NCBI GenBank assembly: GCA_016841245.1
Contig: JAENZN010000005.1
Span: 1 to 64,000 of the forward strand
From: Syntrophomonas sp.
GTDB lineage: Bacteria > Bacillota > Syntrophomonadia > Syntrophomonadales > Syntrophomonadaceae
Length of the DNA stretch: 64,000 nt
Direction of reading: 5' to 3'
Positions 1-64,000 of this stretch are shown here, piece by piece. Positions within the stretch are counted from its first letter, which is position 1; every line of letters begins with the position of its first letter. The notes under the pieces are model-generated. The model ran no database searches and was not told the DNA's origin. It saw only the letters and a program-made list of their open reading frames with translations. A program made the position numbers and the translations under genes.

Positions 1-31
1 ATAAATAATATAATGAATCTCGTTGAGACGG

Positions 32-106
32 TCCTCGATAGCTCAACGGTAGAGCATCCGGCTGTTAACCGGAGGGTTGTAGGTTCGAATCCTACTCGGG
101 GAGCCA
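32..106 (+). tRNA. tRNA-Asn (GTT)
   Basis: A full cloverleaf can be folded by eye. The acceptor arms are 32-38 and 96-102 with one G·U pair. The anticodon stem is 57-61/69-73 around loop CTGTTAA, giving anticodon GTT, and the T arm is 79-95 with loop TTCGAAT. The 3' CCA at 104-106 is encoded. A terminator follows within 15 bases. Confidence 0.97.
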
Positions 107-118
107 TTGAAAATCCAG

Positions 119-147
119 GCGGTAACCCAATAGAGTTACCGCTTTTT
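119..147 (+). terminator. Rho-independent terminator after tRNA-Asn
   Basis: An 8-bp perfect stem (119-126 GCGGTAAC with 135-142) is followed by five T residues. It separates tRNA-Asn from the tRNA genes further downstream. Confidence 0.85.
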
Positions 148-317
148 GATTGACTATCGTATACCGGTAATTATTTAACTGGAAGGTTAATTGCTGCAAT
201 GGTTGTAGTCCCCGGGTACAGGTGTGGTGAAAATTGATAAAAAGAATTAATGTTTTGCTATTGACCTTTGTACAGAATTTTTATATACTAACTGTTGCGG
301 GGTTACCGCAGTAACCA

Positions 318-393
318 GGGCCTATAGCTCAGTTGGTAGAGCCACCGGCTCATAACCGGTTGGTCCCAGGTTCGAGTCCTGGTAGGCCCACCA
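318..393 (+). tRNA. tRNA with CAT anticodon (Met, or Ile2)
   Basis: The acceptor stem GGGCCTA/TAGGCCC (318-324/383-389), the anticodon stem ACCGG/CCGGT around loop CTCATAA, the T loop TTCGAGT and an encoded CCA are all present. The first base pair is a normal G-C, so this is not an initiator tRNA. A CAT anticodon can belong to elongator Met or to the lysidine-modified Ile2 tRNA. The sequence alone does not decide which. Confidence 0.93.
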
Positions 394-546
394 TTTCTGA
401 AATCAGAAGTCTGAAGTTAGATTAAAGAGTTTTGAAGTCAGATCAAAAGGGTCAGATATCGGAAACAGGAAATAAGACTAAGTAGAAACTAATGCAGTTA
501 AGTCCTGGCAGTCAATCCTCCGATGTCCATATCCGATTTCCGTTAA

Positions 547-621
547 GGCCCCTTGGTCAAGCGGTTAAGACACCGGCCTTTCACGCCGGTAACAGGGGTT
601 CGAGTCCCCTAGGGGTCACCA
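547..621 (+). tRNA. tRNA-Glu (TTC)
   Basis: The acceptor arms are 547-553 and 611-617 with one G·U pair. The anticodon stem CCGGC/GCCGG holds loop CTTTCAC, which gives anticodon TTC. The T loop is TTCGAGT and CCA is encoded at 619-621. The next tRNA begins three bases later. Confidence 0.96.
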
Positions 622-624
622 TAA

Positions 625-700
625 GGGCGATTAGCTCAGTTGGGAGAGCGCCTGCCTTACAAGCAGGATGTCACAGGTTCAAGTCCTGTATCGCCCACCA
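625..700 (+). tRNA. tRNA-Val (TAC)
   Basis: The acceptor stem GGGCGAT/ATCGCCC (625-631/690-696), the anticodon stem CCTGC/GCAGG with loop CTTACAA (anticodon TAC) and the T loop TTCAAGT are all clear. CCA is encoded. It is almost certainly cotranscribed with tRNA-Glu. Confidence 0.97.
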
Positions 701-711
701 TAGAAAAATAG

Positions 712-755
712 AGGGTTCCAGAGTTTTTTAAACAGCTCCGGAACCCTTTTGTTTT
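712..755 (+). terminator. Terminator of the tRNA-Glu/Val unit
   Basis: The stem GGGTTCC (713-719) pairs with GGAACCC (740-746), extended inwards by GAG/CTC, and is followed by a T-rich tract. It ends the tRNA transcript. Confidence 0.85.
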
Positions 756-760
756 ATTTT

Positions 761-1113
761 GAAGCTTGGGAGGGTGGCGATTTCTAATTGTTTGGAGGTT
801 GCTCAAAAATTACCTTATGTCTCCTAAGGTTAAGTGCTAAACTTAAATCAGTAAACGGGCCTACGCGCACTTCCCGGGCCTCGTTACTTGAAACTCATGT
901 GTAAGGCATAAGGATAAAACAAATACCCTTGTTATCTCTTCACTTAAGTAATAAGCTTACCCTGTAGCGTCAGGCAGAAGTTATTTATATATGGCGAAGT
1001 GTATATTGTGTACTTATCACCTTGGATACTGTTAAAATAATAGATACAGTGATTATTATTCTCTGCTGTAAATAACATTACAGTGGAGCATCTATCTAAA
1101 AGGGGAGAATCTT
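761..1113 (+). promoter_or_regulatory. Leader/promoter region of citrate synthase
   Basis: No ORF with a ribosome binding site is visible here. An extended -10-like element, TG-T-TAAAAT at 1030-1038, lies 75 bases before the citrate synthase start and is the best promoter candidate. No convincing -35 accompanies it. The rest shows no structure that I recognise. Confidence 0.35.
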
Positions 1114-2481
1114 ATGGGAAGTTTTGAAGCGAAAGAGTTGGAAGTAAAAATGCTGCCTGCTTTGAGTGCTATGGCAGAGCAGAACAGCCTTATTGATCCG
1201 GAATTATACAGTAAATATGTGGTTAAAAGGGGACTGCGGGATATTGATGGATGGGGCGTGCTGGTTGGTCTGACTGAGATAGGTGAAGTGCATTCATATA
1301 TTACCGATGAAAATGAGATGGTCCCGGTACCAGGGCGGCTGATCTACAGAGGAATAGACATTAATGATATTGTGAATGGCTTTTTGACTGAAGGTCGTTA
1401 TGGTTTTGAGGAAAGTTGCTATTTATTACTGTTTGGTAAGCTGCCCCGGAGAGAACAACTGGAGGATTTTAAACAGCTCTTGGCCAGTTATCAAAACCTG
1501 CCGGGATATTTTGTTTCGGATATGATTCTTAAGGCACCCAGTAAAGATATGATGGTAGTATTGGCCAGGAGTGTACTGGCTCTTTACAGTTTCGATGACC
1601 GAGCTGATGACACTTCGGTAGAAAACGTACTGAGACAGTGTTTGCAATTAATAGCATGTTTTCCCCTGCTGGCAGTTTATGGCTATCAAGCCTTTTCACA
1701 TTATCATGGAAATAACAGCCTGTATATTCACAGTCCCCGGCCTGACTTGGGCATCGCGGAGAATATTCTGCATATGCTGCGCCCGAACAGTGAGTATAGC
1801 AGGTTGGAAGCAACTCTGCTGGATCTTGCTTTGGTGCTTCATGCTGAACATGGCGGAGGCAATAATTCATCCTTTGTAACCCATGTAGTAACTTCATCGG
1901 GAACTGATACCTACTCGGTAATAGCTGCTGCTCTAGGGGCATTAAAAGGTCCCCGGCATGGAGGTGCTAACCATAAGGTAGTACAGATGATGGCTGATAT
2001 CAAGCAGCAGGTTAACAACTGGGATGATGAGGAAGAAATCGCAGCTTATCTGATAAAAATATTAAATGAGGAAGCTTTCGATAGGACCGGCAAGATTTAT
2101 GGTATAGGACATGCAGTTTATTCCATATCAGATCCGCGGGCAGTTATATTGAAGTGTCAGGCAGCCCGTCTGGCTGGGGAAAAGGGGTTGGAGGATGAAT
2201 TTAAGTTATATGAAAAGGTAGAAAAATTGGCCCCGGCAGTCATAAGTGAATATCGGCAAATATATAAGGGGGTGAGTGCCAATGTGGATTTTTACTCGGG
2301 ATTTGTATACAGCATGCTCAATATTCCCCCGGAATTATACACGCCTATATTTGCGATTGCCAGGATTGCAGGCTGGAGTGCGCATCGCATAGAAGAGATC
2401 GTAAACGCCGGGAAGATTATGAGACCAGCCTATAAAAGCGTGGCCATAAGGTCCAAGTATATGGCCCTGGATGAACGGTAG
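1114..2481 (+). CDS. gltA: Citrate synthase (Si type)
   Basis: The gene encodes 455 residues of the citrate/2-methylcitrate synthase family, which condenses acetyl-CoA with oxaloacetate. The family signatures are intact: HAEHGGGN (H243-N250), the catalytic-histidine motif GPRHGGAN (H282), GIGHAVY (H333) and the catalytic aspartate in NVDFYSG (D392). The length suits the longer Gram-positive form with an N-terminal extension of about 40 residues. An AGGGGAGA ribosome binding site precedes the ATG. The gene stands alone between the tRNA block and a bidirectional terminator. In an anaerobe it probably feeds glutamate synthesis rather than a full TCA cycle, but that is inference. 2-Methylcitrate synthase activity cannot be excluded. 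Confidence 0.93.
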   Translation: MGSFEAKELEVKMLPALSAMAEQNSLIDPELYSKYVVKRGLRDIDGWGVLVGLTEIGEVHSYITDENEMVPVPGRLIYRGIDINDIVNGFLTEGRYGFEESCYLLLFGKLPRREQLEDFKQLLASYQNLPGYFVSDMILKAPSKDMMVVLARSVLALYSFDDRADDTSVENVLRQCLQLIACFPLLAVYGYQAFSHYHGNNSLYIHSPRPDLGIAENILHMLRPNSEYSRLEATLLDLALVLHAEHGGGNNSSFVTHVVTSSGTDTYSVIAAALGALKGPRHGGANHKVVQMMADIKQQVNNWDDEEEIAAYLIKILNEEAFDRTGKIYGIGHAVYSISDPRAVILKCQAARLAGEKGLEDEFKLYEKVEKLAPAVISEYRQIYKGVSANVDFYSGFVYSMLNIPPELYTPIFAIARIAGWSAHRIEEIVNAGKIMRPAYKSVAIRSKYMALDER

Positions 2482-2554
2482 TCAGGATAGTTGTCAGGTC
2501 CCAGAGCCTTTATTGCTACCAACATAGGAGAGTTTCCTTAACTTAAACCAGAAA

Positions 2555-2579
2555 AAGAAAGGGCTAACGCCCTTTTTTT
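2555..2579. terminator. Bidirectional terminator
   Basis: AAAGGGC/GCCCTTT with loop TAAC is followed by a T run on the + strand. On the - strand the same hairpin is also followed by T-rich sequence. It can therefore serve citrate synthase and the converging lipoprotein gene. Confidence 0.85.
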
Positions 2580-2627
2580 AAAACATCTTCCTGCTGTGAA
2601 GAGGGAAAGAACAGATCATTTAACGAC

Positions 2628-3173
2628 TTAAGTCTGTTCTACAGGTTCCCATTCCAGCTGGTATATTTTCCATTTGGCTCCATCATATTCACAAAATACC
2701 CGGTAGAGAAATTTTGTGTTTTCTCCATAATAACCCTCAAAATATCGTTCGAATATGACATGGTCGGCATCTATGAATTGGGTACTGATCATACTGGGGT
2801 TTTCTGAAACAAGCACTGGCAGACCATCGGTTGGCAGTATCTGTAATTTATTATTATCGGGATTATAGAAGGTATAGGCATTGGTAATATCCGCGGCCAG
2901 TTCGTCATCAAAACCCTGGGAAAAATAAGCCAGTGCTTCCGCATAGGTATCAGCGTGTTGGGAAATCGTAAAATTACCGGCCGGATATGAATCATTAAAA
3001 AATGCCAGGTATAGCTCAAAGCTTTTAATCATGTCACCCCAGGCTTGATCATGCTTTTTCATTTCTGCAGCATTCGGCAGGCTATCTTTTCCGCCAACAT
3101 AAGAATAACCACAACTCAAAATAAGAGAGAGAAGAATAAAAAATATGGCACAGCGTTTCAACAAGGTGATCAC
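2628..3173 (-). CDS. Hypothetical lipoprotein
   Basis: The product is 181 residues with a hydrophobic N-terminal segment and a lipobox ending LILSC, with the lipidated Cys near residue 21. It is therefore probably a membrane-anchored surface lipoprotein. The remainder is soluble, with an acidic, aromatic-rich C-terminal half (YFEGYYGE, WKIYQLEW). That half loosely recalls IseA-type peptidase-inhibitor proteins of Firmicutes, but I cannot assign a function. The GTG at 3173 has its Shine-Dalgarno-like AGGGGTGAT overlapping it, so a TTG three codons later (3164) is an alternative start that fits the spacing better. It converges on citrate synthase. Confidence 0.7.
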   Translation of the reverse strand: MITLLKRCAIFFILLSLILSCGYSYVGGKDSLPNAAEMKKHDQAWGDMIKSFELYLAFFNDSYPAGNFTISQHADTYAEALAYFSQGFDDELAADITNAYTFYNPDNNKLQILPTDGLPVLVSENPSMISTQFIDADHVIFERYFEGYYGENTKFLYRVFCEYDGAKWKIYQLEWEPVEQT

Positions 3174-3657
3174 CCCTGCTAATGAATAGTATAGAAAAAG
3201 TATAATATTCTGGTAATAAATGGCAAACAGAAATTGGTCGAATATATCGCAACTTTTTTACAGCATAAAATGAGTAAATAATCGGACTTTAAAAATGGTG
3301 TAAAAATCTTTTTCAAAGTGTAGTTTCTTAGGACAATATAGATGTTTATATTCCACAGTTCCCATGTAATGATATGATTCTAAATACGGTTTGATTACTT
3401 GATAGGATCTATTTTCAGTGTCCGATATGCTGTAATCCTTAACTCCATTTATTTTCCAAGACCATATTGGCACTCCCCTAATCATTCCCGCATTTCTTCA
3501 GGATATATCTAACATTTTTGGATAAACTAAATACTGATCAACTTCATGTTTGATACTGGTTGCAGCACCTGCAGGCAAGAGGAAGACCACCTTGTGCTCC
3601 GCTGATAACAGGTATGGATAAAGGGACACTTATTTTTCTTGAGAAGGGGAACAGTTA
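3174..3657. other. Intergenic region before the germinant-receptor operon
   Basis: This stretch separates a leftward lipoprotein gene from the rightward ger operon and should hold both promoters. A 75-codon open frame (3258-3485, - strand) lacks a proper ribosome binding site and any recognisable motif, so I do not call it a gene. A forespore (sigma-G) promoter would be expected here, but I could not identify one with confidence. Confidence 0.4.
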
Positions 3658-4788
3658 ATGCCAAGGATAAGCAAATTTCAGCTCTACGCTATGTTATTTT
3701 TGTTTCTTTCCCCTCTGGCTTTTCTTGAGATACCGGAAATGCTGACTAATCTGGTTAATCAAAATGCCTGGTTGGCGGCATTGCTTGGTATCATCCCTGG
3801 TTATCTTATGATTTTTGTTTTTAACTATATCTTGCAGAAAAGCCGTTATCCTTTTCCGCAATTGCTTATTGAACATCTGGGCCAATATCTGGGTGGCTTA
3901 GTGGGCTTTTTTTATATCCTCTTTTTTGTTTTTTTGACCAGCTTCACGCTGCGATTTTTTACCGATTTCATAGAGACCAATGTGCTGCCAGGTACGCCCA
4001 TAAGCATTCATATTGGAGTATTGCTCCTGGCTCTGGTAATTGGGCTAAGATCGGGTATCGTCAATATAGCACGTCTGCACGAAGTAATACTGATAATTGC
4101 ATTACCATTCATAATAATTATTCTGGCATTGGTCCTGGGACCCCACTGGGATACGGAGAGGCTATTACCGGTTGGGCACGTGGATTATAAGCTCTTTGCG
4201 TTCTCGATAGGCAGTACCATGTTTGTGGTCAGCAAGTTATTTATTGTATTGACCTTGGGGTTCTGGTGTGAGGAAAAAGGAAAGGTAGTTTCGATCATGG
4301 TCAAGGCGTTATGGACCTACATAATAATAATCACACTTACTACCATGGCTACTATAATGACTTTTGGGGGCATCATTACTTCGTTCCTCACATTTCCCAC
4401 CTTCAGCATGGTGACCCTGGTGAATATAGGCAATTTTATTCAGAATATAGACATCATATTTATTGGTTTCTGGATACTTGGGATTTATGCCGTCACAATT
4501 ATGGCCTGGTTTATGGCCTGCTATTCAACTCAAATTTTATTTGGATTAAAAGATTATAAATTTTTAGCAGCACCCAGTTCGCTGATGATTGGTATTATCT
4601 CTATATTGATAAGTTCTAATATTCTAGAACTGCTGCTTGTTACCCAGATCTTGATTCCAATAATAGAAGGGACCTTCTTTATTATCATTCCACTGATAAT
4701 ATTTTTTGTTACCCTGTTTAAACCTTATCCTGTGAACGAACAGGCCTTGAACGCGGGGCAAAATGACCAGATGGATAATACTGCTTGA
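3658..4788 (+). CDS. Spore germinant receptor B subunit (GerAB family permease)
   Basis: The 376-residue, very hydrophobic protein has about ten predicted membrane segments and starts MPRISKFQLYAMLFLFLSP, typical of the endospore-germination permease branch of the APC superfamily. In known receptors the B subunit is in the spore inner membrane and takes part in germinant recognition. A GAGAAGGGGAAC ribosome binding site precedes the ATG. It is the first gene of a seven-gene set (B-A-C-D-C'-D'-B') ending at 10392. The short basic/polar tail after the last membrane segment is ordinary. Confidence 0.9.
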   Translation: MPRISKFQLYAMLFLFLSPLAFLEIPEMLTNLVNQNAWLAALLGIIPGYLMIFVFNYILQKSRYPFPQLLIEHLGQYLGGLVGFFYILFFVFLTSFTLRFFTDFIETNVLPGTPISIHIGVLLLALVIGLRSGIVNIARLHEVILIIALPFIIIILALVLGPHWDTERLLPVGHVDYKLFAFSIGSTMFVVSKLFIVLTLGFWCEEKGKVVSIMVKALWTYIIIITLTTMATIMTFGGIITSFLTFPTFSMVTLVNIGNFIQNIDIIFIGFWILGIYAVTIMAWFMACYSTQILFGLKDYKFLAAPSSLMIGIISILISSNILELLLVTQILIPIIEGTFFIIIPLIIFFVTLFKPYPVNEQALNAGQNDQMDNTA

Positions 4789-4901
4789 TGCTTCTATTAT
4801 AGACTTATTTACAGTATAAGAGCTGCCCGGAGTGCATAAATATTGGGGGCAGACCTAAAACTATGGAGGATATATCAGTTGATTCGTAAAGAGGTGAAAG
4901 T

Positions 4902-6464
4902 ATGCGCTATATGAAAAGTAAAGAAGAACAAGATCAGGCAGATAGTCCCCAGGAAATTTTAAAAGCAGATATTTATTCATCCCTGGAGGACAACCGTCAG
5001 GCACTTAATGTGTTATTTGAATCTTGCTCAGATATTGTGATGAGAGATTTCGATTTCGGTACCCCAGAGACGGGTGGATTGATGATCTATTTTGACGGCC
5101 TGGTTAACAAAGACGAAATAGAACAAAATATTCTGCGCCCCCTATTGCTGGGCATGGACATGCTGGATACGAAAGATGATGACCTTTTAGGAAAGGATAT
5201 CTTTAAAGAAGTAAAGAATAAAATAATTTCTCCAGCCGAAATCAAATCTGTTAAAACTCTGGATGAAGTCTGCCATCATGTCAGTTCAGGTGATACAGTC
5301 CTGCTCATAGACGGCTATGGGGAAGGTATAGCAGCCGGTACTAGAGGCTGGGAAACCAGGAGCATTGCATCTCCCGAAAATGAAGTGGTTATCTTTGGAC
5401 CCAAGGAAGGATTTAATGAGACGCTCCGTTTCAATACTGCTCAAATACGAAGACGGTTGAAGTCTGCCAATTTTAAGATAGAAAGCTTTGTGCTGGGAAG
5501 GATAACCAAAACCGATGTAATCATGTGTTATATAAAAGACATAGCACCTGCGGGGATGATACAAGAGATAAAAAAGCGCATTAGTGAAATCGATATTGAC
5601 GGAGTGCTGGATACCAACTATGTTAAGGAATTTATTGTAGATGATAATAAATCCCTGTTTTCTCAGGTAATACATACTGAAAGGCCCGACCGGGTATGCG
5701 GGCAGCTGCTGGAAGGACGAATCTGCATCATGGTGGACGGTTCCCCTATGGCCCTTATAGTGCCTACCACCTTCAGTGAGTATATTACTTCACCAGATGA
5801 TTACTATACTTATTTTATTCCGGCTTCTTTGATTAGAATATTGCGCTTTTCAGCCTTCTGGATATCCCTGCTCTTGCCATCTCTTTATGTGGCATTGATC
5901 AGTTACCATCAAGAAATGATTCCCACGGCTCTTTTATTAACTATAGCGGCCAGCCGGGAGGGGGTTCCATTTCCATCATTTGTCGAAGCGTTTCTGCTGG
6001 AAGCCATGTTTGAAATGCTCCGTGAAGCCGGTATACGCCTGCCGCGAGCAGTTGGGCCTGCAGTCAGTATCGTAGGGGCATTGATTATAGGGGATGCCGC
6101 GGTCAGAGCCGGTCTGGTATCAACTCCTATGGTAGTTGTAGTAGCTGCCACCGGGATAGCTTCTTTTGTTTCGCCATCCTATAACGCTTCACTCATAGTG
6201 CGTATTCTCAGGTTTGGTTTTCTGGCTGCCTCAGGTATGCTGGGCTTTTTAGGTATCATGATTTTACTGGTAATAATGCTGATAAGAATGGTATCTTTAA
6301 CGTCTTTTGGGGTTCCCTATTTGGCTCCGCTGGCTCCGGTAGACCTATCACAGATTTCGGATATTATGGTAAGGCGACCCTGGTTTGTAAACAATCGTCG
6401 TCCTTACCTGGAAGGGATGTTAAATCGGACCCGCCAGGGGAACGGAAGGGATGACGGCAGCTGA
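4902..6464 (+). CDS. Spore germinant receptor A subunit (GerAA family)
   Basis: The product is 520 residues. A large hydrophilic N-terminal region (about 1-290) contains the family signature DGLVNKDEIEQNILRPL and a DG-rich stretch (LLIDGYGEGIAAGTRGWETR). It is followed by a membrane domain of about five helices and the conserved segment EMIPTALLLTIAASREGVPFPSF. This matches the GerA-family A subunit, which forms the oligomeric channel-like core of germinant receptors. AAAGAGGTGAAAG precedes the ATG. Its stop overlaps the next start (TGATG). It is the only A subunit in the operon although B and C are each present twice. Confidence 0.92.
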   Translation: MRYMKSKEEQDQADSPQEILKADIYSSLEDNRQALNVLFESCSDIVMRDFDFGTPETGGLMIYFDGLVNKDEIEQNILRPLLLGMDMLDTKDDDLLGKDIFKEVKNKIISPAEIKSVKTLDEVCHHVSSGDTVLLIDGYGEGIAAGTRGWETRSIASPENEVVIFGPKEGFNETLRFNTAQIRRRLKSANFKIESFVLGRITKTDVIMCYIKDIAPAGMIQEIKKRISEIDIDGVLDTNYVKEFIVDDNKSLFSQVIHTERPDRVCGQLLEGRICIMVDGSPMALIVPTTFSEYITSPDDYYTYFIPASLIRILRFSAFWISLLLPSLYVALISYHQEMIPTALLLTIAASREGVPFPSFVEAFLLEAMFEMLREAGIRLPRAVGPAVSIVGALIIGDAAVRAGLVSTPMVVVVAATGIASFVSPSYNASLIVRILRFGFLAASGMLGFLGIMILLVIMLIRMVSLTSFGVPYLAPLAPVDLSQISDIMVRRPWFVNNRRPYLEGMLNRTRQGNGRDDGS

Positions 6465-7612
6465 TGAAATTATTGAGAATAATTAGCCTTATTATTATCA
6501 TCGTGATGGCTGGCTCAGGCTGCAGTGCCCTGGAATTGAATGATGCAGCCATAGTTGCCGGCATAGGCATGGAATTGGAGGATCAACAGTTAAGAGTTTC
6601 GCTGCAGCTGGCTCAACCTGTACTTCCGGGACAGAGTTCAAGCTTATCTGCACCACCCTTTAAAGTAGTATCTGAAACCGGTCGGTCCTTCAATGAAAGT
6701 CTTAAAAAGATCGGACTCTCTTTTCCCCGGGAACCACTACTGTCACAGGCGAATCTGATAATTTTAGGTGAGAAGCTGTCCCAGACTGACCTGGCTCTGG
6801 TGGCTGATGCCAGTATTCGCAGCCCTAATATCAGAAAAAATTCTGTGATAGCTGTGGCTCGAGCTGCTTCCCCGGAAGAAATATTTAATACCGAGGTGCT
6901 GATGGAGTCCCTTTCAGCAACGGCTATTCCCAAGATGCTCAAAAACCAGGAAAGCCAGATCGGTATTTATAAGAGTGTTACCTACGATGAATTTCTTAAT
7001 AAGCTTTCAACTCCCGGGATAGAAGCTGTCGCCCCTCAGGTGACGCTGTTTAACAGTAGTAATGGAAAAACCATTAAATTGGATGGTACTGCAGTTTTTA
7101 AAGGCAGAAGAATGGTAGGGTATTTAAACTCCAGGGAAAGCAGGGGATTTCGCTTTATAACTCCAGGGCGCATAGCGGGAGGGATTATCAATATACCTGC
7201 ACCCTTTGATGATCCCGGTATGGTGGCTATTGAACTGACCAGGTCGCAGACTATAGTTAAACCTGAACTGCAAGATGGAAAGATCGTGATGAAGATTGAA
7301 TATGTAGGTGAGGGGAACTACTATGAACAGACGTCTGCGGCTGATATTTTTAAACTGGAAAATATTCCTGCTCTGGAAACCCTAACTGAACAAGCTGTCA
7401 AAGGAGATATCATGGCTTGTATAAGCAAATCTCAAAAATTAGGCAGTGACATCTTTGGCTGGGGAAAACTGGTCAGCAGTTGGGATCCTGATTTATGGAA
7501 GCAGGCAGAGAATAACTGGGACAAAATATTTCCCGGTATCAATGCAGAGATTAACGTGAAATTTGATATAAGGAGATCATACTTGACGGATAAGTCACTG
7601 GTTCTCAAGTAA
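6464..7612 (+). CDS. Spore germinant receptor C subunit (GerAC family lipoprotein), copy 1
   Basis: The 382-residue protein has an N-terminal signal segment and a lipobox ending GSGC (Cys20). The typical GerAC opening LELNDAAIVAGIG follows, corresponding to the ELNDLAIV signature. GerAC proteins are diacylglyceryl-anchored on the outer face of the spore inner membrane. The C-terminal LGSDIFGWGKLVSSWDPDLWK block is the conserved end of the family. Translation is coupled to the A subunit through TGATG. Confidence 0.92.
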   Translation: MKLLRIISLIIIIVMAGSGCSALELNDAAIVAGIGMELEDQQLRVSLQLAQPVLPGQSSSLSAPPFKVVSETGRSFNESLKKIGLSFPREPLLSQANLIILGEKLSQTDLALVADASIRSPNIRKNSVIAVARAASPEEIFNTEVLMESLSATAIPKMLKNQESQIGIYKSVTYDEFLNKLSTPGIEAVAPQVTLFNSSNGKTIKLDGTAVFKGRRMVGYLNSRESRGFRFITPGRIAGGIINIPAPFDDPGMVAIELTRSQTIVKPELQDGKIVMKIEYVGEGNYYEQTSAADIFKLENIPALETLTEQAVKGDIMACISKSQKLGSDIFGWGKLVSSWDPDLWKQAENNWDKIFPGINAEINVKFDIRRSYLTDKSLVLK

Positions 7613-7646
7613 CCTCCGGTACTAATTGATATTTTGGAGGTAAACC

Positions 7647-7856
7647 ATGATTTTGACACTTATTCTGGTGTACCTGGTAATTATTATCCTGGAAGTACCA
7701 TCTATGATCAGAAATGGATGGCGCAAAGAGCTGTTGATCTTTTCGCTGGTATTTATTTTGGGGATTTACCTCACCCTGGCCCAGTATTACCAATGGCCCC
7801 TGGTCAACCCATTGCAGGCTATGATTGATAATGCTTCTCGATGGACAAGTTTGTAA
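7647..7856 (+). CDS. Small two-helix membrane protein, germinant-receptor D-subunit-like, copy 1
   Basis: The 69-residue protein has two hydrophobic segments (about 1-18 and 27-46) and a strong TTTTGGAGGT ribosome binding site. It resembles the product at 9050-9298 in size, topology and opening (MILTLILVYLVIIILEVPSM against MLLILVIFIALIVILELPEL). Small two-helix D proteins are encoded with some Bacillus and Clostridium germinant receptors and modulate germination. The assignment rests on size, topology and operon position. An overlapping frame at 7634-7828 is rejected. Confidence 0.75.
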   Translation: MILTLILVYLVIIILEVPSMIRNGWRKELLIFSLVFILGIYLTLAQYYQWPLVNPLQAMIDNASRWTSL

Positions 7857-7873
7857 AAACAGGATGGTTGGTT

Positions 7874-9031
7874 ATGAAACAAATACTAATGTTCATTATT
7901 TTGATCATAATGCCATTACAATGTGGCTGTTATAACCTGCTGGAAATAAATGATGCTGTAGTAGCCCAGAATTTCAGTGTAGACTTGTTAGAAAACGGCC
8001 AACTGGCCTTTTACGCCCAAACAACGGAACCAATACCAAGAACAGAAACCGGAGAGTCTGCACCGACCCGCAACATCACTGTGATGGGAACTGGAACTAC
8101 TGCGGCACAGGCTGCCCGCAATATGTTTTTATATTTTCCCCGTATATTTTTATGGATACATTCCAATACCATGTTCATAGGGGAGAACCTTGCCGGTCAG
8201 GATTTGGCTTATGTAACCGATTTCCTGATCCGAAACAGGAATACCAGGCTTCAGGCCTATGTATTTGTTATTCATGAGGCAACTGTTAAAGAGGTGCTTG
8301 ACGCGCTGGATGAAAAACAGTTTGGCAGCTGTTCGGCCCAATGCATAGGCCGGCAGGTGGAAATGATTGAAAAAGATTTGGGTTATTATGTCCCCATCCG
8401 GATCGGCGAACTGCTGGAGGATATGGTGACCCCGGGAATAGAACCGGTTATTCCACAGGTGGTTATCGATGAAGCATCCGGACAGGAAAAAATCAAGTTT
8501 CAGGGTATGGCGGTAGTAAAAAATAATAAAGTGATCGGTTCTCTGGATGAAGTGGAAAGCCAGGGTTACCATTACCTGAGAACTAAAAGGAAAGAAGGAG
8601 GGCTGCTGATCATAGAAAATCCTATGGAAGGGGTAGATTCAGTTACCTTGGAGGTTACCGGCTTCAGCAGCAAAATGCGGCCTGAAATCCAGGGAGACCA
8701 ACTGAGGATGCAATTATCAATATACTGTGAGTTGAAATTCCTGGAGGAGGCAGGTACCACCAATATCTATTCCCCGGCCAACCGGGACTTGCTGGAAGAT
8801 CAGGCCAGGCTTCAAATACAAGCACAGGTAAAAGACTGTATCCAGAAAGCTCAAGCTCTTAACAGTGATATCCTGGGTTGGGGATTAACTACCTGGCGTT
8901 ATGAACCGGATGTATGGGATAGGGTAGATCCTTACTGGGACCAGGTATTTCCTCATATCCCCAGCAGTATTGAAGTGAAGGCGGTTCTGAGGAAAGGTGA
9001 GATGAGCGATTCTGTTTTTCAGTTTCAGTAA
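7874..9031 (+). CDS. Spore germinant receptor C subunit (GerAC family lipoprotein), copy 2
   Basis: This second GerAC-type lipoprotein has 385 residues from the ATG at 7874, which has AGGA eight bases upstream. An in-frame ATG at 7841 has no ribosome binding site and would overlap the previous gene. The signal peptide ends in QCGC, followed by YNLLEINDAVVAQNFSV, aligned with LELNDAAIVAGIGME of copy 1. The C-terminal SDILGWGLTTWRYEPDVW block is also shared. The two copies are clearly divergent, so the duplication is old or the operon was assembled from two receptors. Confidence 0.88.
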   Translation: MKQILMFIILIIMPLQCGCYNLLEINDAVVAQNFSVDLLENGQLAFYAQTTEPIPRTETGESAPTRNITVMGTGTTAAQAARNMFLYFPRIFLWIHSNTMFIGENLAGQDLAYVTDFLIRNRNTRLQAYVFVIHEATVKEVLDALDEKQFGSCSAQCIGRQVEMIEKDLGYYVPIRIGELLEDMVTPGIEPVIPQVVIDEASGQEKIKFQGMAVVKNNKVIGSLDEVESQGYHYLRTKRKEGGLLIIENPMEGVDSVTLEVTGFSSKMRPEIQGDQLRMQLSIYCELKFLEEAGTTNIYSPANRDLLEDQARLQIQAQVKDCIQKAQALNSDILGWGLTTWRYEPDVWDRVDPYWDQVFPHIPSSIEVKAVLRKGEMSDSVFQFQ

Positions 9032-9049
9032 ATAGGGGAGGAATTTATA

Positions 9050-9298
9050 ATGCTGTTGATCTTGGTTATTTTTATTGCTTTGATTGTAATCCTGGAATTG
9101 CCTGAATTACTTAAAGGTAAGGCCTACCGGGATATCATCATCGTTACCCTGCTGTTGTTTCTTTCTGCAGCTTATGGGATAGCATATCATTTGCACAGCG
9201 AGATGCTGCCCAATCCCAATCATATATTTTACAGCCTTGATCCCCTGGCAGAATATTTTCAGTCATTACTGCAAATAGGAGATGAGATACAGCTATGA
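9050..9298 (+). CDS. Small two-helix membrane protein, germinant-receptor D-subunit-like, copy 2
   Basis: The 82-residue protein has two hydrophobic segments (about 1-18 and 27-45) and a polar tail longer than that of copy 1. AGGGGAGG precedes the ATG. Its stop overlaps the start of the next gene as ATGA, so the two are translationally coupled. See the first copy at 7647 for the family argument. Confidence 0.75.
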   Translation: MLLILVIFIALIVILELPELLKGKAYRDIIIVTLLLFLSAAYGIAYHLHSEMLPNPNHIFYSLDPLAEYFQSLLQIGDEIQL

Positions 9299-10392
9299 AC
9301 GAGAACAAGATAGCAAGCCGGCAGGCCGCTTTCCTGACTTTTTTTTTGATCCTGGGCACTGCCATAATATATATGCCGGAGAGCATTGCCGGGAGAGATA
9401 CCTGGTTATCGACTCTAATAGCAGTTCCAGTCGGCATGTATATTCTTATGGTCATTATTACTTTACAAATGATGTTTCCGGGTAGGAATATTATGGATAT
9501 AAGCGAACTGGTCCTGGGTAAATGGGCCGGCAGAATACTGAATGCATTTTACGTTTGGCTGTTGTTTGTTATTACCACTTTTTATCTTTATGATCTATTC
9601 ATTTTATTGGATATAGTAATACTGGACTTGACACGACAAATACATTACAGCATTCTTATTTTGTTAGCTGCTTATTGTATATACAAAGGCATCAATGCAG
9701 TAGCTCGGCTGGCAGACTTGTTAGTATGGTTAGTAGCATTGTCTTTAGCACTTGGTATCTTTATATCGATTGTGTCTGGTGCAAATTTTTCGTATCTCGC
9801 ACCGGTACTGGTTGACTGGAAACCGGTGATAGCTGGAAGTTTATATGCGGCTAACTGGCCTTTTGCTCAAGTTAGTGTCTTGATCATGTATCTTCCCTTT
9901 ATAAGCGACCTGGCAGAAAAAAGAAGAGCAATTTATTACGGATATCTTATCGGAGCCTTAATTCTAGTGATAAGAAGCATTCTGGTTGTTTCGATACTGG
10001 GAGCAGAGATTACTAAAATTACCAGACATCCGATTTATCAAGCGTTGAGATTATTGGACGTGGGTACTTTTGAACGTATTGACATGATATTTTTTGCATT
10101 ACTATTTATAACCGGCTTTTTTGCCCTGCTTATTTGGTACCAGGGTTTAATACTGGGAGTACAAAAATTATTGGACCGGGCTGAAATGCGATATCTTATA
10201 CTGCCTGTGGGTCTGCTCCTGGTAGTGTTTACCAGCTATATGCTTACTGTCGATATGGAAGTATTTGCCCGACAGGTCCGGGTACTGCCTTTCCATTCCC
10301 TGCCTATACATATTCTCTACCCTACGATCATTTATATTGCAGGCAAAATCTATAAGAAAAGAAATACTGCTTCTAGAGCGGCTGTTCGGTGA
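9295..10392 (+). CDS. Spore germinant receptor B subunit (GerAB family permease), copy 2
   Basis: The protein has 365 residues and about ten membrane segments. It opens MNENKIASRQAAFLTFFLIL, the standard GerAB opening with a polar start and first helix, and continues GTAIIYMPESIAGRDTWLS. It shares the fold of the product at 3658 but is clearly diverged from it. It closes the ger operon and would provide a second ligand-binding permease to pair with the single A subunit. Confidence 0.9.
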   Translation: MNENKIASRQAAFLTFFLILGTAIIYMPESIAGRDTWLSTLIAVPVGMYILMVIITLQMMFPGRNIMDISELVLGKWAGRILNAFYVWLLFVITTFYLYDLFILLDIVILDLTRQIHYSILILLAAYCIYKGINAVARLADLLVWLVALSLALGIFISIVSGANFSYLAPVLVDWKPVIAGSLYAANWPFAQVSVLIMYLPFISDLAEKRRAIYYGYLIGALILVIRSILVVSILGAEITKITRHPIYQALRLLDVGTFERIDMIFFALLFITGFFALLIWYQGLILGVQKLLDRAEMRYLILPVGLLLVVFTSYMLTVDMEVFARQVRVLPFHSLPIHILYPTIIYIAGKIYKKRNTASRAAVR

Positions 10393-10455
10393 GATGTCCT
10401 TGACAGATACTTAGCATGACCGGAGAAATAGGCCCTGTAAATGGCTGATTAAATA

Positions 10456-10489
10456 TAAAAAGGGGCAGCTGACCTTGGTCAAGTACCCC
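10456..10489 (-). terminator. Terminator of degV (- strand)
   Basis: Read on the - strand, GGGG and an interrupted stem with TTGAC/GTCAG around CAAG close on CCCC and are followed by TTTTT. It lies just after the degV stop codon. On the + strand there is no T run, so the ger operon shows no clear terminator of its own. Confidence 0.6.
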
Positions 10490-10504
10490 GTAAGCAAAGC
10501 AGAA

Positions 10505-11350
10505 TTATACTTCGTGGAAACATACACCCAGTAAACCCGGGCCGGTATGTACTCCTAAAACGGGACTTATATCCGAACTCATTAATTCCTTAATATTAGG
10601 CAGTTTTCGCAGACGCTCCGCTAACTTCTGACACTCCTGCTGGGCCCCGCCATGAACTACAGCAAGATTTATTTCTTTTTCGCTGGCAGCAGCTTCTACG
10701 ATCTGCACTAGTTTTTCGATAGACTTTTTTCTCCCCTTGGCTTTACAGTAGGTAAAGTATTTTCCGTCTTCTCCTACCGATATAACCGGCTTTAAATGTA
10801 AAAATTCACCCAGCATCGCTGCGACCTTACCGATACGCCCGCCCCGACGCAGATATTCCAGGGTTTCCAGGATATAATAAACTCTGGCGCTCTCCTGTAG
10901 TTTATGTACTCTTTCGATTACTTTTTCAAAGCTGAGTCCATTTTTAATATTGCGGGCGGCTTCCAGGACAATCCATCCGGTTCCCATGGAGAGGGTTTTA
11001 GAGTCAATGACCTTGATAGTTAAATCATGAACATCCCGGCATATAAACTCTACCGCATTGAAAGTGCCTGAGAGTCCACTGGATATGTGAACTGCAAGTA
11101 CATGGGTAAATCCTTCACTCCTTATTTCTTCCAGGGCTTGTTTGATTTCATCCAGGGAGGGCAGAGAGGTAGTGGGGATTTCTTCCGGCATACGGTTGTA
11201 GACTTCTTCCGGCTGAATCTCAACCCGGTCCGAATATTCATGATCCGGATATACGACTTTGGCTGGCAGCACTTTTACTTTAAATTTTTGTACAAACTCA
11301 TTGGGTAAATCGCACATGCTATCAGTCAAAAGTGCAATCTTTTCTTTCAT
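10505..11350 (-). CDS. degV: DegV family fatty-acid-binding protein
   Basis: The 281 residues open KIALLTDSMCDLP and carry VLPAKVVYPDHEYSDR, PTTSLPS and ISSGLSGTFNA, all signatures of the DegV/EDD fold family. These proteins bind a fatty acid; in FakB paralogues they present it to the fatty-acid kinase FakA. No fakA is in this window, so use in kinase-mediated fatty-acid uptake is only possible. AAAGGAGC precedes the ATG. It is transcribed divergently from ylxM-ffh. Confidence 0.92.
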   Translation of the reverse strand: MKEKIALLTDSMCDLPNEFVQKFKVKVLPAKVVYPDHEYSDRVEIQPEEVYNRMPEEIPTTSLPSLDEIKQALEEIRSEGFTHVLAVHISSGLSGTFNAVEFICRDVHDLTIKVIDSKTLSMGTGWIVLEAARNIKNGLSFEKVIERVHKLQESARVYYILETLEYLRRGGRIGKVAAMLGEFLHLKPVISVGEDGKYFTYCKAKGRKKSIEKLVQIVEAAASEKEINLAVVHGGAQQECQKLAERLRKLPNIKELMSSDISPVLGVHTGPGLLGVCFHEV

Positions 11351-11454
11351 ATAACTGCTCCTTTAAAATATTATTTTATGTTATTATGACATAATCCTCC
11401 TTATTCTATTCTATATATAATCTACATTATGGTAAAGGCAAATTTATTGCTTTC

Positions 11455-11483
11455 TTGACACTGGCGGTAAATATGAGTAAACT
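11455..11483 (+). promoter_or_regulatory. Sigma-A promoter of ylxM-ffh
   Basis: TTGACA (11455-11460) is separated by exactly 17 bases from TAAACT (11478-11483), about 44 bases upstream of the ylxM start. No competing terminator lies between. Confidence 0.75.
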
Positions 11484-11526
11484 TTATGGGTAAAGTGATT
11501 TTACTTTACACATGGAGAAGCTGAAA

Positions 11527-11871
11527 ATGATCGAAAAGACTGAGAAGATAATAATGCTTAAAGATTTTTATGGGCCGCTGCTTACTTATAAGCAGCAGGA
11601 GGTCCTGAATCTTTATTATGAGAATGACTGGTCGCTGTCTGAAATTGCAGATAGTATGAGGATATCTAGGCAGGGTGTTTATGACTTGTTAAGGAGAGCA
11701 GAACAAGCCCTGGCTGATTATGAACAGCGACTCTGCTTGCTGGAACGATTTTCCCTCACTCGGAAACATCTAGATAAAGTATTTATTTTATTAAACGACA
11801 CGACATCAGTAGATAGAAACAAGATAGATGATGCTTTGGTGATATTAAGGAAAATTGATGATTTAATTTGA
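11527..11871 (+). CDS. ylxM: YlxM-family SRP-associated HTH protein
   Basis: The product has 114 residues when started at the ATG at 11527, which has GGAG nine bases upstream; an ATG at 11512 has no ribosome binding site. DFYGPLLTYKQQEVLNLYY followed by the HTH SLSEIADSMRISRQGVYDLLRR matches the YlxM/p13 family. YlxM is encoded next to ffh in Firmicutes and is known in streptococci to modulate the signal recognition particle. The stop lies 17 bases before ffh. Confidence 0.9.
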   Translation: MIEKTEKIIMLKDFYGPLLTYKQQEVLNLYYENDWSLSEIADSMRISRQGVYDLLRRAEQALADYEQRLCLLERFSLTRKHLDKVFILLNDTTSVDRNKIDDALVILRKIDDLI

Positions 11872-11888
11872 GATAAAGGAGATTTACA

Positions 11889-13235
11889 GTGGCTTTTGAA
11901 GGGCTATCACAAAGACTGCAGGATGTTTTTAAGAAACTGCGGGGAAAAGGGAAAATCAGTGAAGAAGATGTAAACTTAGCTATGCGAGAAGTACGTCTGG
12001 CTCTGCTGGAAGCTGATGTGAATTTTAAGGTCGTAAAAGGTTTCATCGGACGGGTCAAAGAAAGAGCCATCGGGCAGGAAGTCTTGCAAAGTTTGACTCC
12101 CGGACAGCAGATTATTAAAATTGTTCACGATGAGATGGCTGCCTTGATGGGTGGATCAGAAAGCAAATTAACTTTTTCCTCCCGGCCTCCCACCATCTTT
12201 ATGGCAGTCGGGCTGCAGGGGGCTGGAAAAACTACTACGGTGGCCAAGTTAGGCAAGGTTTTAGTGAAACAAGGAAGAAAACCCCTGCTGGTGGCCTGCG
12301 ATATTTACCGACCTGCAGCCATTAAACAGCTGCAGGTTTTGGGAGAACAAACTGGAATACCGGTCTTTGCTATGGGACAAAACAAACCACTGGATATTGC
12401 CCGGGCTTCCATTGAGTATGCTAAAAACCGGGGCTGTGACATGATAATACTGGATACCGCCGGGAGGCTGCATATTGACAATGAAATGATGGATGAATTA
12501 GTTCAGATTAAAGAGGCGGTTAACCCGAATGAAATACTCCTGGTAGTAGATGCTATGACCGGACAGGATGCGGTTAATGTTTCTGATCATTTTAATTCCC
12601 AATTAGGGCTATCTGGAGTTATTTTAACTAAACTGGATGGCGACAGCAGGGGTGGGGCAGCTTTATCAGTTAAAGCAGTAACCGGTTGTGCTATCAAGTT
12701 TGTCGGTATGGGCGAGAAATTGGATGCCCTGGAACCATTTTATCCAGATCGTATGGCATCAAGAATACTGGGGATGGGTGATGTATTAAGTCTGGTGGAA
12801 AAAGCCCAGGCTAATATAGACCAGGATAAAGCCCGGGAGATGGAACGTAAAATCAGAGAACAGGAATTTACCCTGGAAGATTTTTTGGAACAGATGCAGC
12901 AGGTTAAATCAATGGGCCCCCTGGACGAGCTGCTGGGCATGATACCCGGTATGGGGAAAAAACTTAAAGGGATGCCAGCCAGTTTCGATGATAAAGAAAT
13001 CGTTCATATTGAAGCGATTATACAATCAATGACTACTGACGAAAGGAGGAATCCCTCTATTATCAACGGCAGCCGTAAAAAACGCATTGCCCGAGGGAGC
13101 GGAACCCGGGTTCAAGATGTCAACCGCTTATTAAAACAGTTTGAAGAGTCCCGGAAGATGATGAAACAATTGGCAGACATGAGTAAGAAAGGGAAAAAAG
13201 GAGGTTTTCCTCCCTTGAATTTTCCCTTCAATTAA
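11889..13235 (+). CDS. ffh: Signal recognition particle protein Ffh (SRP54)
   Basis: The 448-residue SRP GTPase targets nascent membrane proteins with FtsY and SRP RNA. It has the N domain (about 1-85), the G domain with GLQGAGKTTT, DTAGR and TKLDGD motifs, and a Met-rich M domain from about 300. The M domain includes MGPLDELLGMIPGM and the RNA-binding helix near GSRKKRIARGSGT. The start is GTG behind AAGGAG. The SRP RNA gene itself was not found in the window. Confidence 0.97.
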   Translation: MAFEGLSQRLQDVFKKLRGKGKISEEDVNLAMREVRLALLEADVNFKVVKGFIGRVKERAIGQEVLQSLTPGQQIIKIVHDEMAALMGGSESKLTFSSRPPTIFMAVGLQGAGKTTTVAKLGKVLVKQGRKPLLVACDIYRPAAIKQLQVLGEQTGIPVFAMGQNKPLDIARASIEYAKNRGCDMIILDTAGRLHIDNEMMDELVQIKEAVNPNEILLVVDAMTGQDAVNVSDHFNSQLGLSGVILTKLDGDSRGGAALSVKAVTGCAIKFVGMGEKLDALEPFYPDRMASRILGMGDVLSLVEKAQANIDQDKAREMERKIREQEFTLEDFLEQMQQVKSMGPLDELLGMIPGMGKKLKGMPASFDDKEIVHIEAIIQSMTTDERRNPSIINGSRKKRIARGSGTRVQDVNRLLKQFEESRKMMKQLADMSKKGKKGGFPPLNFPFN

Positions 13236-13553
13236 AAATACCCCCCATGTTCGCAGGCCACAACCATTAATGAACATTGGTTGAGGGTGGGGCTGAAGGC
13301 TTAAGAACGCTGGGGGCCGGTCTTAGCTCTTAATTGTAAGTTAGCTGAGTGTGGTGCTCGAGATTGGTTGATTAGAAGAGTTATGTTCCTGCTCTTAGAA
13401 TCGCCTTTATCCCTGCGCTAACCTTAAGAATCCATCCCTAAGCTGTTTTCTTATTAACATCAGTCATTTGATAGGGAGTAAACGTATATACCATGTTTTT
13501 TTTATATCTTTGCTCCCATGGAATAATGAAATAATGTAGAGGAGGTGAAGTGA
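13236..13553 (+). other. ffh-rpsP intergenic region
   Basis: This 318-base stretch carries no gene. Just after ffh there are two overlapping inverted repeats (ATGTTC/GAACAT and CAACCA/TGGTTG, roughly 13248-13286), which could form alternative hairpins. No T run follows, so I do not call a terminator. The region before GAGGAGGTGA (rpsP ribosome binding site) is long enough for an rpsP leader. I recognise no known ribosomal-protein leader motif in it. Confidence 0.4.
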
Positions 13554-13820
13554 GTGGCAACAAAAATAAGACTAAAAAGAATGGGTGCCAAGAAAAGACC
13601 TTTTTATAGAGTCGTGGTAGCAGATGCTAGATCTCCACGTGACGGTAGATTTATTGAGGAATTAGGGTATTATGATCCTACGACCAATCCTGCCACTGTG
13701 AAAATTGATGAAGAAAAGGCTTTGAAATGGCTCGCAACTGGAGCAAAAGCATCTGACACGGTTAGATCGCTTTTGAAAAAACAGGGTATCATGGCCAAAT
13801 TCGCTGAAAGCCGTAAATAA
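13554..13820 (+). CDS. rpsP: 30S ribosomal protein S16
   Basis: The 88-residue protein contains the S16 signature [29 protein letters not shown] and ends KFAESRK. It starts with GTG behind GAGGAGGTGA. The order ffh-rpsP-khpA-rimM-trmD-rplS is the standard Firmicutes arrangement. Confidence 0.98.
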
Positions 13821-13849
13821 TTTTAACTCAGGCAGGGGGTGAAACATAA

Positions 13850-14080
13850 GTGAAAACGCTTGTGGAATATATTGCCAGGTCTCTGGTGGATAACCCGGAT
13901 GTGGTCCAGGTCACGGAGATCGAAGGAGAAAGGTCTATCATTATTGAACTCCGAGTTGCGCCTGATGATATGGGGAAGGTAATTGGTAAACAGGGAAAAA
14001 TAGCCAAATCCATTCGCACCCTTACCAAGGCAACGGCAGCAAAAGAAGGAAAAAGAGTAGTAGTGGAGATATTGAGGTAA
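13850..14080 (+). CDS. khpA: KH-domain RNA-binding protein KhpA
   Basis: The 76-residue single type-II KH domain carries the nucleotide-binding GKVIGKQGKIAKSIR loop (GxxG). It starts with GTG behind GGGGGTGA. KhpA binds RNA, often with KhpB/Jag. It lies between rpsP and rimM as usual. A short hairpin, AGGGCTATA/TATAGCCCT, follows the stop (about 14083-14101). Confidence 0.95.
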   Translation: MKTLVEYIARSLVDNPDVVQVTEIEGERSIIIELRVAPDDMGKVIGKQGKIAKSIRTLTKATAAKEGKRVVVEILR

Positions 14081-14101
14081 GAGGGCTATATTATAGCCCT
14101 T

Positions 14102-14198
14102 CAGGCCGATGACAAAAGACCTTAACAGGATAACCCCGGCACGGGGTTGGTCGCCGGAAGGGGCTTCTGTCATCGGCCTGGCAGCTTGCCGACTTTGT
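14102..14198. repeat. Dispersed palindromic intergenic repeat, copy 1
   Basis: CAGGCCGATGACA (14102-14114) pairs with TGTCATCGGCCTG (14168-14180) around an inner AACCCC/GGGGTT hairpin. The right arm and its flank (14164-14198) recur in inverted orientation at 20543-20577 with 34 of 35 bases identical. This marks an interspersed repeat family. Confidence 0.85.
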
Positions 14199-14295
14199 TT
14201 ACAAGCTGGAGGGCAATAAGTTAGTCCTTATGTTTTTTGTAATCGAAACTGTATGGGGATAGGTATCTCTTAATGGTTTGCAAGAGGTGATGCAG

Positions 14296-14817
14296 GTGCA
14301 GGAAAAAGAACTTATCAGCATAGGGAGAATAACTGGAACCCATGGATATCATGGCTTAGTTAAGGTGAGCCCGCTCACTGATTTCCCGGATAGATTTAAT
14401 GAACTGCAAAAGATTATTCTTGACACCGACAGGGAACAAAATGAATTTGTCATCGAAACCTGTAGGAAGCATAAACAACAGCTGCTAATCAAATTTAGCC
14501 ATATTGATAATTTGGAGACAGCCAAACAGTATTATGGGGCTTTGATTAAAATTTCGGAGGAACAATTATATCCGTTACCCGAAGGACATTATTATCACTT
14601 TCAACTACAGGGAATGCAGGTGGAAGATATTGAATTGGGCAGGTTGGGAGAGTTAAAGGATATATTTGAGACCGGGGCTAATGATGTATATGTAATAATG
14701 TCAGAGCAGTATGGAGAGGTATTGATACCGGCCATTAAGGATGTGATTCTGGATGTGGACCTGGAACTCAATAGGATGCGGGTAAAATTATTGCCTGGAC
14801 TTATAGAGCACAAGTAA
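14296..14817 (+). CDS. rimM: Ribosome maturation factor RimM
   Basis: RimM is needed for 30S maturation and binds S19. The product opens ISIGRITGTHGYHGLVKV and DFPDRF, the typical RimM N-terminal barrel. The C-terminal PRC-barrel is marked by GANDVYVI and EVLIPAIKDVILDVDLE. I prefer GTG 14296 because AGAGGTG lies six bases upstream. TTG 14278 and ATG 14290 are in frame but badly spaced. The length of 173 residues is normal. Confidence 0.93.
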   Translation: MQEKELISIGRITGTHGYHGLVKVSPLTDFPDRFNELQKIILDTDREQNEFVIETCRKHKQQLLIKFSHIDNLETAKQYYGALIKISEEQLYPLPEGHYYHFQLQGMQVEDIELGRLGELKDIFETGANDVYVIMSEQYGEVLIPAIKDVILDVDLELNRMRVKLLPGLIEHK

Positions 14818-14836
14818 TCAATATCCAGGAGGAAAC

Positions 14837-15562
14837 ATGAGAATAGATATATTAACCCTTTTCCCGCAAGTTTTTTCTTCCACCTTTGAGGAAAGTATAA
14901 TAAAAAGAGCGCGGGACAAATCTCTGGCTGAAATTAATATTGCCAACATAAGGGATTTTGCTGCGAACAAACATATGCAGGTTGATGATTATCTCTATGG
15001 AGGAGGACCAGGGATGGTCATGAAAGCTGATGTAGTTCAGGCTGCTATAAAGCATCACCAGACCGAGGATTCATGGGTGATTTATATGTCTCCTCAGGGG
15101 AAAGCGTTGAATCAGAGCAGAGTACAGGAACTGGCCTATAAAAAGCATCTCATTGTTCTGTGCGGGCATTATGAAGGAATAGATGAGAGGGCAGCAGATA
15201 TATTTGATGAGGAAATATCTATCGGAGATTATATACTCACCGGAGGGGAGATCCCAGCCATGGTATTGATAGATGCAACTGTACGGCTGATCCCCGGAGT
15301 CCTGGGAGATGAAAAATCACTGGAAGAGGAATCTTTTTCCACATCACTGCTGGAATATCCTCACTATACTCGCCCTCAGGTATATGCGGATCGAGAAGTG
15401 CCACCAGTGCTGGTTTCGGGACACCATGAAAATATTCGGAAGTGGAGAAAGAAGCAAAGTCTCTTGCGAACTTTATTGAAGCGTCCTGATCTGCTCCTGA
15501 AGCACCAGTTCGATGAAGAAGAACAACAATTATTGTATGAAATATTGTTCGAGGGAGAATAA
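14837..15562 (+). CDS. trmD: tRNA (guanine-N1)-methyltransferase
   Basis: The 241-residue SPOUT methyltransferase makes m1G37. Its knot motifs are visible: DDYLYGGGPGMVMKADVV, LCGHYEGIDERA and ISIGDYILTGGEIPAMVLIDA. AGGAGG precedes the ATG and it follows rimM by 19 bases. Confidence 0.97.
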   Translation: MRIDILTLFPQVFSSTFEESIIKRARDKSLAEINIANIRDFAANKHMQVDDYLYGGGPGMVMKADVVQAAIKHHQTEDSWVIYMSPQGKALNQSRVQELAYKKHLIVLCGHYEGIDERAADIFDEEISIGDYILTGGEIPAMVLIDATVRLIPGVLGDEKSLEEESFSTSLLEYPHYTRPQVYADREVPPVLVSGHHENIRKWRKKQSLLRTLLKRPDLLLKHQFDEEEQQLLYEILFEGE

Positions 15563-15567
15563 AAGCA

Positions 15568-16146
15568 GTGAGGAAATCCAGGGTGTATATAGCACTCCTT
15601 CATTACCCGATGTATAACAAGAGAATGGACACCGTAACCACATCCATTACTAATCTGGATTTACATGATATATCCAGAGCTGCACGAACCTACAATGTCG
15701 AAGGATTTTTTGTAGTTCATCCATCTCAGAATCAGCATAATCTTTTGAATGAAATACTGGCTTATTGGCGCCAGGGATATGGTGCTCAATACAATCCGGA
15801 TCGTCAGGAGGCTTTTAGTATATTAAAGACGGCTCTTGATCTGGATAGCGTTATAGCAGATATCGAAAGGGAAACTGGAAATAAGCCGTTAACGGTAGCG
15901 ACCGATGCACGGGTTTACCCTCATAACATTCCCTGCTATAAGATGAAGAAACTTATTTTCGGTGAAGAACAGGTCTTTGTCCTGCTCTTTGGAACCGGCT
16001 GGGGAATAAGCCAGGAGTTCATAGAAAAATGTGATTATATATTGGAACCGGTGCAGGCAGGCAGTGATTACAATCATTTATCAGTGAGAAGTGCAGTTTC
16101 AATTATATTGGACCGATTATTAGGTGAATTTTGGTTCCAGAATTAG
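15568..16146 (+). CDS. SPOUT-type RNA methyltransferase (RNA_Me_trans family)
   Basis: The 192-residue protein opens VYIALLHYPMYNKRMDTVTT and contains LLFGTGWGISQEF, the pattern of the uncharacterised RNA_Me_trans SPOUT family that often sits beside trmD. The glycine-rich GTGWG loop is the likely SAM site. The target is unknown. It starts with GTG (GGAG ten bases upstream), five bases after the trmD stop. Confidence 0.85.
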   Translation: MRKSRVYIALLHYPMYNKRMDTVTTSITNLDLHDISRAARTYNVEGFFVVHPSQNQHNLLNEILAYWRQGYGAQYNPDRQEAFSILKTALDLDSVIADIERETGNKPLTVATDARVYPHNIPCYKMKKLIFGEEQVFVLLFGTGWGISQEFIEKCDYILEPVQAGSDYNHLSVRSAVSIILDRLLGEFWFQN

Positions 16147-16152
16147 TTTTTC

Positions 16153-16181
16153 TTGAGAATATAAAGCCACTGTGATATAAT
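16153..16181 (+). promoter_or_regulatory. Sigma-A promoter of rplS
   Basis: TTGAGA (16153-16158), a 17-base spacer and a perfect TATAAT (16176-16181) precede rplS by about 80 bases. The ribosomal protein therefore has its own promoter besides read-through from trmD. Confidence 0.85.
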
Positions 16182-16260
16182 ACCCATGTTCTGTGTAAAA
16201 AAGGTGGTCCGCTGCATTAATGTAGGATGTATGAACACCTGTTGGAAGGAGGTTGAAGGA
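16182..16260 (+). promoter_or_regulatory. rplS 5' leader, possible L19 autoregulatory leader
   Basis: The leader of about 70 bases between the promoter and rplS contains AGGTG and CACCT arms that can enclose a hairpin just before GGAAGGAGG. Firmicutes rplS genes commonly carry an L19 leader motif bound by the protein. I infer the match from position and the hairpin only. Confidence 0.45.
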
Positions 16261-16611
16261 ATGAAAGATATCATTAGATCCATAGAAGAAGAATATTATA
16301 AGCAGGATATTCCCCGTTTCGGCCCTGGAGATACCGTGAAGGTACATGTTAAGGTAGTCGAGGGCACGCGGGAAAGAATACAGGTATTCGAGGGAACCGT
16401 AATAAAAATAAGAGGTGGAGGCCTATCCCGTACCTTTACCGTTAGAAGGATTTCTTATGGCGTAGCTGTAGAAAGAACATTTCCTATACACTCACCAAGA
16501 ATCGATAAAATTGAAGTTACCAGGCGGGGTAAAGTGCGTCGGGCCCGGTTGTATTACTTGAGAAAACTTATGGGTAAAAAGGCTCGGGTTAAAGAAAAAG
16601 GCAGATACTAG
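16261..16611 (+). CDS. rplS: 50S ribosomal protein L19
   Basis: The 116-residue product contains the L19 signatures [26 protein letters not shown] and [21 protein letters not shown]. The ATG at 16261 with GGAAGGAGGTTGAAG upstream is the start. The frame is open further upstream, but that part is promoter and leader. Confidence 0.98.
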
Positions 16612-16621
16612 CAAGCTGAAA

Positions 16622-16649
16622 AGAATACCTAGGAGGTATTCTTTTTTTT
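16622..16649 (+). terminator. Terminator of rplS
   Basis: AGAATACC (16622-16629) pairs with GGTATTCT (16635-16642) and is followed by eight T residues. Confidence 0.92.
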
Positions 16650-16655
16650 AACGGG

Positions 16656-16732
16656 GAAGCAAGGGGACGGTTCTTTTGCTTCCCATACAAGGTGCTAAAA
16701 AGAAGGAAGCGAAAGAACCGTCCCCTTGCTTC
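16656..16732. repeat. 28-bp inverted repeat (GGGGACGGTTCTTT family)
   Basis: The arms 16656-16683 and 16705-16732 are reverse complements with a single mismatch around a 21-base loop. Both contain AAGCAAGGGGACGGTTCTTT. A degenerate copy lies at 17582-17607. The right arm ends where the rbgA Shine-Dalgarno begins, so the hairpin could affect rbgA expression. Confidence 0.9.
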
Positions 16733-16743
16733 GAGGGTGTATT

Positions 16744-17580
16744 ATGAGCATTAACTGGTATCCCGGGCATATGGTTAAGGCCCGACGGGAAATTGAAAAA
16801 AATCTTAAAATGGTAGATATGGTACTGATACTGCTGGATGCTAGAGCGCCTTTCTCCTGTAGAAATATTGATCTGGAAAGAATAGCCGGCAAAAAACGTA
16901 TCATTATGATATTCAGCAAGGTGGATCTGGCTGACCCCAACGATACCAGGAAATTTGCAGCCCAATTCGCGGAAGAAGGAATCCCGGTAGCCACTATAAA
17001 TTCCTTAAATGGTAAAGGAAGCAAGGGGGTACTTCAATTAGTAAGCGATACTTTCCGTGAACAGGCGGATAAATTGCTGGCCAGGGGCAGACGAGTCCGG
17101 GCAGCACGGGTTATGGTGGCTGGGGTTCCTAATGTTGGAAAATCAACCTTTCTAAACTGTCTGGTAGGGAAAAAAGTAGCTCAGACCGGTGCCAAACCAG
17201 GTGTGACCAGGGGGCAGCAGTGGATTCGTATACGGGATGATATTGAATTAATGGATACACCCGGACTGATGTGGCCTAAAATTGAAAATGACCAGCAGGG
17301 TATGAAACTTGCGCTTTTAAACATCGTGGGAGAAAATGCCTACCAGGAATATGAAGTTGCTCTTTTTTTGCTGGAAGTATTGAAAGAGAAAAAACCCGAT
17401 GTATTATTGGATAAGCTTAAGCTAAAAGATATTAACAAGCCTAATGAGGAAATATTGTACGACATATCAATTCTAAGGGGACATTTACTTAAAGAAGGAC
17501 GTCCAGATACAGCAAAGACCTGCAAATTACTTTTGCAGGATTTTCGCAAAGGAAAGCTGGGACGAATCAGTTTGGATTAG
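16744..17580 (+). CDS. rbgA: Ribosome biogenesis GTPase RbgA (YlqF)
   Basis: This 278-residue circularly permuted GTPase acts in late 50S assembly. Motif order is G4 (SKVD, 58-61), G1 (GVPNVGKST, 127-135), G2 Thr155 and G3 (DTPG, 171-174), followed by the C-terminal ANTAR-like helical domain. G4 has Ser in place of the usual Asn. The N-terminal INWYPGHM is typical. ATG 16744 with GAGGGTG five bases upstream is the start; the in-frame TTG 16726 lies inside the repeat. In Bacillus rbgA is followed directly by rnhB; here they are 26 kb apart. Confidence 0.95.
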   Translation: MSINWYPGHMVKARREIEKNLKMVDMVLILLDARAPFSCRNIDLERIAGKKRIIMIFSKVDLADPNDTRKFAAQFAEEGIPVATINSLNGKGSKGVLQLVSDTFREQADKLLARGRRVRAARVMVAGVPNVGKSTFLNCLVGKKVAQTGAKPGVTRGQQWIRIRDDIELMDTPGLMWPKIENDQQGMKLALLNIVGENAYQEYEVALFLLEVLKEKKPDVLLDKLKLKDINKPNEEILYDISILRGHLLKEGRPDTAKTCKLLLQDFRKGKLGRISLD

Positions 17581-17781
17581 CAAGCAAAAGGGCTGTCCCC
17601 TTGCTTCCCGGGATTGAATAAACACCATTGATAGTATATAATTGCCATATAATGAAAATAAGAGAAAAATAGAATGAATTGCTATAATGGATTTTAATAC
17701 TATCGGTGACGTTTAGTAAATATAATAGTAAGAGCCGGGAAAAATATGAATAAATGCCCATTACTGAAAGAGAGCCCAGAG

Positions 17782-17810
17782 CCCCTTCATGTTAGAAGGG
17801 GTTTTTTATT
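17782..17810 (+). terminator. Terminator preceded by GAGAGCC...AGAGCCCC motif
   Basis: CCCCTTC (17782-17788) pairs with GAAGGGG (17795-17801) and six T residues follow. The left flank at 17770-17785 (GAGAGCCCAGAGCCCC) closely resembles the motif that precedes both hairpins in the com-like region near 23.7 and 24.0 kb. Confidence 0.85.
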
Positions 17811-17922
17811 TTGAGGGGGGTGAGGTTAAAAGGTTAGTTGGATCAAATCGTATGGTATGGATACTGATATTGATGCCAGTATGGTCAGGTTAGACATCGA
17901 GCTGCTCGTATAGAAATCACTC

Positions 17923-17931
17923 TGTTATAAT
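17923..17931 (+). promoter_or_regulatory. Extended -10 promoter for capA-like gene
   Basis: TG-T-TATAAT lies 42 bases before the CapA start. No good -35 is visible, as expected for an extended -10 promoter. Confidence 0.55.
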
Positions 17932-17973
17932 AGATACTGAGAATATTATTAACAGAGCAAAGGAAGGGTTTTT

Positions 17974-19200
17974 ATGGGGTCTGGCTATATATTTAACTTG
18001 AGGTATCTAACCAGAATAGTTGCCATCCTGGTCGTGATAAGTAGTATTACCTGGTGTCATTTGGCATGTTTTATTCCTGAGGTAGAGGTGCCAGTTGGTA
18101 ATCAGGAAGTACAGGATATAATGACGGAATCTAAACCGCTCAGCAGTGATATAACTTTAGTTGCGGTTGGGGACTGCTTGATGCATAATACTCAGATCTG
18201 GTCGGGACAACAAGCGGATGGCACCTATAACTTTGATTGTTTCTTCTCCGAGGTACAGGGCCTTATCGAGCAGGGAGATTATAGTTCGATATCCTTCGAG
18301 GCCCCCATGGCTGGACCTGAATCAGGCTATACGGGTTATCCCTTGTTCAACAGCCCGGATGCCATTGCTGATACCTTTAAGAAATCCGGCTTTGATCTGG
18401 TCACCACTGCTAATAATCATGCCTTTGACCGGGGTTACCAGGGAGCTATGCGTACACTTGAAGTTCTGAGAAATGCGGGTCTGGATACGCTTGGAACCTA
18501 TGCCAGTGAAGAAGAGAGTGAGACTTTCCTTACCAAGGATCTAAAGGGGGTAAAGGTAGGGTATCTTGCTTATTCATATGGTACCAACGGAATACCAATA
18601 CCTTCAGGAAACCCTTATTGCTTTAACTTACTGGATAGAGACAAAATTTTATCAGATATTGATCAGCTGAGGTCTCAGGTGGATATTCTGGTTTTAATTC
18701 TGCACTGGGGTAGTGAGTATATGCCTCAACCTGATTCGAACCAGGTAAAACTGGCCCATGAATTTCTGAATGCAGGTGCAGATATAATTCTGGGCAGCCA
18801 TCCCCATGTTATTCAACCCATGGAAATTTTGAAAATAAATGACCAGGATAAACTGGTCATTTATTCGATGGGGAATTTTATCAGTCATCAGAACGGATTG
18901 GAGAGAAACAGCGGGATTATATTAAACATGAAATTTAATAAGAATTTCAGTACTGGAGAAACCACGCTGGTTGAAGTCAAGTATGTTCCTACTTATTCAC
19001 ATAATTATTTGGACCAGGGGATTAGAAAATTTCGAGTTATACCGGTTGAAAGGGCTATAGACGACATCCGGAATGGAAAAGAACCATACCTTGAAGAACA
19101 GGACCTGCCTGTACTGGAGCAAGTGTTAGAATTAACCAAAAGCCAGCTGGGTGAAGATTATATTGCTGGTCCAGATTATGAAACCAGTGTGCATTTTTAG
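17974..19200 (+). CDS. CapA-family metallophosphatase-like protein
   Basis: The 408-residue protein has an N-terminal membrane or signal segment (about 12-32). A PGA_cap/CapA domain follows with metal-site motifs VAVGDCLMH, FEAPM, TTANNHAFDRG, LILHWGSEY, GSHPHVIQP and YSMGNFISH. This calcineurin-like fold is associated with poly-gamma-glutamate synthesis, but stand-alone homologues are common and mostly uncharacterised. No capBC genes are nearby, so capsule synthesis is not supported by context. The ATG follows AAGGAAGG. Confidence 0.87.
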   Translation: MGSGYIFNLRYLTRIVAILVVISSITWCHLACFIPEVEVPVGNQEVQDIMTESKPLSSDITLVAVGDCLMHNTQIWSGQQADGTYNFDCFFSEVQGLIEQGDYSSISFEAPMAGPESGYTGYPLFNSPDAIADTFKKSGFDLVTTANNHAFDRGYQGAMRTLEVLRNAGLDTLGTYASEEESETFLTKDLKGVKVGYLAYSYGTNGIPIPSGNPYCFNLLDRDKILSDIDQLRSQVDILVLILHWGSEYMPQPDSNQVKLAHEFLNAGADIILGSHPHVIQPMEILKINDQDKLVIYSMGNFISHQNGLERNSGIILNMKFNKNFSTGETTLVEVKYVPTYSHNYLDQGIRKFRVIPVERAIDDIRNGKEPYLEEQDLPVLEQVLELTKSQLGEDYIAGPDYETSVHF

Positions 19201-19299
19201 ACGGAATGCTCTCGGTATTTCGTTTTAATAGCCGATAGTCGCTTTGACCGCAAAAGTGATTTGTTGTGCCAGGGGAACCTAGAATAGAGGGGTGAATTA

Positions 19300-20484
19300 A
19301 TGCTGACACTGCCTTTGAACGGGATACGTATATTAGATTTGTCTCGTTACCTGCCTGGACCATTCTGTACGCAGTTGCTGGCAGACTTCGGAGCAGAAGT
19401 TGTTAAGATAGAACAACCAGAGGTGGGTGACCCGGGAAGGCTGCTGGCTCCAGTAGTGAATGGAATCAGTACCCGTTTTTATACTGTTAATCGAAACAAA
19501 AAGAGTATTACTCTGGATATCCGGAAGGAGGAGGGAAAAGAAGTTTTTAAGAAACTGATACCCCAGTTCGATGTAGTAATTGATCAGTTTCGGGCCGGTT
19601 TTATGGATGATTTAGGGATTGGATATGACGTTTTGAAGAGCATTAACGATAGGATTATATTTTGTGCCATCAGTGGTTACGGGCAGGATGGACCAATGTA
19701 TACGGCAGCCGGACATGATCTGAATTACTTGAATTTGGCCGGGATAACAGGAACTACAGGAAGCCGTCAGGGTGCACCGGCCATGTCTGGAGTACAGATC
19801 GCTGATATAGCTGGCGGAACACTGTATGCGGTAATAGCCATACTACTGGCTCTAGCTAGCCGCGAAAAAACCGGCCGGGGACAGATGTGTGATGTTTCCA
19901 TGCTGGATGGAGCTATAAGTCTTCTGGCTTATACGATGGGAGAATGGTCAGGAGATGGAAAAATACCAGGAATTGGCGATGGTGTATTAACCGGTGGATA
20001 TGCATGTTACAATGTCTACGAAACCAAGGATAACAAATATGTAAGCCTTGGAGCAGTGGAGAAAAAATTCTGGGTAGAATTCTGCGAAAAACTAGAGCGT
20101 TCCTCGTATAGTGCATCACAATGGGAAAAAGCCCAGCAGAAAGAGATTATCGATGATATTGCTCATTTAATGAAGCAAAAAACCAGGGATGAGTGGGTTG
20201 AATTTTTTGCCGGGAATGATATATGTTTTACACCAGTATTGGATTTGCAGGAAATGAGTGAACATCCCCAGGTACAGGCCAGGCGAATGGTCAATAAAAT
20301 TCCAGATCCCAGTGGATCGGGCAAGACGATCGCACTAACCGGAGTCCCCATCAAACTATCAGATACTCCCGGAGAGATTGTGCTCAACTTTCCTGGTCTG
20401 GGAGAACATAATGAGGAAATCTACCTGGCCGCAGGCTATGGAGCAGAAGAAATCGAGCAGCTGCGCAGCAGAGGTATCATATAA
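19300..20484 (+). CDS. Family III (CaiB/BaiF) CoA-transferase, copy 1
   Basis: The 394-residue family III CoA-transferase opens LNGIRILDLSRYLPGPFCTQLLADFGAEVVKIE and has the TVNRNKKSITLDI substrate segment. The catalytic Asp169 is in IADIAGG, the position of Asp169 of formyl-CoA transferase. These enzymes move CoA between carboxylic acids. It is very similar along its whole length to the product at 30377. It ends 405 bases before the sigma-54 activator. AGAGGGGTG precedes the ATG. The substrate cannot be told from sequence. Confidence 0.92.
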   Translation: MLTLPLNGIRILDLSRYLPGPFCTQLLADFGAEVVKIEQPEVGDPGRLLAPVVNGISTRFYTVNRNKKSITLDIRKEEGKEVFKKLIPQFDVVIDQFRAGFMDDLGIGYDVLKSINDRIIFCAISGYGQDGPMYTAAGHDLNYLNLAGITGTTGSRQGAPAMSGVQIADIAGGTLYAVIAILLALASREKTGRGQMCDVSMLDGAISLLAYTMGEWSGDGKIPGIGDGVLTGGYACYNVYETKDNKYVSLGAVEKKFWVEFCEKLERSSYSASQWEKAQQKEIIDDIAHLMKQKTRDEWVEFFAGNDICFTPVLDLQEMSEHPQVQARRMVNKIPDPSGSGKTIALTGVPIKLSDTPGEIVLNFPGLGEHNEEIYLAAGYGAEEIEQLRSRGII

Positions 20485-20505
20485 TAAAGTGAACTGGCTA
20501 TCAAT

Positions 20506-20712
20506 AAAAGCCCGGCTTGAAAAAGCCGGGCTCAGGTTATTGACAAAGTCGGCAAGCTGCCAGGGCGATGACAGAAGCGAAGATCAAGGCATGAAAGAAG
20601 CCCGTGATTGAGGCGTACCTGAGTACGTTGATTGAGCGGGCTTGTTGAAATAACGCAGATATTCGTTTTTGTCATTGGTCTGGGCCCGACTTGAAAAAGC
20701 CGGGCTTTTATT
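20506..20712. repeat. Composite palindromic repeat region with terminator
   Basis: Two GCCCGG(C/A)CTTGAAAAAGCCGGGC-type hairpins (near 20507-20531 and 20682-20706, the second followed by TTTT) bracket a nested dyad. Its arms are GATGACAGAAGCGAAGATC/GATATTCGTTTTTGTCAT and AAGCCCG/CGGGCTT, with GTAC-centred sequence inside. Bases 20543-20577 match the inverse of 14164-14198. The layout fits a dispersed REP-like element that also ends the CoA-transferase transcript. Short frames over it are not genes. Confidence 0.8.
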
Positions 20713-20843
20713 CTTGGTATCAGAAACCTGTCCCCCTGTTCCGGTTCCGCAAATTCCGTCCAGATAGAGTCGATTGGTAGCAGAGTTGGGATTAATAACT
20801 GACAATATGAGGTAGGGTTTATGAATCAAGCATATTGAGGCTG

Positions 20844-20852
20844 TGTTATAAT
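20844..20852 (+). promoter_or_regulatory. Extended -10 promoter for the sigma-54 activator
   Basis: TG-T-TATAAT lies about 37 bases before the activator's start codon. This would give sigma-A-dependent expression of the regulator. Confidence 0.55.
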
Positions 20853-20888
20853 GAGCACAATAAAGAGTGGTGCTGGGGGGAATTATGA

Positions 20889-22988
20889 TTGAAAGTAAAA
20901 GAATTCATAAAAAGGGAATTAATACCCTTAACGGCCGATGTTTCTATACGAGAAGCGGTAAAGATTTTTATCGATAATAAAATAGATGGAGCACCGGTAG
21001 TGGACGATGATCTCAAGCTCCAGGGACTTTTTACTAAAAGCCATATTTACCGGGCTATAGATCAAGATATAGATATGCAAACACCAGTAGGAACAATTAT
21101 GACCAGGGATGGTTTTATTGTCGGACATCCAGAGGATGATATTGATGACGTTATCTATCCTGGTTTGGGCCGCCTGCCAGTTATAGATGATGAGGGACGG
21201 GTAATAGCATTAATTACCCGTACTGATTTAGCCGGTGTCTTTTATAATTCTTATCAGGTTTTGGCCAGTGAATTGGACACCATAATAGATTCTACCCATA
21301 ATATGATTATAGCCACTGATTGTCAGGCCAGGATAAGAGTATTTAACCGGGCCGCAGAAAGAATGCTGGATGTAAAAAGTGAAGAAGTACGAGGCAGGCC
21401 TATCGTAGAAATTTTCCCCAACAGCGGACTGCCAGATACCATAAGAACCGGTGCTGAACAGCCGCTGCAGAAGATAACTTTAAATGATCGGAACTTCATA
21501 TCCAATCGGTCTCCGATTAAGAAGGATGGGGAAATTATTGGAGCTGTAGCGGTTCTTCAAGATATATCCGAGTTAGAACATATTTCCCAGGAATTAAAAT
21601 ACGTTAAGGAATTGAATGAAGAGTTAGATGCCATTATTGAATCATCTTTCGATGGTCTATATATATCCGATGGGGATGGTAAAACACTGCGGGTGAATAA
21701 AGCCTTTGAAATGATTATGGGAATAAGTAAGGATGAGTTTATAGGTAAAAATGTCGAACAGATAGAAAAGGAAGGTCTTGTTTCTGAATCGGTTACTTTC
21801 CTAACCCTGAAGAAGCGTAAACCGGTTACTATTATACAGGAAGCCAAAACCGGGAAAATCACGCTGGCTACTGGAAGTCCGGTTTATGATAAGAGCGGCA
21901 ATATTTTCAGAGTGGTATGTAATGTCCGGGATATAACGGAACTCAATTTATTAAGGCAAAGACTGGAACAAGCGGAAGGATTGTCTCAGCATTATGAAAG
22001 CCAGCTGAGGACTTTGAAGCTGCAGTTTATAGGTTCCAGCAACATGATTATTAATTCAAGCTCCATGCGAGATATACTGGAAGTAGTAAACAGACTTGCC
22101 CAGGTGGATTCCACCACCTTGATAACAGGTGAGTCAGGTACCGGCAAAGAGCTGATTGCAGAGACTATTCACAGCTACAGTGTTAGAAAAGAGGAGCCCT
22201 TTATAAGAGTTAATTGTGGTGCAATTCCGGAAAATTTGCTGGAATCAGAATTGTTTGGCTATGAATACGGAGCTTTTTCTGGTGCCCGCCAGGAAGGGAA
22301 GCCAGGTTTTTTTGAACTGGCTAACGGGGGAACTTTATTTCTTGATGAGATAGGGGATTTGCAGCTCAACTTGCAGGTCAAGTTATTGAGAGCTTTACAG
22401 AGCAAGGAAATTACCCGGGTGGGAGGAGAAGCTGCTAAAAAGATAGATGTGAGAATTATTGCCGCTACCAATCGTAACCTGGCGGACATGGTGAAAAACA
22501 AAGAGTTTCGTGAGGATTTATACTATCGTTTAAATGTAGTTCCGCTGAATGTTCCGCCTTTAAGAGACAGGAGGGAAGACATTCCACCTTTGATAACTCA
22601 TTTTGTGCAGATTTTCAACCGCAAATACAATATGAACAAGAGGGTTGCCGCTGAAGTAGTGGATCTCTTCATGGGATACAACTGGCCGGGTAATGTGCGG
22701 GAACTAGAAAACCTCATTGAAAGAATGATTGTAGTTACATCCCATGATGTTATTAGTAAAGAAGATTTGCCCTTTCAGTTTGATAAAAATGCCCTCGATC
22801 ATTCTTCTCAGGTTATAGTAAGAGGTGTAATTCCACTGCGTGAAGCTGTTGAAAGTACCGAAAAACAGCTGCTGGAAAGAGCCTATAATAATTATAGAAC
22901 TACCCGGCAGATGGCGGGAGCATTGAAAGTCAATGCGTCGACGATTGTCAGAAAAGCCGCTAAATATGGCTTGAATGTTAAAGAGTAA
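20889..22988 (+). CDS. Sigma-54-dependent activator, CBS-CBS-PAS-PAS-AAA+-Fis
   Basis: The 699-residue enhancer-binding protein starts at TTG behind GGGGGG. Two CBS domains (about 1-120) precede two PAS domains (about 128-235 and 247-360). The AAA+ domain has Walker A GESGTGKE (414-421), GAFSGA (461-466, Ser for the usual Thr), Walker B LFLDE (D486, E487) and an R-finger region. It ends in a Fis-type HTH (about 668-695). CBS pairs commonly bind adenine nucleotides, so it may sense energy charge plus a PAS ligand. A -24/-12 promoter and TTGTTGC dyads lie just downstream, so it very likely controls the beta-oxidation operon starting at 23.3 kb. Confidence 0.93.
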   Translation: MKVKEFIKRELIPLTADVSIREAVKIFIDNKIDGAPVVDDDLKLQGLFTKSHIYRAIDQDIDMQTPVGTIMTRDGFIVGHPEDDIDDVIYPGLGRLPVIDDEGRVIALITRTDLAGVFYNSYQVLASELDTIIDSTHNMIIATDCQARIRVFNRAAERMLDVKSEEVRGRPIVEIFPNSGLPDTIRTGAEQPLQKITLNDRNFISNRSPIKKDGEIIGAVAVLQDISELEHISQELKYVKELNEELDAIIESSFDGLYISDGDGKTLRVNKAFEMIMGISKDEFIGKNVEQIEKEGLVSESVTFLTLKKRKPVTIIQEAKTGKITLATGSPVYDKSGNIFRVVCNVRDITELNLLRQRLEQAEGLSQHYESQLRTLKLQFIGSSNMIINSSSMRDILEVVNRLAQVDSTTLITGESGTGKELIAETIHSYSVRKEEPFIRVNCGAIPENLLESELFGYEYGAFSGARQEGKPGFFELANGGTLFLDEIGDLQLNLQVKLLRALQSKEITRVGGEAAKKIDVRIIAATNRNLADMVKNKEFREDLYYRLNVVPLNVPPLRDRREDIPPLITHFVQIFNRKYNMNKRVAAEVVDLFMGYNWPGNVRELENLIERMIVVTSHDVISKEDLPFQFDKNALDHSSQVIVRGVIPLREAVESTEKQLLERAYNNYRTTRQMAGALKVNASTIVRKAAKYGLNVKE

Positions 22989-23005
22989 AGTTATAGATAA
23001 TAAAG

Positions 23006-23191
23006 TTGTTGCATTGGGGCAACAAGTACTGCAACTGCGCAACAAAATCTACCCAAAAAGCTCTTCCCTATCTATGCATGTTTCATCCGTGGGCAAATAC
23101 AATTCTCTATTAATAAAACTATTATATGACAATTAATAATAAAATAATATGAATATTTTATTAGCCTTGTTGCTGTTTAACAACGGTTGTT
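23006..23191 (+). promoter_or_regulatory. Upstream activator sites (TTGTTGC/GCAACAA dyads)
   Basis: TTGTTGC-N6-GCAACAA at 23006-23025 is a perfect 7-bp dyad. Half-sites recur as GCAAC-N3-GCAACAA at 23031-23045 and TTGTTGC with ACAAC and GTTGTT at 23167-23191. They lie about 70-270 bases upstream of the sigma-54 promoter at 23260, the normal range for enhancer sites. Confidence 0.7.
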
Positions 23192-23259
23192 AGTGTTAGT
23201 ACAAGTTAGAATATTACCGCAAATGGCGGGATGACCGGATAACTATAGAAAAATAAAGC

Positions 23260-23276
23260 TGGCAGACTTTTTGCAT
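23260..23276 (+). promoter_or_regulatory. Sigma-54 (-24/-12) promoter of beta-oxidation operon 1
   Basis: TGGCAG-N5-TTGCAT has GG at 23261-23262 and GC at 23273-23274, the canonical 12-base phase. The transcript would start near 23287, about 180 bases before the first com-like gene. Confidence 0.85.
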
Positions 23277-23469
23277 AGTAAAGTAATAGATGGAGACATA
23301 TCTTTGATAAGATACTCATAATATAGGAAGCAAGCTAATTATAAAGAGATGAAATATCAACTGACTATTTCTGTGAATTGCACTGGAAGTATAAGGGATA
23401 GCATCTTATTATTGAGTTCACCCCTGACCGTTATCCCGTAGATTATTTAAACTGGAAGGGGTATAAGCA

Positions 23470-23643
23470 GTGATAGACTTCAGGTGTAAAAATTGTAATC
23501 GTTTACTGGGAAAATATAAGGAATGCAAGCAGCTCGAAATCAAATGTCCTCGTTGTGGATACAATAACCAGGTCTACTGGCAGGAGGGCAGTTTATTAAA
23601 GGAAGGTAGTGGAGTTAAAAAAGTCAGGGAAAAAAGTGGCTGA
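23470..23643 (+). CDS. Com-like zinc-ribbon protein, copy 1
   Basis: The 57-codon gene starts at GTG behind GGAAGGGG. The product opens MIDFRCKNCNRLLGKYKECK and continues with LEIKCPRCGYNN, giving two CxxC pairs (C6/C9 and C26/C29). It resembles the Mu Com family of small zinc-finger RNA-binding proteins (FRCxxCxxLLxK...LEIKCPRCxxxN). In phage Mu, Com activates translation of mom by binding its mRNA. No mom or other phage gene is here. It is the first ORF after the sigma-54 promoter and is followed by a hairpin. Confidence 0.8.
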   Translation: MIDFRCKNCNRLLGKYKECKQLEIKCPRCGYNNQVYWQEGSLLKEGSGVKKVREKSG

Positions 23644-23676
23644 TGTCCATTATAAATTAATTAAATACATCTATTA

Positions 23677-23729
23677 GAGAGCCTTAGAGCCCCATCCATT
23701 GTTAATCTTTTGGATGGGGCTGTCGTTTT
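23677..23729 (+). terminator. GAGAGCCTTAGAGCCCC hairpin after com-like copy 1
   Basis: AGCCCCATCCA (23688-23698) pairs perfectly with TGGATGGGGCT (23711-23721), followed by GTCGTTTT. The 17-base lead-in at 23677-23693 is identical to that of the next hairpin. It looks like an intrinsic terminator that the operon must read through. Confidence 0.8.
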
Positions 23730-23767
23730 CTGAATATTGAAGTATATAAAGAAGGAGTGAGGGGGAT

Positions 23768-23944
23768 ATGAAGGAATTCAGGTGCAGAAAATGCCACAAG
23801 TTGCTGGGAAAATACCGGGGTAATCTGGAACTGGAAATAAAATGTCCGCGCTGCGGTGTAAACAACCACTTATTGCAGAATGAAAATCAATCTATTGCCT
23901 TAAGAAGACTTGCCTTAACGGTTAAACCAGTTTTAGAAAGATAA
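23768..23944 (+). CDS. Com-like zinc-ribbon protein, copy 2
   Basis: The 58-residue product opens MKEFRCRKCHKLLGKYRGN and continues LELEIKCPRCGVNN (C6/C9, C26/C29). It aligns without gaps to copy 1 over the first 35 residues and then diverges in a basic tail. AAGGAG and GGGGG precede the ATG. It too is followed by a GAGAGCCTTAGAGCCCC hairpin. Gene plus hairpin is thus a tandem duplicated unit inside the leader of the beta-oxidation operon. Confidence 0.82.
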   Translation: MKEFRCRKCHKLLGKYRGNLELEIKCPRCGVNNHLLQNENQSIALRRLALTVKPVLER

Positions 23945-23974
23945 GGAGACATTAGCTTAATTATATATAATAAT

Positions 23975-24030
23975 GAGAGCCTTAGAGCCCCACAAGATTA
24001 TTTGATTATAATCTGTGGGGCTTTTGTATT
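23975..24030 (+). terminator. GAGAGCCTTAGAGCCCC hairpin after com-like copy 2
   Basis: AGCCCCAC (23986-23993) pairs with GTGGGGCT (24015-24022), extended by an inner AGATTAT/ATAATCT, with CTTTTGTATT after it. It shares the exact 17-base lead-in with the hairpin at 23677. It lies about 105 bases before the thiolase start. Confidence 0.8.
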
Positions 24031-24136
24031 GGAGAGGAGGTGAAAGACAAACAAAGGCCTGTCCGCAACAGCCTGAGCTGTGCTGACATTTCCATTGATG
24101 AGATGTGGATTTTTAGAAAAAAGGGGAGGATTAGTA

Positions 24137-25492
24137 ATGTCGGATTATGTTCAAAAACTAGATATGAAACGAGCTGATTACCAGAAGAAAATACCCGTAA
24201 CCGGTTTTGGTGAAAGAAAATGTACTTATGAAGGTATGGGCAAAAATGTTGGTAATATATACAAGAATTTTAGAGAAGTGGTATGTGTAGAAGCTTGCCG
24301 TACTCCTTATGGAGTAGTGGGTGGGAAATTAAAAGAATATGATGCTCCACAACTGGGTGCACTGGCTATAAAGGAAGTACTGAGGAGGACTAACGGGAAG
24401 GTAAAACCTGAAGATGTTGATTATGTATACATGGGTCAGGTAGTGCCGGCAGGGAATGGTCAGATCCCAGGGCGCCAGGCGACTATACTAGCCGGACTGC
24501 CAGAATCAGTTCCCGCCATATCGGTCAACAAAGTCTGTTCTTCCGGTATCAAAACTATTGATCTGGGAATTCAAGCCATTATGCTGGGCAAGGCAGATAT
24601 AGTAATAGCCGGAGGGCAGGAAAGTATGAGCAACTGCCCCTATTCACTGCCCAATATGAGATATGGACAGCGCATGGGACTGCTCAATACCCCCTGTGTA
24701 GACTTGATGGTTTATGATGGCCTGTGGGATGCTTTCTACAACCGCCATATGGCTATCCATGGATCTGAAACATCCGATGAATTTGGCTTTACCCGTCAAG
24801 ACAATGATGAATGGGGCTACCTTTCTCAGATGAGAGCCGTTGCTGCTATGGAAGCCGGAAGACTGGATGATGAAATCTTCCCGGTAGAAATCAATCGGGG
24901 CAAGGAAGTTTTTACCAAAGACCAGGGACCCAGGCCCACGACTACCATGGAAGGTCTGCAGAAACTTCCACCGGTATTCAATCATAAGAGCACGGTTACC
25001 GGAGAACCAGGCAGTGTAACGGCTGGAAACGCTCCCGGGGTTAATGACGGCGGAGATGTATGCCTCTTAATGAGCCGGGAAAAAGCCGATGAGCTGGGTC
25101 TGAAACCGCTGTTTACTATTGTGGATTATGCAGAAGTATCACAGCCTACCAAGGATATTGCTACCGTACCTGGTCTTTCCATTAAGAAGGTACTGGATCA
25201 AAATGGACTGACCTACAAGGATGTTGACCTGATAGAAATCAATGAAGCCTTTGCCGCGGTGGTACTGGTAAGTGCCGGCAGTGTTCTGGGAATGAGCAAA
25301 GAAGAGATGATTGAAAAGGTTAATGTAAATGGCAGTGCTATCGCTTACGGTCATCCTATCGGCGCAACCGGGGCCAGAATCGTTATGACCCTTGCTTATG
25401 AGCTGCGCCGCCGGGGTGGAGGAATCGGAGTATGTGGAATTTGTTCCGGTCATGCTCAGGGCGATGCTATGCTGATCAAGGTTGAGCCATAA
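24137..25492 (+). CDS. Acetyl-CoA acetyltransferase (thiolase)
   Basis: The product has 451 residues from ATG 24137 (GGGGAGG upstream; the frame is open further back without a better start). The thiolase catalytic set is complete: Cys134 in NKVCSSG, His406 in GHPIGATGAR and Cys436 in CSGHAQGDA. The first roughly 45 residues, including GFGERKCTYEGMGKNVGNIY, are an extension not found in ordinary thiolases of 390-400 residues. Its role is cleavage of 3-ketoacyl-CoA in beta-oxidation or the reverse condensation. It is the first enzyme gene of operon 1. Confidence 0.93.
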   Translation: MSDYVQKLDMKRADYQKKIPVTGFGERKCTYEGMGKNVGNIYKNFREVVCVEACRTPYGVVGGKLKEYDAPQLGALAIKEVLRRTNGKVKPEDVDYVYMGQVVPAGNGQIPGRQATILAGLPESVPAISVNKVCSSGIKTIDLGIQAIMLGKADIVIAGGQESMSNCPYSLPNMRYGQRMGLLNTPCVDLMVYDGLWDAFYNRHMAIHGSETSDEFGFTRQDNDEWGYLSQMRAVAAMEAGRLDDEIFPVEINRGKEVFTKDQGPRPTTTMEGLQKLPPVFNHKSTVTGEPGSVTAGNAPGVNDGGDVCLLMSREKADELGLKPLFTIVDYAEVSQPTKDIATVPGLSIKKVLDQNGLTYKDVDLIEINEAFAAVVLVSAGSVLGMSKEEMIEKVNVNGSAIAYGHPIGATGARIVMTLAYELRRRGGGIGVCGICSGHAQGDAMLIKVEP

Positions 25493-25531
25493 AGTATTTA
25501 TTAAATAGTAATTGATAGGAGGCGAATTTTG

Positions 25532-26383
25532 GTGGAAATAAAGAAAGTGATGGTTGTCGGAGCCGGTCAGATGGGCGGAGGAATAGCACAGGTATCTGCT
25601 CAGACCGGTTGGGAAACCGTTCAATATGATATTAACATGGATTTGGTAAATAAGGGTATGGCGGTAATAGATAAAAACCTGTCCCGCAATGTATCCAAAG
25701 GAAAGATGACTGAGGATCAAAAAGCAGCTATATTAGGTCGGATTAAGCCGTCTGTAAGTCTTGCGGATGCGGCTGATTGTGACCTGGTAATAGAAGCTAT
25801 CGTAGAAAATTTTGCTATCAAGGAAAAAGTCTTTAAGGAACTGGATAACATAGCACCTCCTCATGCTATTCTGGCTAGTAATACTTCATCTCTGCCTATC
25901 ACCCAGATTGCAGCAGTTACCAAGCGTCCGGATAAGGTTATAGGTATGCATTTCATGAATCCGGTTCCGGTAATGAAGCTGGTGGAAGTAATAAGGGGTC
26001 TGGCCACTACTGATGAAGTTTACCAGATTGTAGAAGAAGCTTCTATAAAGATGGGCAAAGTTCCGGTATGGTGTAAAGACGTACCTGGTTTTATATCTAA
26101 CCGGGTGCTGCAGGTGATGATCAACGAAGCTCTGTGGGAACTTTATGAAGGTGTAGCTCCGGCCGAAAACATTGACAATATAATGAAACTGGGGATGAAT
26201 CATCCAATGGGACCCTGTGAACTGGCAGATTTGATTGGCCTGGATACTATTCTATCTATCCTTAATGTTATGTATGACGGTTACGGAGATCCTAAATATC
26301 GTCCTTCTCCTTTATTAAAACAGTATGTCAATGCCGGCTGGCTGGGCAGGAAAACTGGCAAAGGAATATTTGACTACAAGTAA
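25532..26383 (+). CDS. hbd: 3-Hydroxyacyl-CoA dehydrogenase
   Basis: The 283-residue NAD-dependent enzyme has a Rossmann motif VVGAGQMGGGIAQ near the N terminus, SNTSSLPITQI, and the catalytic HFMNPVPVMKLVEV segment (His-Glu dyad). The domain that ends GRKTGKGIFDY is the standard C terminus. GTG 25532 is nine bases after AGGAGG; a TTG one codon earlier is possible. It oxidises 3-hydroxyacyl-CoA between crotonase and thiolase steps. Confidence 0.95.
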   Translation: MEIKKVMVVGAGQMGGGIAQVSAQTGWETVQYDINMDLVNKGMAVIDKNLSRNVSKGKMTEDQKAAILGRIKPSVSLADAADCDLVIEAIVENFAIKEKVFKELDNIAPPHAILASNTSSLPITQIAAVTKRPDKVIGMHFMNPVPVMKLVEVIRGLATTDEVYQIVEEASIKMGKVPVWCKDVPGFISNRVLQVMINEALWELYEGVAPAENIDNIMKLGMNHPMGPCELADLIGLDTILSILNVMYDGYGDPKYRPSPLLKQYVNAGWLGRKTGKGIFDYK

Positions 26384-26424
26384 CTACAAGGAAGGTTTTA
26401 CAACTTCAAAAAGGAGGAGTGAAG

Positions 26425-27207
26425 GTGGAATTTGCTAACATTTTACTGGAAAAGGACAATAGAGTAGCTGTTTTGAGTGTGAATCGGCCGAAAGCCTTAA
26501 ACGCTCTGAATAAAGACACCTTGCTCGAGATTAAGGCTGCGGTAGAAAATGTGCGAGATGATGACTCTATTGACGTGATGATCATTACTGGTTCGGGAGA
26601 GAAGTCATTCGTGGCGGGAGCTGATATAAGTTTCATGGTCAATATCAATCCTCTAGAAGGGCGGGAATTCGGCTTATTGGGGCAAGCTGTATTCCGGCTC
26701 ATAGAGTCCATGGAAAAACCGGTTATAGCAGCTGTAAATGGATTCTGCCTGGGTGGTGGGTGCGAACTGGCCATGGCTTGTGATATCCGGATAAGTTCAG
26801 AAAAGGGTAAATTTGGCCAGCCTGAAGTAGGATTGGGCGTTACCCCCGGTTTCGGCGGAACCCAGCGTTTACCTAGAATCGTTGGACCAGGTATGGCCAA
26901 GCTGCTCTTGTACACCGGTGATACTATAGGCGCTATGGAAGCATTAAGGATCGGTCTGGTTGACCAGGTGGTTGCCAAAGAAGACCTGATGGATTTTGTA
27001 AAGGGAATAGCTAAAAGGATTGCTGTTAAAGGTCAATGCTCAGTGAGGTTCTGTAAAGCAGCAGTTAATGAAGGCATGCAGACAGATATAGATCGAGCTA
27101 TGAGCATAGAGGCGGATTTATTCGGCTTATGTTTTGCTACTCTCGACCAAAAAGAAGGTATGACGGCTTTTGTTGAGAAAAGGAAAGCCAACTTTATAGG
27201 TAAATAG
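26425..27207 (+). CDS. crt: Enoyl-CoA hydratase (crotonase)
   Basis: The product is 260 residues when started at GTG 26425 (AAGGAGG seven bases upstream; GTG 26419 is too close). It has RPKALNALN, SFVAGADISFM, the oxyanion-hole segment GFCLGGGCELAMACDIR and PEVGLGVTPGFGGTQRL. Both catalytic glutamates of hydratases are present (GGCELA and QPEVGLG). It hydrates the 2-enoyl-CoA formed by the next gene's product. Confidence 0.95.
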   Translation: MEFANILLEKDNRVAVLSVNRPKALNALNKDTLLEIKAAVENVRDDDSIDVMIITGSGEKSFVAGADISFMVNINPLEGREFGLLGQAVFRLIESMEKPVIAAVNGFCLGGGCELAMACDIRISSEKGKFGQPEVGLGVTPGFGGTQRLPRIVGPGMAKLLLYTGDTIGAMEALRIGLVDQVVAKEDLMDFVKGIAKRIAVKGQCSVRFCKAAVNEGMQTDIDRAMSIEADLFGLCFATLDQKEGMTAFVEKRKANFIGK

Positions 27208-27227
27208 AATTAGGGAGATGAGATTTT

Positions 27228-28376
27228 ATGGATTTTAGTTTAAGCGAAGAATCATTAATGATGCGAGATATGTTTAGAAAATTCGCCAAGAATGAAGTTG
27301 AACCGCTGGCAGCAGAGCTGGATAAAACCCACGAATTTCCCATGGGCAATTTTAAGAAAATGGCCGATCTGGGTTTGACTGGATTGCCGATTCCTGAGGA
27401 ATGGGGTGGAGCAGGAGCTTCATACCTGGATTTTGCTATATTTGTGGAAGAGATAGCCAAGTGCTGTGCTTCTACTGCCGTTATTATGAGCGTACATACC
27501 GGCTTAGGATGTATGAGTACCTATTTGTACGGCAGCCAGAGATTGAAAGAAAAATATCTGCGGGCTCTGGCAACGGGTGAAATTATAGGAGCTTATGCTC
27601 TCACTGAACCGAATGCCGGTTCTGACGCAGCATCACTCAAATGCAAGGCTGAAGACAAGGGAGATCACTTCCTGGTCAACGGCAGCAAAATATTCATCAC
27701 CAATGGGGGGGTAGCTACGACCTATTGCACATTCGTGAAAACTGATCCTACCCAGCCTTCCGGCCGGGGAATAACCTGTCTGATTATCGAAAAAGACACT
27801 CCGGGATTTACCATGAGTAAACCGGTGGAGAAAATGGGTATGGCTGGTTCACCTACAGTTGAGCTATATTTTGAGGATGTTAAAGTCCCCAAAGAAAATG
27901 TCCTGGGTGAAATTAATGATGGCTTCAAAGTAGCTATGGGGCTGTTAGCCGGGGGTCGTATCACCATAGGTGCTCAGGGTCTGGGTATTGGTGAAGGAGC
28001 TCTGGATTATACCATCAATTATATTAAAGAAAGACAGCAGTTTGGTAAACCGCTGGCAGCTAATCAAGGGGTCCAGTTTATGGTGGCTGATATGGCCACG
28101 GCGTTAGATGCAGCCCAGATGTTAATATACCGCGCAGCTTGGCTTAAAGATAATGGATTGCCTCATAATGCTCAGGCCTCCATGGGTAAGAAGTTTGCTA
28201 CGGATACCGGTATGGAAGTTTGCACCAACTGTGTACAGCTCATGGGTGGTTATGGCTACTGCAGAGAATTTCCGATTGAGCGTATGATGAGAGACGTTAA
28301 GATCACCCAGATATATGAAGGTTCCAATCAAATCCAGAGAATGATCATAGGCCGAGAAGTCATTGGCAAATGGTAG
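27228..28376 (+). CDS. Acyl-CoA dehydrogenase
   Basis: The 382-residue FAD enzyme of the short/medium-chain acyl-CoA dehydrogenase family has AYALTEPNAGSDAASL, the KIFITNGG flavin segment and the catalytic Glu364 in QIYEGSNQIQR. No etfAB genes adjoin, so electrons must go to an ETF encoded elsewhere. The gene starts 21 bases after crt behind GGGAGATGAG. Confidence 0.95.
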   Translation: MDFSLSEESLMMRDMFRKFAKNEVEPLAAELDKTHEFPMGNFKKMADLGLTGLPIPEEWGGAGASYLDFAIFVEEIAKCCASTAVIMSVHTGLGCMSTYLYGSQRLKEKYLRALATGEIIGAYALTEPNAGSDAASLKCKAEDKGDHFLVNGSKIFITNGGVATTYCTFVKTDPTQPSGRGITCLIIEKDTPGFTMSKPVEKMGMAGSPTVELYFEDVKVPKENVLGEINDGFKVAMGLLAGGRITIGAQGLGIGEGALDYTINYIKERQQFGKPLAANQGVQFMVADMATALDAAQMLIYRAAWLKDNGLPHNAQASMGKKFATDTGMEVCTNCVQLMGGYGYCREFPIERMMRDVKITQIYEGSNQIQRMIIGREVIGKW

Positions 28377-28390
28377 AAAAAAAGGGATTT

Positions 28391-28419
28391 CCGGGGAACT
28401 TCTTTAAAAGTTCTCCCGG
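28391..28419 (+). promoter_or_regulatory. Intercistronic hairpin without T run
   Basis: CCGGG and AACTT pair with AAGTT and CCCGG around CTTTAA, with a one-base mismatch. No T run follows, so it may be a processing or stabilising structure separating the beta-oxidation enzymes from the CoA-transferase genes. Confidence 0.5.
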
Positions 28420-28517
28420 ATAAAACCATAATAGAATCAATTATATTTTACAAGTGCTTGCGGAAATTGGCAACACCAGGTAAGGAAAGGTAATTAAATG
28501 GAGGAGGAGGTTCGAGA

Positions 28518-29492
28518 ATGGGAAAACCAACCAGACTTAGTTTAACTGAAGCCATCAGTCTAATAAAAGACGGCGATATGCTGACCTTTAGCGGATTTAC
28601 CATTTGGCGTCGTCCCATGGCAGCTATCTATGAAATGATCAGGCAGGGTAAGAAAAATCTGCATCTAGTTGAAGTTAATGGTGGAACCCACGATGACATG
28701 TTGGTTGGAGCTGGATGTGTAAATATATGGGAGTCATGCTGGGTTGGTCATGAGCTTTATGGAAAAATAGGAGGAAATTTCTCAAGAAAACTTCAGTCCG
28801 GGGAAGTGATTTGTGAAGATTATAGTCATGTGCATATGCTATATCGTCTGGCCGCAGGTTCAATGGGCTTACCTTACCTGCCCACATATGCCAGTATGGG
28901 AACTGACATGCTCAATCCTGAGTATGATCATTTAGGTAAATTAGGTTTGAGAGACGGATCCAATCCTAAGATACCAAAAAAGAAATACGAAATTGTAGAG
29001 GATCCCTTCTATGATAGTCAGCTTCTTCATATACCTGCCGCTAACCCGGATTGGTGTATTGCCTGTGTTCAAACAGTGGGTGATGAAGGTACCGTCAGGG
29101 TGGAAGGACAGGTGTATTCTGATGAAGAAGCCATTAAAGCAGCTGACCAAGTAATCATACTGGCCGAACAAGTGGTAACGGAAGAGTACGTCAGGCGAGA
29201 GCCTACCAGAAATCTAATTGCCCCCCACCAAATAAATTATATAGTTGAACTTCCCTGGGCTAGTTATCCTACTGGTTCCTTTGGATTCTATGAGCCGGAT
29301 GGAGCCTTCATTAAGAACTTCTATGAGAAAACCAGAACCCAGGAAGGCATGGATGTCTGGCTCAATGAATGGGTGTTTGGAGTCAAGGATTTTGACGAAT
29401 TTCTAACTAAAGTTGGAGTGTTGCAGCTGGAAAAACTGAGGGCCAATCCGGTCTTTGGTTATTCCACTAAGGTGAAAAGGGGGTCGAGATAA
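28518..29492 (+). CDS. CoA-transferase subunit A (glutaconate CoA-transferase-like), operon 1
   Basis: The 324-residue family I CoA-transferase alpha-type subunit resembles the GctA branch: DGDMLTFSGFTIWRRPMAAIYE at the N terminus, GCVNIWESCWVGHE and LPYLPTYASMGTDM. With the B subunit it should transfer CoA from acyl-CoA to a free acid, the energy-saving way for a syntroph to activate substrate. Related decarboxylases (AibAB) and ring hydrolases (IpdAB) share this fold. GGAGGAGG precedes the ATG. Confidence 0.88.
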   Translation: MGKPTRLSLTEAISLIKDGDMLTFSGFTIWRRPMAAIYEMIRQGKKNLHLVEVNGGTHDDMLVGAGCVNIWESCWVGHELYGKIGGNFSRKLQSGEVICEDYSHVHMLYRLAAGSMGLPYLPTYASMGTDMLNPEYDHLGKLGLRDGSNPKIPKKKYEIVEDPFYDSQLLHIPAANPDWCIACVQTVGDEGTVRVEGQVYSDEEAIKAADQVIILAEQVVTEEYVRREPTRNLIAPHQINYIVELPWASYPTGSFGFYEPDGAFIKNFYEKTRTQEGMDVWLNEWVFGVKDFDEFLTKVGVLQLEKLRANPVFGYSTKVKRGSR

Positions 29493-30301
29493 TGGCTATG
29501 ACTGATCATGTGAAAGTTGACGAATTCAAGCCTATCGATCTTCTGGCAGTGGCCGCAGCCAGGGAGGTAAGCGACGGAGATATTGTTTTTGCTGGTACAG
29601 GTCTCCCCATGCTGGCTATTATGCTGGCCCAGTTAACCAATGCTCCCAACGCGGTATGTATTTATGAAGCCGGAAGTGTTGATGGCAGGCCTATTTCACT
29701 TCCCACCTCAGTAGGAGATGCCAGGTGTATTTATCAGGCATCTATAGCTTCAGGTCTTTTTGATGTATTTAATCAGCTGCAGAGGGGCGTAGTTGATCTG
29801 GCGTTCCTGGGAGGAGCAGAAATTGATAAATATGGGAATGTAAATACGACGGCTATGGGCCAATACGGGATGAAACCCCAAAAGCGTTTAACTGGAAGTG
29901 GAGGTAATTCCGATATTAATTCGCTGGCTAAAAAAACCGTATTTATCATGCCTCAAGAGAAAAGACGTTTCAGAGAGAAGGTGGATTTTATAACCTCTCC
30001 GGGATGGAGAATCCCTAAGTGGCCGTCAGGTGAGATGGTGCCTAAAAAAGAAATTTATAACAAGGCATTCAGGGGAGGGCCTGCAGCAGTGGTCAGTAAT
30101 ATGGGAGTATTTCGCTTTGATGAAAACGGTGAAATGTATCTGGATACCGTACACCCCGGTTTTACCGCTGAACAGGTTAAAGACAACTGTATGTTTGATC
30201 TGAATATTTCCAGGGTAAGTGGGGAAACAGAACTGCCTACCTATCAGCAAATAGATCTGCTTTACAATAAAGTTGATCCGGAAGGAATCTTCTTACCCTA
30301 G
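29492..30301 (+). CDS. CoA-transferase subunit B (glutaconate CoA-transferase-like), operon 1
   Basis: The 269-residue beta-type subunit has Glu59 in CIYEAGSVDG, which by eye falls at the position of the GctB catalytic glutamate. FLGGAEIDKYGNVNTT and a C-terminal DTVHPGFTAEQV follow. Retention of the glutamate favours true CoA transfer over AibAB-type decarboxylation. The start overlaps the A-subunit stop (TAATG), so the subunits are coupled. Confidence 0.88.
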   Translation: MAMTDHVKVDEFKPIDLLAVAAAREVSDGDIVFAGTGLPMLAIMLAQLTNAPNAVCIYEAGSVDGRPISLPTSVGDARCIYQASIASGLFDVFNQLQRGVVDLAFLGGAEIDKYGNVNTTAMGQYGMKPQKRLTGSGGNSDINSLAKKTVFIMPQEKRRFREKVDFITSPGWRIPKWPSGEMVPKKEIYNKAFRGGPAAVVSNMGVFRFDENGEMYLDTVHPGFTAEQVKDNCMFDLNISRVSGETELPTYQQIDLLYNKVDPEGIFLP

Positions 30302-30376
30302 AGGGAAAATTTCCGGGAATACATTTTTCGCTTACCCGGTTTACGTGAAATGCTCATTTGAAAAGGAGGATTTTTA

Positions 30377-31561
30377 ATGGCTTTACCTTTAGAGGGTATC
30401 AAGGTATTGGATCTTTCCAGATATCTTCCCGGACCATTCTGTACGCAGCTGCTGGCGGACTTTGGAGCAGAAGTAGTCAAAATTGAACAGCCTGAGGTGG
30501 GGGATCCAGGCAGGCAGCTGGCTCCGGTGGTAAATGGAATCAGTACCCGCTTCTATACTGTTAATCGCAACAAGAAGAGCATTACGCTGGATATCCGCAA
30601 AGAGAAAGGGCGGGAAATACTTAAGAAGCTAATACCTCACTTTGATGTAATAATAGATCAATTTCGAGCTGGATTCATGGATGAGCTGGGAATAGGATAC
30701 CAAGAATTGAAGACCATCAATGACCGGATTATATTTTGTGCTATAAGTGGGTATGGTCAGGATGGTCCTATGTATAAAGCGGCCGGACATGATCTGAACT
30801 ATTTGAATCTGGCTGGTATAACAGGGACTACAGGGAGCCGCCAGGGTCGAGTGCCAGCCATGTCAGGAGTTCAGATCGCAGATATAGCCGGGGGAACTTT
30901 GTATGCAATAATATCCATACTGCTGGCACTGAGCAGCCGTGAAAAAACCGGCCGGGGTCAGATGTGCGATGTATCAATGTTGGATGGAGCAGTAAGCTTG
31001 CTGACTTATACCATGGGTGAATGGTCTGGAGATGGGATCATACCGGTAATTGGTGATGGAGTTTTAACCGGAGGATATGCCTGTTATAACATATACCAGG
31101 CCATGGATGGGAAATATGTAAGTCTTGGGGCAGTAGAGAAAAAATTCTGGGGAGAATTTTGTAATAAGTTGGATATACCTCAGTATATTGCTCTTCAGTG
31201 GAAGAAGGCTGAGCAGGAACATATAATCAATACTGTTGCAAATATAATGAAGCAAAAAAACCGGGATCAATGGGTGGATTTTTTTGCCGATAATGACATA
31301 TGTTTTTCTCCGGTATTAGACCTGGAGGAAATGAGTGAACATCCCCAGGTAAAGGCCCGGGAGATGGTCAAGAAAATTGACGATCCCACTGGCTCCGGGA
31401 AAACCATTGCATTAACCGGAGTTCCCATTAAACTCTCCGATACTCCCGGCCAAATAGTATTGAAATTTCCTGAGTTAGGGGAACATACGGCAGAGATATT
31501 AAAGGCTGCCGGATACACTACCAAGGAAATGGAAGAATTGTGTAAAAATAAAATAATATAG
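30377..31561 (+). CDS. Family III (CaiB/BaiF) CoA-transferase, copy 2
   Basis: The 394-residue paralogue of the product at 19300 is nearly identical through long stretches, for example LSRYLPGPFCTQLLADFGAE and the KKSITLDIRKE region. It keeps Asp169 in IADIAGG. Differences concentrate in the C-terminal third. AAAAGGAGG precedes the ATG. It is the last gene of operon 1. Two copies that bracket the activator and operon suggest either a duplication of the whole unit's edge or two acid specificities. Confidence 0.92.
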   Translation: MALPLEGIKVLDLSRYLPGPFCTQLLADFGAEVVKIEQPEVGDPGRQLAPVVNGISTRFYTVNRNKKSITLDIRKEKGREILKKLIPHFDVIIDQFRAGFMDELGIGYQELKTINDRIIFCAISGYGQDGPMYKAAGHDLNYLNLAGITGTTGSRQGRVPAMSGVQIADIAGGTLYAIISILLALSSREKTGRGQMCDVSMLDGAVSLLTYTMGEWSGDGIIPVIGDGVLTGGYACYNIYQAMDGKYVSLGAVEKKFWGEFCNKLDIPQYIALQWKKAEQEHIINTVANIMKQKNRDQWVDFFADNDICFSPVLDLEEMSEHPQVKAREMVKKIDDPTGSGKTIALTGVPIKLSDTPGQIVLKFPELGEHTAEILKAAGYTTKEMEELCKNKII

Positions 31562-31581
31562 TTTTTTCATAATTAATCAGG

Positions 31582-31609
31582 ACCCCCTTTAATATAACCC
31601 CTTAATATT
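31582..31609. repeat. 28-base operon-end motif, copy 1
   Basis: The segment starts ACCCCCTTTAATATAACCCC and is matched at 41470-41497 with three substitutions in 28 bases. Both copies lie directly before a terminator at the end of a CoA-metabolism operon. Its function is unknown. Confidence 0.75.
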
Positions 31610-31611
31610 TG

Positions 31612-31655
31612 GGCACGATTTCAAAAACTACTTTTGCAGTCGTGCCTTTCTTTTT
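31612..31655 (+). terminator. Terminator of beta-oxidation operon 1
   Basis: GGCACGA (31612-31618) pairs with TCGTGCC (31640-31646), followed by TTTCTTTTT. It follows the second CaiB-like gene. Confidence 0.85.
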
Positions 31656-32070
31656 AAAAGCAATTGGAGATCAACCTTTACTGGGCTGGTTGTAAGGTAG
31701 CCGGATGTTTGAAGCTTACCCCTAAGAGAAAAAGGGGAGTGTATTCTCGTTTAGCTTTAGTATCAGGACGGTTGCAATATTCCCCGGGTTAAGGGCGAGA
31801 ACCAAGTAATCGATTGAATAAACGCACATATCAATGGTAATATATATATAAGAAGTTATTATATGTAATGCAAGCAGACTGTTAATAAGTAATACGTTTT
31901 TTTAGCGGCATGTCTAGCTATGCTTTATTCTCGCCTAGCATCTTCGAGCAAAATACCGGCAGCATTTTTCTCATTCTTCGCTAAAACACAAAGTATGAAA
32001 ACAGATGCATTTTTTGTTAATCTACTGTTTTATAGATATACGATATTCCTCGTACACCCAGTGTTAACTC
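31656..32070 (+). other. Intergenic region before activator 2
   Basis: About 400 bases show no ORF with a ribosome binding site. The region is AT-rich towards the activator and should contain its promoter, but no good sigma-A consensus stands out. I see nothing else in it. Confidence 0.4.
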
Positions 32071-33471
32071 ATGAAATGGGGTGATGTTATATTTAACTGG
32101 GAGATGTTGGAGTTATTGTTTGAACAGAATCGTTATATGGCAGTAATATTTTTGGATCGGGATGGAGTTATTCAATACACTAACGAAACTTACCTGGAAA
32201 TCCTTAATTTGTCCCGGGAACAAGTGGTTGGAAGACATGTGTTGGAAATTACCCCCCACAGCCGAGCCTATATAACTTTGCAGACCGGCAAAGCTAAAGT
32301 AGGTTATGAATGGATTGTAAATAATCACCACACTCTAGGTACCGCCCTGCCCATTTTTGAAGATGATCAGGTGGTGGGTGTATTTGGCTATACTGTGTTC
32401 TTAAATATATGGGATGGTAAAAACATATTGGACGAGATTTTATCCAATCTTAATATGTATAAAGATGAGGTGCATAGATTACACAGTGCAGCCTATAGAT
32501 TTGAAGACATTCACTATCAAAGCCAAGCCATGACCGACATCATAGTATTGGCCCAGCAGGTAGCCAATCATCCGCTTACTACGGTGCTTATTACCGGTGA
32601 AAGCGGCACCGGCAAGGAGCTTTTTGCCCATGCCATACATAATGCCAGCCGGCGCTGTCAAAGGCCTTTTGTTAGGGTTAATTGTGCAGCCATCCCCGAA
32701 AACCTTCTGGAATCGGAACTATTCGGCTACGAAGAAGGTGCCTACACCGGTGCCCAAAAGGGTGGTAAGCTGGGTAAATTCGAACTGGCTGATCAGGGGA
32801 CCATTTTTCTGGATGAAATTGCTGAAGTACCACTTAATATGCAGAGCAAGCTGCTGTTTGTGCTGCAGGATCAGGTAGTGGAAAGATTAGGGGGAGTACA
32901 TCCCACTAAAATTAATGTCAGAGTGATAGCAGCTACTAATCGTGACCTGGAGAATATGGTAAGATCTGGCAGTTTTCGTCAGGATTTATATTATCGTTTA
33001 AACGTAGTGCATATTAAAATTCCGCCCTTAAGAGATAGGGCGGAAGACATTCGTTTAATAACACCGCACATAATCAGTAATCTAAGTCAACGTTTAAACA
33101 TTGCCGAAAGGGAAATCGACGAGCAGGCCCTGCAGAGGCTCTGTAAATACTCCTGGCCAGGTAATGTCCGGGAGCTGGAAAATGTATTGGAAAGAAGTTT
33201 AATCATTGCTGAAATGGAGGGAGCCAGAGTATTGTCAGGCAGACACCTGAACATCTCTGAGGACAAATTTGATTTTAATGATTTATCCGAAGTAAAAAGC
33301 CTGAAAAACATGTTGGAGGAATACGAAAAAAAATTGCTGGCCAGAATCCTAAAAGACTGCCAGTTTGACGTGCCTGGAGCAGCCAGACAGCTCAATATGG
33401 ATCCTTCCTCGCTGTATAGAAAATTGAGAAAATTTGGTATATGTATTAGAAAAGAATATTCTATAAATTAG
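32071..33471 (+). CDS. Sigma-54-dependent activator, PAS-AAA+-Fis
   Basis: The 466-residue enhancer-binding protein has one N-terminal PAS domain (about 15-110, IFLDRDGVIQYTNETYLEIL). The AAA+ domain has Walker A GESGTGKE (176-183), GAYTGA (223-228) and Walker B IFLDE (D248, E249). A C-terminal Fis-type HTH ends the protein. No CBS domains are present, unlike activator 1. No good ribosome binding site precedes ATG 32071; ATG 32104 is an alternative. A palindrome and a -24/-12 promoter immediately downstream point to the operon starting at 33742 as its target. Confidence 0.93.
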   Translation: MKWGDVIFNWEMLELLFEQNRYMAVIFLDRDGVIQYTNETYLEILNLSREQVVGRHVLEITPHSRAYITLQTGKAKVGYEWIVNNHHTLGTALPIFEDDQVVGVFGYTVFLNIWDGKNILDEILSNLNMYKDEVHRLHSAAYRFEDIHYQSQAMTDIIVLAQQVANHPLTTVLITGESGTGKELFAHAIHNASRRCQRPFVRVNCAAIPENLLESELFGYEEGAYTGAQKGGKLGKFELADQGTIFLDEIAEVPLNMQSKLLFVLQDQVVERLGGVHPTKINVRVIAATNRDLENMVRSGSFRQDLYYRLNVVHIKIPPLRDRAEDIRLITPHIISNLSQRLNIAEREIDEQALQRLCKYSWPGNVRELENVLERSLIIAEMEGARVLSGRHLNISEDKFDFNDLSEVKSLKNMLEEYEKKLLARILKDCQFDVPGAARQLNMDPSSLYRKLRKFGICIRKEYSIN

Positions 33472-33475
33472 GAGC

Positions 33476-33527
33476 TGGCAATTTTGCCACAACACTTTTA
33501 TTTTTACCAGCACCCACAAGCAGGTGC
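33476..33527 (+). promoter_or_regulatory. Candidate upstream activator sites for activator 2
   Basis: TGGCAA-TT-TTGCCA (33476-33489) is a 6-bp dyad, and GCACC/GGTGC (33510-33514/33523-33527) is a second. They are about 110-160 bases upstream of the sigma-54 promoter at 33637 and differ from the TTGTTGC sites of activator 1. Confidence 0.55.
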
Positions 33528-33591
33528 AAGCAATATTTTAAAAAATACCGGTATAAATACCAGAAATAATCAATAACAGAATAATAACATC

Positions 33592-33637
33592 GAGCCAGAA
33601 CCCCTGATTAATGAGGTTCTGGCTCTTATTTTTTTTT
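33592..33637 (+). terminator. Terminator of activator 2
   Basis: GAGCCAGAACC (33592-33602) pairs with GGTTCTGGCTC (33615-33625), followed by TTATTTTTTTTT. The T tract runs directly into the -24 element of the next promoter. Confidence 0.92.
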
Positions 33638-33652
33638 GGCATATATATTGCT
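33637..33652 (+). promoter_or_regulatory. Sigma-54 (-24/-12) promoter of operon 2
   Basis: TGGCAT-N5-ATTGCT has GG at 33638-33639 and GC at 33650-33651, with correct 12-base phasing. It lies about 90 bases before the acyl-CoA dehydrogenase start and directly after the terminator of activator 2. Confidence 0.88.
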
Positions 33653-33741
33653 AAATAGATAGTCAGGACAGATGGAAGGGGGGTGGATTCAAGGTGAACC
33701 TGTAGATAACATAATTAACAAACATGAAGGAGGGAAAAGAT

Positions 33742-34884
33742 TTGAGTTTTGGATTTACTTATAACGAAGACCAGCTGGCATTACAGCGAACGGTACGAAA
33801 GTTTGCTGAAAATGAAATTGTTCCGGTAAGACATGACTACGATGAATCGGAAGAATTTCCCTGGACAGAAGTTAAGAAAATGCATGAGTTGGGAATATTC
33901 TGCATGAATGCGCCGGAGAAATACAACGGTATGACCTTTGGTAATGTAACTCTTTGTATGGTGTGTGAAGAGATATGCAAAGCCTGCTTAGGAATAGGTA
34001 TTACCCCATTGGTTAATATGCTGGCTTCAGAACCCGTTCTGTATGGCGGCAACGAAGAACAGTGGGACTGGTGGTACCCTAGAATCTGTGATGAGGGAAA
34101 ACTGGCTGCCTATGCCGTAACTGAACCTGGTGCAGGGTCTGACGTGGCAGGTGTATCTACCTCGGTCAAGAAGGATGGAGACTATTATATTCTAAATGGC
34201 ACCAAATGCTTCATCACCAATGGTCGGCATGCTTCTCAATTATGCGTCCTGGCTACCCATGATAAGAGCAAAGGAAGCCGGGCCCAGTCCTTTTTTATAG
34301 TAGATACCAGTACCGAAGGGGTTTCCTTTGGTAAGAGTGAACATAAAATGGGCATGCGCTGTTCAGAAACCTCGGAGGTGATTTTTGATAATGTAAAAGT
34401 ACACAAGAAATTCCTCATTGGGGCAGAAGGAGATGGATTTAAGCTGGCCATGAAGTCCTTTAATTCTTCCCGTCCCTTTATAGCATCGGCCTCGGTAGGA
34501 GTAGCCAGCGGAGCCTTTGAATTTGCCAGAGATTATGCCAAGGAAAGAAAGGCTTTTGGTAAAGCTATTGCCAATTTTCAGGCTATTCAATTCATGCTGG
34601 CGGATATGGCCATGGAAATCGAAGCATCGCGTCTCCTGTGGCAGAAAGCAGCCTGGCTCTTAGACGAAGGCTTGATGGCGGCCGAACTATCGGCCATATG
34701 TAAGTGTTATGCAGCCGATATGGCCATGAAAGTGACCACCGATGCAGTGCAGATACTGGGGGGATATGGTTTCTGCAGGGATTATCCGGTGGAAAAAATG
34801 ATGAGAGATGCCAAGATACTGCAGATTTTCGAAGGCACCTCCCAAATACAACGGGTGATAATCGCCAAAGACGTTCTTTCCTAG
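33742..34884 (+). CDS. Acyl-CoA dehydrogenase, operon 2
   Basis: The product has 380 residues from TTG 33742, which has AAGGAGGG seven bases upstream; the in-frame ATG 33724 precedes that ribosome binding site. AAYAVTEPGAGSDVAG, NGTKCFITNGR and catalytic Glu364 in QIFEGTSQIQR identify the family. It is clearly diverged from the operon 1 enzyme, so a different acyl chain is likely. It is the first gene after the sigma-54 promoter. Confidence 0.94.
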   Translation: MSFGFTYNEDQLALQRTVRKFAENEIVPVRHDYDESEEFPWTEVKKMHELGIFCMNAPEKYNGMTFGNVTLCMVCEEICKACLGIGITPLVNMLASEPVLYGGNEEQWDWWYPRICDEGKLAAYAVTEPGAGSDVAGVSTSVKKDGDYYILNGTKCFITNGRHASQLCVLATHDKSKGSRAQSFFIVDTSTEGVSFGKSEHKMGMRCSETSEVIFDNVKVHKKFLIGAEGDGFKLAMKSFNSSRPFIASASVGVASGAFEFARDYAKERKAFGKAIANFQAIQFMLADMAMEIEASRLLWQKAAWLLDEGLMAAELSAICKCYAADMAMKVTTDAVQILGGYGFCRDYPVEKMMRDAKILQIFEGTSQIQRVIIAKDVLS

Positions 34885-34921
34885 AGAGATATAAGAAAAT
34901 AACCGAAGGAGGGGCATTTAT

Positions 34922-35878
34922 ATGAAGTTTGAACCTATTCCTATCCGGAAGGGGAGAGCTAAACCGCCAGCCTATAAAATTATGACTGCCAGGGAAGCTA
35001 TTGCAGCATTTGTCCATGATGGCTGTTATCTGGGTATGTCGGTTAGTGCGGCACCGGCTGCCTTAATATGGGAACTTGTACGTCAGAGGGATAGAATCAA
35101 GAACCTCAGTTTGAGTATAACCAGTCAAATAGGAATGTCTTCAGCTCTGATAGGTTCTGGATTAGTAAGCAAAATCGAGATGGCCTATAACTGGGGAGGC
35201 ATTGAAGGTGAAGATAAAGTTTTCCGGCGGGCAGTGGAAAAAGGGATTCCCCGTCCCCTGGAAGTGGAAGATTACAGTAACTACGGATGTGCCATGAGAT
35301 GGGAAGCAGCTTCCATGGGTTTGGATTTTATGCCGGTTAAATCTCAGTTAGGATCTGACATTATTAAAAATAATCCCCGGATCAAGGTCATTGATGACCC
35401 CTATACCGGAAAACCTGTATCTCTGGTACCGGCTGCCGCTCCGGATGTGGGCATCATGCATTGTGCTCGGGCTGATGAAATTGGCAATGTTCAGTGTTAT
35501 GGTCTGTATGGTAATACCGATCTGCTGGCCCGGGCTTCTAAAAAGGTCATAGTCAGTGTAGAAGAGATCGTCACCCAGGCAGAGATCCGTCGTATGCCCA
35601 ACCTTACCGTGATTCCTTACTATTATGTGGATGCCATAGTGCAGGAACCTTTTGGAGCTCACTGGCGGGAATCTCATTTCTTTTACCATCACGATTTGGC
35701 TTTCGGTCTGGATGCTTACCGCCAATTTGCTACCAAAGAAGGTTTTGATGCCTGGGCCAATAAATATATCCACGGCACTAAAGATTGGAATGAATACTGC
35801 AAATTGGTAGGTTATGAGCGTTTGAACCGCTTGCGACTCAGTGAAGGCAAATATCAGAAATTTGGAGAGGTGAGGTGA
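34922..35878 (+). CDS. CoA-transferase subunit A (glutaconate CoA-transferase-like), operon 2
   Basis: The 318-residue GctA-type subunit has TAREAIAAFVHDGCYLGMS, MAYNWGGIEGEDKVFRRAVEKG, GLDFMPVKSQLGSDI and VPAAAPDVGIMH. It is a distant paralogue of the operon 1 subunit. Its short basic N terminus (PIRKGRAKPPAYKIM) differs from that copy. GAAGGAGGGG precedes the ATG. The expected role is CoA transfer together with the next gene's product. Confidence 0.88.
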   Translation: MKFEPIPIRKGRAKPPAYKIMTAREAIAAFVHDGCYLGMSVSAAPAALIWELVRQRDRIKNLSLSITSQIGMSSALIGSGLVSKIEMAYNWGGIEGEDKVFRRAVEKGIPRPLEVEDYSNYGCAMRWEAASMGLDFMPVKSQLGSDIIKNNPRIKVIDDPYTGKPVSLVPAAAPDVGIMHCARADEIGNVQCYGLYGNTDLLARASKKVIVSVEEIVTQAEIRRMPNLTVIPYYYVDAIVQEPFGAHWRESHFFYHHDLAFGLDAYRQFATKEGFDAWANKYIHGTKDWNEYCKLVGYERLNRLRLSEGKYQKFGEVR

Positions 35879-35883
35879 TATTA

Positions 35884-36756
35884 ATGGCCGAATATGCAAA
35901 AGACTATTCTTTGCCAGAATTGATGGCGGCTTCAGTAGCCCGGGAAATAAATGACGGGGAATTATGCTTCATAGGGGTAGGAATGCCATTGATGGCGGCT
36001 ACCATAGCCAAGTTCACTCACGCCCCTAATTTTAATATGATGGTCGAATATGGTGCAGTTGGGCCATCTCCCCGAAGGTTGCCCATGTGCGTAGACTGTG
36101 CGGTAAATAATGAAAGAGCATATTATACCGGTACGCAGCGTGAAGTTATGGGTGCGCAGCAGGCTGGATTTGTAGATGCTGCTTGTATAAGCGGAGCCCA
36201 GATAGATAAATACGGTAATCTGAATTCTACCTGTATTGGGGAATATAATAAGCTTAAAGTACGTCTGGCCGGCAGTGGGGGCGCCAATGATCTGTCATCA
36301 TCTGCTCACCGCACCATAATCATGATGCGTCAGGATGGCCGTAATTTCGTTAATAAACTTGATTATATCACTTCTCCCGGGCATCTGGATGGTCCTGGAG
36401 CCCGGGAAAAGGCTGGACTGCTGGGCGGGGGACCGCATGTGGCAGTTACTACCATGGGCGTATATCGCTTTGATAATGAAACCCGGGAGATGTACCTGGA
36501 GAAAATGCATCCGGGTGTCAAACTGGAGGATATCAAACGCTCTATACAGTGGGATATTGCCGTATCTCCTAATTTAATAGAAACCGAACCTCCAACCGAG
36601 GAACAGGTAATGGTCATGCGTACTCTGGATCCGCTGAAAGTGTATCTGGGGAATGGAAGAGAAGTGCTGGCCGGTGATTTCGAGGCCTTTATGAAGATGT
36701 TTGAAGATAGTTACTGGCCTATGACTGAACTAATGAAGAAAAAAGGATTGCTGTAA
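35884..36756 (+). CDS. CoA-transferase subunit B (glutaconate CoA-transferase-like), operon 2
   Basis: The 290-residue GctB-type subunit has Glu55 in NMMVEYGAVGP at the catalytic-glutamate position. ISGAQIDKYGNLNSTCIGEY and a C-terminal EKMHPGVKLEDI also fit. ATG 35884 is preferred because GGAGAGGTGAGG lies just upstream; GTG 35875 overlaps the A-subunit stop. A C-terminal extension of about 20 residues is present compared with the operon 1 subunit. Confidence 0.88.
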   Translation: MAEYAKDYSLPELMAASVAREINDGELCFIGVGMPLMAATIAKFTHAPNFNMMVEYGAVGPSPRRLPMCVDCAVNNERAYYTGTQREVMGAQQAGFVDAACISGAQIDKYGNLNSTCIGEYNKLKVRLAGSGGANDLSSSAHRTIIMMRQDGRNFVNKLDYITSPGHLDGPGAREKAGLLGGGPHVAVTTMGVYRFDNETREMYLEKMHPGVKLEDIKRSIQWDIAVSPNLIETEPPTEEQVMVMRTLDPLKVYLGNGREVLAGDFEAFMKMFEDSYWPMTELMKKKGLL

Positions 36757-36776
36757 AAGAAAGAGGGGGAGGACAT

Positions 36777-37631
36777 ATGACAGTAAAGAAACTGGGTGTA
36801 CTAGGAGCAGGCACCATGGGAGCAGGAATTGCCCAGGTGGGAGCTCAGGCCGGCCTGCAGGTGATCCTGGTTGACATTGACCAGAAGTTTGTAGATAAGG
36901 CTCTGGCGGGTATGAAAAAAAGCTGGGAAAAATCAGTTTCCAAAGGCAAACTCAGTGAGGAGGTTATGAAAAAATACCTGAAAAATATACAGATCAGCTG
37001 CAGTAATGAAGATTTAAGAGACTGTGATCTGCTAATCGAGGTGATTGTTGAAAACATTGATATAAAGAAGAAGGTTTTTAAGGAATTGAATGAGATTTGT
37101 TGGCCCGACACGGTTTTTGCTTCTAATACTTCCGGCTTCAGTATAACGGAGATTGGGGTAGCCAGCGGCCGGCCGGAGAAGATGGTAGGAATGCACTTTT
37201 TCAATCCGGTACCGATAATGAAGCTGGTAGAAGTAATACCTGGGGTAGAAACTAGTCCAGATACTATTGCGCTGGCTACGGAAACCTGCCAGGTAATAGG
37301 CAAAACACCGATTCCGGCTAAAGAAGCACCGGGTTTTATTGTCAACCGTCTGCTGGTTCCCTACCTGAATGATGCTGCTCATGCTTATGATGAAGGTGTA
37401 GCGTCAGTTGAAGCAATTGATGAGGCCATGAAATTGGGGGCTAACATGCCCATCGGCCCCCTGGCTTTGTGCGATCTGGTGGGGATAGATGTACTGTTGA
37501 ATGTAGTCGAGTATTTTTACAAAGAGTTTGGAGATCCCAAATTCAGACCGGCTCTGGCACTGAAAAATAAGGTTCGGGCCGGACACTATGGAATTAAAAC
37601 CGGTAAAGGTTTTTATGACTATTCAAGTTAA
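36777..37631 (+). CDS. 3-Hydroxyacyl-CoA dehydrogenase, operon 2
   Basis: The 284-residue protein has the Rossmann motif GVLGAGTMGAGIAQVGAQAG, SNTSGFSITEI, HFFNPVPIMKLVEV and C-terminal GIKTGKGFYDY. It is a paralogue of the enzyme at 25532. GAGGGGGAGGAC precedes the ATG. A large stem-loop separates it from the next gene. Confidence 0.95.
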   Translation: MTVKKLGVLGAGTMGAGIAQVGAQAGLQVILVDIDQKFVDKALAGMKKSWEKSVSKGKLSEEVMKKYLKNIQISCSNEDLRDCDLLIEVIVENIDIKKKVFKELNEICWPDTVFASNTSGFSITEIGVASGRPEKMVGMHFFNPVPIMKLVEVIPGVETSPDTIALATETCQVIGKTPIPAKEAPGFIVNRLLVPYLNDAAHAYDEGVASVEAIDEAMKLGANMPIGPLALCDLVGIDVLLNVVEYFYKEFGDPKFRPALALKNKVRAGHYGIKTGKGFYDYSS

Positions 37632-37644
37632 ACAGCGAAAAATG

Positions 37645-37736
37645 AATACCAGGTGAAAAAAGAGGGGCTGATATATATTGCCGAATTAAGCTAGCTGGGA
37701 TCATTTATACTTTGCTCTTGTAGCCCCCCTGGTATT
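37645..37736 (+). promoter_or_regulatory. Large intercistronic stem-loop in operon 2
   Basis: AATACCAGG (37645-37653) and GGGGCT (37664-37669) pair with one continuous 3' arm, AGCCCC-CCTGGTATT (37722-37736), leaving a ten-base bulge. No T run follows. It sits between the dehydrogenase and the HMG-CoA-synthase-like gene and may be a processing or attenuation site. Confidence 0.6.
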
Positions 37737-37765
37737 TTCAAACAATGAAGAGGAGGTAAGCAAGA

Positions 37766-39175
37766 ATGGTTGGAATTATTGGTTTTGGAGCTTATGTTCC
37801 CTTTAATCGTCTGAACCGAGCCCATATCAAGGATACTTTTGGAGCTCCAGTTCCCAAAGGCGAAAAGGCTGTGGCAAATTATGATGAAGACAGTATTACC
37901 ATGGGAGCCATGGCGGCTCTCGATTGTAGTGCCCATCTGGATTCCAAAAGCATTGATGCGGTGTACTTTGCTACTACTACCGCTCCTTATAAGGAGAAAC
38001 AAAGTGCCGCTACCATTGCTGGCGTACTGGATACCAGGCTGGACATAAGGACCGCGGATTTTTGCGATTCTTTACGGGCCGGTTCCTCGGCTATTCTGGC
38101 CGGGGTGGATGCAGCTATGCAGGATTTAAATACTATGGTAGTGGCAGGTGAATGCCGACTGGGATATTCTGCTGGTCCTTATGAAAACCATTTCGGAGAT
38201 GGAGCAGCAGCATTTCTGATCGGGAATAAACATGTTATTGCTGAGTATATCGACAGCTGCAGCATCTCGGCAGATTTCCACGATCTGTGGCGAGCTGATA
38301 ATGAAAGGTTCGTCCATAGCTGGGAAGAAAGATTCTGCATCAGCCAGGGCTATAACCAGTTTATCAGCGACTCAGTACAGGGTGTTTTGAAAAAGACCGG
38401 ATTAAGCCCGGGTGATTTCAGCAAAATTGTCCTTTATGGAATAACTCCCCGGCATCAAGGACAAATTGCTGCTAAACTAGGTTTTTCATCGGCTCAGATC
38501 CAAGACAGTCTGTATAATCAGGTGGGGAATACTGGGACTGCCAATGCTCCCATGATGTTGGCTGCTGCTCTGGAGGAGGCAAAGCCGAACGATTATATTC
38601 TGCTGGTTAGCTACGGCGAAGGCAGTGATGCCATAGTATTTAAGGTGAGTGATGAGATTGACCATTTTTTTCCCGCATGCGGCTTAAAGGGGTACATTGA
38701 AAACAAAAAAGTCACTATGAACTATGGAAAATATCTGCGTTGGAGAGAACTGATTGAAACAGAACCAGCTAAAAGACCAGTACAAAAGAGATCATCGTTG
38801 CCTGATATGTATCGTAATCGCAAGAAGAATCTGGGGTTTTATGGAGTATGTTGTAATAATTGCGGGACCGTTCAATTTCCGCCTTCCCGGATATGTATCG
38901 AATGCCGTACTATAGATCAGATGGAGGACTATCGGCTTTACGGCAAACCCGCCCGGGTGGCCACATTTACAGTTGATTATCTGGCTGAGTCCCTGGATCC
39001 ACCGACCATAGTAGCAGTAGTTGACTTCGAAGGCGGAGGGCGTTTGATTTGTTATCTGGTTGATTGTGATCCTGATGAGGTAAAGGTAGGTATGGAGGTG
39101 AAGATGTCATTCCGCCACATATTCACGGTTGACAGCATCCGCACCTATTTCTGGAAAGCCGTACCAAAACTGTAA
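37766..39175 (+). CDS. HMG-CoA-synthase-like protein fused to a DUF35 zinc-ribbon/OB domain
   Basis: The 469-residue protein has two parts. Residues 1 to about 330 are a thiolase-superfamily condensing domain like archaeal HMG-CoA synthase (IIGFGAYVPFNRL, Cys100 in TADFCDSLRAG, VGNTGTANAPMML). Residues about 345-469 are a DUF35 domain with zinc ribbon CCNNCGTVQFPPSRICIEC and an OB fold. In archaea and in the benzylsuccinate pathway, DUF35 proteins bind SCP2-type thiolases; the next gene encodes one. The fusion therefore probably works as a complex with it on a branched or carboxylated acyl-CoA. Confidence 0.85.
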   Translation: MVGIIGFGAYVPFNRLNRAHIKDTFGAPVPKGEKAVANYDEDSITMGAMAALDCSAHLDSKSIDAVYFATTTAPYKEKQSAATIAGVLDTRLDIRTADFCDSLRAGSSAILAGVDAAMQDLNTMVVAGECRLGYSAGPYENHFGDGAAAFLIGNKHVIAEYIDSCSISADFHDLWRADNERFVHSWEERFCISQGYNQFISDSVQGVLKKTGLSPGDFSKIVLYGITPRHQGQIAAKLGFSSAQIQDSLYNQVGNTGTANAPMMLAAALEEAKPNDYILLVSYGEGSDAIVFKVSDEIDHFFPACGLKGYIENKKVTMNYGKYLRWRELIETEPAKRPVQKRSSLPDMYRNRKKNLGFYGVCCNNCGTVQFPPSRICIECRTIDQMEDYRLYGKPARVATFTVDYLAESLDPPTIVAVVDFEGGGRLICYLVDCDPDEVKVGMEVKMSFRHIFTVDSIRTYFWKAVPKL

Positions 39176-39192
39176 AGATAGGAGGGAATAAA

Positions 39193-40374
39193 ATGGCCAT
39201 AGGAATTAAAGATAGAGCTGCGGTAATTGGAATGGGATGTACTAAATTTGGTGAACGTTATGACCGCAACCTGGAAGATTTAATGATAGAAGCCATCGAT
39301 GAGGGTCTGGAAGATGCCGGGATAGAATTCAATGATATAGATGCATTCTGGTTCGGAACATTTACTTCCGGTATGGCGGGATTAGCATTTTCCAATCGAA
39401 TGAAATCTCACTATAAGCCGGTAACCCGTCTGGAAAATATGTGCTGCACAGGATTGGATAGCTTTCGCAATGCCTGTTATAGTGTAGTGGCAGGGGCCTA
39501 CGATGTAGTAATGACAATAGGGGCCGAAAAGTTAAAAGATGGGGGATACAGCGGTCTGGAGGTTCCCGCAGAAGATTCTGACCGTACTTTGCCGGATCTA
39601 ACCGCACCATCACGCTTTGCCTTTGTAGCCCCGGCCTATGCTCATAAATATGGTCTGGATATGCAGCAGATGAAAGAAGTTATGGCACGCATAGCCTGGA
39701 AGAATCATAAAAATGGGGCACTGAACCCTAAAGCCCAATACCGTGCGGAAGTCCCGATGGATAGTATATTGAAATCCCCGATTATATCAAGCCCTCTGGG
39801 AGTTATGGATTGTTCGGGAGTATCGGATGGTGCGGCCTGTGCTATCATCACTCGCACTGAGGATGCCAAAAAATACCGGAAGGATCCCATGTATGTTAAG
39901 GGGATTCAGATTGCAGCCGGTCCTGGCCACAGTGAAAAACACCAGAGTTATGATTTTACCACCGCCTTTGAAACCTACTATGCCGGGCAGGCAGCATATC
40001 GTGAAGCAGGAATTACCCACCCGCGAACCCAGATCAGTTTGGCTGAAGTTCATGATTGTTTTACCCCTACTGAGTTGATTATATATGAGGATTTGCAGTT
40101 TAGCGAACGTGGTCAGGGCTGGAAAGATGCTATGGATGGATTCTTCGACCTGGATGGAGGACTTCCGGTGAATCCGGATGGAGGCTTAAAATCATTTGGC
40201 CATCCCATAGGTGCCAGTGGTATAAGGATGCTGTATGAGTCCTGGCTGCAGTTTCATGGCCGAGCCGGCAAACGGCAGCTAGAGAATCCCCAAATAGGTC
40301 TGGCTCAAAATTTGGGCGGTCAGCCTTATTCATGCGTAGTCGGGGTAGGTATTGTGGGAAATGAGTTGGGTTAA
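39193..40374 (+). CDS. SCP2-type thiolase / acetyl-CoA acetyltransferase
   Basis: The 393-residue non-decarboxylating thiolase of the SCP-x branch has RAAVIGMGCTKFGERYDR at its start, nucleophile Cys84 in ENMCCTGLDSFR and GHPIGASGIRML near the C terminus. GAPs typical of classical thiolases are absent, as expected for this branch, which usually needs a DUF35 partner. It is 17 bases after the HMG-CoA-synthase/DUF35 fusion. AGGAGGG precedes the ATG. Confidence 0.9.
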   Translation: MAIGIKDRAAVIGMGCTKFGERYDRNLEDLMIEAIDEGLEDAGIEFNDIDAFWFGTFTSGMAGLAFSNRMKSHYKPVTRLENMCCTGLDSFRNACYSVVAGAYDVVMTIGAEKLKDGGYSGLEVPAEDSDRTLPDLTAPSRFAFVAPAYAHKYGLDMQQMKEVMARIAWKNHKNGALNPKAQYRAEVPMDSILKSPIISSPLGVMDCSGVSDGAACAIITRTEDAKKYRKDPMYVKGIQIAAGPGHSEKHQSYDFTTAFETYYAGQAAYREAGITHPRTQISLAEVHDCFTPTELIIYEDLQFSERGQGWKDAMDGFFDLDGGLPVNPDGGLKSFGHPIGASGIRMLYESWLQFHGRAGKRQLENPQIGLAQNLGGQPYSCVVGVGIVGNELG

Positions 40375-40377
40375 AGA

Positions 40378-40593
40378 ATGGGCACTCTAGAACAATTTGT
40401 GGATTATTTTTGCCCTTTTGTGGACCAACGGCTGCCTATTCGTATTATATATAATTGTTCTAATACCAGGGTATGTCAGATCAATATCGAACCGGCTTTT
40501 TATGAATGTCTCCTAAGTGATAACTGTGCGGGTAATAAATTAAAAGATGAACGCTGTCTGCTGTTCCAGTTCCATGAAACTGGTGAAGTTTAG
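40378..40593 (+). CDS. Small hypothetical protein in operon 2
   Basis: The 71-codon frame starts three bases after the thiolase stop and fills the gap before the crotonase. The product has four cysteines and an acidic character (for example YECLLSDNCAGNKLKDERC). I recognise no family and the ribosome binding site is weak (GTTGGGTTAAAG). Its position inside the operon, with no better use of the gap, is the main support. Confidence 0.45.
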   Translation: MGTLEQFVDYFCPFVDQRLPIRIIYNCSNTRVCQINIEPAFYECLLSDNCAGNKLKDERCLLFQFHETGEV

Positions 40594-40636
40594 AGGTGGA
40601 AGAAAGTAGTGAATGTGTAAGGGGAGGTGGTTTAAG

Positions 40637-41416
40637 ATGGAATTTAAAACGATAAGCTTGAGCTTGGATGAAAGGATTTGTACCCTGACCTTGAATAGTC
40701 CTGAAACTATGAACGCTCTCAGCAGTGAGTTGATCAATGAGCTGGCGACAGCAGTTGATATGGTGACCATAGATAAGCAAATGCGAGTATTGGTTATTAC
40801 TGGTAAGCAGAAAGTTTTTGCGGCCGGGGGAGACATTAAAGCTATGTTACCCTGCAATCCAGAGCAGGCCCGAGCATATATAGAACCTATTCACCGGGTG
40901 TTTGATAAAATTGCCAATTTGCCCCAGCCTACCATAGCTGCCGTTTCAGGATTTGCCTTTGGCGGAGGAGTAGAGCTGAGTCTTACCTGCGATTTTCGCA
41001 TAGCAGCGGAAAATGCTGAATTCGGGTTTCCAGAAATTAATCTGGGCATTTTTCCGGCTGCCGGTGGCAGTCAGAGGCTTCCCCGGTTGATAGGTGCCCA
41101 GAAGACAAAAAGAATAATGTTCACCGGGGATACCATGGATGCAGCTGCGGCCTTATCCTTGGGACTGGTGGATCAAGTAGTGCCTACCGAAACGCTTATG
41201 GAGAAGGTGAAGCAGTTTGCCGCCCAACTGAGCAAAAAACCTCCGCTGGCTTTGATGAAACTAAAAGAGTCGATTCAGCAGGGGATGAATGCTGATATCT
41301 GCACTGCTTTGATTATGGAGATGGACAAATGCTGCAGTCTTTTTGCCAGTCAGGATCAGAAAGAAGGTATGCAGGCATTTATGGAACGGCGACCGGCAGT
41401 TTTCAAAGGAGAATAA
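40637..41416 (+). CDS. Enoyl-CoA hydratase/isomerase (crotonase), operon 2
   Basis: The product has 259 residues from ATG 40637 (GGGGAGGTGG upstream). It has SPETMNALS, VFAAGGDIKAML, GFAFGGGVELSLTCDFR and PEINLGIFPAAGGSQRL. Both hydratase glutamates are retained. It closes operon 2, just before the second copy of the 28-base motif. 3-Methylglutaconyl-CoA hydratase is an alternative to ordinary enoyl-CoA hydratase, given the HMG-CoA-synthase-like neighbour. Confidence 0.93.
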   Translation: MEFKTISLSLDERICTLTLNSPETMNALSSELINELATAVDMVTIDKQMRVLVITGKQKVFAAGGDIKAMLPCNPEQARAYIEPIHRVFDKIANLPQPTIAAVSGFAFGGGVELSLTCDFRIAAENAEFGFPEINLGIFPAAGGSQRLPRLIGAQKTKRIMFTGDTMDAAAALSLGLVDQVVPTETLMEKVKQFAAQLSKKPPLALMKLKESIQQGMNADICTALIMEMDKCCSLFASQDQKEGMQAFMERRPAVFKGE

Positions 41417-41469
41417 TGTGAAGACCACGATGGTTCATGGGGGCTGGTATGCTCCTTAACCATATCTCA

Positions 41470-41497
41470 ACCCCCTTCAATATAACCCATTAATACT
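41470..41497. repeat. 28-base operon-end motif, copy 2
   Basis: The segment starts ACCCCCTTCAATATAACCCA and differs from 31582-31609 at three positions. It again lies immediately before a terminator. Confidence 0.75.
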
Positions 41498-41498
41498 C

Positions 41499-41540
41499 GC
41501 AGAACTTCAAGAACACTTGTGATCTTGAAGTTCTGCTTTT
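41499..41540 (+). terminator. Terminator of operon 2
   Basis: GCAGAACTTCAAG (41499-41511) pairs perfectly with CTTGAAGTTCTGC (41524-41536) and is followed by TTTT. Confidence 0.9.
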
Positions 41541-41698
41541 CGGGCGATTGCACTGCCAAAGCTGTAGTCTTCAAAATACAGAATATTACTTTTGAAAATT
41601 GGAATCAATTGTTAAACAAATTTCTGGGTCTGCGAAGAAGAACCAAAATAGGTTAAAATAGGTATAGAAAAATTTTATGAAAAGGATGGATACTACCG

Positions 41699-43654
41699 AT
41701 GGAATATTTCCCGGCCCTCTTTGCTCCAATTCAGGTAGGTGATATGAAGCTGAAAAACCGTATTGTTATGGCTCCTATGCTGGTAGGTTATGGACACTTG
41801 GACGGCAGGGTGAGTCAATCTACTATCGATTATTATGAAGCCCGGGCTCAAGGCGGAGCGGGATTGATAATCGTCGAAGCTGCCTGTATTGACACCCCGG
41901 CCGGGCAGGAAGGAATTGGACAGCTCAATATTGATAATAACTCGTATGTTGAAGGACTAACCCGGCTGTCCCAGAGTATTAAGAAACATGGAGCACGAGC
42001 TTTTATTCAGCTTCTTCATGCTGGCCGCCAGACTACCAGCAAAATAACCGGTCAGCAGCCGGTTGCTCCCTCACCGGTTCCCTGTCGGATCACTGCCGAG
42101 CTTCCCCGGAAGTTAGAAATACCGGAAATACATGCTATAGAAAGCAAATTCATTAAGGCTGCCGCTTATGCACGAGCAGCAGGTTTTGATGGAGTGGAAA
42201 TACATGCTGCGCATGGATATTTGATCAATCAGTTTCTGTCCGGACACAGCAATCAACGAAGTGATTCATATGGTGGCAGCCTGGACAATCGGATGAGAAT
42301 TTTACTCAATATCATAAGTGGAATCAAACAGTCAACACCTGACCTGGCATTATCAGTCAGAATAAATATCGATGATTTTGTGCCCGGCGGATTGAAAGCT
42401 GATGAGAGCAGTACTATATGCCGTTTTCTGGAGCAGGCGGGCGTTAACATGATAAACTGTACCTGCGGCACTTATGAATCAGGACTTACCAGTATAGAAC
42501 CCTCTTCCTATACGGAAGGATGGAGAATCTACCTGGCAGAAGAGATAAAAAAAGCGGTATCTATACCCGTGGCTGGTGGTGGTATGGTCAGCAGCCCGGA
42601 GTTTGCCAGTGAATTGTTGGAAAAAGACCGCTGTGATCTAGTTTTTCTGGGTCGGAGTCTTCTGGCCGATGCCCAATGGACCGAAAAAGCCCGGGTAGGG
42701 AAAATAGAAGATATCCGGCCCTGTATCAGGTGCAACGAGTGTATAAGCAATAACTTTCAGGGCTTGCCGGTAAGCTGTACGGTAAACCCCCAAACCGGGA
42801 GGGAAAGGCAGTTCAGTCATGCCAGGATAAAAACGGCCGCAAAAAGTCGGATCGCTGTAATAGGGAGCGGCCCAGCCGGACTTCAGACTGCTATTTCACT
42901 TTCCCGTCTGGGTTTGGAAGTAATTCTATATGAAAAGGAAGCTCAAGCAGGAGGGCTGATGAATCTGGCCGGTATTCCGCCTCATAAACAGAGGGTAGCT
43001 GAACTGAGAGATTATATGCTTCGTCAGCTAAAGCAGAGCAGGATAGAAAAGATTTTTGGCCATGAATTTACCATCGCTGATGTAGATGACATTCAGCCGG
43101 ATGGAATCGTGTTGGCTACCGGCTCGATTCCCCTGCTGCCAGATATAGAAGGACTGGAGAACAGCAGATATTGTACCCTGGAAGAGATTCTGAACAAAAA
43201 AGTACCGCTCAAATTACAGCATGTAATAGTCATAGGCGGGGGGAAAAACGGGTGCGAAACAGCAGACTTTTTGCTGGAATTGGGCAATCAGGTTACTATT
43301 ATCGAACAGGGCAGTATTTTAGCTCCTGGCATGGAAAAAAAGAACCGGAGAGATTTGATGAACCGGCTCAATGCAGGTGGAGTTATTAAAAGGACTTCTT
43401 GTCAGGTCACTAAAATTGACCATAATCTGCTGTGGATTAATGATGGGAAGGGTACGCCGGAGATGATGGAAGCTGATGCCATTGTTGTGGCGGCTGGTTA
43501 TAAACCTCATCATCCATTGTATATGCAGTTGAGAAATTTGGATGATGATCTATTTGTTATCGGAGATGCATTGAGAGTAAGGGGTTTCCGGAGCGCCATT
43601 CTGGAAGGTGAAATGACAGCTTATTCAATTGCTCGAAAACATCTTGCTAAGTAA
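41699..43654 (+). CDS. FMN/FAD/Fe-S enoate reductase (2,4-dienoyl-CoA reductase family)
   Basis: The 651-residue protein has an old-yellow-enzyme barrel (about 1-335; HAAHGYLINQFLSGHSNQR). A 4Fe-4S site follows with Cys342, 345, 348 and 360 (CIRCNEC...SC). The rest is an FAD/NAD(P)H domain with AVIGSGPAGLQTAI and VIVIGGGKNGCETADF. This is the FadH/enoate-reductase architecture, reducing conjugated double bonds of enoyl-type substrates. It follows operon 2 after a terminator and so has its own transcript. A role with unsaturated acyl-CoA is likely but not proven. AAGGATGG lies ten bases before the ATG. Confidence 0.9.
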   Translation: MEYFPALFAPIQVGDMKLKNRIVMAPMLVGYGHLDGRVSQSTIDYYEARAQGGAGLIIVEAACIDTPAGQEGIGQLNIDNNSYVEGLTRLSQSIKKHGARAFIQLLHAGRQTTSKITGQQPVAPSPVPCRITAELPRKLEIPEIHAIESKFIKAAAYARAAGFDGVEIHAAHGYLINQFLSGHSNQRSDSYGGSLDNRMRILLNIISGIKQSTPDLALSVRINIDDFVPGGLKADESSTICRFLEQAGVNMINCTCGTYESGLTSIEPSSYTEGWRIYLAEEIKKAVSIPVAGGGMVSSPEFASELLEKDRCDLVFLGRSLLADAQWTEKARVGKIEDIRPCIRCNECISNNFQGLPVSCTVNPQTGRERQFSHARIKTAAKSRIAVIGSGPAGLQTAISLSRLGLEVILYEKEAQAGGLMNLAGIPPHKQRVAELRDYMLRQLKQSRIEKIFGHEFTIADVDDIQPDGIVLATGSIPLLPDIEGLENSRYCTLEEILNKKVPLKLQHVIVIGGGKNGCETADFLLELGNQVTIIEQGSILAPGMEKKNRRDLMNRLNAGGVIKRTSCQVTKIDHNLLWINDGKGTPEMMEADAIVVAAGYKPHHPLYMQLRNLDDDLFVIGDALRVRGFRSAILEGEMTAYSIARKHLAK

Positions 43655-43674
43655 TTTGGTCAGGGAGTGTGGAT

Positions 43675-44421
43675 TTGAGTATATTTAATGATACGACTAT
43701 GACAATAGATGAAAAACAACGGCTTAAGGTTCTAAGTTTATTTGAAGAACAAGCCTACCAGGACGGTTACCAGTACATAGCGGGTCTGGATGAAGTGGGC
43801 CGGGGACCGATTGCCGGGCCGGTAGTAGCTGGAGCAGTTATACTGCCCCAGGGCTTCAGGCTGGCGGGAGTAAATGATTCAAAAAAACTGACTGCCAGGA
43901 AGAGAAGCAGTCTGGCTGGAAAAATAAAAAAACAGGCCCTGGCCTGGTCAGTAGTATCTATTTATCCACCCTATCTAGATCAGATAAATATTTTGAATGC
44001 TACCCGCCAGGCTATGACACTGGCGGTCAGCCATCTAAATATAGAACCGGATTATTTACTAATCGATGCATTGAAATTAGACGATGTAAATATTAAACAG
44101 AGGGCGATAATAAAGGGTGACAGCCTGAGCATTTCTATTGCCTGTGCCTCTATCATCGCCAAAGTAGACCGAGATGAATCAATGCGGGAATTTGACTCTA
44201 TTTTTCCAGGATACAACTTTTCCCAACATAAGGGCTATGCCACCCGGGAACATCTGGAGAAACTATTTGATCTGGGGCCCTGCATGATCCATCGGAAGAG
44301 TTTTGAACCGGTAAAATCTATGCTTTCAGGAGGGAATAATGAACAGCAGCAGCCAGGTCTCTTTAGCCAGGATGATATTGAATATTTCCACCCCGGCAGA
44401 TCAGGGGCTAAGTCTAAATAA
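43675..44421 (+). CDS. rnhB: Ribonuclease HII
   Basis: The RNase HII motifs YIAGLDEVGRGPIAGPVV (Asp-Glu), VNDSKKL, LLIDALKL and SIACASIIAKVDRD are present, so the Asp-Glu-Asp-Asp active site is complete. GGGAG lies seven bases before TTG 43675; a GTG two codons earlier is too close to it. Its last 83 bases overlap the start of ylqG. The C-terminal QQQPGLFSQDDIEYFHPG tail goes beyond the catalytic core. Confidence 0.94.
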   Translation: MSIFNDTTMTIDEKQRLKVLSLFEEQAYQDGYQYIAGLDEVGRGPIAGPVVAGAVILPQGFRLAGVNDSKKLTARKRSSLAGKIKKQALAWSVVSIYPPYLDQINILNATRQAMTLAVSHLNIEPDYLLIDALKLDDVNIKQRAIIKGDSLSISIACASIIAKVDRDESMREFDSIFPGYNFSQHKGYATREHLEKLFDLGPCMIHRKSFEPVKSMLSGGNNEQQQPGLFSQDDIEYFHPGRSGAKSK

Positions 44422-46027
44422 AGGCGAAATACTGCAGGGCTTGGTACAGACTGTCAAAGATGGAGGTCTCCTGACCCTGTTACTAAAAGGCAGAATGATC
44501 GAGGCCGTAACCCAGGTGCCGGTAAATACCGGAGAGGAACTTTTTCTCCAGGTGGATGGCTTTAGGGACGGCCGGGTATTTTTAAAAGTACTGAGCCCGG
44601 CTGAACTCCAGCAGACTCAGAGTGCCAACCTGGCTTCCAGTCTGCTGGACATGGGGATAACTCCTGGGAAAGATAATCTGTTGATGGCCCAGGTGCTCTT
44701 GGATAATAACCTGCCGGTAACCCCGGACAATCTAACCTCCCTGAGCCGGGCGGCAGTAATACTGGGCAGTATAAATGAGACCAACCTCCAGGCGGCAGCC
44801 TTTGCTTTAAGCCGGGGATTGAAAATGGACCAGCAGATCCTGCCGGCTGTTAAACAGCTGCTCGATCCTAATAGCAGCCTGGCCAGGATAGTAGAATCTT
44901 TGCTCAAAAACATTGATCTTCTTGAAGAGCAAGCTCCTCAGGGAAAACTGATCGCAGATACTGCTGAGGAAGCGGAAATGCTGGCCCGGCAGGTAGGAAA
45001 TAATAATGGTGATATGAATAAACCGGCTGTTTCAATGGGAGAACGTGAATCGATAAGCAGGTCCAACAAGATAGTCGTTCCCGAAGGACGCGAATCGGCG
45101 ACCAAGCCAAACAATATAGTTGTTTCCAGAGAAAATGAATTGTTGACTAGACCGAATATCATCGGCATTCCCAGCGGTAATCAGAATGATGAGCTAGAAG
45201 GGGTAAAGCAGCCTCCCGTACCCGTACTGGGAGAGTATGCTGTTTCCCAGGGATCGGCAGAGGAAGAAATAATTGCGAGTGCCAACAATAGAGCCCAGGC
45301 AGCTATTATGCCTGCAGAGCGAGAAAAAATTCCTTCCGATTTAATTAAGCAGCTGCCATTCTTAAAGGAATTGGTAGAACAGATTACCATTAAAATACAG
45401 GATGGAACCGGGGAAGCGGTACAAAAATTAAAGAATATACTTTCCACAGAAAAAGACATTTTAAGAGGGATCATGATCCTGGAAGAAATAGCTAAGAACG
45501 AACTGGAACCCCAGAAGAATTCATTGATAAATGAATTCTTGAATCGGCTGGAGAATCTGGATAAAGAATTAGCTGGACCCAAGATATTCAATTATGCCAG
45601 CAGAGGATTGGCTGACAATAACGTAAATTGTTATTATTTTTCTGTCCCGGTGCAGATAGACGACCAAACCCATCTGTGTGAGCTCCGCTTGAATAAAGAA
45701 CCCGGTAAAAAAAGCCTGAACGACCTGGAGAATATCAAGCTGGTGGTGGCTCTGGAAACCGAACAGATGGGCAGGGTGTTATTCCATATCAACTGGCACC
45801 GTCTGGGAAGTATCGAACTGCAGGGGGTAGTTGAAAAAACGGGAGTAAAAAAACACCTGGAAGAAAACCTGGGCGTTCTCGTCAGCAGTCTTGAGGGTCT
45901 GGGATATATAATAAATAATCAGGGCATCAAAGTGGCTGAAAACTCCGGGGAAACTGAAAGCCTCAAAACGGGTTTGTTTAATAATACTGAAAAGATCAAG
46001 ACATTTTCTATAGATATAACTATATAG
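44339..46027 (+). CDS. ylqG: YlqG-like, FliK-related protein
   Basis: The product is 562 residues. Position between rnhB and ylqH matches Bacillus ylqG. The N-terminal half (GEILQGLVQTVKDGGLLTLLLKG) and C-terminal half (MGRVLFHINWHRLGSIELQG) recall hook-length-control FliK, with a low-complexity linker at about 210-320. Its function is unknown and no flagellar genes are nearby. AGGAGGG precedes the ATG and the start overlaps the rnhB 3' end by 83 bases. Confidence 0.75.
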   Translation: MNSSSQVSLARMILNISTPADQGLSLNKGEILQGLVQTVKDGGLLTLLLKGRMIEAVTQVPVNTGEELFLQVDGFRDGRVFLKVLSPAELQQTQSANLASSLLDMGITPGKDNLLMAQVLLDNNLPVTPDNLTSLSRAAVILGSINETNLQAAAFALSRGLKMDQQILPAVKQLLDPNSSLARIVESLLKNIDLLEEQAPQGKLIADTAEEAEMLARQVGNNNGDMNKPAVSMGERESISRSNKIVVPEGRESATKPNNIVVSRENELLTRPNIIGIPSGNQNDELEGVKQPPVPVLGEYAVSQGSAEEEIIASANNRAQAAIMPAEREKIPSDLIKQLPFLKELVEQITIKIQDGTGEAVQKLKNILSTEKDILRGIMILEEIAKNELEPQKNSLINEFLNRLENLDKELAGPKIFNYASRGLADNNVNCYYFSVPVQIDDQTHLCELRLNKEPGKKSLNDLENIKLVVALETEQMGRVLFHINWHRLGSIELQGVVEKTGVKKHLEENLGVLVSSLEGLGYIINNQGIKVAENSGETESLKTGLFNNTEKIKTFSIDITI

Positions 46028-46040
46028 AGGTGAAACGCTT

Positions 46041-46307
46041 ATGGAAGAAAAAAAACAGGAGAAAGCGGTAGCACTTCGCTATGACCGGGATAGAGACCTG
46101 GTCCCGGTAGTAGCAGCCAAGGGAAGAGGTTTAATCGCGGAGCGGATAAAAACTATAGCTGAAGAGAATGGTATTCCGCTGCAGGAAGATCATGCCCTGG
46201 CAGAATACCTGATGTCGTTGGATCTCTATGAAGAGATTCCACCGGAATTATACCAGGTTGTTGCTGAGATACTGGCTTTTATTTACAGTATGGATAAAAA
46301 ATATTAA
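46041..46307 (+). CDS. ylqH: YlqH, FlhB C-terminal-domain-like protein
   Basis: The 88-residue protein corresponds to the cytoplasmic domain of FlhB/EscU secretion proteins (AVALRYDRDRDLVPVVAAKG, AERIKTIAEENGIPLQED). The NPTH autocleavage motif is absent. It is known as YlqH in Bacillus, where it also follows ylqG. FlhB-like and FliK-like products together suggest a remnant or reused export switch. Confidence 0.88.
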   Translation: MEEKKQEKAVALRYDRDRDLVPVVAAKGRGLIAERIKTIAEENGIPLQEDHALAEYLMSLDLYEEIPPELYQVVAEILAFIYSMDKKY

Positions 46308-46319
46308 CTGGGGTACTTT

Positions 46320-46670
46320 ATGAAAAAAGAACTGGGTAAACATGGAGAGGAACGGGCTGCCCGTTACCTGCAAAATAAAGGGTATAAAATAATTACCAGA
46401 AATTACTATACCCGCTATGGTGAGCTGGATATAGTGTGTAAAAAGAAGCAGGAAATCATATTCGTGGAAGTAAAGACCAGAAAAAGCGTCAGCTATGGAA
46501 CCCCTGAAGAAGCTGTCACCTATAAGAAAATGCAAAAAATAAAAAAAGCTGCTATGATTTACCTGAATGAAGGGCAGCAGGCATTTCGGGGAATTCGTTT
46601 TGATGTGATTACTATTTTTATTGATGATATGAGTAAGGAGATAATCAACCATATCGAGAATGCGTTTTAA
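46320..46670 (+). CDS. yraN: YraN-family endonuclease-like protein
   Basis: The 116-residue UPF0102 protein has GKHGEERAARYLQNKGYKII, YGELDIVCKK and IIFVEVKTRKS, the Holliday-junction-resolvase-like fold with GELD...EVK active-site residues. It follows ylqH by 12 bases, as is common in Clostridia. Confidence 0.95.
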   Translation: MKKELGKHGEERAARYLQNKGYKIITRNYYTRYGELDIVCKKKQEIIFVEVKTRKSVSYGTPEEAVTYKKMQKIKKAAMIYLNEGQQAFRGIRFDVITIFIDDMSKEIINHIENAF

Positions 46671-46844
46671 AAGTGAGTATAATAGAAAAACGGCTGCGCA
46701 TAGGAGCACATCTATTTCTCAACCGGGGACTGGACAAAACCGCAGATGAAAACCCTGATAAAGAATCAGGAAGTATGATCTGCTGCTATAAAAACAATAT
46801 GGAATGGATGATGGTAATAGATACACATAAAGGGGGCGTGCCTG

Positions 46845-47009
46845 ATGATGAATTTTGGACCCTGGGAAATAGTATTTGTCCTGTTGCTTATTGGCCTTTT
46901 AGTCTTACCTTTAATGGTGGTGTTAAAGATGATTTCAATGGAAAAAAGGATGACTATTATTGAAGAACATTTAAAAGGGCCAGACCAGGACGAAGATGAG
47001 CTCTTTTGA
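46845..47009 (+). CDS. Small single-pass membrane protein
   Basis: The 54-residue product opens MMNFGPWEIVFVLLLIGLLV, has one membrane helix (about 8-27) and a charged tail ending in acidic residues (GPDQDEDELF). AGGGGGCG lies upstream of the paired ATG codons (46845/46848). The hydrophobic-then-charged pattern is more protein-like than the overlapping 96-codon frame 46673-46963, which I reject. No family recognised. Confidence 0.6.
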   Translation: MMNFGPWEIVFVLLLIGLLVLPLMVVLKMISMEKRMTIIEEHLKGPDQDEDELF

Positions 47010-47119
47010 ACCTGGCAAGAATAGTCAAAATATTATTGAGATTCTGCCAAAATTCGGAATTAAACGATTTAAATACCTGGTTTGACCGGGAGGAATATCG
47101 CCAGATAGTAGAGAATTGA
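47006..47119 (+). CDS. Possible 37-residue peptide gene
   Basis: TTG 47006 overlaps the preceding stop (TTGA). The frame encodes MNLARIVKILLRFCQNSEL and then NDLNTWFDREEYRQIVEN, a plausible amphipathic protein sequence. Support is composition and coupling only, with a weak ribosome binding site. It ends 16 bases before the riboswitch. Confidence 0.35.
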   Translation: MNLARIVKILLRFCQNSELNDLNTWFDREEYRQIVEN

Positions 47120-47134
47120 TATTTCAACAAAATT

Positions 47135-47290
47135 ATATTATCTCCGAGCTTTTTTGCCTACGGTGCAGCTAGGGTGAAAAAACCGATGGGTATACCTGGA
47201 AACAGGCCTGCCTCCCATTTGGAAAGGAGAAAGACGCGATCATCAGTGTGCCTGGGATGGGAGTTTTTTGCCTGCCCGGGTTTTTTGTTA
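47135..47290 (+). promoter_or_regulatory. Moco/Tuco-type riboswitch 1 with terminator platform
   Basis: P1 TCTCC/GGAGA (47141-47145/47226-47230) encloses GAGC, a CCTG-GAAA-CAGG tetraloop hairpin, GCCTCCC and GGAAA. CTCCCAT (47212-47218) in the aptamer can instead pair with ATGGGAG (47257-47263), followed by TTTTTT, giving an alternative terminator. A second stem, CCTGGG/CCCGGG, with TTTTTT follows. Known Moco RNAs, such as the E. coli moaA leader, share GCCTCCC...GGAAAGG. It precedes a FecCD-type importer operon. Confidence 0.8.
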
Positions 47291-47317
47291 ATTGACTAAT
47301 ATCAAGGAGGGAATTTG

Positions 47318-48076
47318 GTGACAGGGAAAATTTTTAGAAGCAGGAACTGGCCTATTATTGTTGCGCTAATGCTGGTAGTATTTCTGGCTGCTCCACTTGT
47401 GGCAGCTGACGGAGACGGAAGCGGAGGAGGAGACGATCCTCTGGCTTTGGAGTCTTCGAGTATCCCGGATGGAACTGCCGGGGTTGACATTTCCACTGAT
47501 CAGATTACTTTAACCTTCAGTAAAAATGTTGTTAATATGACCGTAAAGGAGAATAATGCCGCCTGTTTCACGATTACTGCCGATGGTGCTGCAGTACCAT
47601 TTACAGTAGAAATGGCAGATGATCAGCTATATCGGGAGCTGAGGCGTGATATTGTGCTGCGCTTTGGCGCTGAGCTGAAGCCAGCTGCTACGTATACGGT
47701 AACGGTATCTTCTGACTTGATGTCTAAAAGCGGAGTATATTTAGGCAAGGAAGTTACGGTGAAGTTTACAACTGCCGGTAATATTATGACGGCTGCAGAT
47801 GATAAGCCTGCTGTCGATAGCGGTGGAAAAGCTGCTGGTGAAGAAGACCATAGTCAGATTACTCCCGATTTGGAGCAGGAGGCAGAAGTTATTACCGACC
47901 AAGAAGCATCAGATACTGAAGAAAGCGTAATTAGTACTGAAAGAGAAACAGCTGGCGAAACGAGTGAAGATGAAAATGCTTCAGAACCTGCTGGGGAAAA
48001 TAATATTCCGATAATACTGGGGATTGCTGCTGTGATTATTGTGGCGGCTTATGTGCTATTTAGAAAAAAAGCTTAA
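47318..48076 (+). CDS. Secreted, membrane-anchored Ig-like domain protein
   Basis: The product of about 252 residues starts at GTG 47318 (AAGGAGGG six bases upstream; TTG 47315 is in frame). It has a signal peptide ending near AAPLVAADG and a Gly/Asp-rich DGDGSGGGDD segment. One bacterial Ig-like (Big_5-type) domain follows (about 45-150; STDQITLTFSKNV, AATYTVTVSSDLMSKSG). Then come an acidic linker and a C-terminal helix with RKKA, so it sits on the outer face of the membrane. It is the first gene after the riboswitch. A role as metal-capture or transporter-accessory protein is inference from position. Confidence 0.78.
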   Translation: MTGKIFRSRNWPIIVALMLVVFLAAPLVAADGDGSGGGDDPLALESSSIPDGTAGVDISTDQITLTFSKNVVNMTVKENNAACFTITADGAAVPFTVEMADDQLYRELRRDIVLRFGAELKPAATYTVTVSSDLMSKSGVYLGKEVTVKFTTAGNIMTAADDKPAVDSGGKAAGEEDHSQITPDLEQEAEVITDQEASDTEESVISTERETAGETSEDENASEPAGENNIPIILGIAAVIIVAAYVLFRKKA

Positions 48077-48133
48077 AAATTGATAATCTAGAAGCTTTAT
48101 TATTGCAAGTACTATAAATGACCGGAGGACTTA

Positions 48134-49141
48134 GTGAATAAAAAAATAATCATCTTAATTGTATTTGCTGCTCCCCTGTTGGTAATCTTTTTATCTCTTT
48201 TCATAGGAAGATATCCGGTTTCCATAGCCAGGGTTTTGCAGGTACTCTGGTCAGGTATCACAGCTTCCACCTGGGGACAGCCTGATGTTTATAACACCTT
48301 AATCTGGCAGATAAGAATGCCGCGTGCGATTCTGGGTGCTATGGTGGGGGGATGCCTGGCCATAAGCGGTGCTGCTTTTCAGGGGTTATTCAGAAATCCT
48401 CTGGTGAGTTCAGGCATATTAGGAGTAAGTGCAGGTGCTGGTTTTGGTGCTGCTCTGTCTATTCTGATTTTTCATTCGGTTACAGGAGCTACCTATGTTT
48501 TTGCGTTTGCATTCGGACTGCTGGCGGTATTTCTTAGTTATCTGATAAGTAAGATATACAATTCTTCGCCTACCATCATGTTGGTTCTGGGCGGAGTAAT
48601 TGTAGGATCCATATTTTCCGCTTTAATTTCCTTTGCTAAATATGCGGCTGATCCTTATGAAGAATTACCGGCCATAGTATTCTGGTTAATGGGAAGTCTG
48701 GCTTCTTCCAGCTATAAAGACATTCTGGTGGCAGGAATTCCCATGTTTATAGGTATAAGCGGTTTGGTGCTTATACGTTGGAGAATAAACGTGCTTTCCA
48801 TGGGGGATCGGGAAGCCCATGCTCTGGGTATCAATTTGGTGGTGGACAAAGGGCTGGTTATCGTATGCTCCACGCTGGCTGCTGCAGGAGCTGTTTGTGT
48901 CAGCGGGGTGATCGGTTGGGTGGGCCTGGTTATTCCTCATATTGCTCGAATGATAGTAGGTAATGACAACCGGGTTTTGATTCCCGCCAGCCTATCCCTG
49001 GGAGCATGTTTCCTGGTTCTGGTAGATGATGTGGGACGGATTATTACCGGAGCTGAGATGCCGCTGGGGATACTAACTTCACTGGTAGGAGCACCTTTCT
49101 TTATATGGCTGCTGAAAAAAACTAAAGCAGGTGGATGGTGA
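48134..49141 (+). CDS. FecCD-type ABC permease (MolB-like)
   Basis: The 335-residue protein of the FecCD/BtuC family has about ten helices, QIRMPRAILGAMVGGCLAISG, FRNPLVSSGILGVSAGAGFG and the ATPase-contact region GWVGLVIPHIARMIVG. This family takes up siderophores, B12 and haem, and in MolBCA molybdate/tungstate. The Moco-type leader upstream favours the last. GGAGGACTTA precedes the GTG start. Confidence 0.92.
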   Translation: MNKKIIILIVFAAPLLVIFLSLFIGRYPVSIARVLQVLWSGITASTWGQPDVYNTLIWQIRMPRAILGAMVGGCLAISGAAFQGLFRNPLVSSGILGVSAGAGFGAALSILIFHSVTGATYVFAFAFGLLAVFLSYLISKIYNSSPTIMLVLGGVIVGSIFSALISFAKYAADPYEELPAIVFWLMGSLASSSYKDILVAGIPMFIGISGLVLIRWRINVLSMGDREAHALGINLVVDKGLVIVCSTLAAAGAVCVSGVIGWVGLVIPHIARMIVGNDNRVLIPASLSLGACFLVLVDDVGRIITGAEMPLGILTSLVGAPFFIWLLKKTKAGGW

Positions 49142-49145
49142 TAGT

Positions 49146-49952
49146 ATGGCATTGGTAGAAGTGATAGACGGAGTATTTGCCTATAATAAAAACCGGATTT
49201 TCACCAACATCAACCTGTCAGTTGAGAAAGGCGAGATATTATGTTTGCTGGGACCCAATGGGTGTGGCAAGACTACTTTGATTGACTGCATCCTGGGCAT
49301 GCATATGCTGAATGATGGAAAAATCTTAATCAATGGCCTGGATGCTAAAAAATTTCATCCCGGTGAGCTGGCCAAATATGTAGCTTATGTACCACAGAAC
49401 CATGAGCGTACTTTCCCTTACAAGGTTTTAGATATTGTACAGATGGGACGTGCGGCATATACTGGCAGGTTTTCTTCACCCAGTCAGCAGGACCAGGATA
49501 TAGCTGCAGAAGCCCTGGCTATGGTGGGACTAATAAAGCTGAAAGACCGCCCTTATACACAGCTGAGCGGTGGTGAGGGTCAATTGGTGATGCTGGCCAG
49601 GGCCCTGGCCCAGCAGACTCCAGTGATTATAATGGATGAACCTACTGCTCATCTTGATTTTAAACATGAGATGCTGGTTCTGGAAATGATTCTGGATCTG
49701 GTTAGAAACCGGGAATTAACGGTTATAATGGCTACGCATTTTCCTAATCATGCTTTCTGGTTTGAGAATAATGCTTTGAAAACCCGGGTGGCTCTAATGC
49801 ATGAAGAGCATTTTGTGGAGGTCGGGCCGCCTATGGATGTGATTTGTGAAAAAAACATGAGATTACTTTATAACATTGACACCAGGCTGCTTTCGTTCCG
49901 GGTAAATGAGTTAGGTGAAATGCATCAGATTGTACCGGTTAAAACTTTATGA
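49146..49952 (+). CDS. ABC transporter ATPase of the FecCD-type importer (MolC-like)
   Basis: The 268-residue ATPase from ATG 49146 has Walker A GPNGCGKTT, signature LSGGEGQ and Walker B VIIMDEPTAHLD. The signature has Glu-Gly where LSGGQ is usual. PQNHERTFPYKVLDIVQMGR is typical of FecE-type ATPases. It starts four bases after the permease stop. Confidence 0.93.
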   Translation: MALVEVIDGVFAYNKNRIFTNINLSVEKGEILCLLGPNGCGKTTLIDCILGMHMLNDGKILINGLDAKKFHPGELAKYVAYVPQNHERTFPYKVLDIVQMGRAAYTGRFSSPSQQDQDIAAEALAMVGLIKLKDRPYTQLSGGEGQLVMLARALAQQTPVIIMDEPTAHLDFKHEMLVLEMILDLVRNRELTVIMATHFPNHAFWFENNALKTRVALMHEEHFVEVGPPMDVICEKNMRLLYNIDTRLLSFRVNELGEMHQIVPVKTL

Positions 49953-49974
49953 TCTAAACAGGAAGAGGGAGGAT

Positions 49975-51105
49975 ATGATGTTAAGATTTATAGCAAAAAC
50001 AAGATTAATAAGCATAATAACGGTTATTATTCTGATCAGTGTTTTGTTTATCACTGGATGTGCACCATCAGGTGGTCAGGATCAAGCCGAAGAAGAAAAA
50101 ACGGGACAGCAGGTTAGGGTGGTCAGAGATTATCTGGATAGGGAGGTTGAGGTGCCCCTACAAGTAAAAAGGATAGCTACCCTATACGCATATACAGGAC
50201 ACGCAGCGGCTATGCTGGGACGGGGACAGGATATAGTGGCTATAAACAATGGATTGAGCCGGGATGTGCTTTTAAATATGGTATGCCCCGGGATAGGCGA
50301 TAACCCCATACCTTTTGTCCACGACTCAATCAATATCGAAGAACTGCTAAAAGCGGAGCCGGATCTGGTATTTATTAAAGGTGAAGTGGGTGGCAATGCT
50401 GCCGAAGTGGAAAAACTAAACAAGTTTAATATACCCTATGTAGTTATTGATTTTAACAATATTGAAGAGCAGATGAGATCAATAGAAATAATGGGTGAGG
50501 CATTAGGGTGTCAGGAACAAGCCCGCAAGTATAACCAGTATTACCAGGAATGTATCGATCGGGTGCAAACAGTGGTTGGAAATATACCTGAAGAGCAGCG
50601 GGTAAGGTTGTTCCACTCGGTGAATGAAGCCAGCCGAACAGATGCGGCCGGCACCCTTCCGGCAGATTGGCTGGAGAAGGTAGGGGTAATAAATGTATCG
50701 GTAGATCAAGACTTGAAATTAGTAGAAGGGAAATATTTCGCCAGCCTGGAACAGATACTGCTCTGGGATCCAGAGGTAATAATTGCCAACGAAGCCGGGG
50801 TTGCAGATTATATACTCACCAACCCGCAGTGGGCACCCCTTAAAGCAGTCCAAAACCAGAAGGTTTACCAGATGCCTATCGGTATTTCCCGCTGGGGCCA
50901 TCCAGGGGGGCTGGAAACTCCACTGGGAATCCTATGGACGGCTAAAACAGTTTACCCGGAATATTTTTCGGATCTGGATATAGAGGCAGAAGCGAAAGCA
51001 TTTTACCAGGAATTTTTTAATTACGAGGTTTCAGATGAATTAATGGAGCAGATTCTAGCAGGTGCTGATATGCGACAGGCTAAAAATGAGAGACCTCAAG
51101 AGTAA
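49975..51105 (+). CDS. Periplasmic-binding-type lipoprotein (MolA-like)
   Basis: The product has 376 residues from ATG 49975 (GAGGGAGGA upstream) with signal peptide and lipobox FITGC. The class III binding-protein fold (REVEVPLQVKRIATLY, EELLKAEPDLVFIKGE) carries PIGISRWGHPGGLETPLGIL near the C terminus. It would deliver substrate to the FecCD-type permease. The riboswitch context suggests molybdate or tungstate. Siderophore or corrinoid binding is the alternative. Confidence 0.9.
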   Translation: MMLRFIAKTRLISIITVIILISVLFITGCAPSGGQDQAEEEKTGQQVRVVRDYLDREVEVPLQVKRIATLYAYTGHAAAMLGRGQDIVAINNGLSRDVLLNMVCPGIGDNPIPFVHDSINIEELLKAEPDLVFIKGEVGGNAAEVEKLNKFNIPYVVIDFNNIEEQMRSIEIMGEALGCQEQARKYNQYYQECIDRVQTVVGNIPEEQRVRLFHSVNEASRTDAAGTLPADWLEKVGVINVSVDQDLKLVEGKYFASLEQILLWDPEVIIANEAGVADYILTNPQWAPLKAVQNQKVYQMPIGISRWGHPGGLETPLGILWTAKTVYPEYFSDLDIEAEAKAFYQEFFNYEVSDELMEQILAGADMRQAKNERPQE

Positions 51106-51115
51106 TCGATTTATT

Positions 51116-52105
51116 TTAATTGGCCTGTTCCAGTTGATCCAGGTACTCCCTGGAACCTATCAAAACCAGGGTATCTCCTTCATGGATAATGGTATTGCCG
51201 CGAACATTAATCATAAAATCAGAATCTCGAATGATGGCAATAATGGTCATCTTATCCTGGTTGCCCAGCAGGGTTACAATGTCTTTGCCGATCAGGGATG
51301 ATCCCGGAATCACGTAAAATTCTTCAATGTTTATATGTTCATTTTTTGAGGTGTAGAGTGTATCAATAAGACCAATCGTGAGGGGTTTAACCATAGCCAT
51401 GGCCATTTGTGAACCGGCTATCAGGGTAGGGGCAATTACCTTGTCAGCACCTGCCCGGCGCAGTTTTTTCATGGTTTCAGGGTTTTCTGCTCTGGATACG
51501 ATTTTTATTTCAGGGTTTACGGAACGGGCGGTCAGGGTGATAAATAAATTATAGGCATCATCCGGTAAGGCGCATATAATTCCTGCTGCCTGCTCTATAC
51601 CGAGCTCGGAAAGAACCTCATCCTGATTAGGATCACCCACTATGGCTGGATGGCCTTTTTCCCGGATTTTTTCTACTACTTCAGGATCAAGATCCACCAG
51701 TATATAAGGTGCTTTTTCGTCTTTCAAAACATTGGCCACGTTACTGCCTACCCTGCCTGCTCCACAGATGATAATGTGGTCTTTAAGGTTTTTAATATAC
51801 TTATCCTTTTTATTTTTATCCATAATTGTACTAATCTGCCTTTCCAATAATGTATTAGTTATTGCTCCCAGAGCATACGCAACGACTCCCACTCCAATCA
51901 GGAGTACGATAAGCAGAAATAATCTTCCGGCTGGAGTGATAGGGATCAGGTCGCCATAACCGGTAGTGGTAAGACTTACCACGATAACCCATAAGGCATC
52001 AAATACCGGCCAGCTTTCCAGATAGGCCAGACCCAAGGTTCCCGCTACAGTAACTCCTATAAGTGATAATATGGCACTTAATAATCTTAGTTTGGCTTCT
52101 GACAA
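51116..52105 (-). CDS. Potassium channel with RCK (TrkA-N/TrkA-C) domain
   Basis: The protein has two membrane helices around the selectivity filter TTTGYGD, then an RCK Rossmann domain (HIIICGAGRVGSNVANVL) and a TrkA-C domain at the end (GNTIIHEGDTLVLIGS). This is the MthK-type ligand-gated K+ channel layout. TTG 52105 is preferred, five bases after GGGGAG; GTG 52123 has no ribosome binding site. It converges with the importer operon and has no obvious link to metal uptake. Confidence 0.92.
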   Translation of the reverse strand: MSEAKLRLLSAILSLIGVTVAGTLGLAYLESWPVFDALWVIVVSLTTTGYGDLIPITPAGRLFLLIVLLIGVGVVAYALGAITNTLLERQISTIMDKNKKDKYIKNLKDHIIICGAGRVGSNVANVLKDEKAPYILVDLDPEVVEKIREKGHPAIVGDPNQDEVLSELGIEQAAGIICALPDDAYNLFITLTARSVNPEIKIVSRAENPETMKKLRRAGADKVIAPTLIAGSQMAMAMVKPLTIGLIDTLYTSKNEHINIEEFYVIPGSSLIGKDIVTLLGNQDKMTIIAIIRDSDFMINVRGNTIIHEGDTLVLIGSREYLDQLEQAN

Positions 52106-52123
52106 ATTAACTCCCCAATTCAC

Positions 52124-52439
52124 AAGAGTCCCTGATGAAGGTTATCTAGTAGTAATCCAGTCAACTTTTACATTAGCAATGCTGCAGTATAATAGTTTCC
52201 CGGGGGTGTGTTTCTTTACATCACTCAGTTCTGTTTATTGTGAATATATAAATTGTACAAGAAAAAAGGAAGATTGCGCAAGGGATGATATGTTGCAGAC
52301 CATATTATTCAATTGTTCTTAAACAGCAGTACGTATATTCAGGGTGTTAAGTCGTTTATCGAAAAAAGATGTGTCTTTCTGAAGGAATACTATAATATTT
52401 CACGAATAATAGCAATAAGTTTAAAAAATAAATAATGAG
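52124..52439. other. Intergenic region before riboswitch 2
   Basis: This AT-rich stretch of about 300 bases holds the upstream regions of the leftward channel gene and the rightward wtp operon. No gene is visible. I could not assign promoters with confidence. Confidence 0.4.
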
Positions 52440-52670
52440 ATGTTCTTCGAGCTGAAAGGTCTAACGGCACCAAGCCTATGATTGACAGCCGATGGGCTGG
52501 AATAGAAATATACTGGCCTCCCGTGTTTTGGAAAGAAGAGCTATTGGTTGATAATATAGTTATTTAGATACGGTGTATATTATATTTTATTAACAACTAT
52601 ATTTATCAAAGATCAATATTTAAATTAAAGTTCGGCCAGCACGGGATAATCCACATGCTGGCTATTTATG
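52440..52670 (+). promoter_or_regulatory. Moco/Tuco-type riboswitch 2 with expression platform
   Basis: P1 GTTCTTC/GAAGAGC (52442-52448/52535-52541, one G·U) encloses GAGC, an ATA-GAAA-TAT hairpin, GCCTCCCGTG and TTTTGGAAA. The same order of elements occurs in riboswitch 1, with different but still complementary P1 bases. Downstream GCCAGCA/TGCTGGC (52635-52641/52656-52662) forms a hairpin followed by TATTTATG, and its CACGGG could pair with CCCGTG of the aptamer. It precedes wtpABC. Confidence 0.8.
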
Positions 52671-52778
52671 TTGGGGGTGTTGTCACTTTTTAGGGTCATT
52701 AATTTGAAGGAGGGATATATTTAGAATTTGAACTATAGGAAATAAATCCTGGAATCTGAGAGAAAAGGAGAATGCAAT

Positions 52779-53792
52779 ATGTTAAAGAGAAAAACCTGGA
52801 TTGTATGTATGTTGTTATTGTTTGTTGTCGCTTGTGTAGTTGGAGGATGTGGAGGAGATGCCACTAATTCGGAACCAGCCCCAGAACAGGCAGCCGAATT
52901 AGAAGGCACGGTAGTAATATACCATGCTGGAAGTCTGGCGATACCTTTTGAAGCCCTGGAAGCTGAATTTGAGAATCTCCACCCCAAAGTAGATATTCAG
53001 AGAACTTCAGGCGGAAGTACCAAACTCAGCCGCCAGATTGTAGACCTGGGAGACAAAGTAGACATATATGCTTCAGCAGATTATACAATTATTGATAATG
53101 CACTTATACCGGATTATGCCAGCTGGGATGCATATTTTGCCAACAACTCCATGGTGATCATGTATACGGACCAGAGCAAGTATGCTGATGAAATAAGCAA
53201 AAACAACTGGTATGAAATTTTATTAAGAGATGGTGTTAATTACGGACACAGCAACCCCAATGATGATCCCTGCGGATACCGGAGTGTACTGTGCTGGCAG
53301 CTGGCAGAATCGAAATATGAACAAGAAGGTTTATATCAGCAGTTATGTGATAACTGCCCGGAAGCCAATATCCGCCCCAAATCTGTTGAGCTCATATCTC
53401 TATTGGAAACCGGAGCACTGGATTATGCCTTTGAATATGAGAGCGTGGCCCGGCAGCATGCTGCAGCTAACGATATTTTTAAATGGGTTGAACTTCCACA
53501 AAAAGTTAACCTGAGCAATCTCGAAAATGAAGAATTCTATGCCCAGGCTACTCTGGAAACTGCAGGTTCTGCTCCAGGAGAAACCGTGACCAGAGTGGGT
53601 CAGCCAATAGTATATGGAATTACCATGCCTGCTTCAGGTGAAAATAATGAACTTGCACTCGAATTTTTAAAATTCTTCTTTGATAAAGAACAGGGGCTAA
53701 AGATGCTGGAAGATAATGGACAACCAGTGCTTGATCCAATCGTAATAAATGGAGAAGGCTTCCCAGAAGAATTAAATGCTTTAATTCAATAA
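52779..53792 (+). CDS. wtpA: Tungstate/molybdate-binding protein
   Basis: The 337-residue lipoprotein (signal ending VVGGC) has oxyanion-binding motifs typical of WtpA: IYHAGSLAIPFEALE, ASADYTIIDNALIP, GHSNPNDDPCGYRS and ALDYAFEYESVARQH. WtpA binds tungstate very tightly and molybdate less so. AAAAGGAGA precedes the ATG. A hairpin separates it from the permease gene. Confidence 0.93.
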   Translation: MLKRKTWIVCMLLLFVVACVVGGCGGDATNSEPAPEQAAELEGTVVIYHAGSLAIPFEALEAEFENLHPKVDIQRTSGGSTKLSRQIVDLGDKVDIYASADYTIIDNALIPDYASWDAYFANNSMVIMYTDQSKYADEISKNNWYEILLRDGVNYGHSNPNDDPCGYRSVLCWQLAESKYEQEGLYQQLCDNCPEANIRPKSVELISLLETGALDYAFEYESVARQHAAANDIFKWVELPQKVNLSNLENEEFYAQATLETAGSAPGETVTRVGQPIVYGITMPASGENNELALEFLKFFFDKEQGLKMLEDNGQPVLDPIVINGEGFPEELNALIQ

Positions 53793-53809
53793 TAGTTAGA
53801 ATTAAAACA

Positions 53810-53834
53810 GGAGGTCAGGTGAAGCCTGACCTCC
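53810..53834 (+). promoter_or_regulatory. Hairpin between binding protein and permease genes (wtp)
   Basis: A perfect ten-base stem, GGAGGTCAGG/CCTGACCTCC, has loop TGAAG and no T run. Such hairpins commonly protect the binding-protein mRNA and lower downstream expression. Confidence 0.75.
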
Positions 53835-53855
53835 ACTTTACTTCTGGAGGTAATA

Positions 53856-54653
53856 ATGAATAGAAAAAGAACTGAATCACTATTTATAGTATCTTTTATT
53901 ACCGGCACCATTATTATGCTGTTCTGTATATACCCGCTCATCAGCACCCTGTTTTGGACCGAACCGGGAGTTATTTTTGACACCTTTAAAGACAAACAAG
54001 TCTTACAGTCCATTTATCTAAGTATGGGGGCAGCAACCATAACCACCATCGTGGCCTTTATTCTCGGGGTACCTTTTGCGTATGTTCTGGCTAGAAAAGA
54101 ATTTAGATTCAAGAGTCTGGTGGAGAGTATAGTAGACATACCTATTGTAATACCACATCCCGTAGCCGGGATATGTCTTTTAACTGTTATCAGCCCGCGC
54201 AGCTGGACCGGGCAGTTGATGGAAAAAGCAGGTATCGAGGTGTTGGGAACCGTTGCGGCTATTGTACTGGCCATGACCTTTGTCAGCATGCCTTTCTTGA
54301 TTAATGCTGCCAAAGAGGCATTTAAATGGGTACCGCCTCGTATGGAAAATATATCCCGCACTCTGGGAGCCAGCCATACCCAGACATTTTTTCTGATAAC
54401 CTTTTCACTGGCCTGGAGGGATATACTGAGCGGTATGATACTGACCTGGGCCAGAGCTATCAGTGAATTCGGGGCAGTAATAATTCTGGCTTACCATCCC
54501 ATGATAGCACCAACCGTAATTTATGAACGCTTTACCGCCTATGGGATGATGTATGCTGTTCCGGTAGCAGTGATCTTAATAATATTATGTTTAATTATGT
54601 TTATTATTCTAAGGCTCTTGGCGGCAAGCAGCAGGGAGGGGGAAATCTTATGA
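53856..54653 (+). CDS. wtpB: Tungstate/molybdate ABC permease
   Basis: The 265-residue permease has about six helices and the ATPase-contact EAA-like region SRTLGASHTQTFFLITFSLAWRD, then ISEFGAVIILAYHPM. It is of the ModB/WtpB type. TGGAGG precedes the ATG. Its stop overlaps the wtpC start (ATGA). Confidence 0.93.
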   Translation: MNRKRTESLFIVSFITGTIIMLFCIYPLISTLFWTEPGVIFDTFKDKQVLQSIYLSMGAATITTIVAFILGVPFAYVLARKEFRFKSLVESIVDIPIVIPHPVAGICLLTVISPRSWTGQLMEKAGIEVLGTVAAIVLAMTFVSMPFLINAAKEAFKWVPPRMENISRTLGASHTQTFFLITFSLAWRDILSGMILTWARAISEFGAVIILAYHPMIAPTVIYERFTAYGMMYAVPVAVILIILCLIMFIILRLLAASSREGEIL

Positions 54654-55675
54654 TAGAAGTGAAAGACTTATCCCTCCAACTGGGTGAATTTAAGATAAAG
54701 GATTTTAGCCTTACTATAGACATGGGTGAGTTTTTTGTCCTTCTGGGACCGACCGGCAGTGGTAAAACGGTACTGTTGGAATCTATTGCTGGATTAAAGG
54801 CTATTCAGGCTGGGAACATTTATATTAATAAAAAGGAGGTTACCGGAAAAAAGCCGGAGGAGCGCAATATTTCAATTTGCTACCAGGATCTGGCATTATT
54901 TCCCCATATGAGGGTTAAAGACAATATCAAATATGGTCTCCGTTTTCGCCGGGACACTAATAAACTGAAATATGAGAAGAATTTTGAGACTCTGATAGAA
55001 TTATTAAGAATAAACCATATACTGGACAGATATCCGATATTTTTAAGTGGGGGTGAAAAGCAGCGGGTGGCTTTAGCCCGGGCATTGATTGTAGATCCAG
55101 ATATTCTTCTGCTGGATGAACCATTAACTGCTCTGGATTCAGGGATAAAAGCTACCATAGAAGCAGAGCTGAAAAACCTGCACGAAACTCTAAAAATTAC
55201 CATACTTATGGTCACCCATGATTTTAAAGAAGCATACTACCTGGCGGACCGGGTGGGAATAATCAAAGATGGCAGTATTATGCAGATGGGTCCTATTGAG
55301 AAGGTGTTTGAGCAACCGGATTCAATTTTTACAGCTAATTTTGTGGGCATGAAAAACCTGATAAAGATTTATGAATTAAAAGACAAACCAGTATTTCAAG
55401 TGCTCTTAAAGCATGTTGGTGAAACCGGAGCAGAATTTATCGGTATCAGACCGGAAAATATCGTAATAAGTAATAAAATCATAGACGACTCTTGCAGTTT
55501 TTTAGGAATAATATCCCATATAAGAAATAATGGTATATATCGTGAGATAGATATCATTAGCCATGGAGTTGAGTTCAAGGCTTACTTGACTGCCAATAGT
55601 TATAATGAACTCCAGCTCTCACAAGGGAAAGAAGTATTTTTCGGAATTGATGCTTCAAGGATCGCTGTTATTTAA
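54650..55675 (+). CDS. wtpC: Tungstate/molybdate ABC ATPase
   Basis: The product has 341 residues from ATG 54650 (GGGAGGGGG upstream, ATGA overlap). Walker A GPTGSGKT, signature LSGGEKQR and Walker B ILLLDEPLTALD are followed by a C-terminal regulatory domain (about 235-341) with GIRPENIVISN, related to TOBE/MOP oxyanion-sensing domains. An in-frame ATG 54587 lies inside wtpB and is rejected. Confidence 0.93.
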   Translation: MIEVKDLSLQLGEFKIKDFSLTIDMGEFFVLLGPTGSGKTVLLESIAGLKAIQAGNIYINKKEVTGKKPEERNISICYQDLALFPHMRVKDNIKYGLRFRRDTNKLKYEKNFETLIELLRINHILDRYPIFLSGGEKQRVALARALIVDPDILLLDEPLTALDSGIKATIEAELKNLHETLKITILMVTHDFKEAYYLADRVGIIKDGSIMQMGPIEKVFEQPDSIFTANFVGMKNLIKIYELKDKPVFQVLLKHVGETGAEFIGIRPENIVISNKIIDDSCSFLGIISHIRNNGIYREIDIISHGVEFKAYLTANSYNELQLSQGKEVFFGIDASRIAVI

Positions 55676-55688
55676 TAAATATAGTAAG

Positions 55689-55717
55689 GCCGCTTTGCTG
55701 AAAGCAAAGCGGCTTTT
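55689..55717 (+). terminator. Terminator between converging wtp and mod operons
   Basis: GCCGCTTTGCT/AGCAAAGCGGC is an 11-bp perfect stem with loop GAA followed by TTTT on the + strand. It lies between the two convergent operons and could slow transcripts from both sides. Confidence 0.9.
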
Positions 55718-55720
55718 ATA

Positions 55721-56440
55721 TCAACTTCCCAGGAAACACCAGCGTTCCAGCCCCATGAGTTTGGTTGCTGCAGCACCTGTAGTGCCAAAGAATAAAGCGG
55801 GTTTGTCATAGCAGTAATCGGTAATAGTGGCATTAACTACCGTACTGCCGGTGGCGACGATGAGATCACACCAATCCAAAACTTCGCGAGTCGCTTCGGG
55901 ACCTTCGATCAGCACCCCGGATTTGATCTTGCCAATATTATCGGCATCCAGGTCTACTGCGCGCACTTCAAAAACCTGCTTAAGTTTTTCCAGCATAGCC
56001 GGCTGAAACCCTATCAGTGCTACTTTGGGATTCCCGAATTTATTTTTGATATGCTGTACCAATTCCAGCGAACAGTGCTCAGGATCTTCATTATGGCAGT
56101 GAATGGTCTTATCAATCTGACCCAGGTATCTCAGTACTGCATTCATAGTGGAAATTAAGACCGCTCGATCGAAGTTGCTCTCGGGTTTTTTAGCCAGTAC
56201 CTCTTTTAAGGTTCCCTGGAAATTTCCAGCCATATCGGTAAACGCCTGGCCCTTTTGATCTTTAAATACTGCCTGCATTAGTTTTTCTTTGCCTTTCACA
56301 ATAGGATAATCCTGGCGCTCCGGGCTGCCGATAGCTTCCTTGACGGATAAGGTTCGGCCGGTAATAAGTATTTCTTCATCCAGAAGTCCGTTTTCCTCTA
56401 CAATATGGCGAAATTTATCTATCAGCTGATCATAAAACAA
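55721..56440 (-). CDS. DUF364 putative heavy-metal-chelation protein
   Basis: The 239-residue protein matches DUF4213/DUF364 proteins: RTLSVKEAIGSPERQDYPI at the N terminus, KVALIGFQPAMLEKL and DLIVATGSTVVNATI in a Rossmann-like half. The family is annotated as possible heavy-metal chelators from structural similarity, without a proven reaction. It is the last gene of the mod operon (30 bases after modC), which points to molybdenum/tungsten handling. It starts at TTG behind AGGAGG. Confidence 0.85.
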   Translation of the reverse strand: MFYDQLIDKFRHIVEENGLLDEEILITGRTLSVKEAIGSPERQDYPIVKGKEKLMQAVFKDQKGQAFTDMAGNFQGTLKEVLAKKPESNFDRAVLISTMNAVLRYLGQIDKTIHCHNEDPEHCSLELVQHIKNKFGNPKVALIGFQPAMLEKLKQVFEVRAVDLDADNIGKIKSGVLIEGPEATREVLDWCDLIVATGSTVVNATITDYCYDKPALFFGTTGAAATKLMGLERWCFLGS

Positions 56441-56469
56441 TTAATCAACACCTCCTGTAATTACTTTGA

Positions 56470-57504
56470 TTATAACACGTGCACGGCAGCACTCTTAAAT
56501 GCAACCCAAACCGGCATATCTTTTTGTAATCCCATTTCTTCCACTGCCTGCATGGTTACCAGGGCGGTAAGAGCAATGTCAGCATCGACCGTTATCCGGT
56601 ATAAAGGTCCCTGGTGAATCATGTTAATAATTTTACCAGGTATATTATTTTGCGCACTGGAAAACAACTTTTCCCTGGAAATGATAATATCTTCCGGGCG
56701 TATGGTAAGGGTTGAGGGACCAGTTTTATCCATAATAGTCTCGATATTTATGTTGTTTGATACTTCAATGGTTTTTCCGCGGCCATGGCCCTCGATAATA
56801 TTTTCTGCCCCTACAAACTCAGCTACAAAATGTGAATTGGGATGGCGAAAGACTTCCATAGGCTTTCCCACCTGCATAATCTCGCCATTGTGCAGGACTC
56901 CCACCTGGCTGCCCAGGGCCATGGCCTCTGAGAAATCATGGGTTATATGCAAAGTGGTGGTTTTTAGATTATCATGAATCCTTCGCAACTCTTCCTGGAA
57001 TATCTGCTTGGTGCGGGGATCCAGAGCACTGAGAGGTTCGTCTAACAGCAGTATACGGGGAGATGTTACCAGAGCCCTGGCAATAGCAGTTCTCTGCTGT
57101 TCGCCTCCGCTCAGGGTGGATGGAAACCTGTCCAGCAGATATTCAATGTTAAGGAAATCGACAATTTCTCTGAAACGTTTATTACCTTCATTTACATCAA
57201 TACCCCGGCATTTGATACCAAAAAAAATATTTTCTTTCACAGTTAGATGAGGAAATAATGCATAATCCTGATACACAAAACCAATACTGCGCTGTTCCGG
57301 ATATAAATCACTAATTTTTGCGTCCCCAAACCAGACAGATCCCTTATCAGGTTGATACATGCCGGCGATCAATTCCAGCAGTACAGTTTTCCCGGTACCG
57401 GTAGGTCCCAGTACAATAAAATATTCGTCTTTTTCTATATTAAGGTTTATATCAGTAAGTTCAAATGAACCGAGTTTTTTACAAAGATTTTCAATTCGCA
57501 GCAA
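56470..57504 (-). CDS. modC: Molybdate/tungstate ABC ATPase
   Basis: The 344-residue ATPase has Walker A GPTGTGKT, signature LSGGEQQR and Walker B ILLLDEPLSALD. A C-terminal MOP/TOBE-type domain holds TIRPEDIIIS and GPLYRITVDADIALTALV. It is a clear paralogue of wtpC. GAGGGGAGGG precedes the ATG. Confidence 0.92.
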   Translation of the reverse strand: MLRIENLCKKLGSFELTDINLNIEKDEYFIVLGPTGTGKTVLLELIAGMYQPDKGSVWFGDAKISDLYPEQRSIGFVYQDYALFPHLTVKENIFFGIKCRGIDVNEGNKRFREIVDFLNIEYLLDRFPSTLSGGEQQRTAIARALVTSPRILLLDEPLSALDPRTKQIFQEELRRIHDNLKTTTLHITHDFSEAMALGSQVGVLHNGEIMQVGKPMEVFRHPNSHFVAEFVGAENIIEGHGRGKTIEVSNNINIETIMDKTGPSTLTIRPEDIIISREKLFSSAQNNIPGKIINMIHQGPLYRITVDADIALTALVTMQAVEEMGLQKDMPVWVAFKSAAVHVL

Positions 57505-57519
57505 AATAAACCCTCCCCT

Positions 57520-58344
57520 CTAATACAGGCTGCTTCGTGACAGTTCATACTGTTTGCCGCCCATGATTTCGAAGAGAAACAGGGAAAGCACCGAGATAAT
57601 TATCAATAAGCTGGCTGCCGCCAGAGCCAGCTTAAGATCACCGCAGGACATGTTTAAAAATAATGATACGGGTAAAGTTTCAGTTTTTAAGCGAGTGGCC
57701 CCGGCCAGCATCAAAGCCGCACCAAATTCTCCCAGGGCACGGGCCCAGGTGATAACAATACCTGCCATAAGACCGCTGCGGGCCAGAGGAAGGGTTATTT
57801 TGAAAAAGGCCTGCAGGCGGCTGCAGCCCAGAGTTCTGGCCACAAATTCCATCCGGGGGTCGATATCGTTCATGGTCGAGCCCAGTACCTTGATCATATA
57901 AGGAACATTAACAAAAAACTGGGCCAGTATGATGCCCAGAGGAGTAAAAATAAATTGGATTCCTCTGGCTGCCAGAGCGTGACCAAATTCGGTAGTACCA
58001 AACAGCAGTAATAAGGCTACCCCGGATACTATAGGCGGCAGAGCTATGGGGATATCCAGAACCGTACTTACGAAACGCTTCCCGAAAAATTCAAGCCGGG
58101 ACATACCGTAGGACACCGGTACAGCTATAGCGATGCAGAGTAAGGTTGAGATGACGGAGGTAAGAAAGCTCAGTTTAATAGCAAACTGAATTTCCCGGGA
58201 AAGGATACTGGGTATCATATTAGGCAATCCCTTCAGAAGCACCATAGAAATAGCTAAAATGATGAAGCCGGTAAGAAATGCAATACTGATGGATATGACG
58301 GCAGTAAATAAGATATTCTGTCCTCTTACTTCAGATTTTTCCAT
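57520..58344 (-). CDS. modB: Molybdate/tungstate ABC permease
   Basis: The 274-residue permease has about six helices. The ATPase-contact loop ARTLGCSRLQAFFKITLPLAR is followed by ALGEFGAALMLAGATRLKTETLP, which is typical of ModB. AAAGGAGC precedes the ATG. It is 15 bases from modC and separated from modA by an intercistronic hairpin. Confidence 0.93.
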   Translation of the reverse strand: MEKSEVRGQNILFTAVISISIAFLTGFIILAISMVLLKGLPNMIPSILSREIQFAIKLSFLTSVISTLLCIAIAVPVSYGMSRLEFFGKRFVSTVLDIPIALPPIVSGVALLLLFGTTEFGHALAARGIQFIFTPLGIILAQFFVNVPYMIKVLGSTMNDIDPRMEFVARTLGCSRLQAFFKITLPLARSGLMAGIVITWARALGEFGAALMLAGATRLKTETLPVSLFLNMSCGDLKLALAAASLLIIISVLSLFLFEIMGGKQYELSRSSLY

Positions 58345-58383
58345 TAATAAAAGCTCCTTTGTTGCAATATAAGAGATTGAAGA

Positions 58384-58426
58384 AGTAAAGCAGCCAACAC
58401 CAAAAGCGGGGTTAAACTGCTTTACT
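58384..58426 (-). promoter_or_regulatory. Hairpin between modA and modB
   Basis: AGTAAAGCAG (58384-58393) is complementary to CTGCTTTACT (58417-58426). As in the wtp operon, a stem-loop without T run lies between the binding-protein and permease genes. Confidence 0.65.
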
Positions 58427-58455
58427 AATTACCTCCATACTATAGGCTGAACTGC

Positions 58456-59265
58456 TTATTCTATAACCTTGAAACCATATTTTTCAAAGATGGCTTTCCC
58501 TTCTGGTCCGGCTACGAAATCAGCAAATTGCTGAGCCAATTCAAGTTTTTCTGATGTTTTTAAAACGCAGACAGGAAGAGTTTTAACCTGGTTTAATTCA
58601 TCAGGGATTTGGATCATCTCCACATCTTCGACGCCTTGAACATTATCTTCCCATATAATTGTGCAGTCGGCCTGCTTCATAGACATGTATACCAGGAGCT
58701 CATTAACGGTAGCAGTAGTAGCAACAGTATTGGCAGATACTGCCTCATAGATACCATTTTCGGTCAGCATTTTCTTGGCGGTTTTGCCGATAGCAGCTGC
58801 TTCAGGATCACCCAGTACTATTTTCAGCCCGGGAGCCGCCATATCTTCCAGACTTTGGATATTAGCTGGATTTCCTTTAGGAACAGCAATAACCGGGATA
58901 TGGTAAGCGAAATTAACCATACTCACAATTAGATCTTTTTCCTGGGCAGCCTGGCCGTAGTATACGTCACCCGGGGTCCAGACATCACCTTGTCCGGTTA
59001 ACTCTATCTGGCTTAGATTCTGGGCTGAACCAGCGTAGGAGTATTCTATCCTAATATTGTACTTTTCTTCGAAAACCTGACCGATCTCATCCATAGGTTT
59101 ACGAAGTCCAGCTCCGCTGTATACCAGCAGACTGTCTGTCGGCTCGGTAACGGCTGGTTCTGACGAAGCTTCCTGAGAAGAGGTATCTGTACTGCTGCAT
59201 CCTATCACAGTACCCAGAGTAAAGATAAGTAATAAAATCAGTAATATTATTTTGTTTCTAAACAT
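58456..59265 (-). CDS. modA: Molybdate/tungstate-binding protein
   Basis: The 269-residue lipoprotein (lipobox TVIGC) has ModA features: LLVYSGAGLRKPMDEIGQVFE at the N terminus, SAQNLSQIELTGQGDVWTPGD and NEAA-like linker EAAAIGKTAKKML. It should capture molybdate or tungstate for modBC. The gene is first in its operon and follows a terminator and riboswitch 3. Confidence 0.92.
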   Translation of the reverse strand: MFRNKIILLILLLIFTLGTVIGCSSTDTSSQEASSEPAVTEPTDSLLVYSGAGLRKPMDEIGQVFEEKYNIRIEYSYAGSAQNLSQIELTGQGDVWTPGDVYYGQAAQEKDLIVSMVNFAYHIPVIAVPKGNPANIQSLEDMAAPGLKIVLGDPEAAAIGKTAKKMLTENGIYEAVSANTVATTATVNELLVYMSMKQADCTIIWEDNVQGVEDVEMIQIPDELNQVKTLPVCVLKTSEKLELAQQFADFVAGPEGKAIFEKYGFKVIE

Positions 59266-59346
59266 TCTCCCAATCCTTTCTTTTTTTTAAAATCGATCAT
59301 TTTTATAATACTATCTGAGTTCACTCCCTTCTCCAGAAAATAAAAG

Positions 59347-59376
59347 AGTCTTTTCTCAATTGGAAAAGACTGCGCT
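59347..59376 (-). terminator. Leader terminator upstream of modA
   Basis: On the - strand, AGTCTTTT/AAAAGACT with loop CCAATTGAG is followed by CTTTTATTTT. It lies between riboswitch 3 and modA, where a transcription-attenuation platform is expected. Confidence 0.8.
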
Positions 59377-59444
59377 TTAAACGTGTTGACAAAATATCTT
59401 CAAACATAAGCACTGCAGTTATTAGTGTTATGAGAAAATGAAAG

Positions 59445-59560
59445 TCAAGCTGCGCATAACTCCTTTCCAAACACGGGAGGCATGATCGTTTCCGGTCATA
59501 CCCTTATCGACCCGGGTCCATAGCTATTAGCATTAGGATTGCGGGCTCGGAATTACAGCT
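59445..59560 (-). promoter_or_regulatory. Moco/Tuco-type riboswitch 3
   Basis: Read on the - strand, P1 TAATTCC/GGAGTTA (59549-59555/59457-59463, one G·U) encloses GAGC, an ATGACCG-GAAA-CGATCAT hairpin, GCCTCCCGTG and TTTGGAAA. Order and conserved bases equal those of riboswitches 1 and 2 while P1 covaries. The leader terminator at 59347-59376 and modA follow. Confidence 0.82.
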
Positions 59561-59799
59561 TATTAATATTTAGTTTGGTTAGCTATAATTTTTTGACACA
59601 TACCTCTTTATGATTATGTAAAAAAGTTGTAATTAATGGGTATATGTCTATTATACATGAATATTCTGTTAGGATAAAATGAAAAACAATCCCAGGTGTC
59701 TGATAAGTGAAAAAGTTAGAGATAATATCCGGAATAAATGAATCTGTGTTCAGCTGTTACGTTAAAATAGGTTTAAAAGAATTAAAGATGGAGGGTAAT
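59561..59799. other. Promoter region between mod operon and aldehyde dehydrogenase
   Basis: The AT-rich region should hold divergent promoters. TTGACA at 59594-59599 is a possible -35 for the rightward aldehyde dehydrogenase gene but lacks a good -10. No gene is visible. The frame open from 59707 has no ribosome binding site before 59800. Confidence 0.35.
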
Positions 59800-61185
59800 A
59801 TGCTTAATAATCAAAAGTACGGTGGTTTATTAGAACGGCAGCGAGAATATTTCAGGCAGGGGGAGACCAGGACTCTGGATTTTAGGATTGCTCAGTTAAT
59901 GACCTTAAAAAGGCTAATTAAGGCAAGTGAGGATGATCTGTTGGAAGCATTGAGATTAGACCTGGGCAAATGCAGTGTAGAAGGGTATTTAACCGAGATT
60001 AATATATTGATTCACGAAATAGATTATATGATTAAAAATATGAAGCGTTTTATGAGGCCCACTAGAGTAAAAACTTCTCTTATGTTCCTGGGAGCCAGGA
60101 GCTTTATATACAGCGAACCACGGGGAGTAGTACTTATAATAGCTCCCTGGAATTATCCGGTGCTGCTACTGTTGGCACCACTGGTAGGAGCCATGGCAGC
60201 GGGGAATTGTGCTGTTTTAAAACCTTCCGAATTTGCTCCGAACGTTTCCCGACTGATGGGAAAAATTATCAGCGACAATTTTTCTGATGAATATGTAACA
60301 TTAATCGAAGGTGATTCAGAGGCAGCTCAGAGCTTGCTGCAGGAAAAGTTTGATTATATATTTTTTACTGGCGGGTTAAGGGTGGGGAAAATGATCATGC
60401 AGAGAGCAGCCCAACACCTCACACCGGTAACGTTGGAGCTGGGAGGCAAGAGCCCCTGCATAGTTGACCGGGATATCAATCTTGATATTACAGCTCGGAG
60501 AATAGTATGGGGAAAGTTCATCAATGCCGGGCAGACTTGTATTGCTCCTGATTATCTGCTGGTACACAAAGACATCCGCAATGAACTGCTTAAAAAAATT
60601 ACAGAAATTATTAGAGACTTCTATAGCAACTGCTCCATTGAATCTAAGCATTATTCACGGATTGTTAATGACCGGCATTTTATGAGACTTACAGGATTGC
60701 TGGAGGAAGGAAACATTATTATTGGGGGCGAGAGCAAGCGAGAAGAAAGATACATAGCTCCTACGGTTATTGTTGATGTCCCTTTGACTGGACAGCTGAT
60801 GCAGGAGGAAATATTCGGACCGATCCTCCCTGTTTTTGAATATGAGACTCTTGAAGAAGCAGTCGATATGGTTAATGAACGGCCTAAACCACTGGCGTTG
60901 TATTTCTTTTCCAACAACCGCGAAAAACAGGACCTGATTTTAGAAACCAGCCAGTCTGGTGGTGTGTGTATAAATGATACTTTAATACATACCAGCAGCA
61001 GCGAACTGCCTTTTGGTGGAGTAGGGGAAAGTGGGATAGGGAGTTATCATGGGAGAGCATCCTTTGATACATTTTCTCACCATAAAAGTGTTATGAGAAA
61101 TACTTTTTGTTTTGACATGAAAATGAAATATCCTCCATATAAATTATCGCTGGAAAAACTTAAAAAACTGATGAAGTTAATGTAA
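59800..61185 (+). CDS. Class 3 aldehyde dehydrogenase
   Basis: The product has 461 residues from ATG 59800 (ATGGAGGG upstream). It is an NAD(P)-dependent aldehyde dehydrogenase of the ALDH3/fatty-aldehyde branch: APWNYPVLLLLAPL, Glu213 in TLELGGKSP, Cys247 in NAGQTCIAPDY, EEIFGPILPV and PFGGVGESGIGSYHG. No C-terminal membrane helix is present. The substrate is probably a medium- or long-chain or aromatic aldehyde. It is not tungsten-dependent, so its place next to the tungstate island need not be functional. Confidence 0.93.
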   Translation: MLNNQKYGGLLERQREYFRQGETRTLDFRIAQLMTLKRLIKASEDDLLEALRLDLGKCSVEGYLTEINILIHEIDYMIKNMKRFMRPTRVKTSLMFLGARSFIYSEPRGVVLIIAPWNYPVLLLLAPLVGAMAAGNCAVLKPSEFAPNVSRLMGKIISDNFSDEYVTLIEGDSEAAQSLLQEKFDYIFFTGGLRVGKMIMQRAAQHLTPVTLELGGKSPCIVDRDINLDITARRIVWGKFINAGQTCIAPDYLLVHKDIRNELLKKITEIIRDFYSNCSIESKHYSRIVNDRHFMRLTGLLEEGNIIIGGESKREERYIAPTVIVDVPLTGQLMQEEIFGPILPVFEYETLEEAVDMVNERPKPLALYFFSNNREKQDLILETSQSGGVCINDTLIHTSSSELPFGGVGESGIGSYHGRASFDTFSHHKSVMRNTFCFDMKMKYPPYKLSLEKLKKLMKLM

Positions 61186-61207
61186 AGCATAGTTCGGATA
61201 AGTCTGG

Positions 61208-61283
61208 ATAAAAAAAGCCCGCTTTATTCAAAGCGGGAAGAAAAAGATTGGGATTGTATGCAAAAGCTCCGAAGAGCCTTTTA
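61208..61283 (-). terminator. Terminator hairpins oriented to the - strand
   Basis: CCCGCTTT/AAAGCGGG (61218-61237) is followed by T7 only on the - strand. A second GCTC-TTCG-GAGC-type hairpin (61266-61277) has TTTT on both sides. The orientation implies a leftward transcript from the region at 61.3-61.5 kb. Confidence 0.6.
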
Positions 61284-61303
61284 CCAAAAACAAAAAATCG
61301 CGC

Positions 61304-61498
61304 CTATGAAATAGATAGACACGACAGTCTTACGATTATACCACCATAACAGCAACAGCAATAATGCGCACCATAAATACACATGCCAGCCATTACAGGC
61401 ATAACCAAATAAGGTCTTGTCTCCTTTCCACAATAAGGGGAGGCACAGGCGTTTCCTCCTGCACCCAGGTTAATAAACCATAGCAGTGCCTTAGGCAT
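61304..61498 (-). CDS. Possible Cys-rich small protein
   Basis: The 64-codon frame ends with GMCIYGAHYCCCCYGGIIV and has nine cysteines in total. It has no good ribosome binding site at its ATG; an AAAGGAG lies inside the frame. Support comes from flanking signals: TTGAAT-17-TAGACT on the - strand (61553-61558 and 61530-61535) and the leftward terminators at 61208-61283. No family recognised. It may equally be a decayed gene or a noncoding transcript. Confidence 0.3.
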   Translation of the reverse strand: MPKALLWFINLGAGGNACASPYCGKETRPYLVMPVMAGMCIYGAHYCCCCYGGIIVRLSCLSIS

Positions 61499-61791
61499 AT
61501 TAACTCGGAGGCCTATAAGATTACAGTAAGTCTAGCACAATAGAATCAATTATTCAATATTAACCTATGAGAAAAATAACATAATTTATGATGTATATGG
61601 GAAAATAATGAAAATTAATCTGTCTGCATCAGTTTTTTCTTAATAGTTTCAGTATTTCATTGTATGTTATTGATCTGACATTAATTAGTATTAAGGAGAA
61701 GCAGGCTGTTTCTATTATAAGTCGGCAGGGAAAATGCAGCTTGATGCAGAATTATTTTAATGCTATTCATAATATACAAGGGAGGATGACC

Positions 61792-62382
61792 ATGGGATTT
61801 TTTAAAGGCCTACGGGGTCAGCGTTCCCAAAGCAAAATGGCCCAACAAATGGAAAAGGCTGAAGAGCGGAGACATAAAAAAATAGAGCGCAGAGAACAGA
61901 TGGATAAAATCCATTCATTAATAAAACTTAACCGGGAGAACAGAAAAGAAATCCAGCAAATAACCGGGGAGATGAATCCCTCACTGGGAAAAGCTGCCCG
62001 TGCCTACCACAATGTACTGGATACAATTGATAATTATATAGAAAGTCGCGATAATGGTCTGAACCGGATGCTGTTTGCTGACCAGGCAGCAGATATACAA
62101 AAAGGAGACCACTTATTTGTACAGCGGCCAGGTTTTACCCACCATGGTATATATATGGGGGAAAATCTAGTACTTCATTATCATATGAGCAAAGTTAAAA
62201 TAACCGGTTTTGAAGAATTTGCAGAAGGAGCAAAAATACAAAAAAGAAGTGATGAAGAAAGTCACGCCGCCTATTCCCCGGATGAGATCATTAAAAGGGG
62301 CCTGAGCCGATATGGGGAAAGCGATTATAATATTATTTTCAACAACTGTGAACACTTTGTTCGTTGGGCCAGAAATGGATAG
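61792..62382 (+). CDS. LRAT-domain (NlpC/P60-superfamily) protein
   Basis: The product has 196 residues from ATG 61792 (AAGGGAGG six bases upstream). A charged, probably coiled-coil N-terminal part (about 10-60) precedes an LRAT domain. That domain has DIQKGDHLFVQRPGFTHHGIYMG (His117 in the HxGIY motif) and the nucleophile Cys186 in FNNCEHFVRWARNG. LRAT-type enzymes move acyl groups through a thioester on this Cys; bacterial members are mostly uncharacterised. No signal peptide is seen, so it is cytoplasmic. Its 3' end overlaps the broken gene on the other strand. Confidence 0.85.
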   Translation: MGFFKGLRGQRSQSKMAQQMEKAEERRHKKIERREQMDKIHSLIKLNRENRKEIQQITGEMNPSLGKAARAYHNVLDTIDNYIESRDNGLNRMLFADQAADIQKGDHLFVQRPGFTHHGIYMGENLVLHYHMSKVKITGFEEFAEGAKIQKRSDEESHAAYSPDEIIKRGLSRYGESDYNIIFNNCEHFVRWARNG

Positions 62383-62563
62383 CTGGTATAGGAACCATAT
62401 CGTTTTCGATTACCGGCGTATCATCAAAGATTAACTTATTACCATTAACATATACTTTAATATCCTCACTGCTGGCCTGTGCAGGTATTAAGCACATATT
62501 AGACAGGAGCAGCACCGCTAAAAGCAGAACGTTAAACTTGTAAGGTAAAAGATACTTATTCAT
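62339..62563 (-). pseudogene. Truncated copper-amine-oxidase-N-domain protein
   Basis: A signal peptide (LLLAVLLLSNMCLIPAQASS) is followed by IKVYVNGNKLIFDDTPVIE and NDMVPIPAI, the start of a Cu_amine_oxidN1 repeat as found in many clostridial cell-surface proteins. The frame then runs into sequence antisense to the LRAT gene and stops after 74 codons, whereas intact domains need about 90 residues plus an effector region. No ribosome binding site is clear. I read it as a remnant cut by a rearrangement at about 62385. Confidence 0.6.
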
Positions 62564-62680
62564 AGGAACTTCAGTGCAATTCGTACTTTTCCCATATTAA
62601 TATAAATAAAGCCAGCCATCAGCTTATGAAGGATAAATTCTATACGGTGCCAGGATTTATCTGTTATTTTCAGCTAATTG

Positions 62681-64000
62681 CTAAGGTTTTGAGGGCTGAC
62701 CTTCCTCAGCTTCACTGCCAGTATGCAGCTTACCCCGGGAATAGGAAAAATAAATTCCTGCCAGGCAGAGCAGGGTGAAGATGCTGAAGGTAATATGACT
62801 GCTGTTCAGGAAGAGTTCATAAGTGGCAGGAGCTATTGGGGCCTTGCCCATATAGAGAGTAATCATTAGTGTAGCCAGGGCCATACTAAAATTCTGTCCC
62901 AAGAGGCGCATGGTTGAGACTGATCCAGATGCAATTCCATAATACTGCCGGGAGACCGAACCCATGATAGCATTGGTATTGGGAGATCCAAAGAGCGCAA
63001 AGCCAATCCCAAGTACAATTAAGGCAGTGATGATATAAGTAAGCGGGGTCTCAGAATGTAGGAATATCAACAAGAATAAACCCAGGGAGGTAGATGCCAT
63101 ACCCAGGGATGAAATAAGACGGGGTTCAATTTTATCTGATAGATTGCCAGCTGCTGGTGACAAAATAGCCTGGATGATGGGCTGTACGATCAAAACCAGG
63201 CCTGCAGTCTGGGGAGGCATTCCTTTAATATACTGCAGATAAAGGCTCAATAAGAAAGTTATTCCGGCGGTTGCTCCGTAATTAATAAGAGCTGCGATAT
63301 TGGAAAAAGCAAATACCCGGTTATTCTTAAACAGGCGTACGTTGAATACAGGATATTTAACAGTTAGCTGGCTTCTTACAAAAGCGGCAGCCCCCAGTAT
63401 GCCCAGCAGCAGATACAATATGCCGGATGCGGCTGGAAGCAGCGTTAAACCGTATGTTATAGCGATAACACTAAACGCGTAGATCAAGCTGCCCTTGATG
63501 TCTAATTTTTCTTCCCGGGCGTCTGCCCACTCTCCTTTCAAGTAATACAGGGTTAAAAGTAGAGTAATTAAGCCCAGGGGAGCCGACATATAGAAGATAC
63601 TTCTCCAACCCAGATGGGCAGTAAGCAATCCACCCAAAGTAGGGCCGCTGGCCAGGCCGATATACACCATAGATACGTTCACGCCCAGAGCTTTACCGCG
63701 TTCCTGGGGCGGATATACTGAAGTAAGTATGGCGACTGCAGTAGTCATAACAATGGAACCGCCCAGTCCCTGAAATACCCGCATCAATATCAACCAATCG
63801 ATGGTAGGGACGAAGGCAGATAAAAGTGAAGCCAGGGTAAATATAACTACTCCAATAATGAAGAGTTTTTTTCGGCCATAGATATCGGCTATTTTTCCCG
63901 CCGGCATAAGGAATACTGCTGTTGACAGAAGATAGGAGGTGGCAATCCAGCTCAGCATTACCGCGTTAGCTGCGAAATCTCTCTGTAAAGAGGGGAGAGC
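62681..64000 (-). CDS. MFS drug-exporter-type transporter (DHA2/EmrB-like), 5' end outside window
   Basis: The open frame continues to the window edge (ALPSLQRDFAANAVMLSWIA), so the start lies beyond 64000; the internal Met at 63958 is not the start. About 440 residues are visible. LMPAGKIADIYGRKKLFIIG is the MFS A-motif and LGVNVSMVYIGLASGPTLGGLL is the motif-C region. The helices fit a 14-helix DHA2 family member. Substrate unknown. Confidence 0.9.
   Translation of the reverse strand, partial: ALPSLQRDFAANAVMLSWIATSYLLSTAVFLMPAGKIADIYGRKKLFIIGVVIFTLASLLSAFVPTIDWLILMRVFQGLGGSIVMTTAVAILTSVYPPQERGKALGVNVSMVYIGLASGPTLGGLLTAHLGWRSIFYMSAPLGLITLLLTLYYLKGEWADAREEKLDIKGSLIYAFSVIAITYGLTLLPAASGILYLLLGILGAAAFVRSQLTVKYPVFNVRLFKNNRVFAFSNIAALINYGATAGITFLLSLYLQYIKGMPPQTAGLVLIVQPIIQAILSPAAGNLSDKIEPRLISSLGMASTSLGLFLLIFLHSETPLTYIITALIVLGIGFALFGSPNTNAIMGSVSRQYYGIASGSVSTMRLLGQNFSMALATLMITLYMGKAPIAPATYELFLNSSHITFSIFTLLCLAGIYFSYSRGKLHTGSEAEEGQPSKP

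Follow-up and report, generated by a model that had tools for sequence, protein, structure and literature searches.

Small RNAs of the RyhB type reduce the synthesis of metal-dependent enzymes at metal shortage, and RyhB itself is under the protein repressor Fur, whereas for the RNA proposed here the control would lie in a riboswitch within the same transcript. The cofactor and termination logic that we propose has been described for AspocR and Rli55, the Listeria B12-riboswitch noncoding RNAs, in which bound cofactor leads to early termination and absent cofactor to a longer noncoding RNA that keeps cofactor-dependent functions off (PMC8079631). AspocR acts as antisense to its neighbor pocR, and the target that Rli55 sequesters is the protein EutV, whereas our RNA would base-pair in trans with the message for the very enzyme that uses the cofactor, and the cofactor would be Mo/W-based. 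Base-pairing in trans by a riboswitch transcript is known from the SAM riboswitches SreA and SreB (Loh et al. 2009, as summarized in PMC8079631), but SreA, according to that summary, arises by termination in the ligand-bound state and has its pairing site in a 5′UTR, while in our case transcription must pass the riboswitch terminator to reach the seed, whose main target site is within coding sequence. Antisense-acting riboswitches, with an aptamer opposite a convergent gene, are a class in which the Moco family is enriched, the geometry being catalogued for 24 Moco RNAs (PMC9943018). Our aptamer also lies opposite a convergent gene, but its RNA is predicted to end before that gene, an aldehyde dehydrogenase (ALDH), and the genes to which it is complementary are formate dehydrogenases (FDHs) located at a distance.

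The window, meaning the whole stretch of 64,000 nucleotides analyzed, was scanned with cmscan against Rfam 15, which finds four full-length matches to the Moco/W riboswitch RF01055 at 62.6 to 72.1 bits, spanning model positions 1-135 and far above the gathering score of 36. The preliminary description had named three Moco/Tuco-type leaders sharing the order P1-GAGC-GAAA hairpin-GCCTCCC-TGGAAA-P1′, and had suggested this covariance-model check together with a comparison of P3. All three match within a few bases of where they had been placed, with the order as described: the Mol/FecCD-type importer operon leader (47130..47245, + strand, 62.6 bits, E = 1.1 × 10−12), the wtpABC leader (52433..52554, + strand, 64.1 bits, E = 4.3 × 10−13), and the modABC leader (59444..59564, − strand, 72.1 bits, E = 1.9 × 10−15). 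Those three are real, but the count of three overlooked a fourth aptamer at 61522-61409 on the − strand (68.9 bits, E = 1.6 × 10−14), belonging to a putative small RNA unit. The P3 stem columns are deleted in 4 of 4 alignments, and by the absent P3 we assign all four to the proposed tungsten-cofactor (Tuco) type. Following Regulski et al. 2008 (PMC2408646), who propose a Tuco rather than Moco response of the P3-less subclass by correlation only, the copies in the window are of the same class, so a difference in metal preference among these riboswitches is not supported.

P3-containing, Moco-type importer leaders occur elsewhere in the same genome, before modABC (C37) and a Mol-type importer (C18), and the genome holds 17 Moco RNAs. 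For Syntrophomonas wolfei, at least 15 Moco RNAs, with tandem arrays, were already reported (Regulski et al. 2008, PMC2408646), and the multi-riboswitch organization and the importer leaders are known biology. The four aptamers and the gene order around them are kept in a Syntrophomonas relative at ~88% DNA identity. In their scores, their P3-less type, and their place as transporter operon leaders, the window aptamers resemble the described family (RF01055; PMC2408646), and 3 of the 4 precede Mo/W transport genes, which along with genes of cofactor synthesis and of Mo/W enzymes mark the expected location of the family. The fourth differs from the usual member in having no gene of its own, a terminator coming before any downstream gene, and in that a conserved seed and terminator come next, forming a predicted small RNA antisense to FDH, a kind of RNA for which the accessible text of Regulski et al. 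2008 (PMC2408646) holds no description.

Importer classes were assigned with NCBIfam and Pfam profiles, which bear out the earlier observation that in this syntroph each of the three leaders stands before a different Mo/W importer class (FecCD/Mol-like, Wtp, Mod). The Mol/FecCD-type operon begins with a secreted Big_5 domain protein (47315..48076, + strand, PF13205), followed by the FecCD permease, ABC ATPase, and Peripla_BP_2 binding protein of a Mol/BtuCDF-like importer (48134..51105, + strand, PF01032, PF01497, and NCBIfam). The tungstate/molybdate importer genes wtpA, wtpB, and wtpC-like (52779..55675, + strand) are anchored by the WtpA profile PRK04168, scoring 373.4 bits against a cutoff of 355; WtpB and WtpC are the best matches for the other two, yet under their cutoffs. 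On the − strand, modA, modB, and modC-like genes precede a DUF364 gene (55721..59265; TIGR01256, TIGR01581, PF04016), with ModA TIGR01256 at 96.5 bits against a cutoff of 62.5, the TIGR01581 permease over its cutoff, and the ATPase WtpC-like. Each importer leader has a terminator-like hairpin between aptamer and first gene, at about 47250-47281 (+) for the Mol/FecCD type and about 52635-52662 (+) for wtpABC, and in the modABC leader at 59371-59347 (−), where CTTTTCC is complementary to the aptamer GGAAAG. Judging by family membership and these terminators, the three leader riboswitches would shut off the three metal importers at plentiful cofactor.

What follows the fourth aptamer on the − strand is, in order, T1, T2, a seed, and T3. 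T1 (61297..61325), an intrinsic-terminator-like hairpin with its stem kept in three genus members, is a putative ligand-controlled terminator, and at 61325-61297 it stands between the aptamer and the body of the noncoding RNA, as expected of a riboswitch-gated RNA. T2 (61262..61282) is a small hairpin before the seed, with a UUCG loop here; its stem is kept and its loop varies between species. The seed, CATACAATCCCAATCTTTTTCTT (61238..61260), is predicted to be unpaired over 23 nt and is antisense to FDH alpha mRNA. T3 (61209..61237, hairpin 61237-61218) is a strong intrinsic terminator with a U-run, predicted to stop the small RNA short of the ALDH coding region. The seed, the terminators, and a promoter-like region are kept in genomes G003 and G001 above the level of neighboring noncoding DNA. 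Across loci, the terminator sequence after the seed varies while the seed stays fixed, and a U-run hairpin follows the aptamer in most seed loci, being weak in G034. An RNAalifold consensus fold of the small RNA contained no base pairs, owing to unequal slices and to differences among the terminator sequences. Antiterminator pairing, scored against shuffles, has a mean z of −1.7 over 23 leaders and a weak z = −0.8 in this window, so the direction of the switch rests mainly on terminator placement.

The main point of interest is the conserved seed antisense to FDH mRNA. An unbiased search of the organism's own genome with the 205-nt leader gives three off-locus matches, all antisense to FDH mRNAs, two in coding sequence (C41, C34) and one in a 3′UTR (C17). 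FDH mRNAs that lack a riboswitch of their own share with the seed a complementary run of about 19 contiguous bases. The main target site covers codons about 133-142 of FDH-N alpha, inside the coding sequence, and in one FDH-N alpha gene lies 198 nt upstream of the UGA for selenocysteine; the 3′UTR site, in another FDH, is less perfectly complementary. Duplex energies are −30.0, −30.4, and −25.0 kcal/mol versus a background mean of −7.0 (sd 3.0), obtained from 21156 own-genome windows in 424 kb (both strands) partly chosen for Moco loci.

Among 63 genomes of the class, a 17-mer core of the seed has 55 matches in 35 genomes, and the reversed control has 0. FDH alpha antisense sites account for 27 of the 55 (26 coding, 1 3′UTR) and seed-plus-terminator elements for 28, with the orientation consistent in 55 of 55: sense in the terminator-bearing element, antisense in the FDH mRNA. 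A same-strand Moco aptamer lies within about 400 nt upstream of 23 of the 28 elements (Rfam confirms 20 of these aptamers, and the other 3 were recognized by motif only); 5 of the 28 have no adjacent aptamer, and aptamer-less copies in G004, G014, G023, and G025 sit at the distal end of a second FDH operon. All 17 held-out core matches fitted, 8 as FDH sites and 9 as sRNA-like, with an aptamer upstream of 9 of 9. Over FDH genes collected mostly through protein searches, synonymous-codon conservation at the site ranks 1 of 51 windows (0.892 vs 0.637 elsewhere). The seed-matching GAT codon is present in 18/22 genomes with the small RNA vs 3/12 without (Fisher p = 0.002), and covariation of small RNA and FDH across genomes is suggestive only (permutation p = 0.066), the tests being inflated by phylogenetic non-independence of the genomes. 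One matched change of seed and target is seen in G020 and is absent from G035 of the same genus; seed and FDH mismatch in G002, G004, G016, and G035, and FDH genes match the seed in G007 and G015, where the search for the small RNA found none. The aptamer-plus-sRNA element precedes an [FeFe] hydrogenase operon in several genomes. S. wolfei, a cultured organism, appears to carry the element at 2197335-2197392 of its 2,936,195-bp genome, where it is part of an [FeFe] hydrogenase operon leader.

Formate and hydrogen are both electron carriers from syntrophs to methanogens, and how the choice is made is a long-standing question. The sequences point to a concrete switch, in which the read-through product of a cofactor riboswitch is antisense to W/Mo FDH mRNA. 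With cofactor bound, T1 would form and only a short aptamer RNA would be made; with cofactor absent, polymerase would pass T1 and the RNA would end at T3, exposing the 23-nt seed for pairing in trans with FDH mRNA. Such pairing would repress FDH when the W/Mo cofactor is unavailable to the enzyme. The predicted pairing is well supported by the comparisons above; the repression and its direction are what we infer, and we think it likely that the fourth riboswitch gates an sRNA working in this manner. Gene order in the relatives, with the hydrogenase operon after the aptamer-plus-sRNA leader, suggests that low cofactor may move electron disposal away from formate and toward hydrogen. We lean slightly toward a still wider reading, a Syntrophomonadaceae-wide RNA circuit choosing formate or hydrogen, in which the gated sRNA senses the W/Mo cofactor and stops FDH synthesis when it is scarce, with hydrogenase being switched on by that transcript or by sibling riboswitches. 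If true, the small group of riboswitch-controlled noncoding RNAs would extend to Mo/W cofactors and gain a case in which the paired mRNA encodes the enzyme that uses the cofactor, suggesting a way for syntrophic bacteria to stop making an enzyme that they cannot activate. The open-access literature, which was the scope of our search, yielded no report of a riboswitch-gated anti-FDH sRNA.

Ordinary biology would make the fourth aptamer the useless upstream half of a modA tandem, split by insertion of the ALDH. Tandem Moco RNAs are indeed known, and in G001 (L080), where two aptamers stand in tandem before modA with no ALDH between, the first of them shares 92% identity with the fourth aptamer of the window. 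This history looks right, yet the unit was kept afterwards, with the aptamer 96.5% identical to its counterpart in G003 and T1-T3 nearly identical, the second aptamer carries promoter-like sequence of its own, and many genera keep the seed, which matches FDH; we regard a useless remnant as distinctly improbable. The ALDH itself, of the NAD type (59707..61185, + strand, PF00171), is convergent and separates the sRNA unit from the modABC leader, and the fourth aptamer is on the opposite strand on its 3′ side, so placed that it might control an antisense RNA. We reject that reading as very unlikely because the predicted end of the RNA at T3 comes before the ALDH stop codon at 61185, leaving no overlap, and because the unit exists without the ALDH in G001; ALDH relatives elsewhere in the genus also lack the aptamer. 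The ALDH is not the target that we infer for the small RNA.

A motif common to FDH genes and Moco leaders could also be read by a protein, as DNA or RNA. We give a protein-binding 23-mer hardly any credence, since its strand always switches between element and FDH mRNA, as pairing requires, the FDH sites are deep in coding sequence, and the 23-mer is predicted to be unpaired and stays fixed before a changing terminator. Finally, the sRNA may be real and its direction opposite, stabilizing FDH mRNA or being made when cofactor is bound, for which SreA, a ligand-bound riboswitch RNA acting in trans, is a precedent (PMC8079631). In nearly all loci, however, T1 separates the aptamer from the seed, so that with ligand bound an OFF-switch would end transcription short of the seed, and the hydrogenase downstream in relatives fits read-through at low cofactor; we consider the reverse direction rather unlikely and retain repression of FDH at low cofactor as the preferred reading.

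Some other candidates around the fourth aptamer were set aside. A small protein (a 32-aa frame, and longer frames) was rejected, as nonsynonymous changes outnumber synonymous ones between two species and an indel disrupts the longer frame. A predicted pairing of the seed RNA with the wtpA start (−21.7 kcal/mol) involves a match that is not kept in G003. The 8 nt GATTGGGA could pair with the modA ribosome-binding site.

At each of three window leaders, 47130-47245(+), 52433-52554(+) and 59564-59444(-), cmscan with Rfam 15 aligns the Moco family RF01055 over its full length and well above the gathering score. The preliminary description had named these as Moco-type riboswitches before three importers and had offered a covariance-model search as a way to refute it; the search matches all three sites, and the importers are of the classes claimed, FecCD/Peripla_BP_2 (Mol-like), WtpABC and ModA-type. 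The suggested P3 comparison finds that stem missing in all three leaders, as in a fourth aptamer nearby. RNAs lacking P3 have been proposed to sense the tungsten cofactor (Tuco type), on the basis of correlation rather than of a binding experiment (Regulski et al. 2008, PMC2408646). As all three are of one type, the suggestion that they differ in metal preference is not supported. Across this genome, paralogous importers carry one type or the other: the P3-less form stands before each of the window's three importers and before a FecCD-type system on contig C4, the P3-containing form before a second modABC on C37 and another FecCD-type system on C18. Since terminator-like hairpins separate each leader aptamer from its gene, the ordinary reading would be feedback shut-off of metal import when cofactor is plentiful. 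The three-importer observation is correct, and most of it is established biology. RF01055 matches number 17 in the genome (3.9 Mb, 56 contigs), with similar counts in relatives, the closest named being Syntrophomonas MAGs; at least 15 Moco RNAs including tandem arrays were already reported for S. wolfei (Regulski et al. 2008, PMC2408646), and the multiplicity is not very unusual. The first gene of the FecCD-type operon (47315-48076) encodes a secreted protein with a Big_5 domain and, at its C-terminus, a membrane segment; it is kept in relative G003. A DUF364 gene for putative heavy-metal chelation closes the modABC operon (55721-56440(-)).

The real find is the overlooked fourth aptamer, at 61522-61409(-) (68.9 bits, cmscan, Rfam 15), for which strong sequence evidence points to a conserved RNA, linked to the riboswitch, that is antisense to formate dehydrogenase (FDH) and of putative function. 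Downstream on its strand are only terminators and no gene, the next gene being a convergent NAD-type aldehyde dehydrogenase (ALDH, 59707-61185). The order is terminator hairpin T1 (61325-61297), hairpin T2 (61282-61262), a linker or seed predicted to be unpaired (61260-61238) and terminator T3 (61237-61218), all on the minus strand. Conservation from a promoter-like stretch through T3 exceeds that of the surrounding noncoding DNA, predicted unpaired bases included. Syntrophomonas sp. BL5_bin.17 (G001, L080) has an orthologous aptamer of 92% identity that leads a tandem pair before modA with no ALDH between; in G003 and the window genome the ALDH gene separates the corresponding two aptamers. 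This arrangement suggests that the locus is probably a former tandem, since split, of which the upstream unit survived.

With the 205 nt 3' of the fourth aptamer as query, 26 of 61 genomes give matches. The three off-locus matches in the window's own genome are all antisense to FDH mRNAs. On C41 the target is an FDH-N alpha whose frame stops at TGA, codon 209; FDH-like sequence resumes beyond, so a selenocysteine enzyme is likely. On C34 it is an FDH-N alpha without in-frame TGA (TIGR01553, 1023.7 bits against a cutoff of 814), and on C17 a 3'UTR, 44-67 nt past the stop codon of a TIGR01591 FDH alpha. The genome-wide search finds no RF01055 match of their own for C41 and C34. The paired coding site, KW(E/V)EKDWDWM, spans codons 133-142 and in C41 ends 198 nt upstream of the UGA. 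The C41, C34 and C17 duplexes have predicted energies of -30.0, -30.4 and -25.0 kcal/mol, against a background of -7.0 kcal/mol (sd 3.0; 21156 own-genome windows); the best of 500 shuffled seeds on the same sites reach -22.0, -22.0 and -18.9 kcal/mol.

An exact 17-mer, CAATCCCAATCTTTTTC, was searched in 63 genomes of the class, giving 55 matches in 35 genomes; the same pattern reversed gives 0. Earlier searches had already supplied 38 of these, and the 17 fetched afterwards, a held-out set, comprise 8 antisense to the FDH coding site described above and 9 seed-plus-terminator elements. Each of the 9 follows a Moco aptamer encoded on its own strand, which Rfam confirms in 6 cases and a sequence motif alone in 3. 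In total there are 26 FDH coding sites, 1 FDH 3'UTR site, 28 elements and nothing else. An aptamer lies within about 400 nt upstream in 23 of the 28 elements; those without include a group adjoining an FdhE-like gene at the distal end of a second FDH operon, and the leader of that operon has an RF01055 match in G025 and G004. More divergent elements in G020, G005, G013 and G035, also downstream of aptamers, have unrelated terminator sequences and an unchanged seed. Genes similar to the window DUF364 gene adjoin the unit in G002 (L118) and G004 (L131).

Selection on the target was examined in 36 FDH genes, most obtained by protein search and hence independent of the seed. The site has six two-fold codons, at which one synonymous codon is kept in 89% of sequences on average, versus 64% at 50 other two-fold positions; the site ranks highest of all 51 same-size windows, and the next best overlap it. 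The seed-matching GAT codon is used by 18 of the 22 sRNA-bearing genomes and by 3 of the 12 that lack the sRNA (Fisher p=0.002, uncorrected for relatedness). Own seed/FDH pairings are slightly better than swapped ones (p=0.066), which is only suggestive of matched pairing; a seed change in G020 is matched by a target change, and G002, G004, G016 and G035 carry a mismatch.

In nearly all loci a hairpin and U-residues stand between aptamer and seed, so that, given an OFF-switch, the seed would be made only at low cofactor. Antiterminator pairing is weak (mean z -1.7; -0.8 in the window). Pairing deep in the FDH coding sequence would repress FDH, with decay or a translation block before the UGA as candidate modes. 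In G034, G012, G030, G016 and G025 an [FeFe] hydrogenase gene lies downstream of the element; family models identify it in two of the five and sequence similarity in the others. In G025 (2,936,195 bp) tandem aptamers and the sRNA are followed by the [FeFe]-hydrogenase-like gene, then by a gene for a subunit whose start is TAT-like, and a cytochrome-b-like gene. Gene order and terminators suggest that low cofactor may turn FDH down and hydrogenase up. In the window's own genome a P3-less aptamer (C46:4221-4341(-), L024) stands before hypA, hypB and a NiFeSe hydrogenase, an enzyme of nickel and not of Mo/W.

The nearest known systems are the Listeria B12-riboswitch RNAs AspocR and Rli55, which likewise keep cofactor-dependent functions off when the cofactor is missing, and SreA, a riboswitch transcript that pairs in trans (PMC8079631). 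Moco RNAs antisense to neighbouring genes have been catalogued (PMC9943018), a geometry that does not explain the fourth-aptamer unit. Searches of the open-access literature yielded no account of such an sRNA.

Other tandems occur in the window's own genome. On C17, a P3-less then a P3-containing aptamer (15231-15348 and 15512-15648; L021 7232-7349 and 7513-7649) precede an FDH/moeA/nuoEF-like operon; because pairs that match these in length and order (118-119 then 137 nt) are also present in G001, G002, G003 and G004, the pair could form a gate with two ligands, Tuco and Moco. Three P3-containing aptamers in tandem (C37:184043-184651, L018), in similar units with a terminator-like hairpin after every one, precede the second modABC. 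In the relative G003, a divergent intergenic region (C21:6509-8237, L123) has long, P3-type aptamers, three in one direction and two in the opposite one. On C16 of the window's own genome, three tandem P3-less aptamers (112166-112902; L020 5167-5903) precede a giant fibronectin-III/RCC1-repeat surface protein of >3572 aa (ORF from L020 6286), which is surprising as a target of a metal-cofactor riboswitch; the seed is predicted to pair near the start of its gene at -23.5 kcal/mol. Two c-di-GMP-I riboswitches, L022 4121-4209(-) and L020 742-830(+), lie close to Moco loci of this genome.
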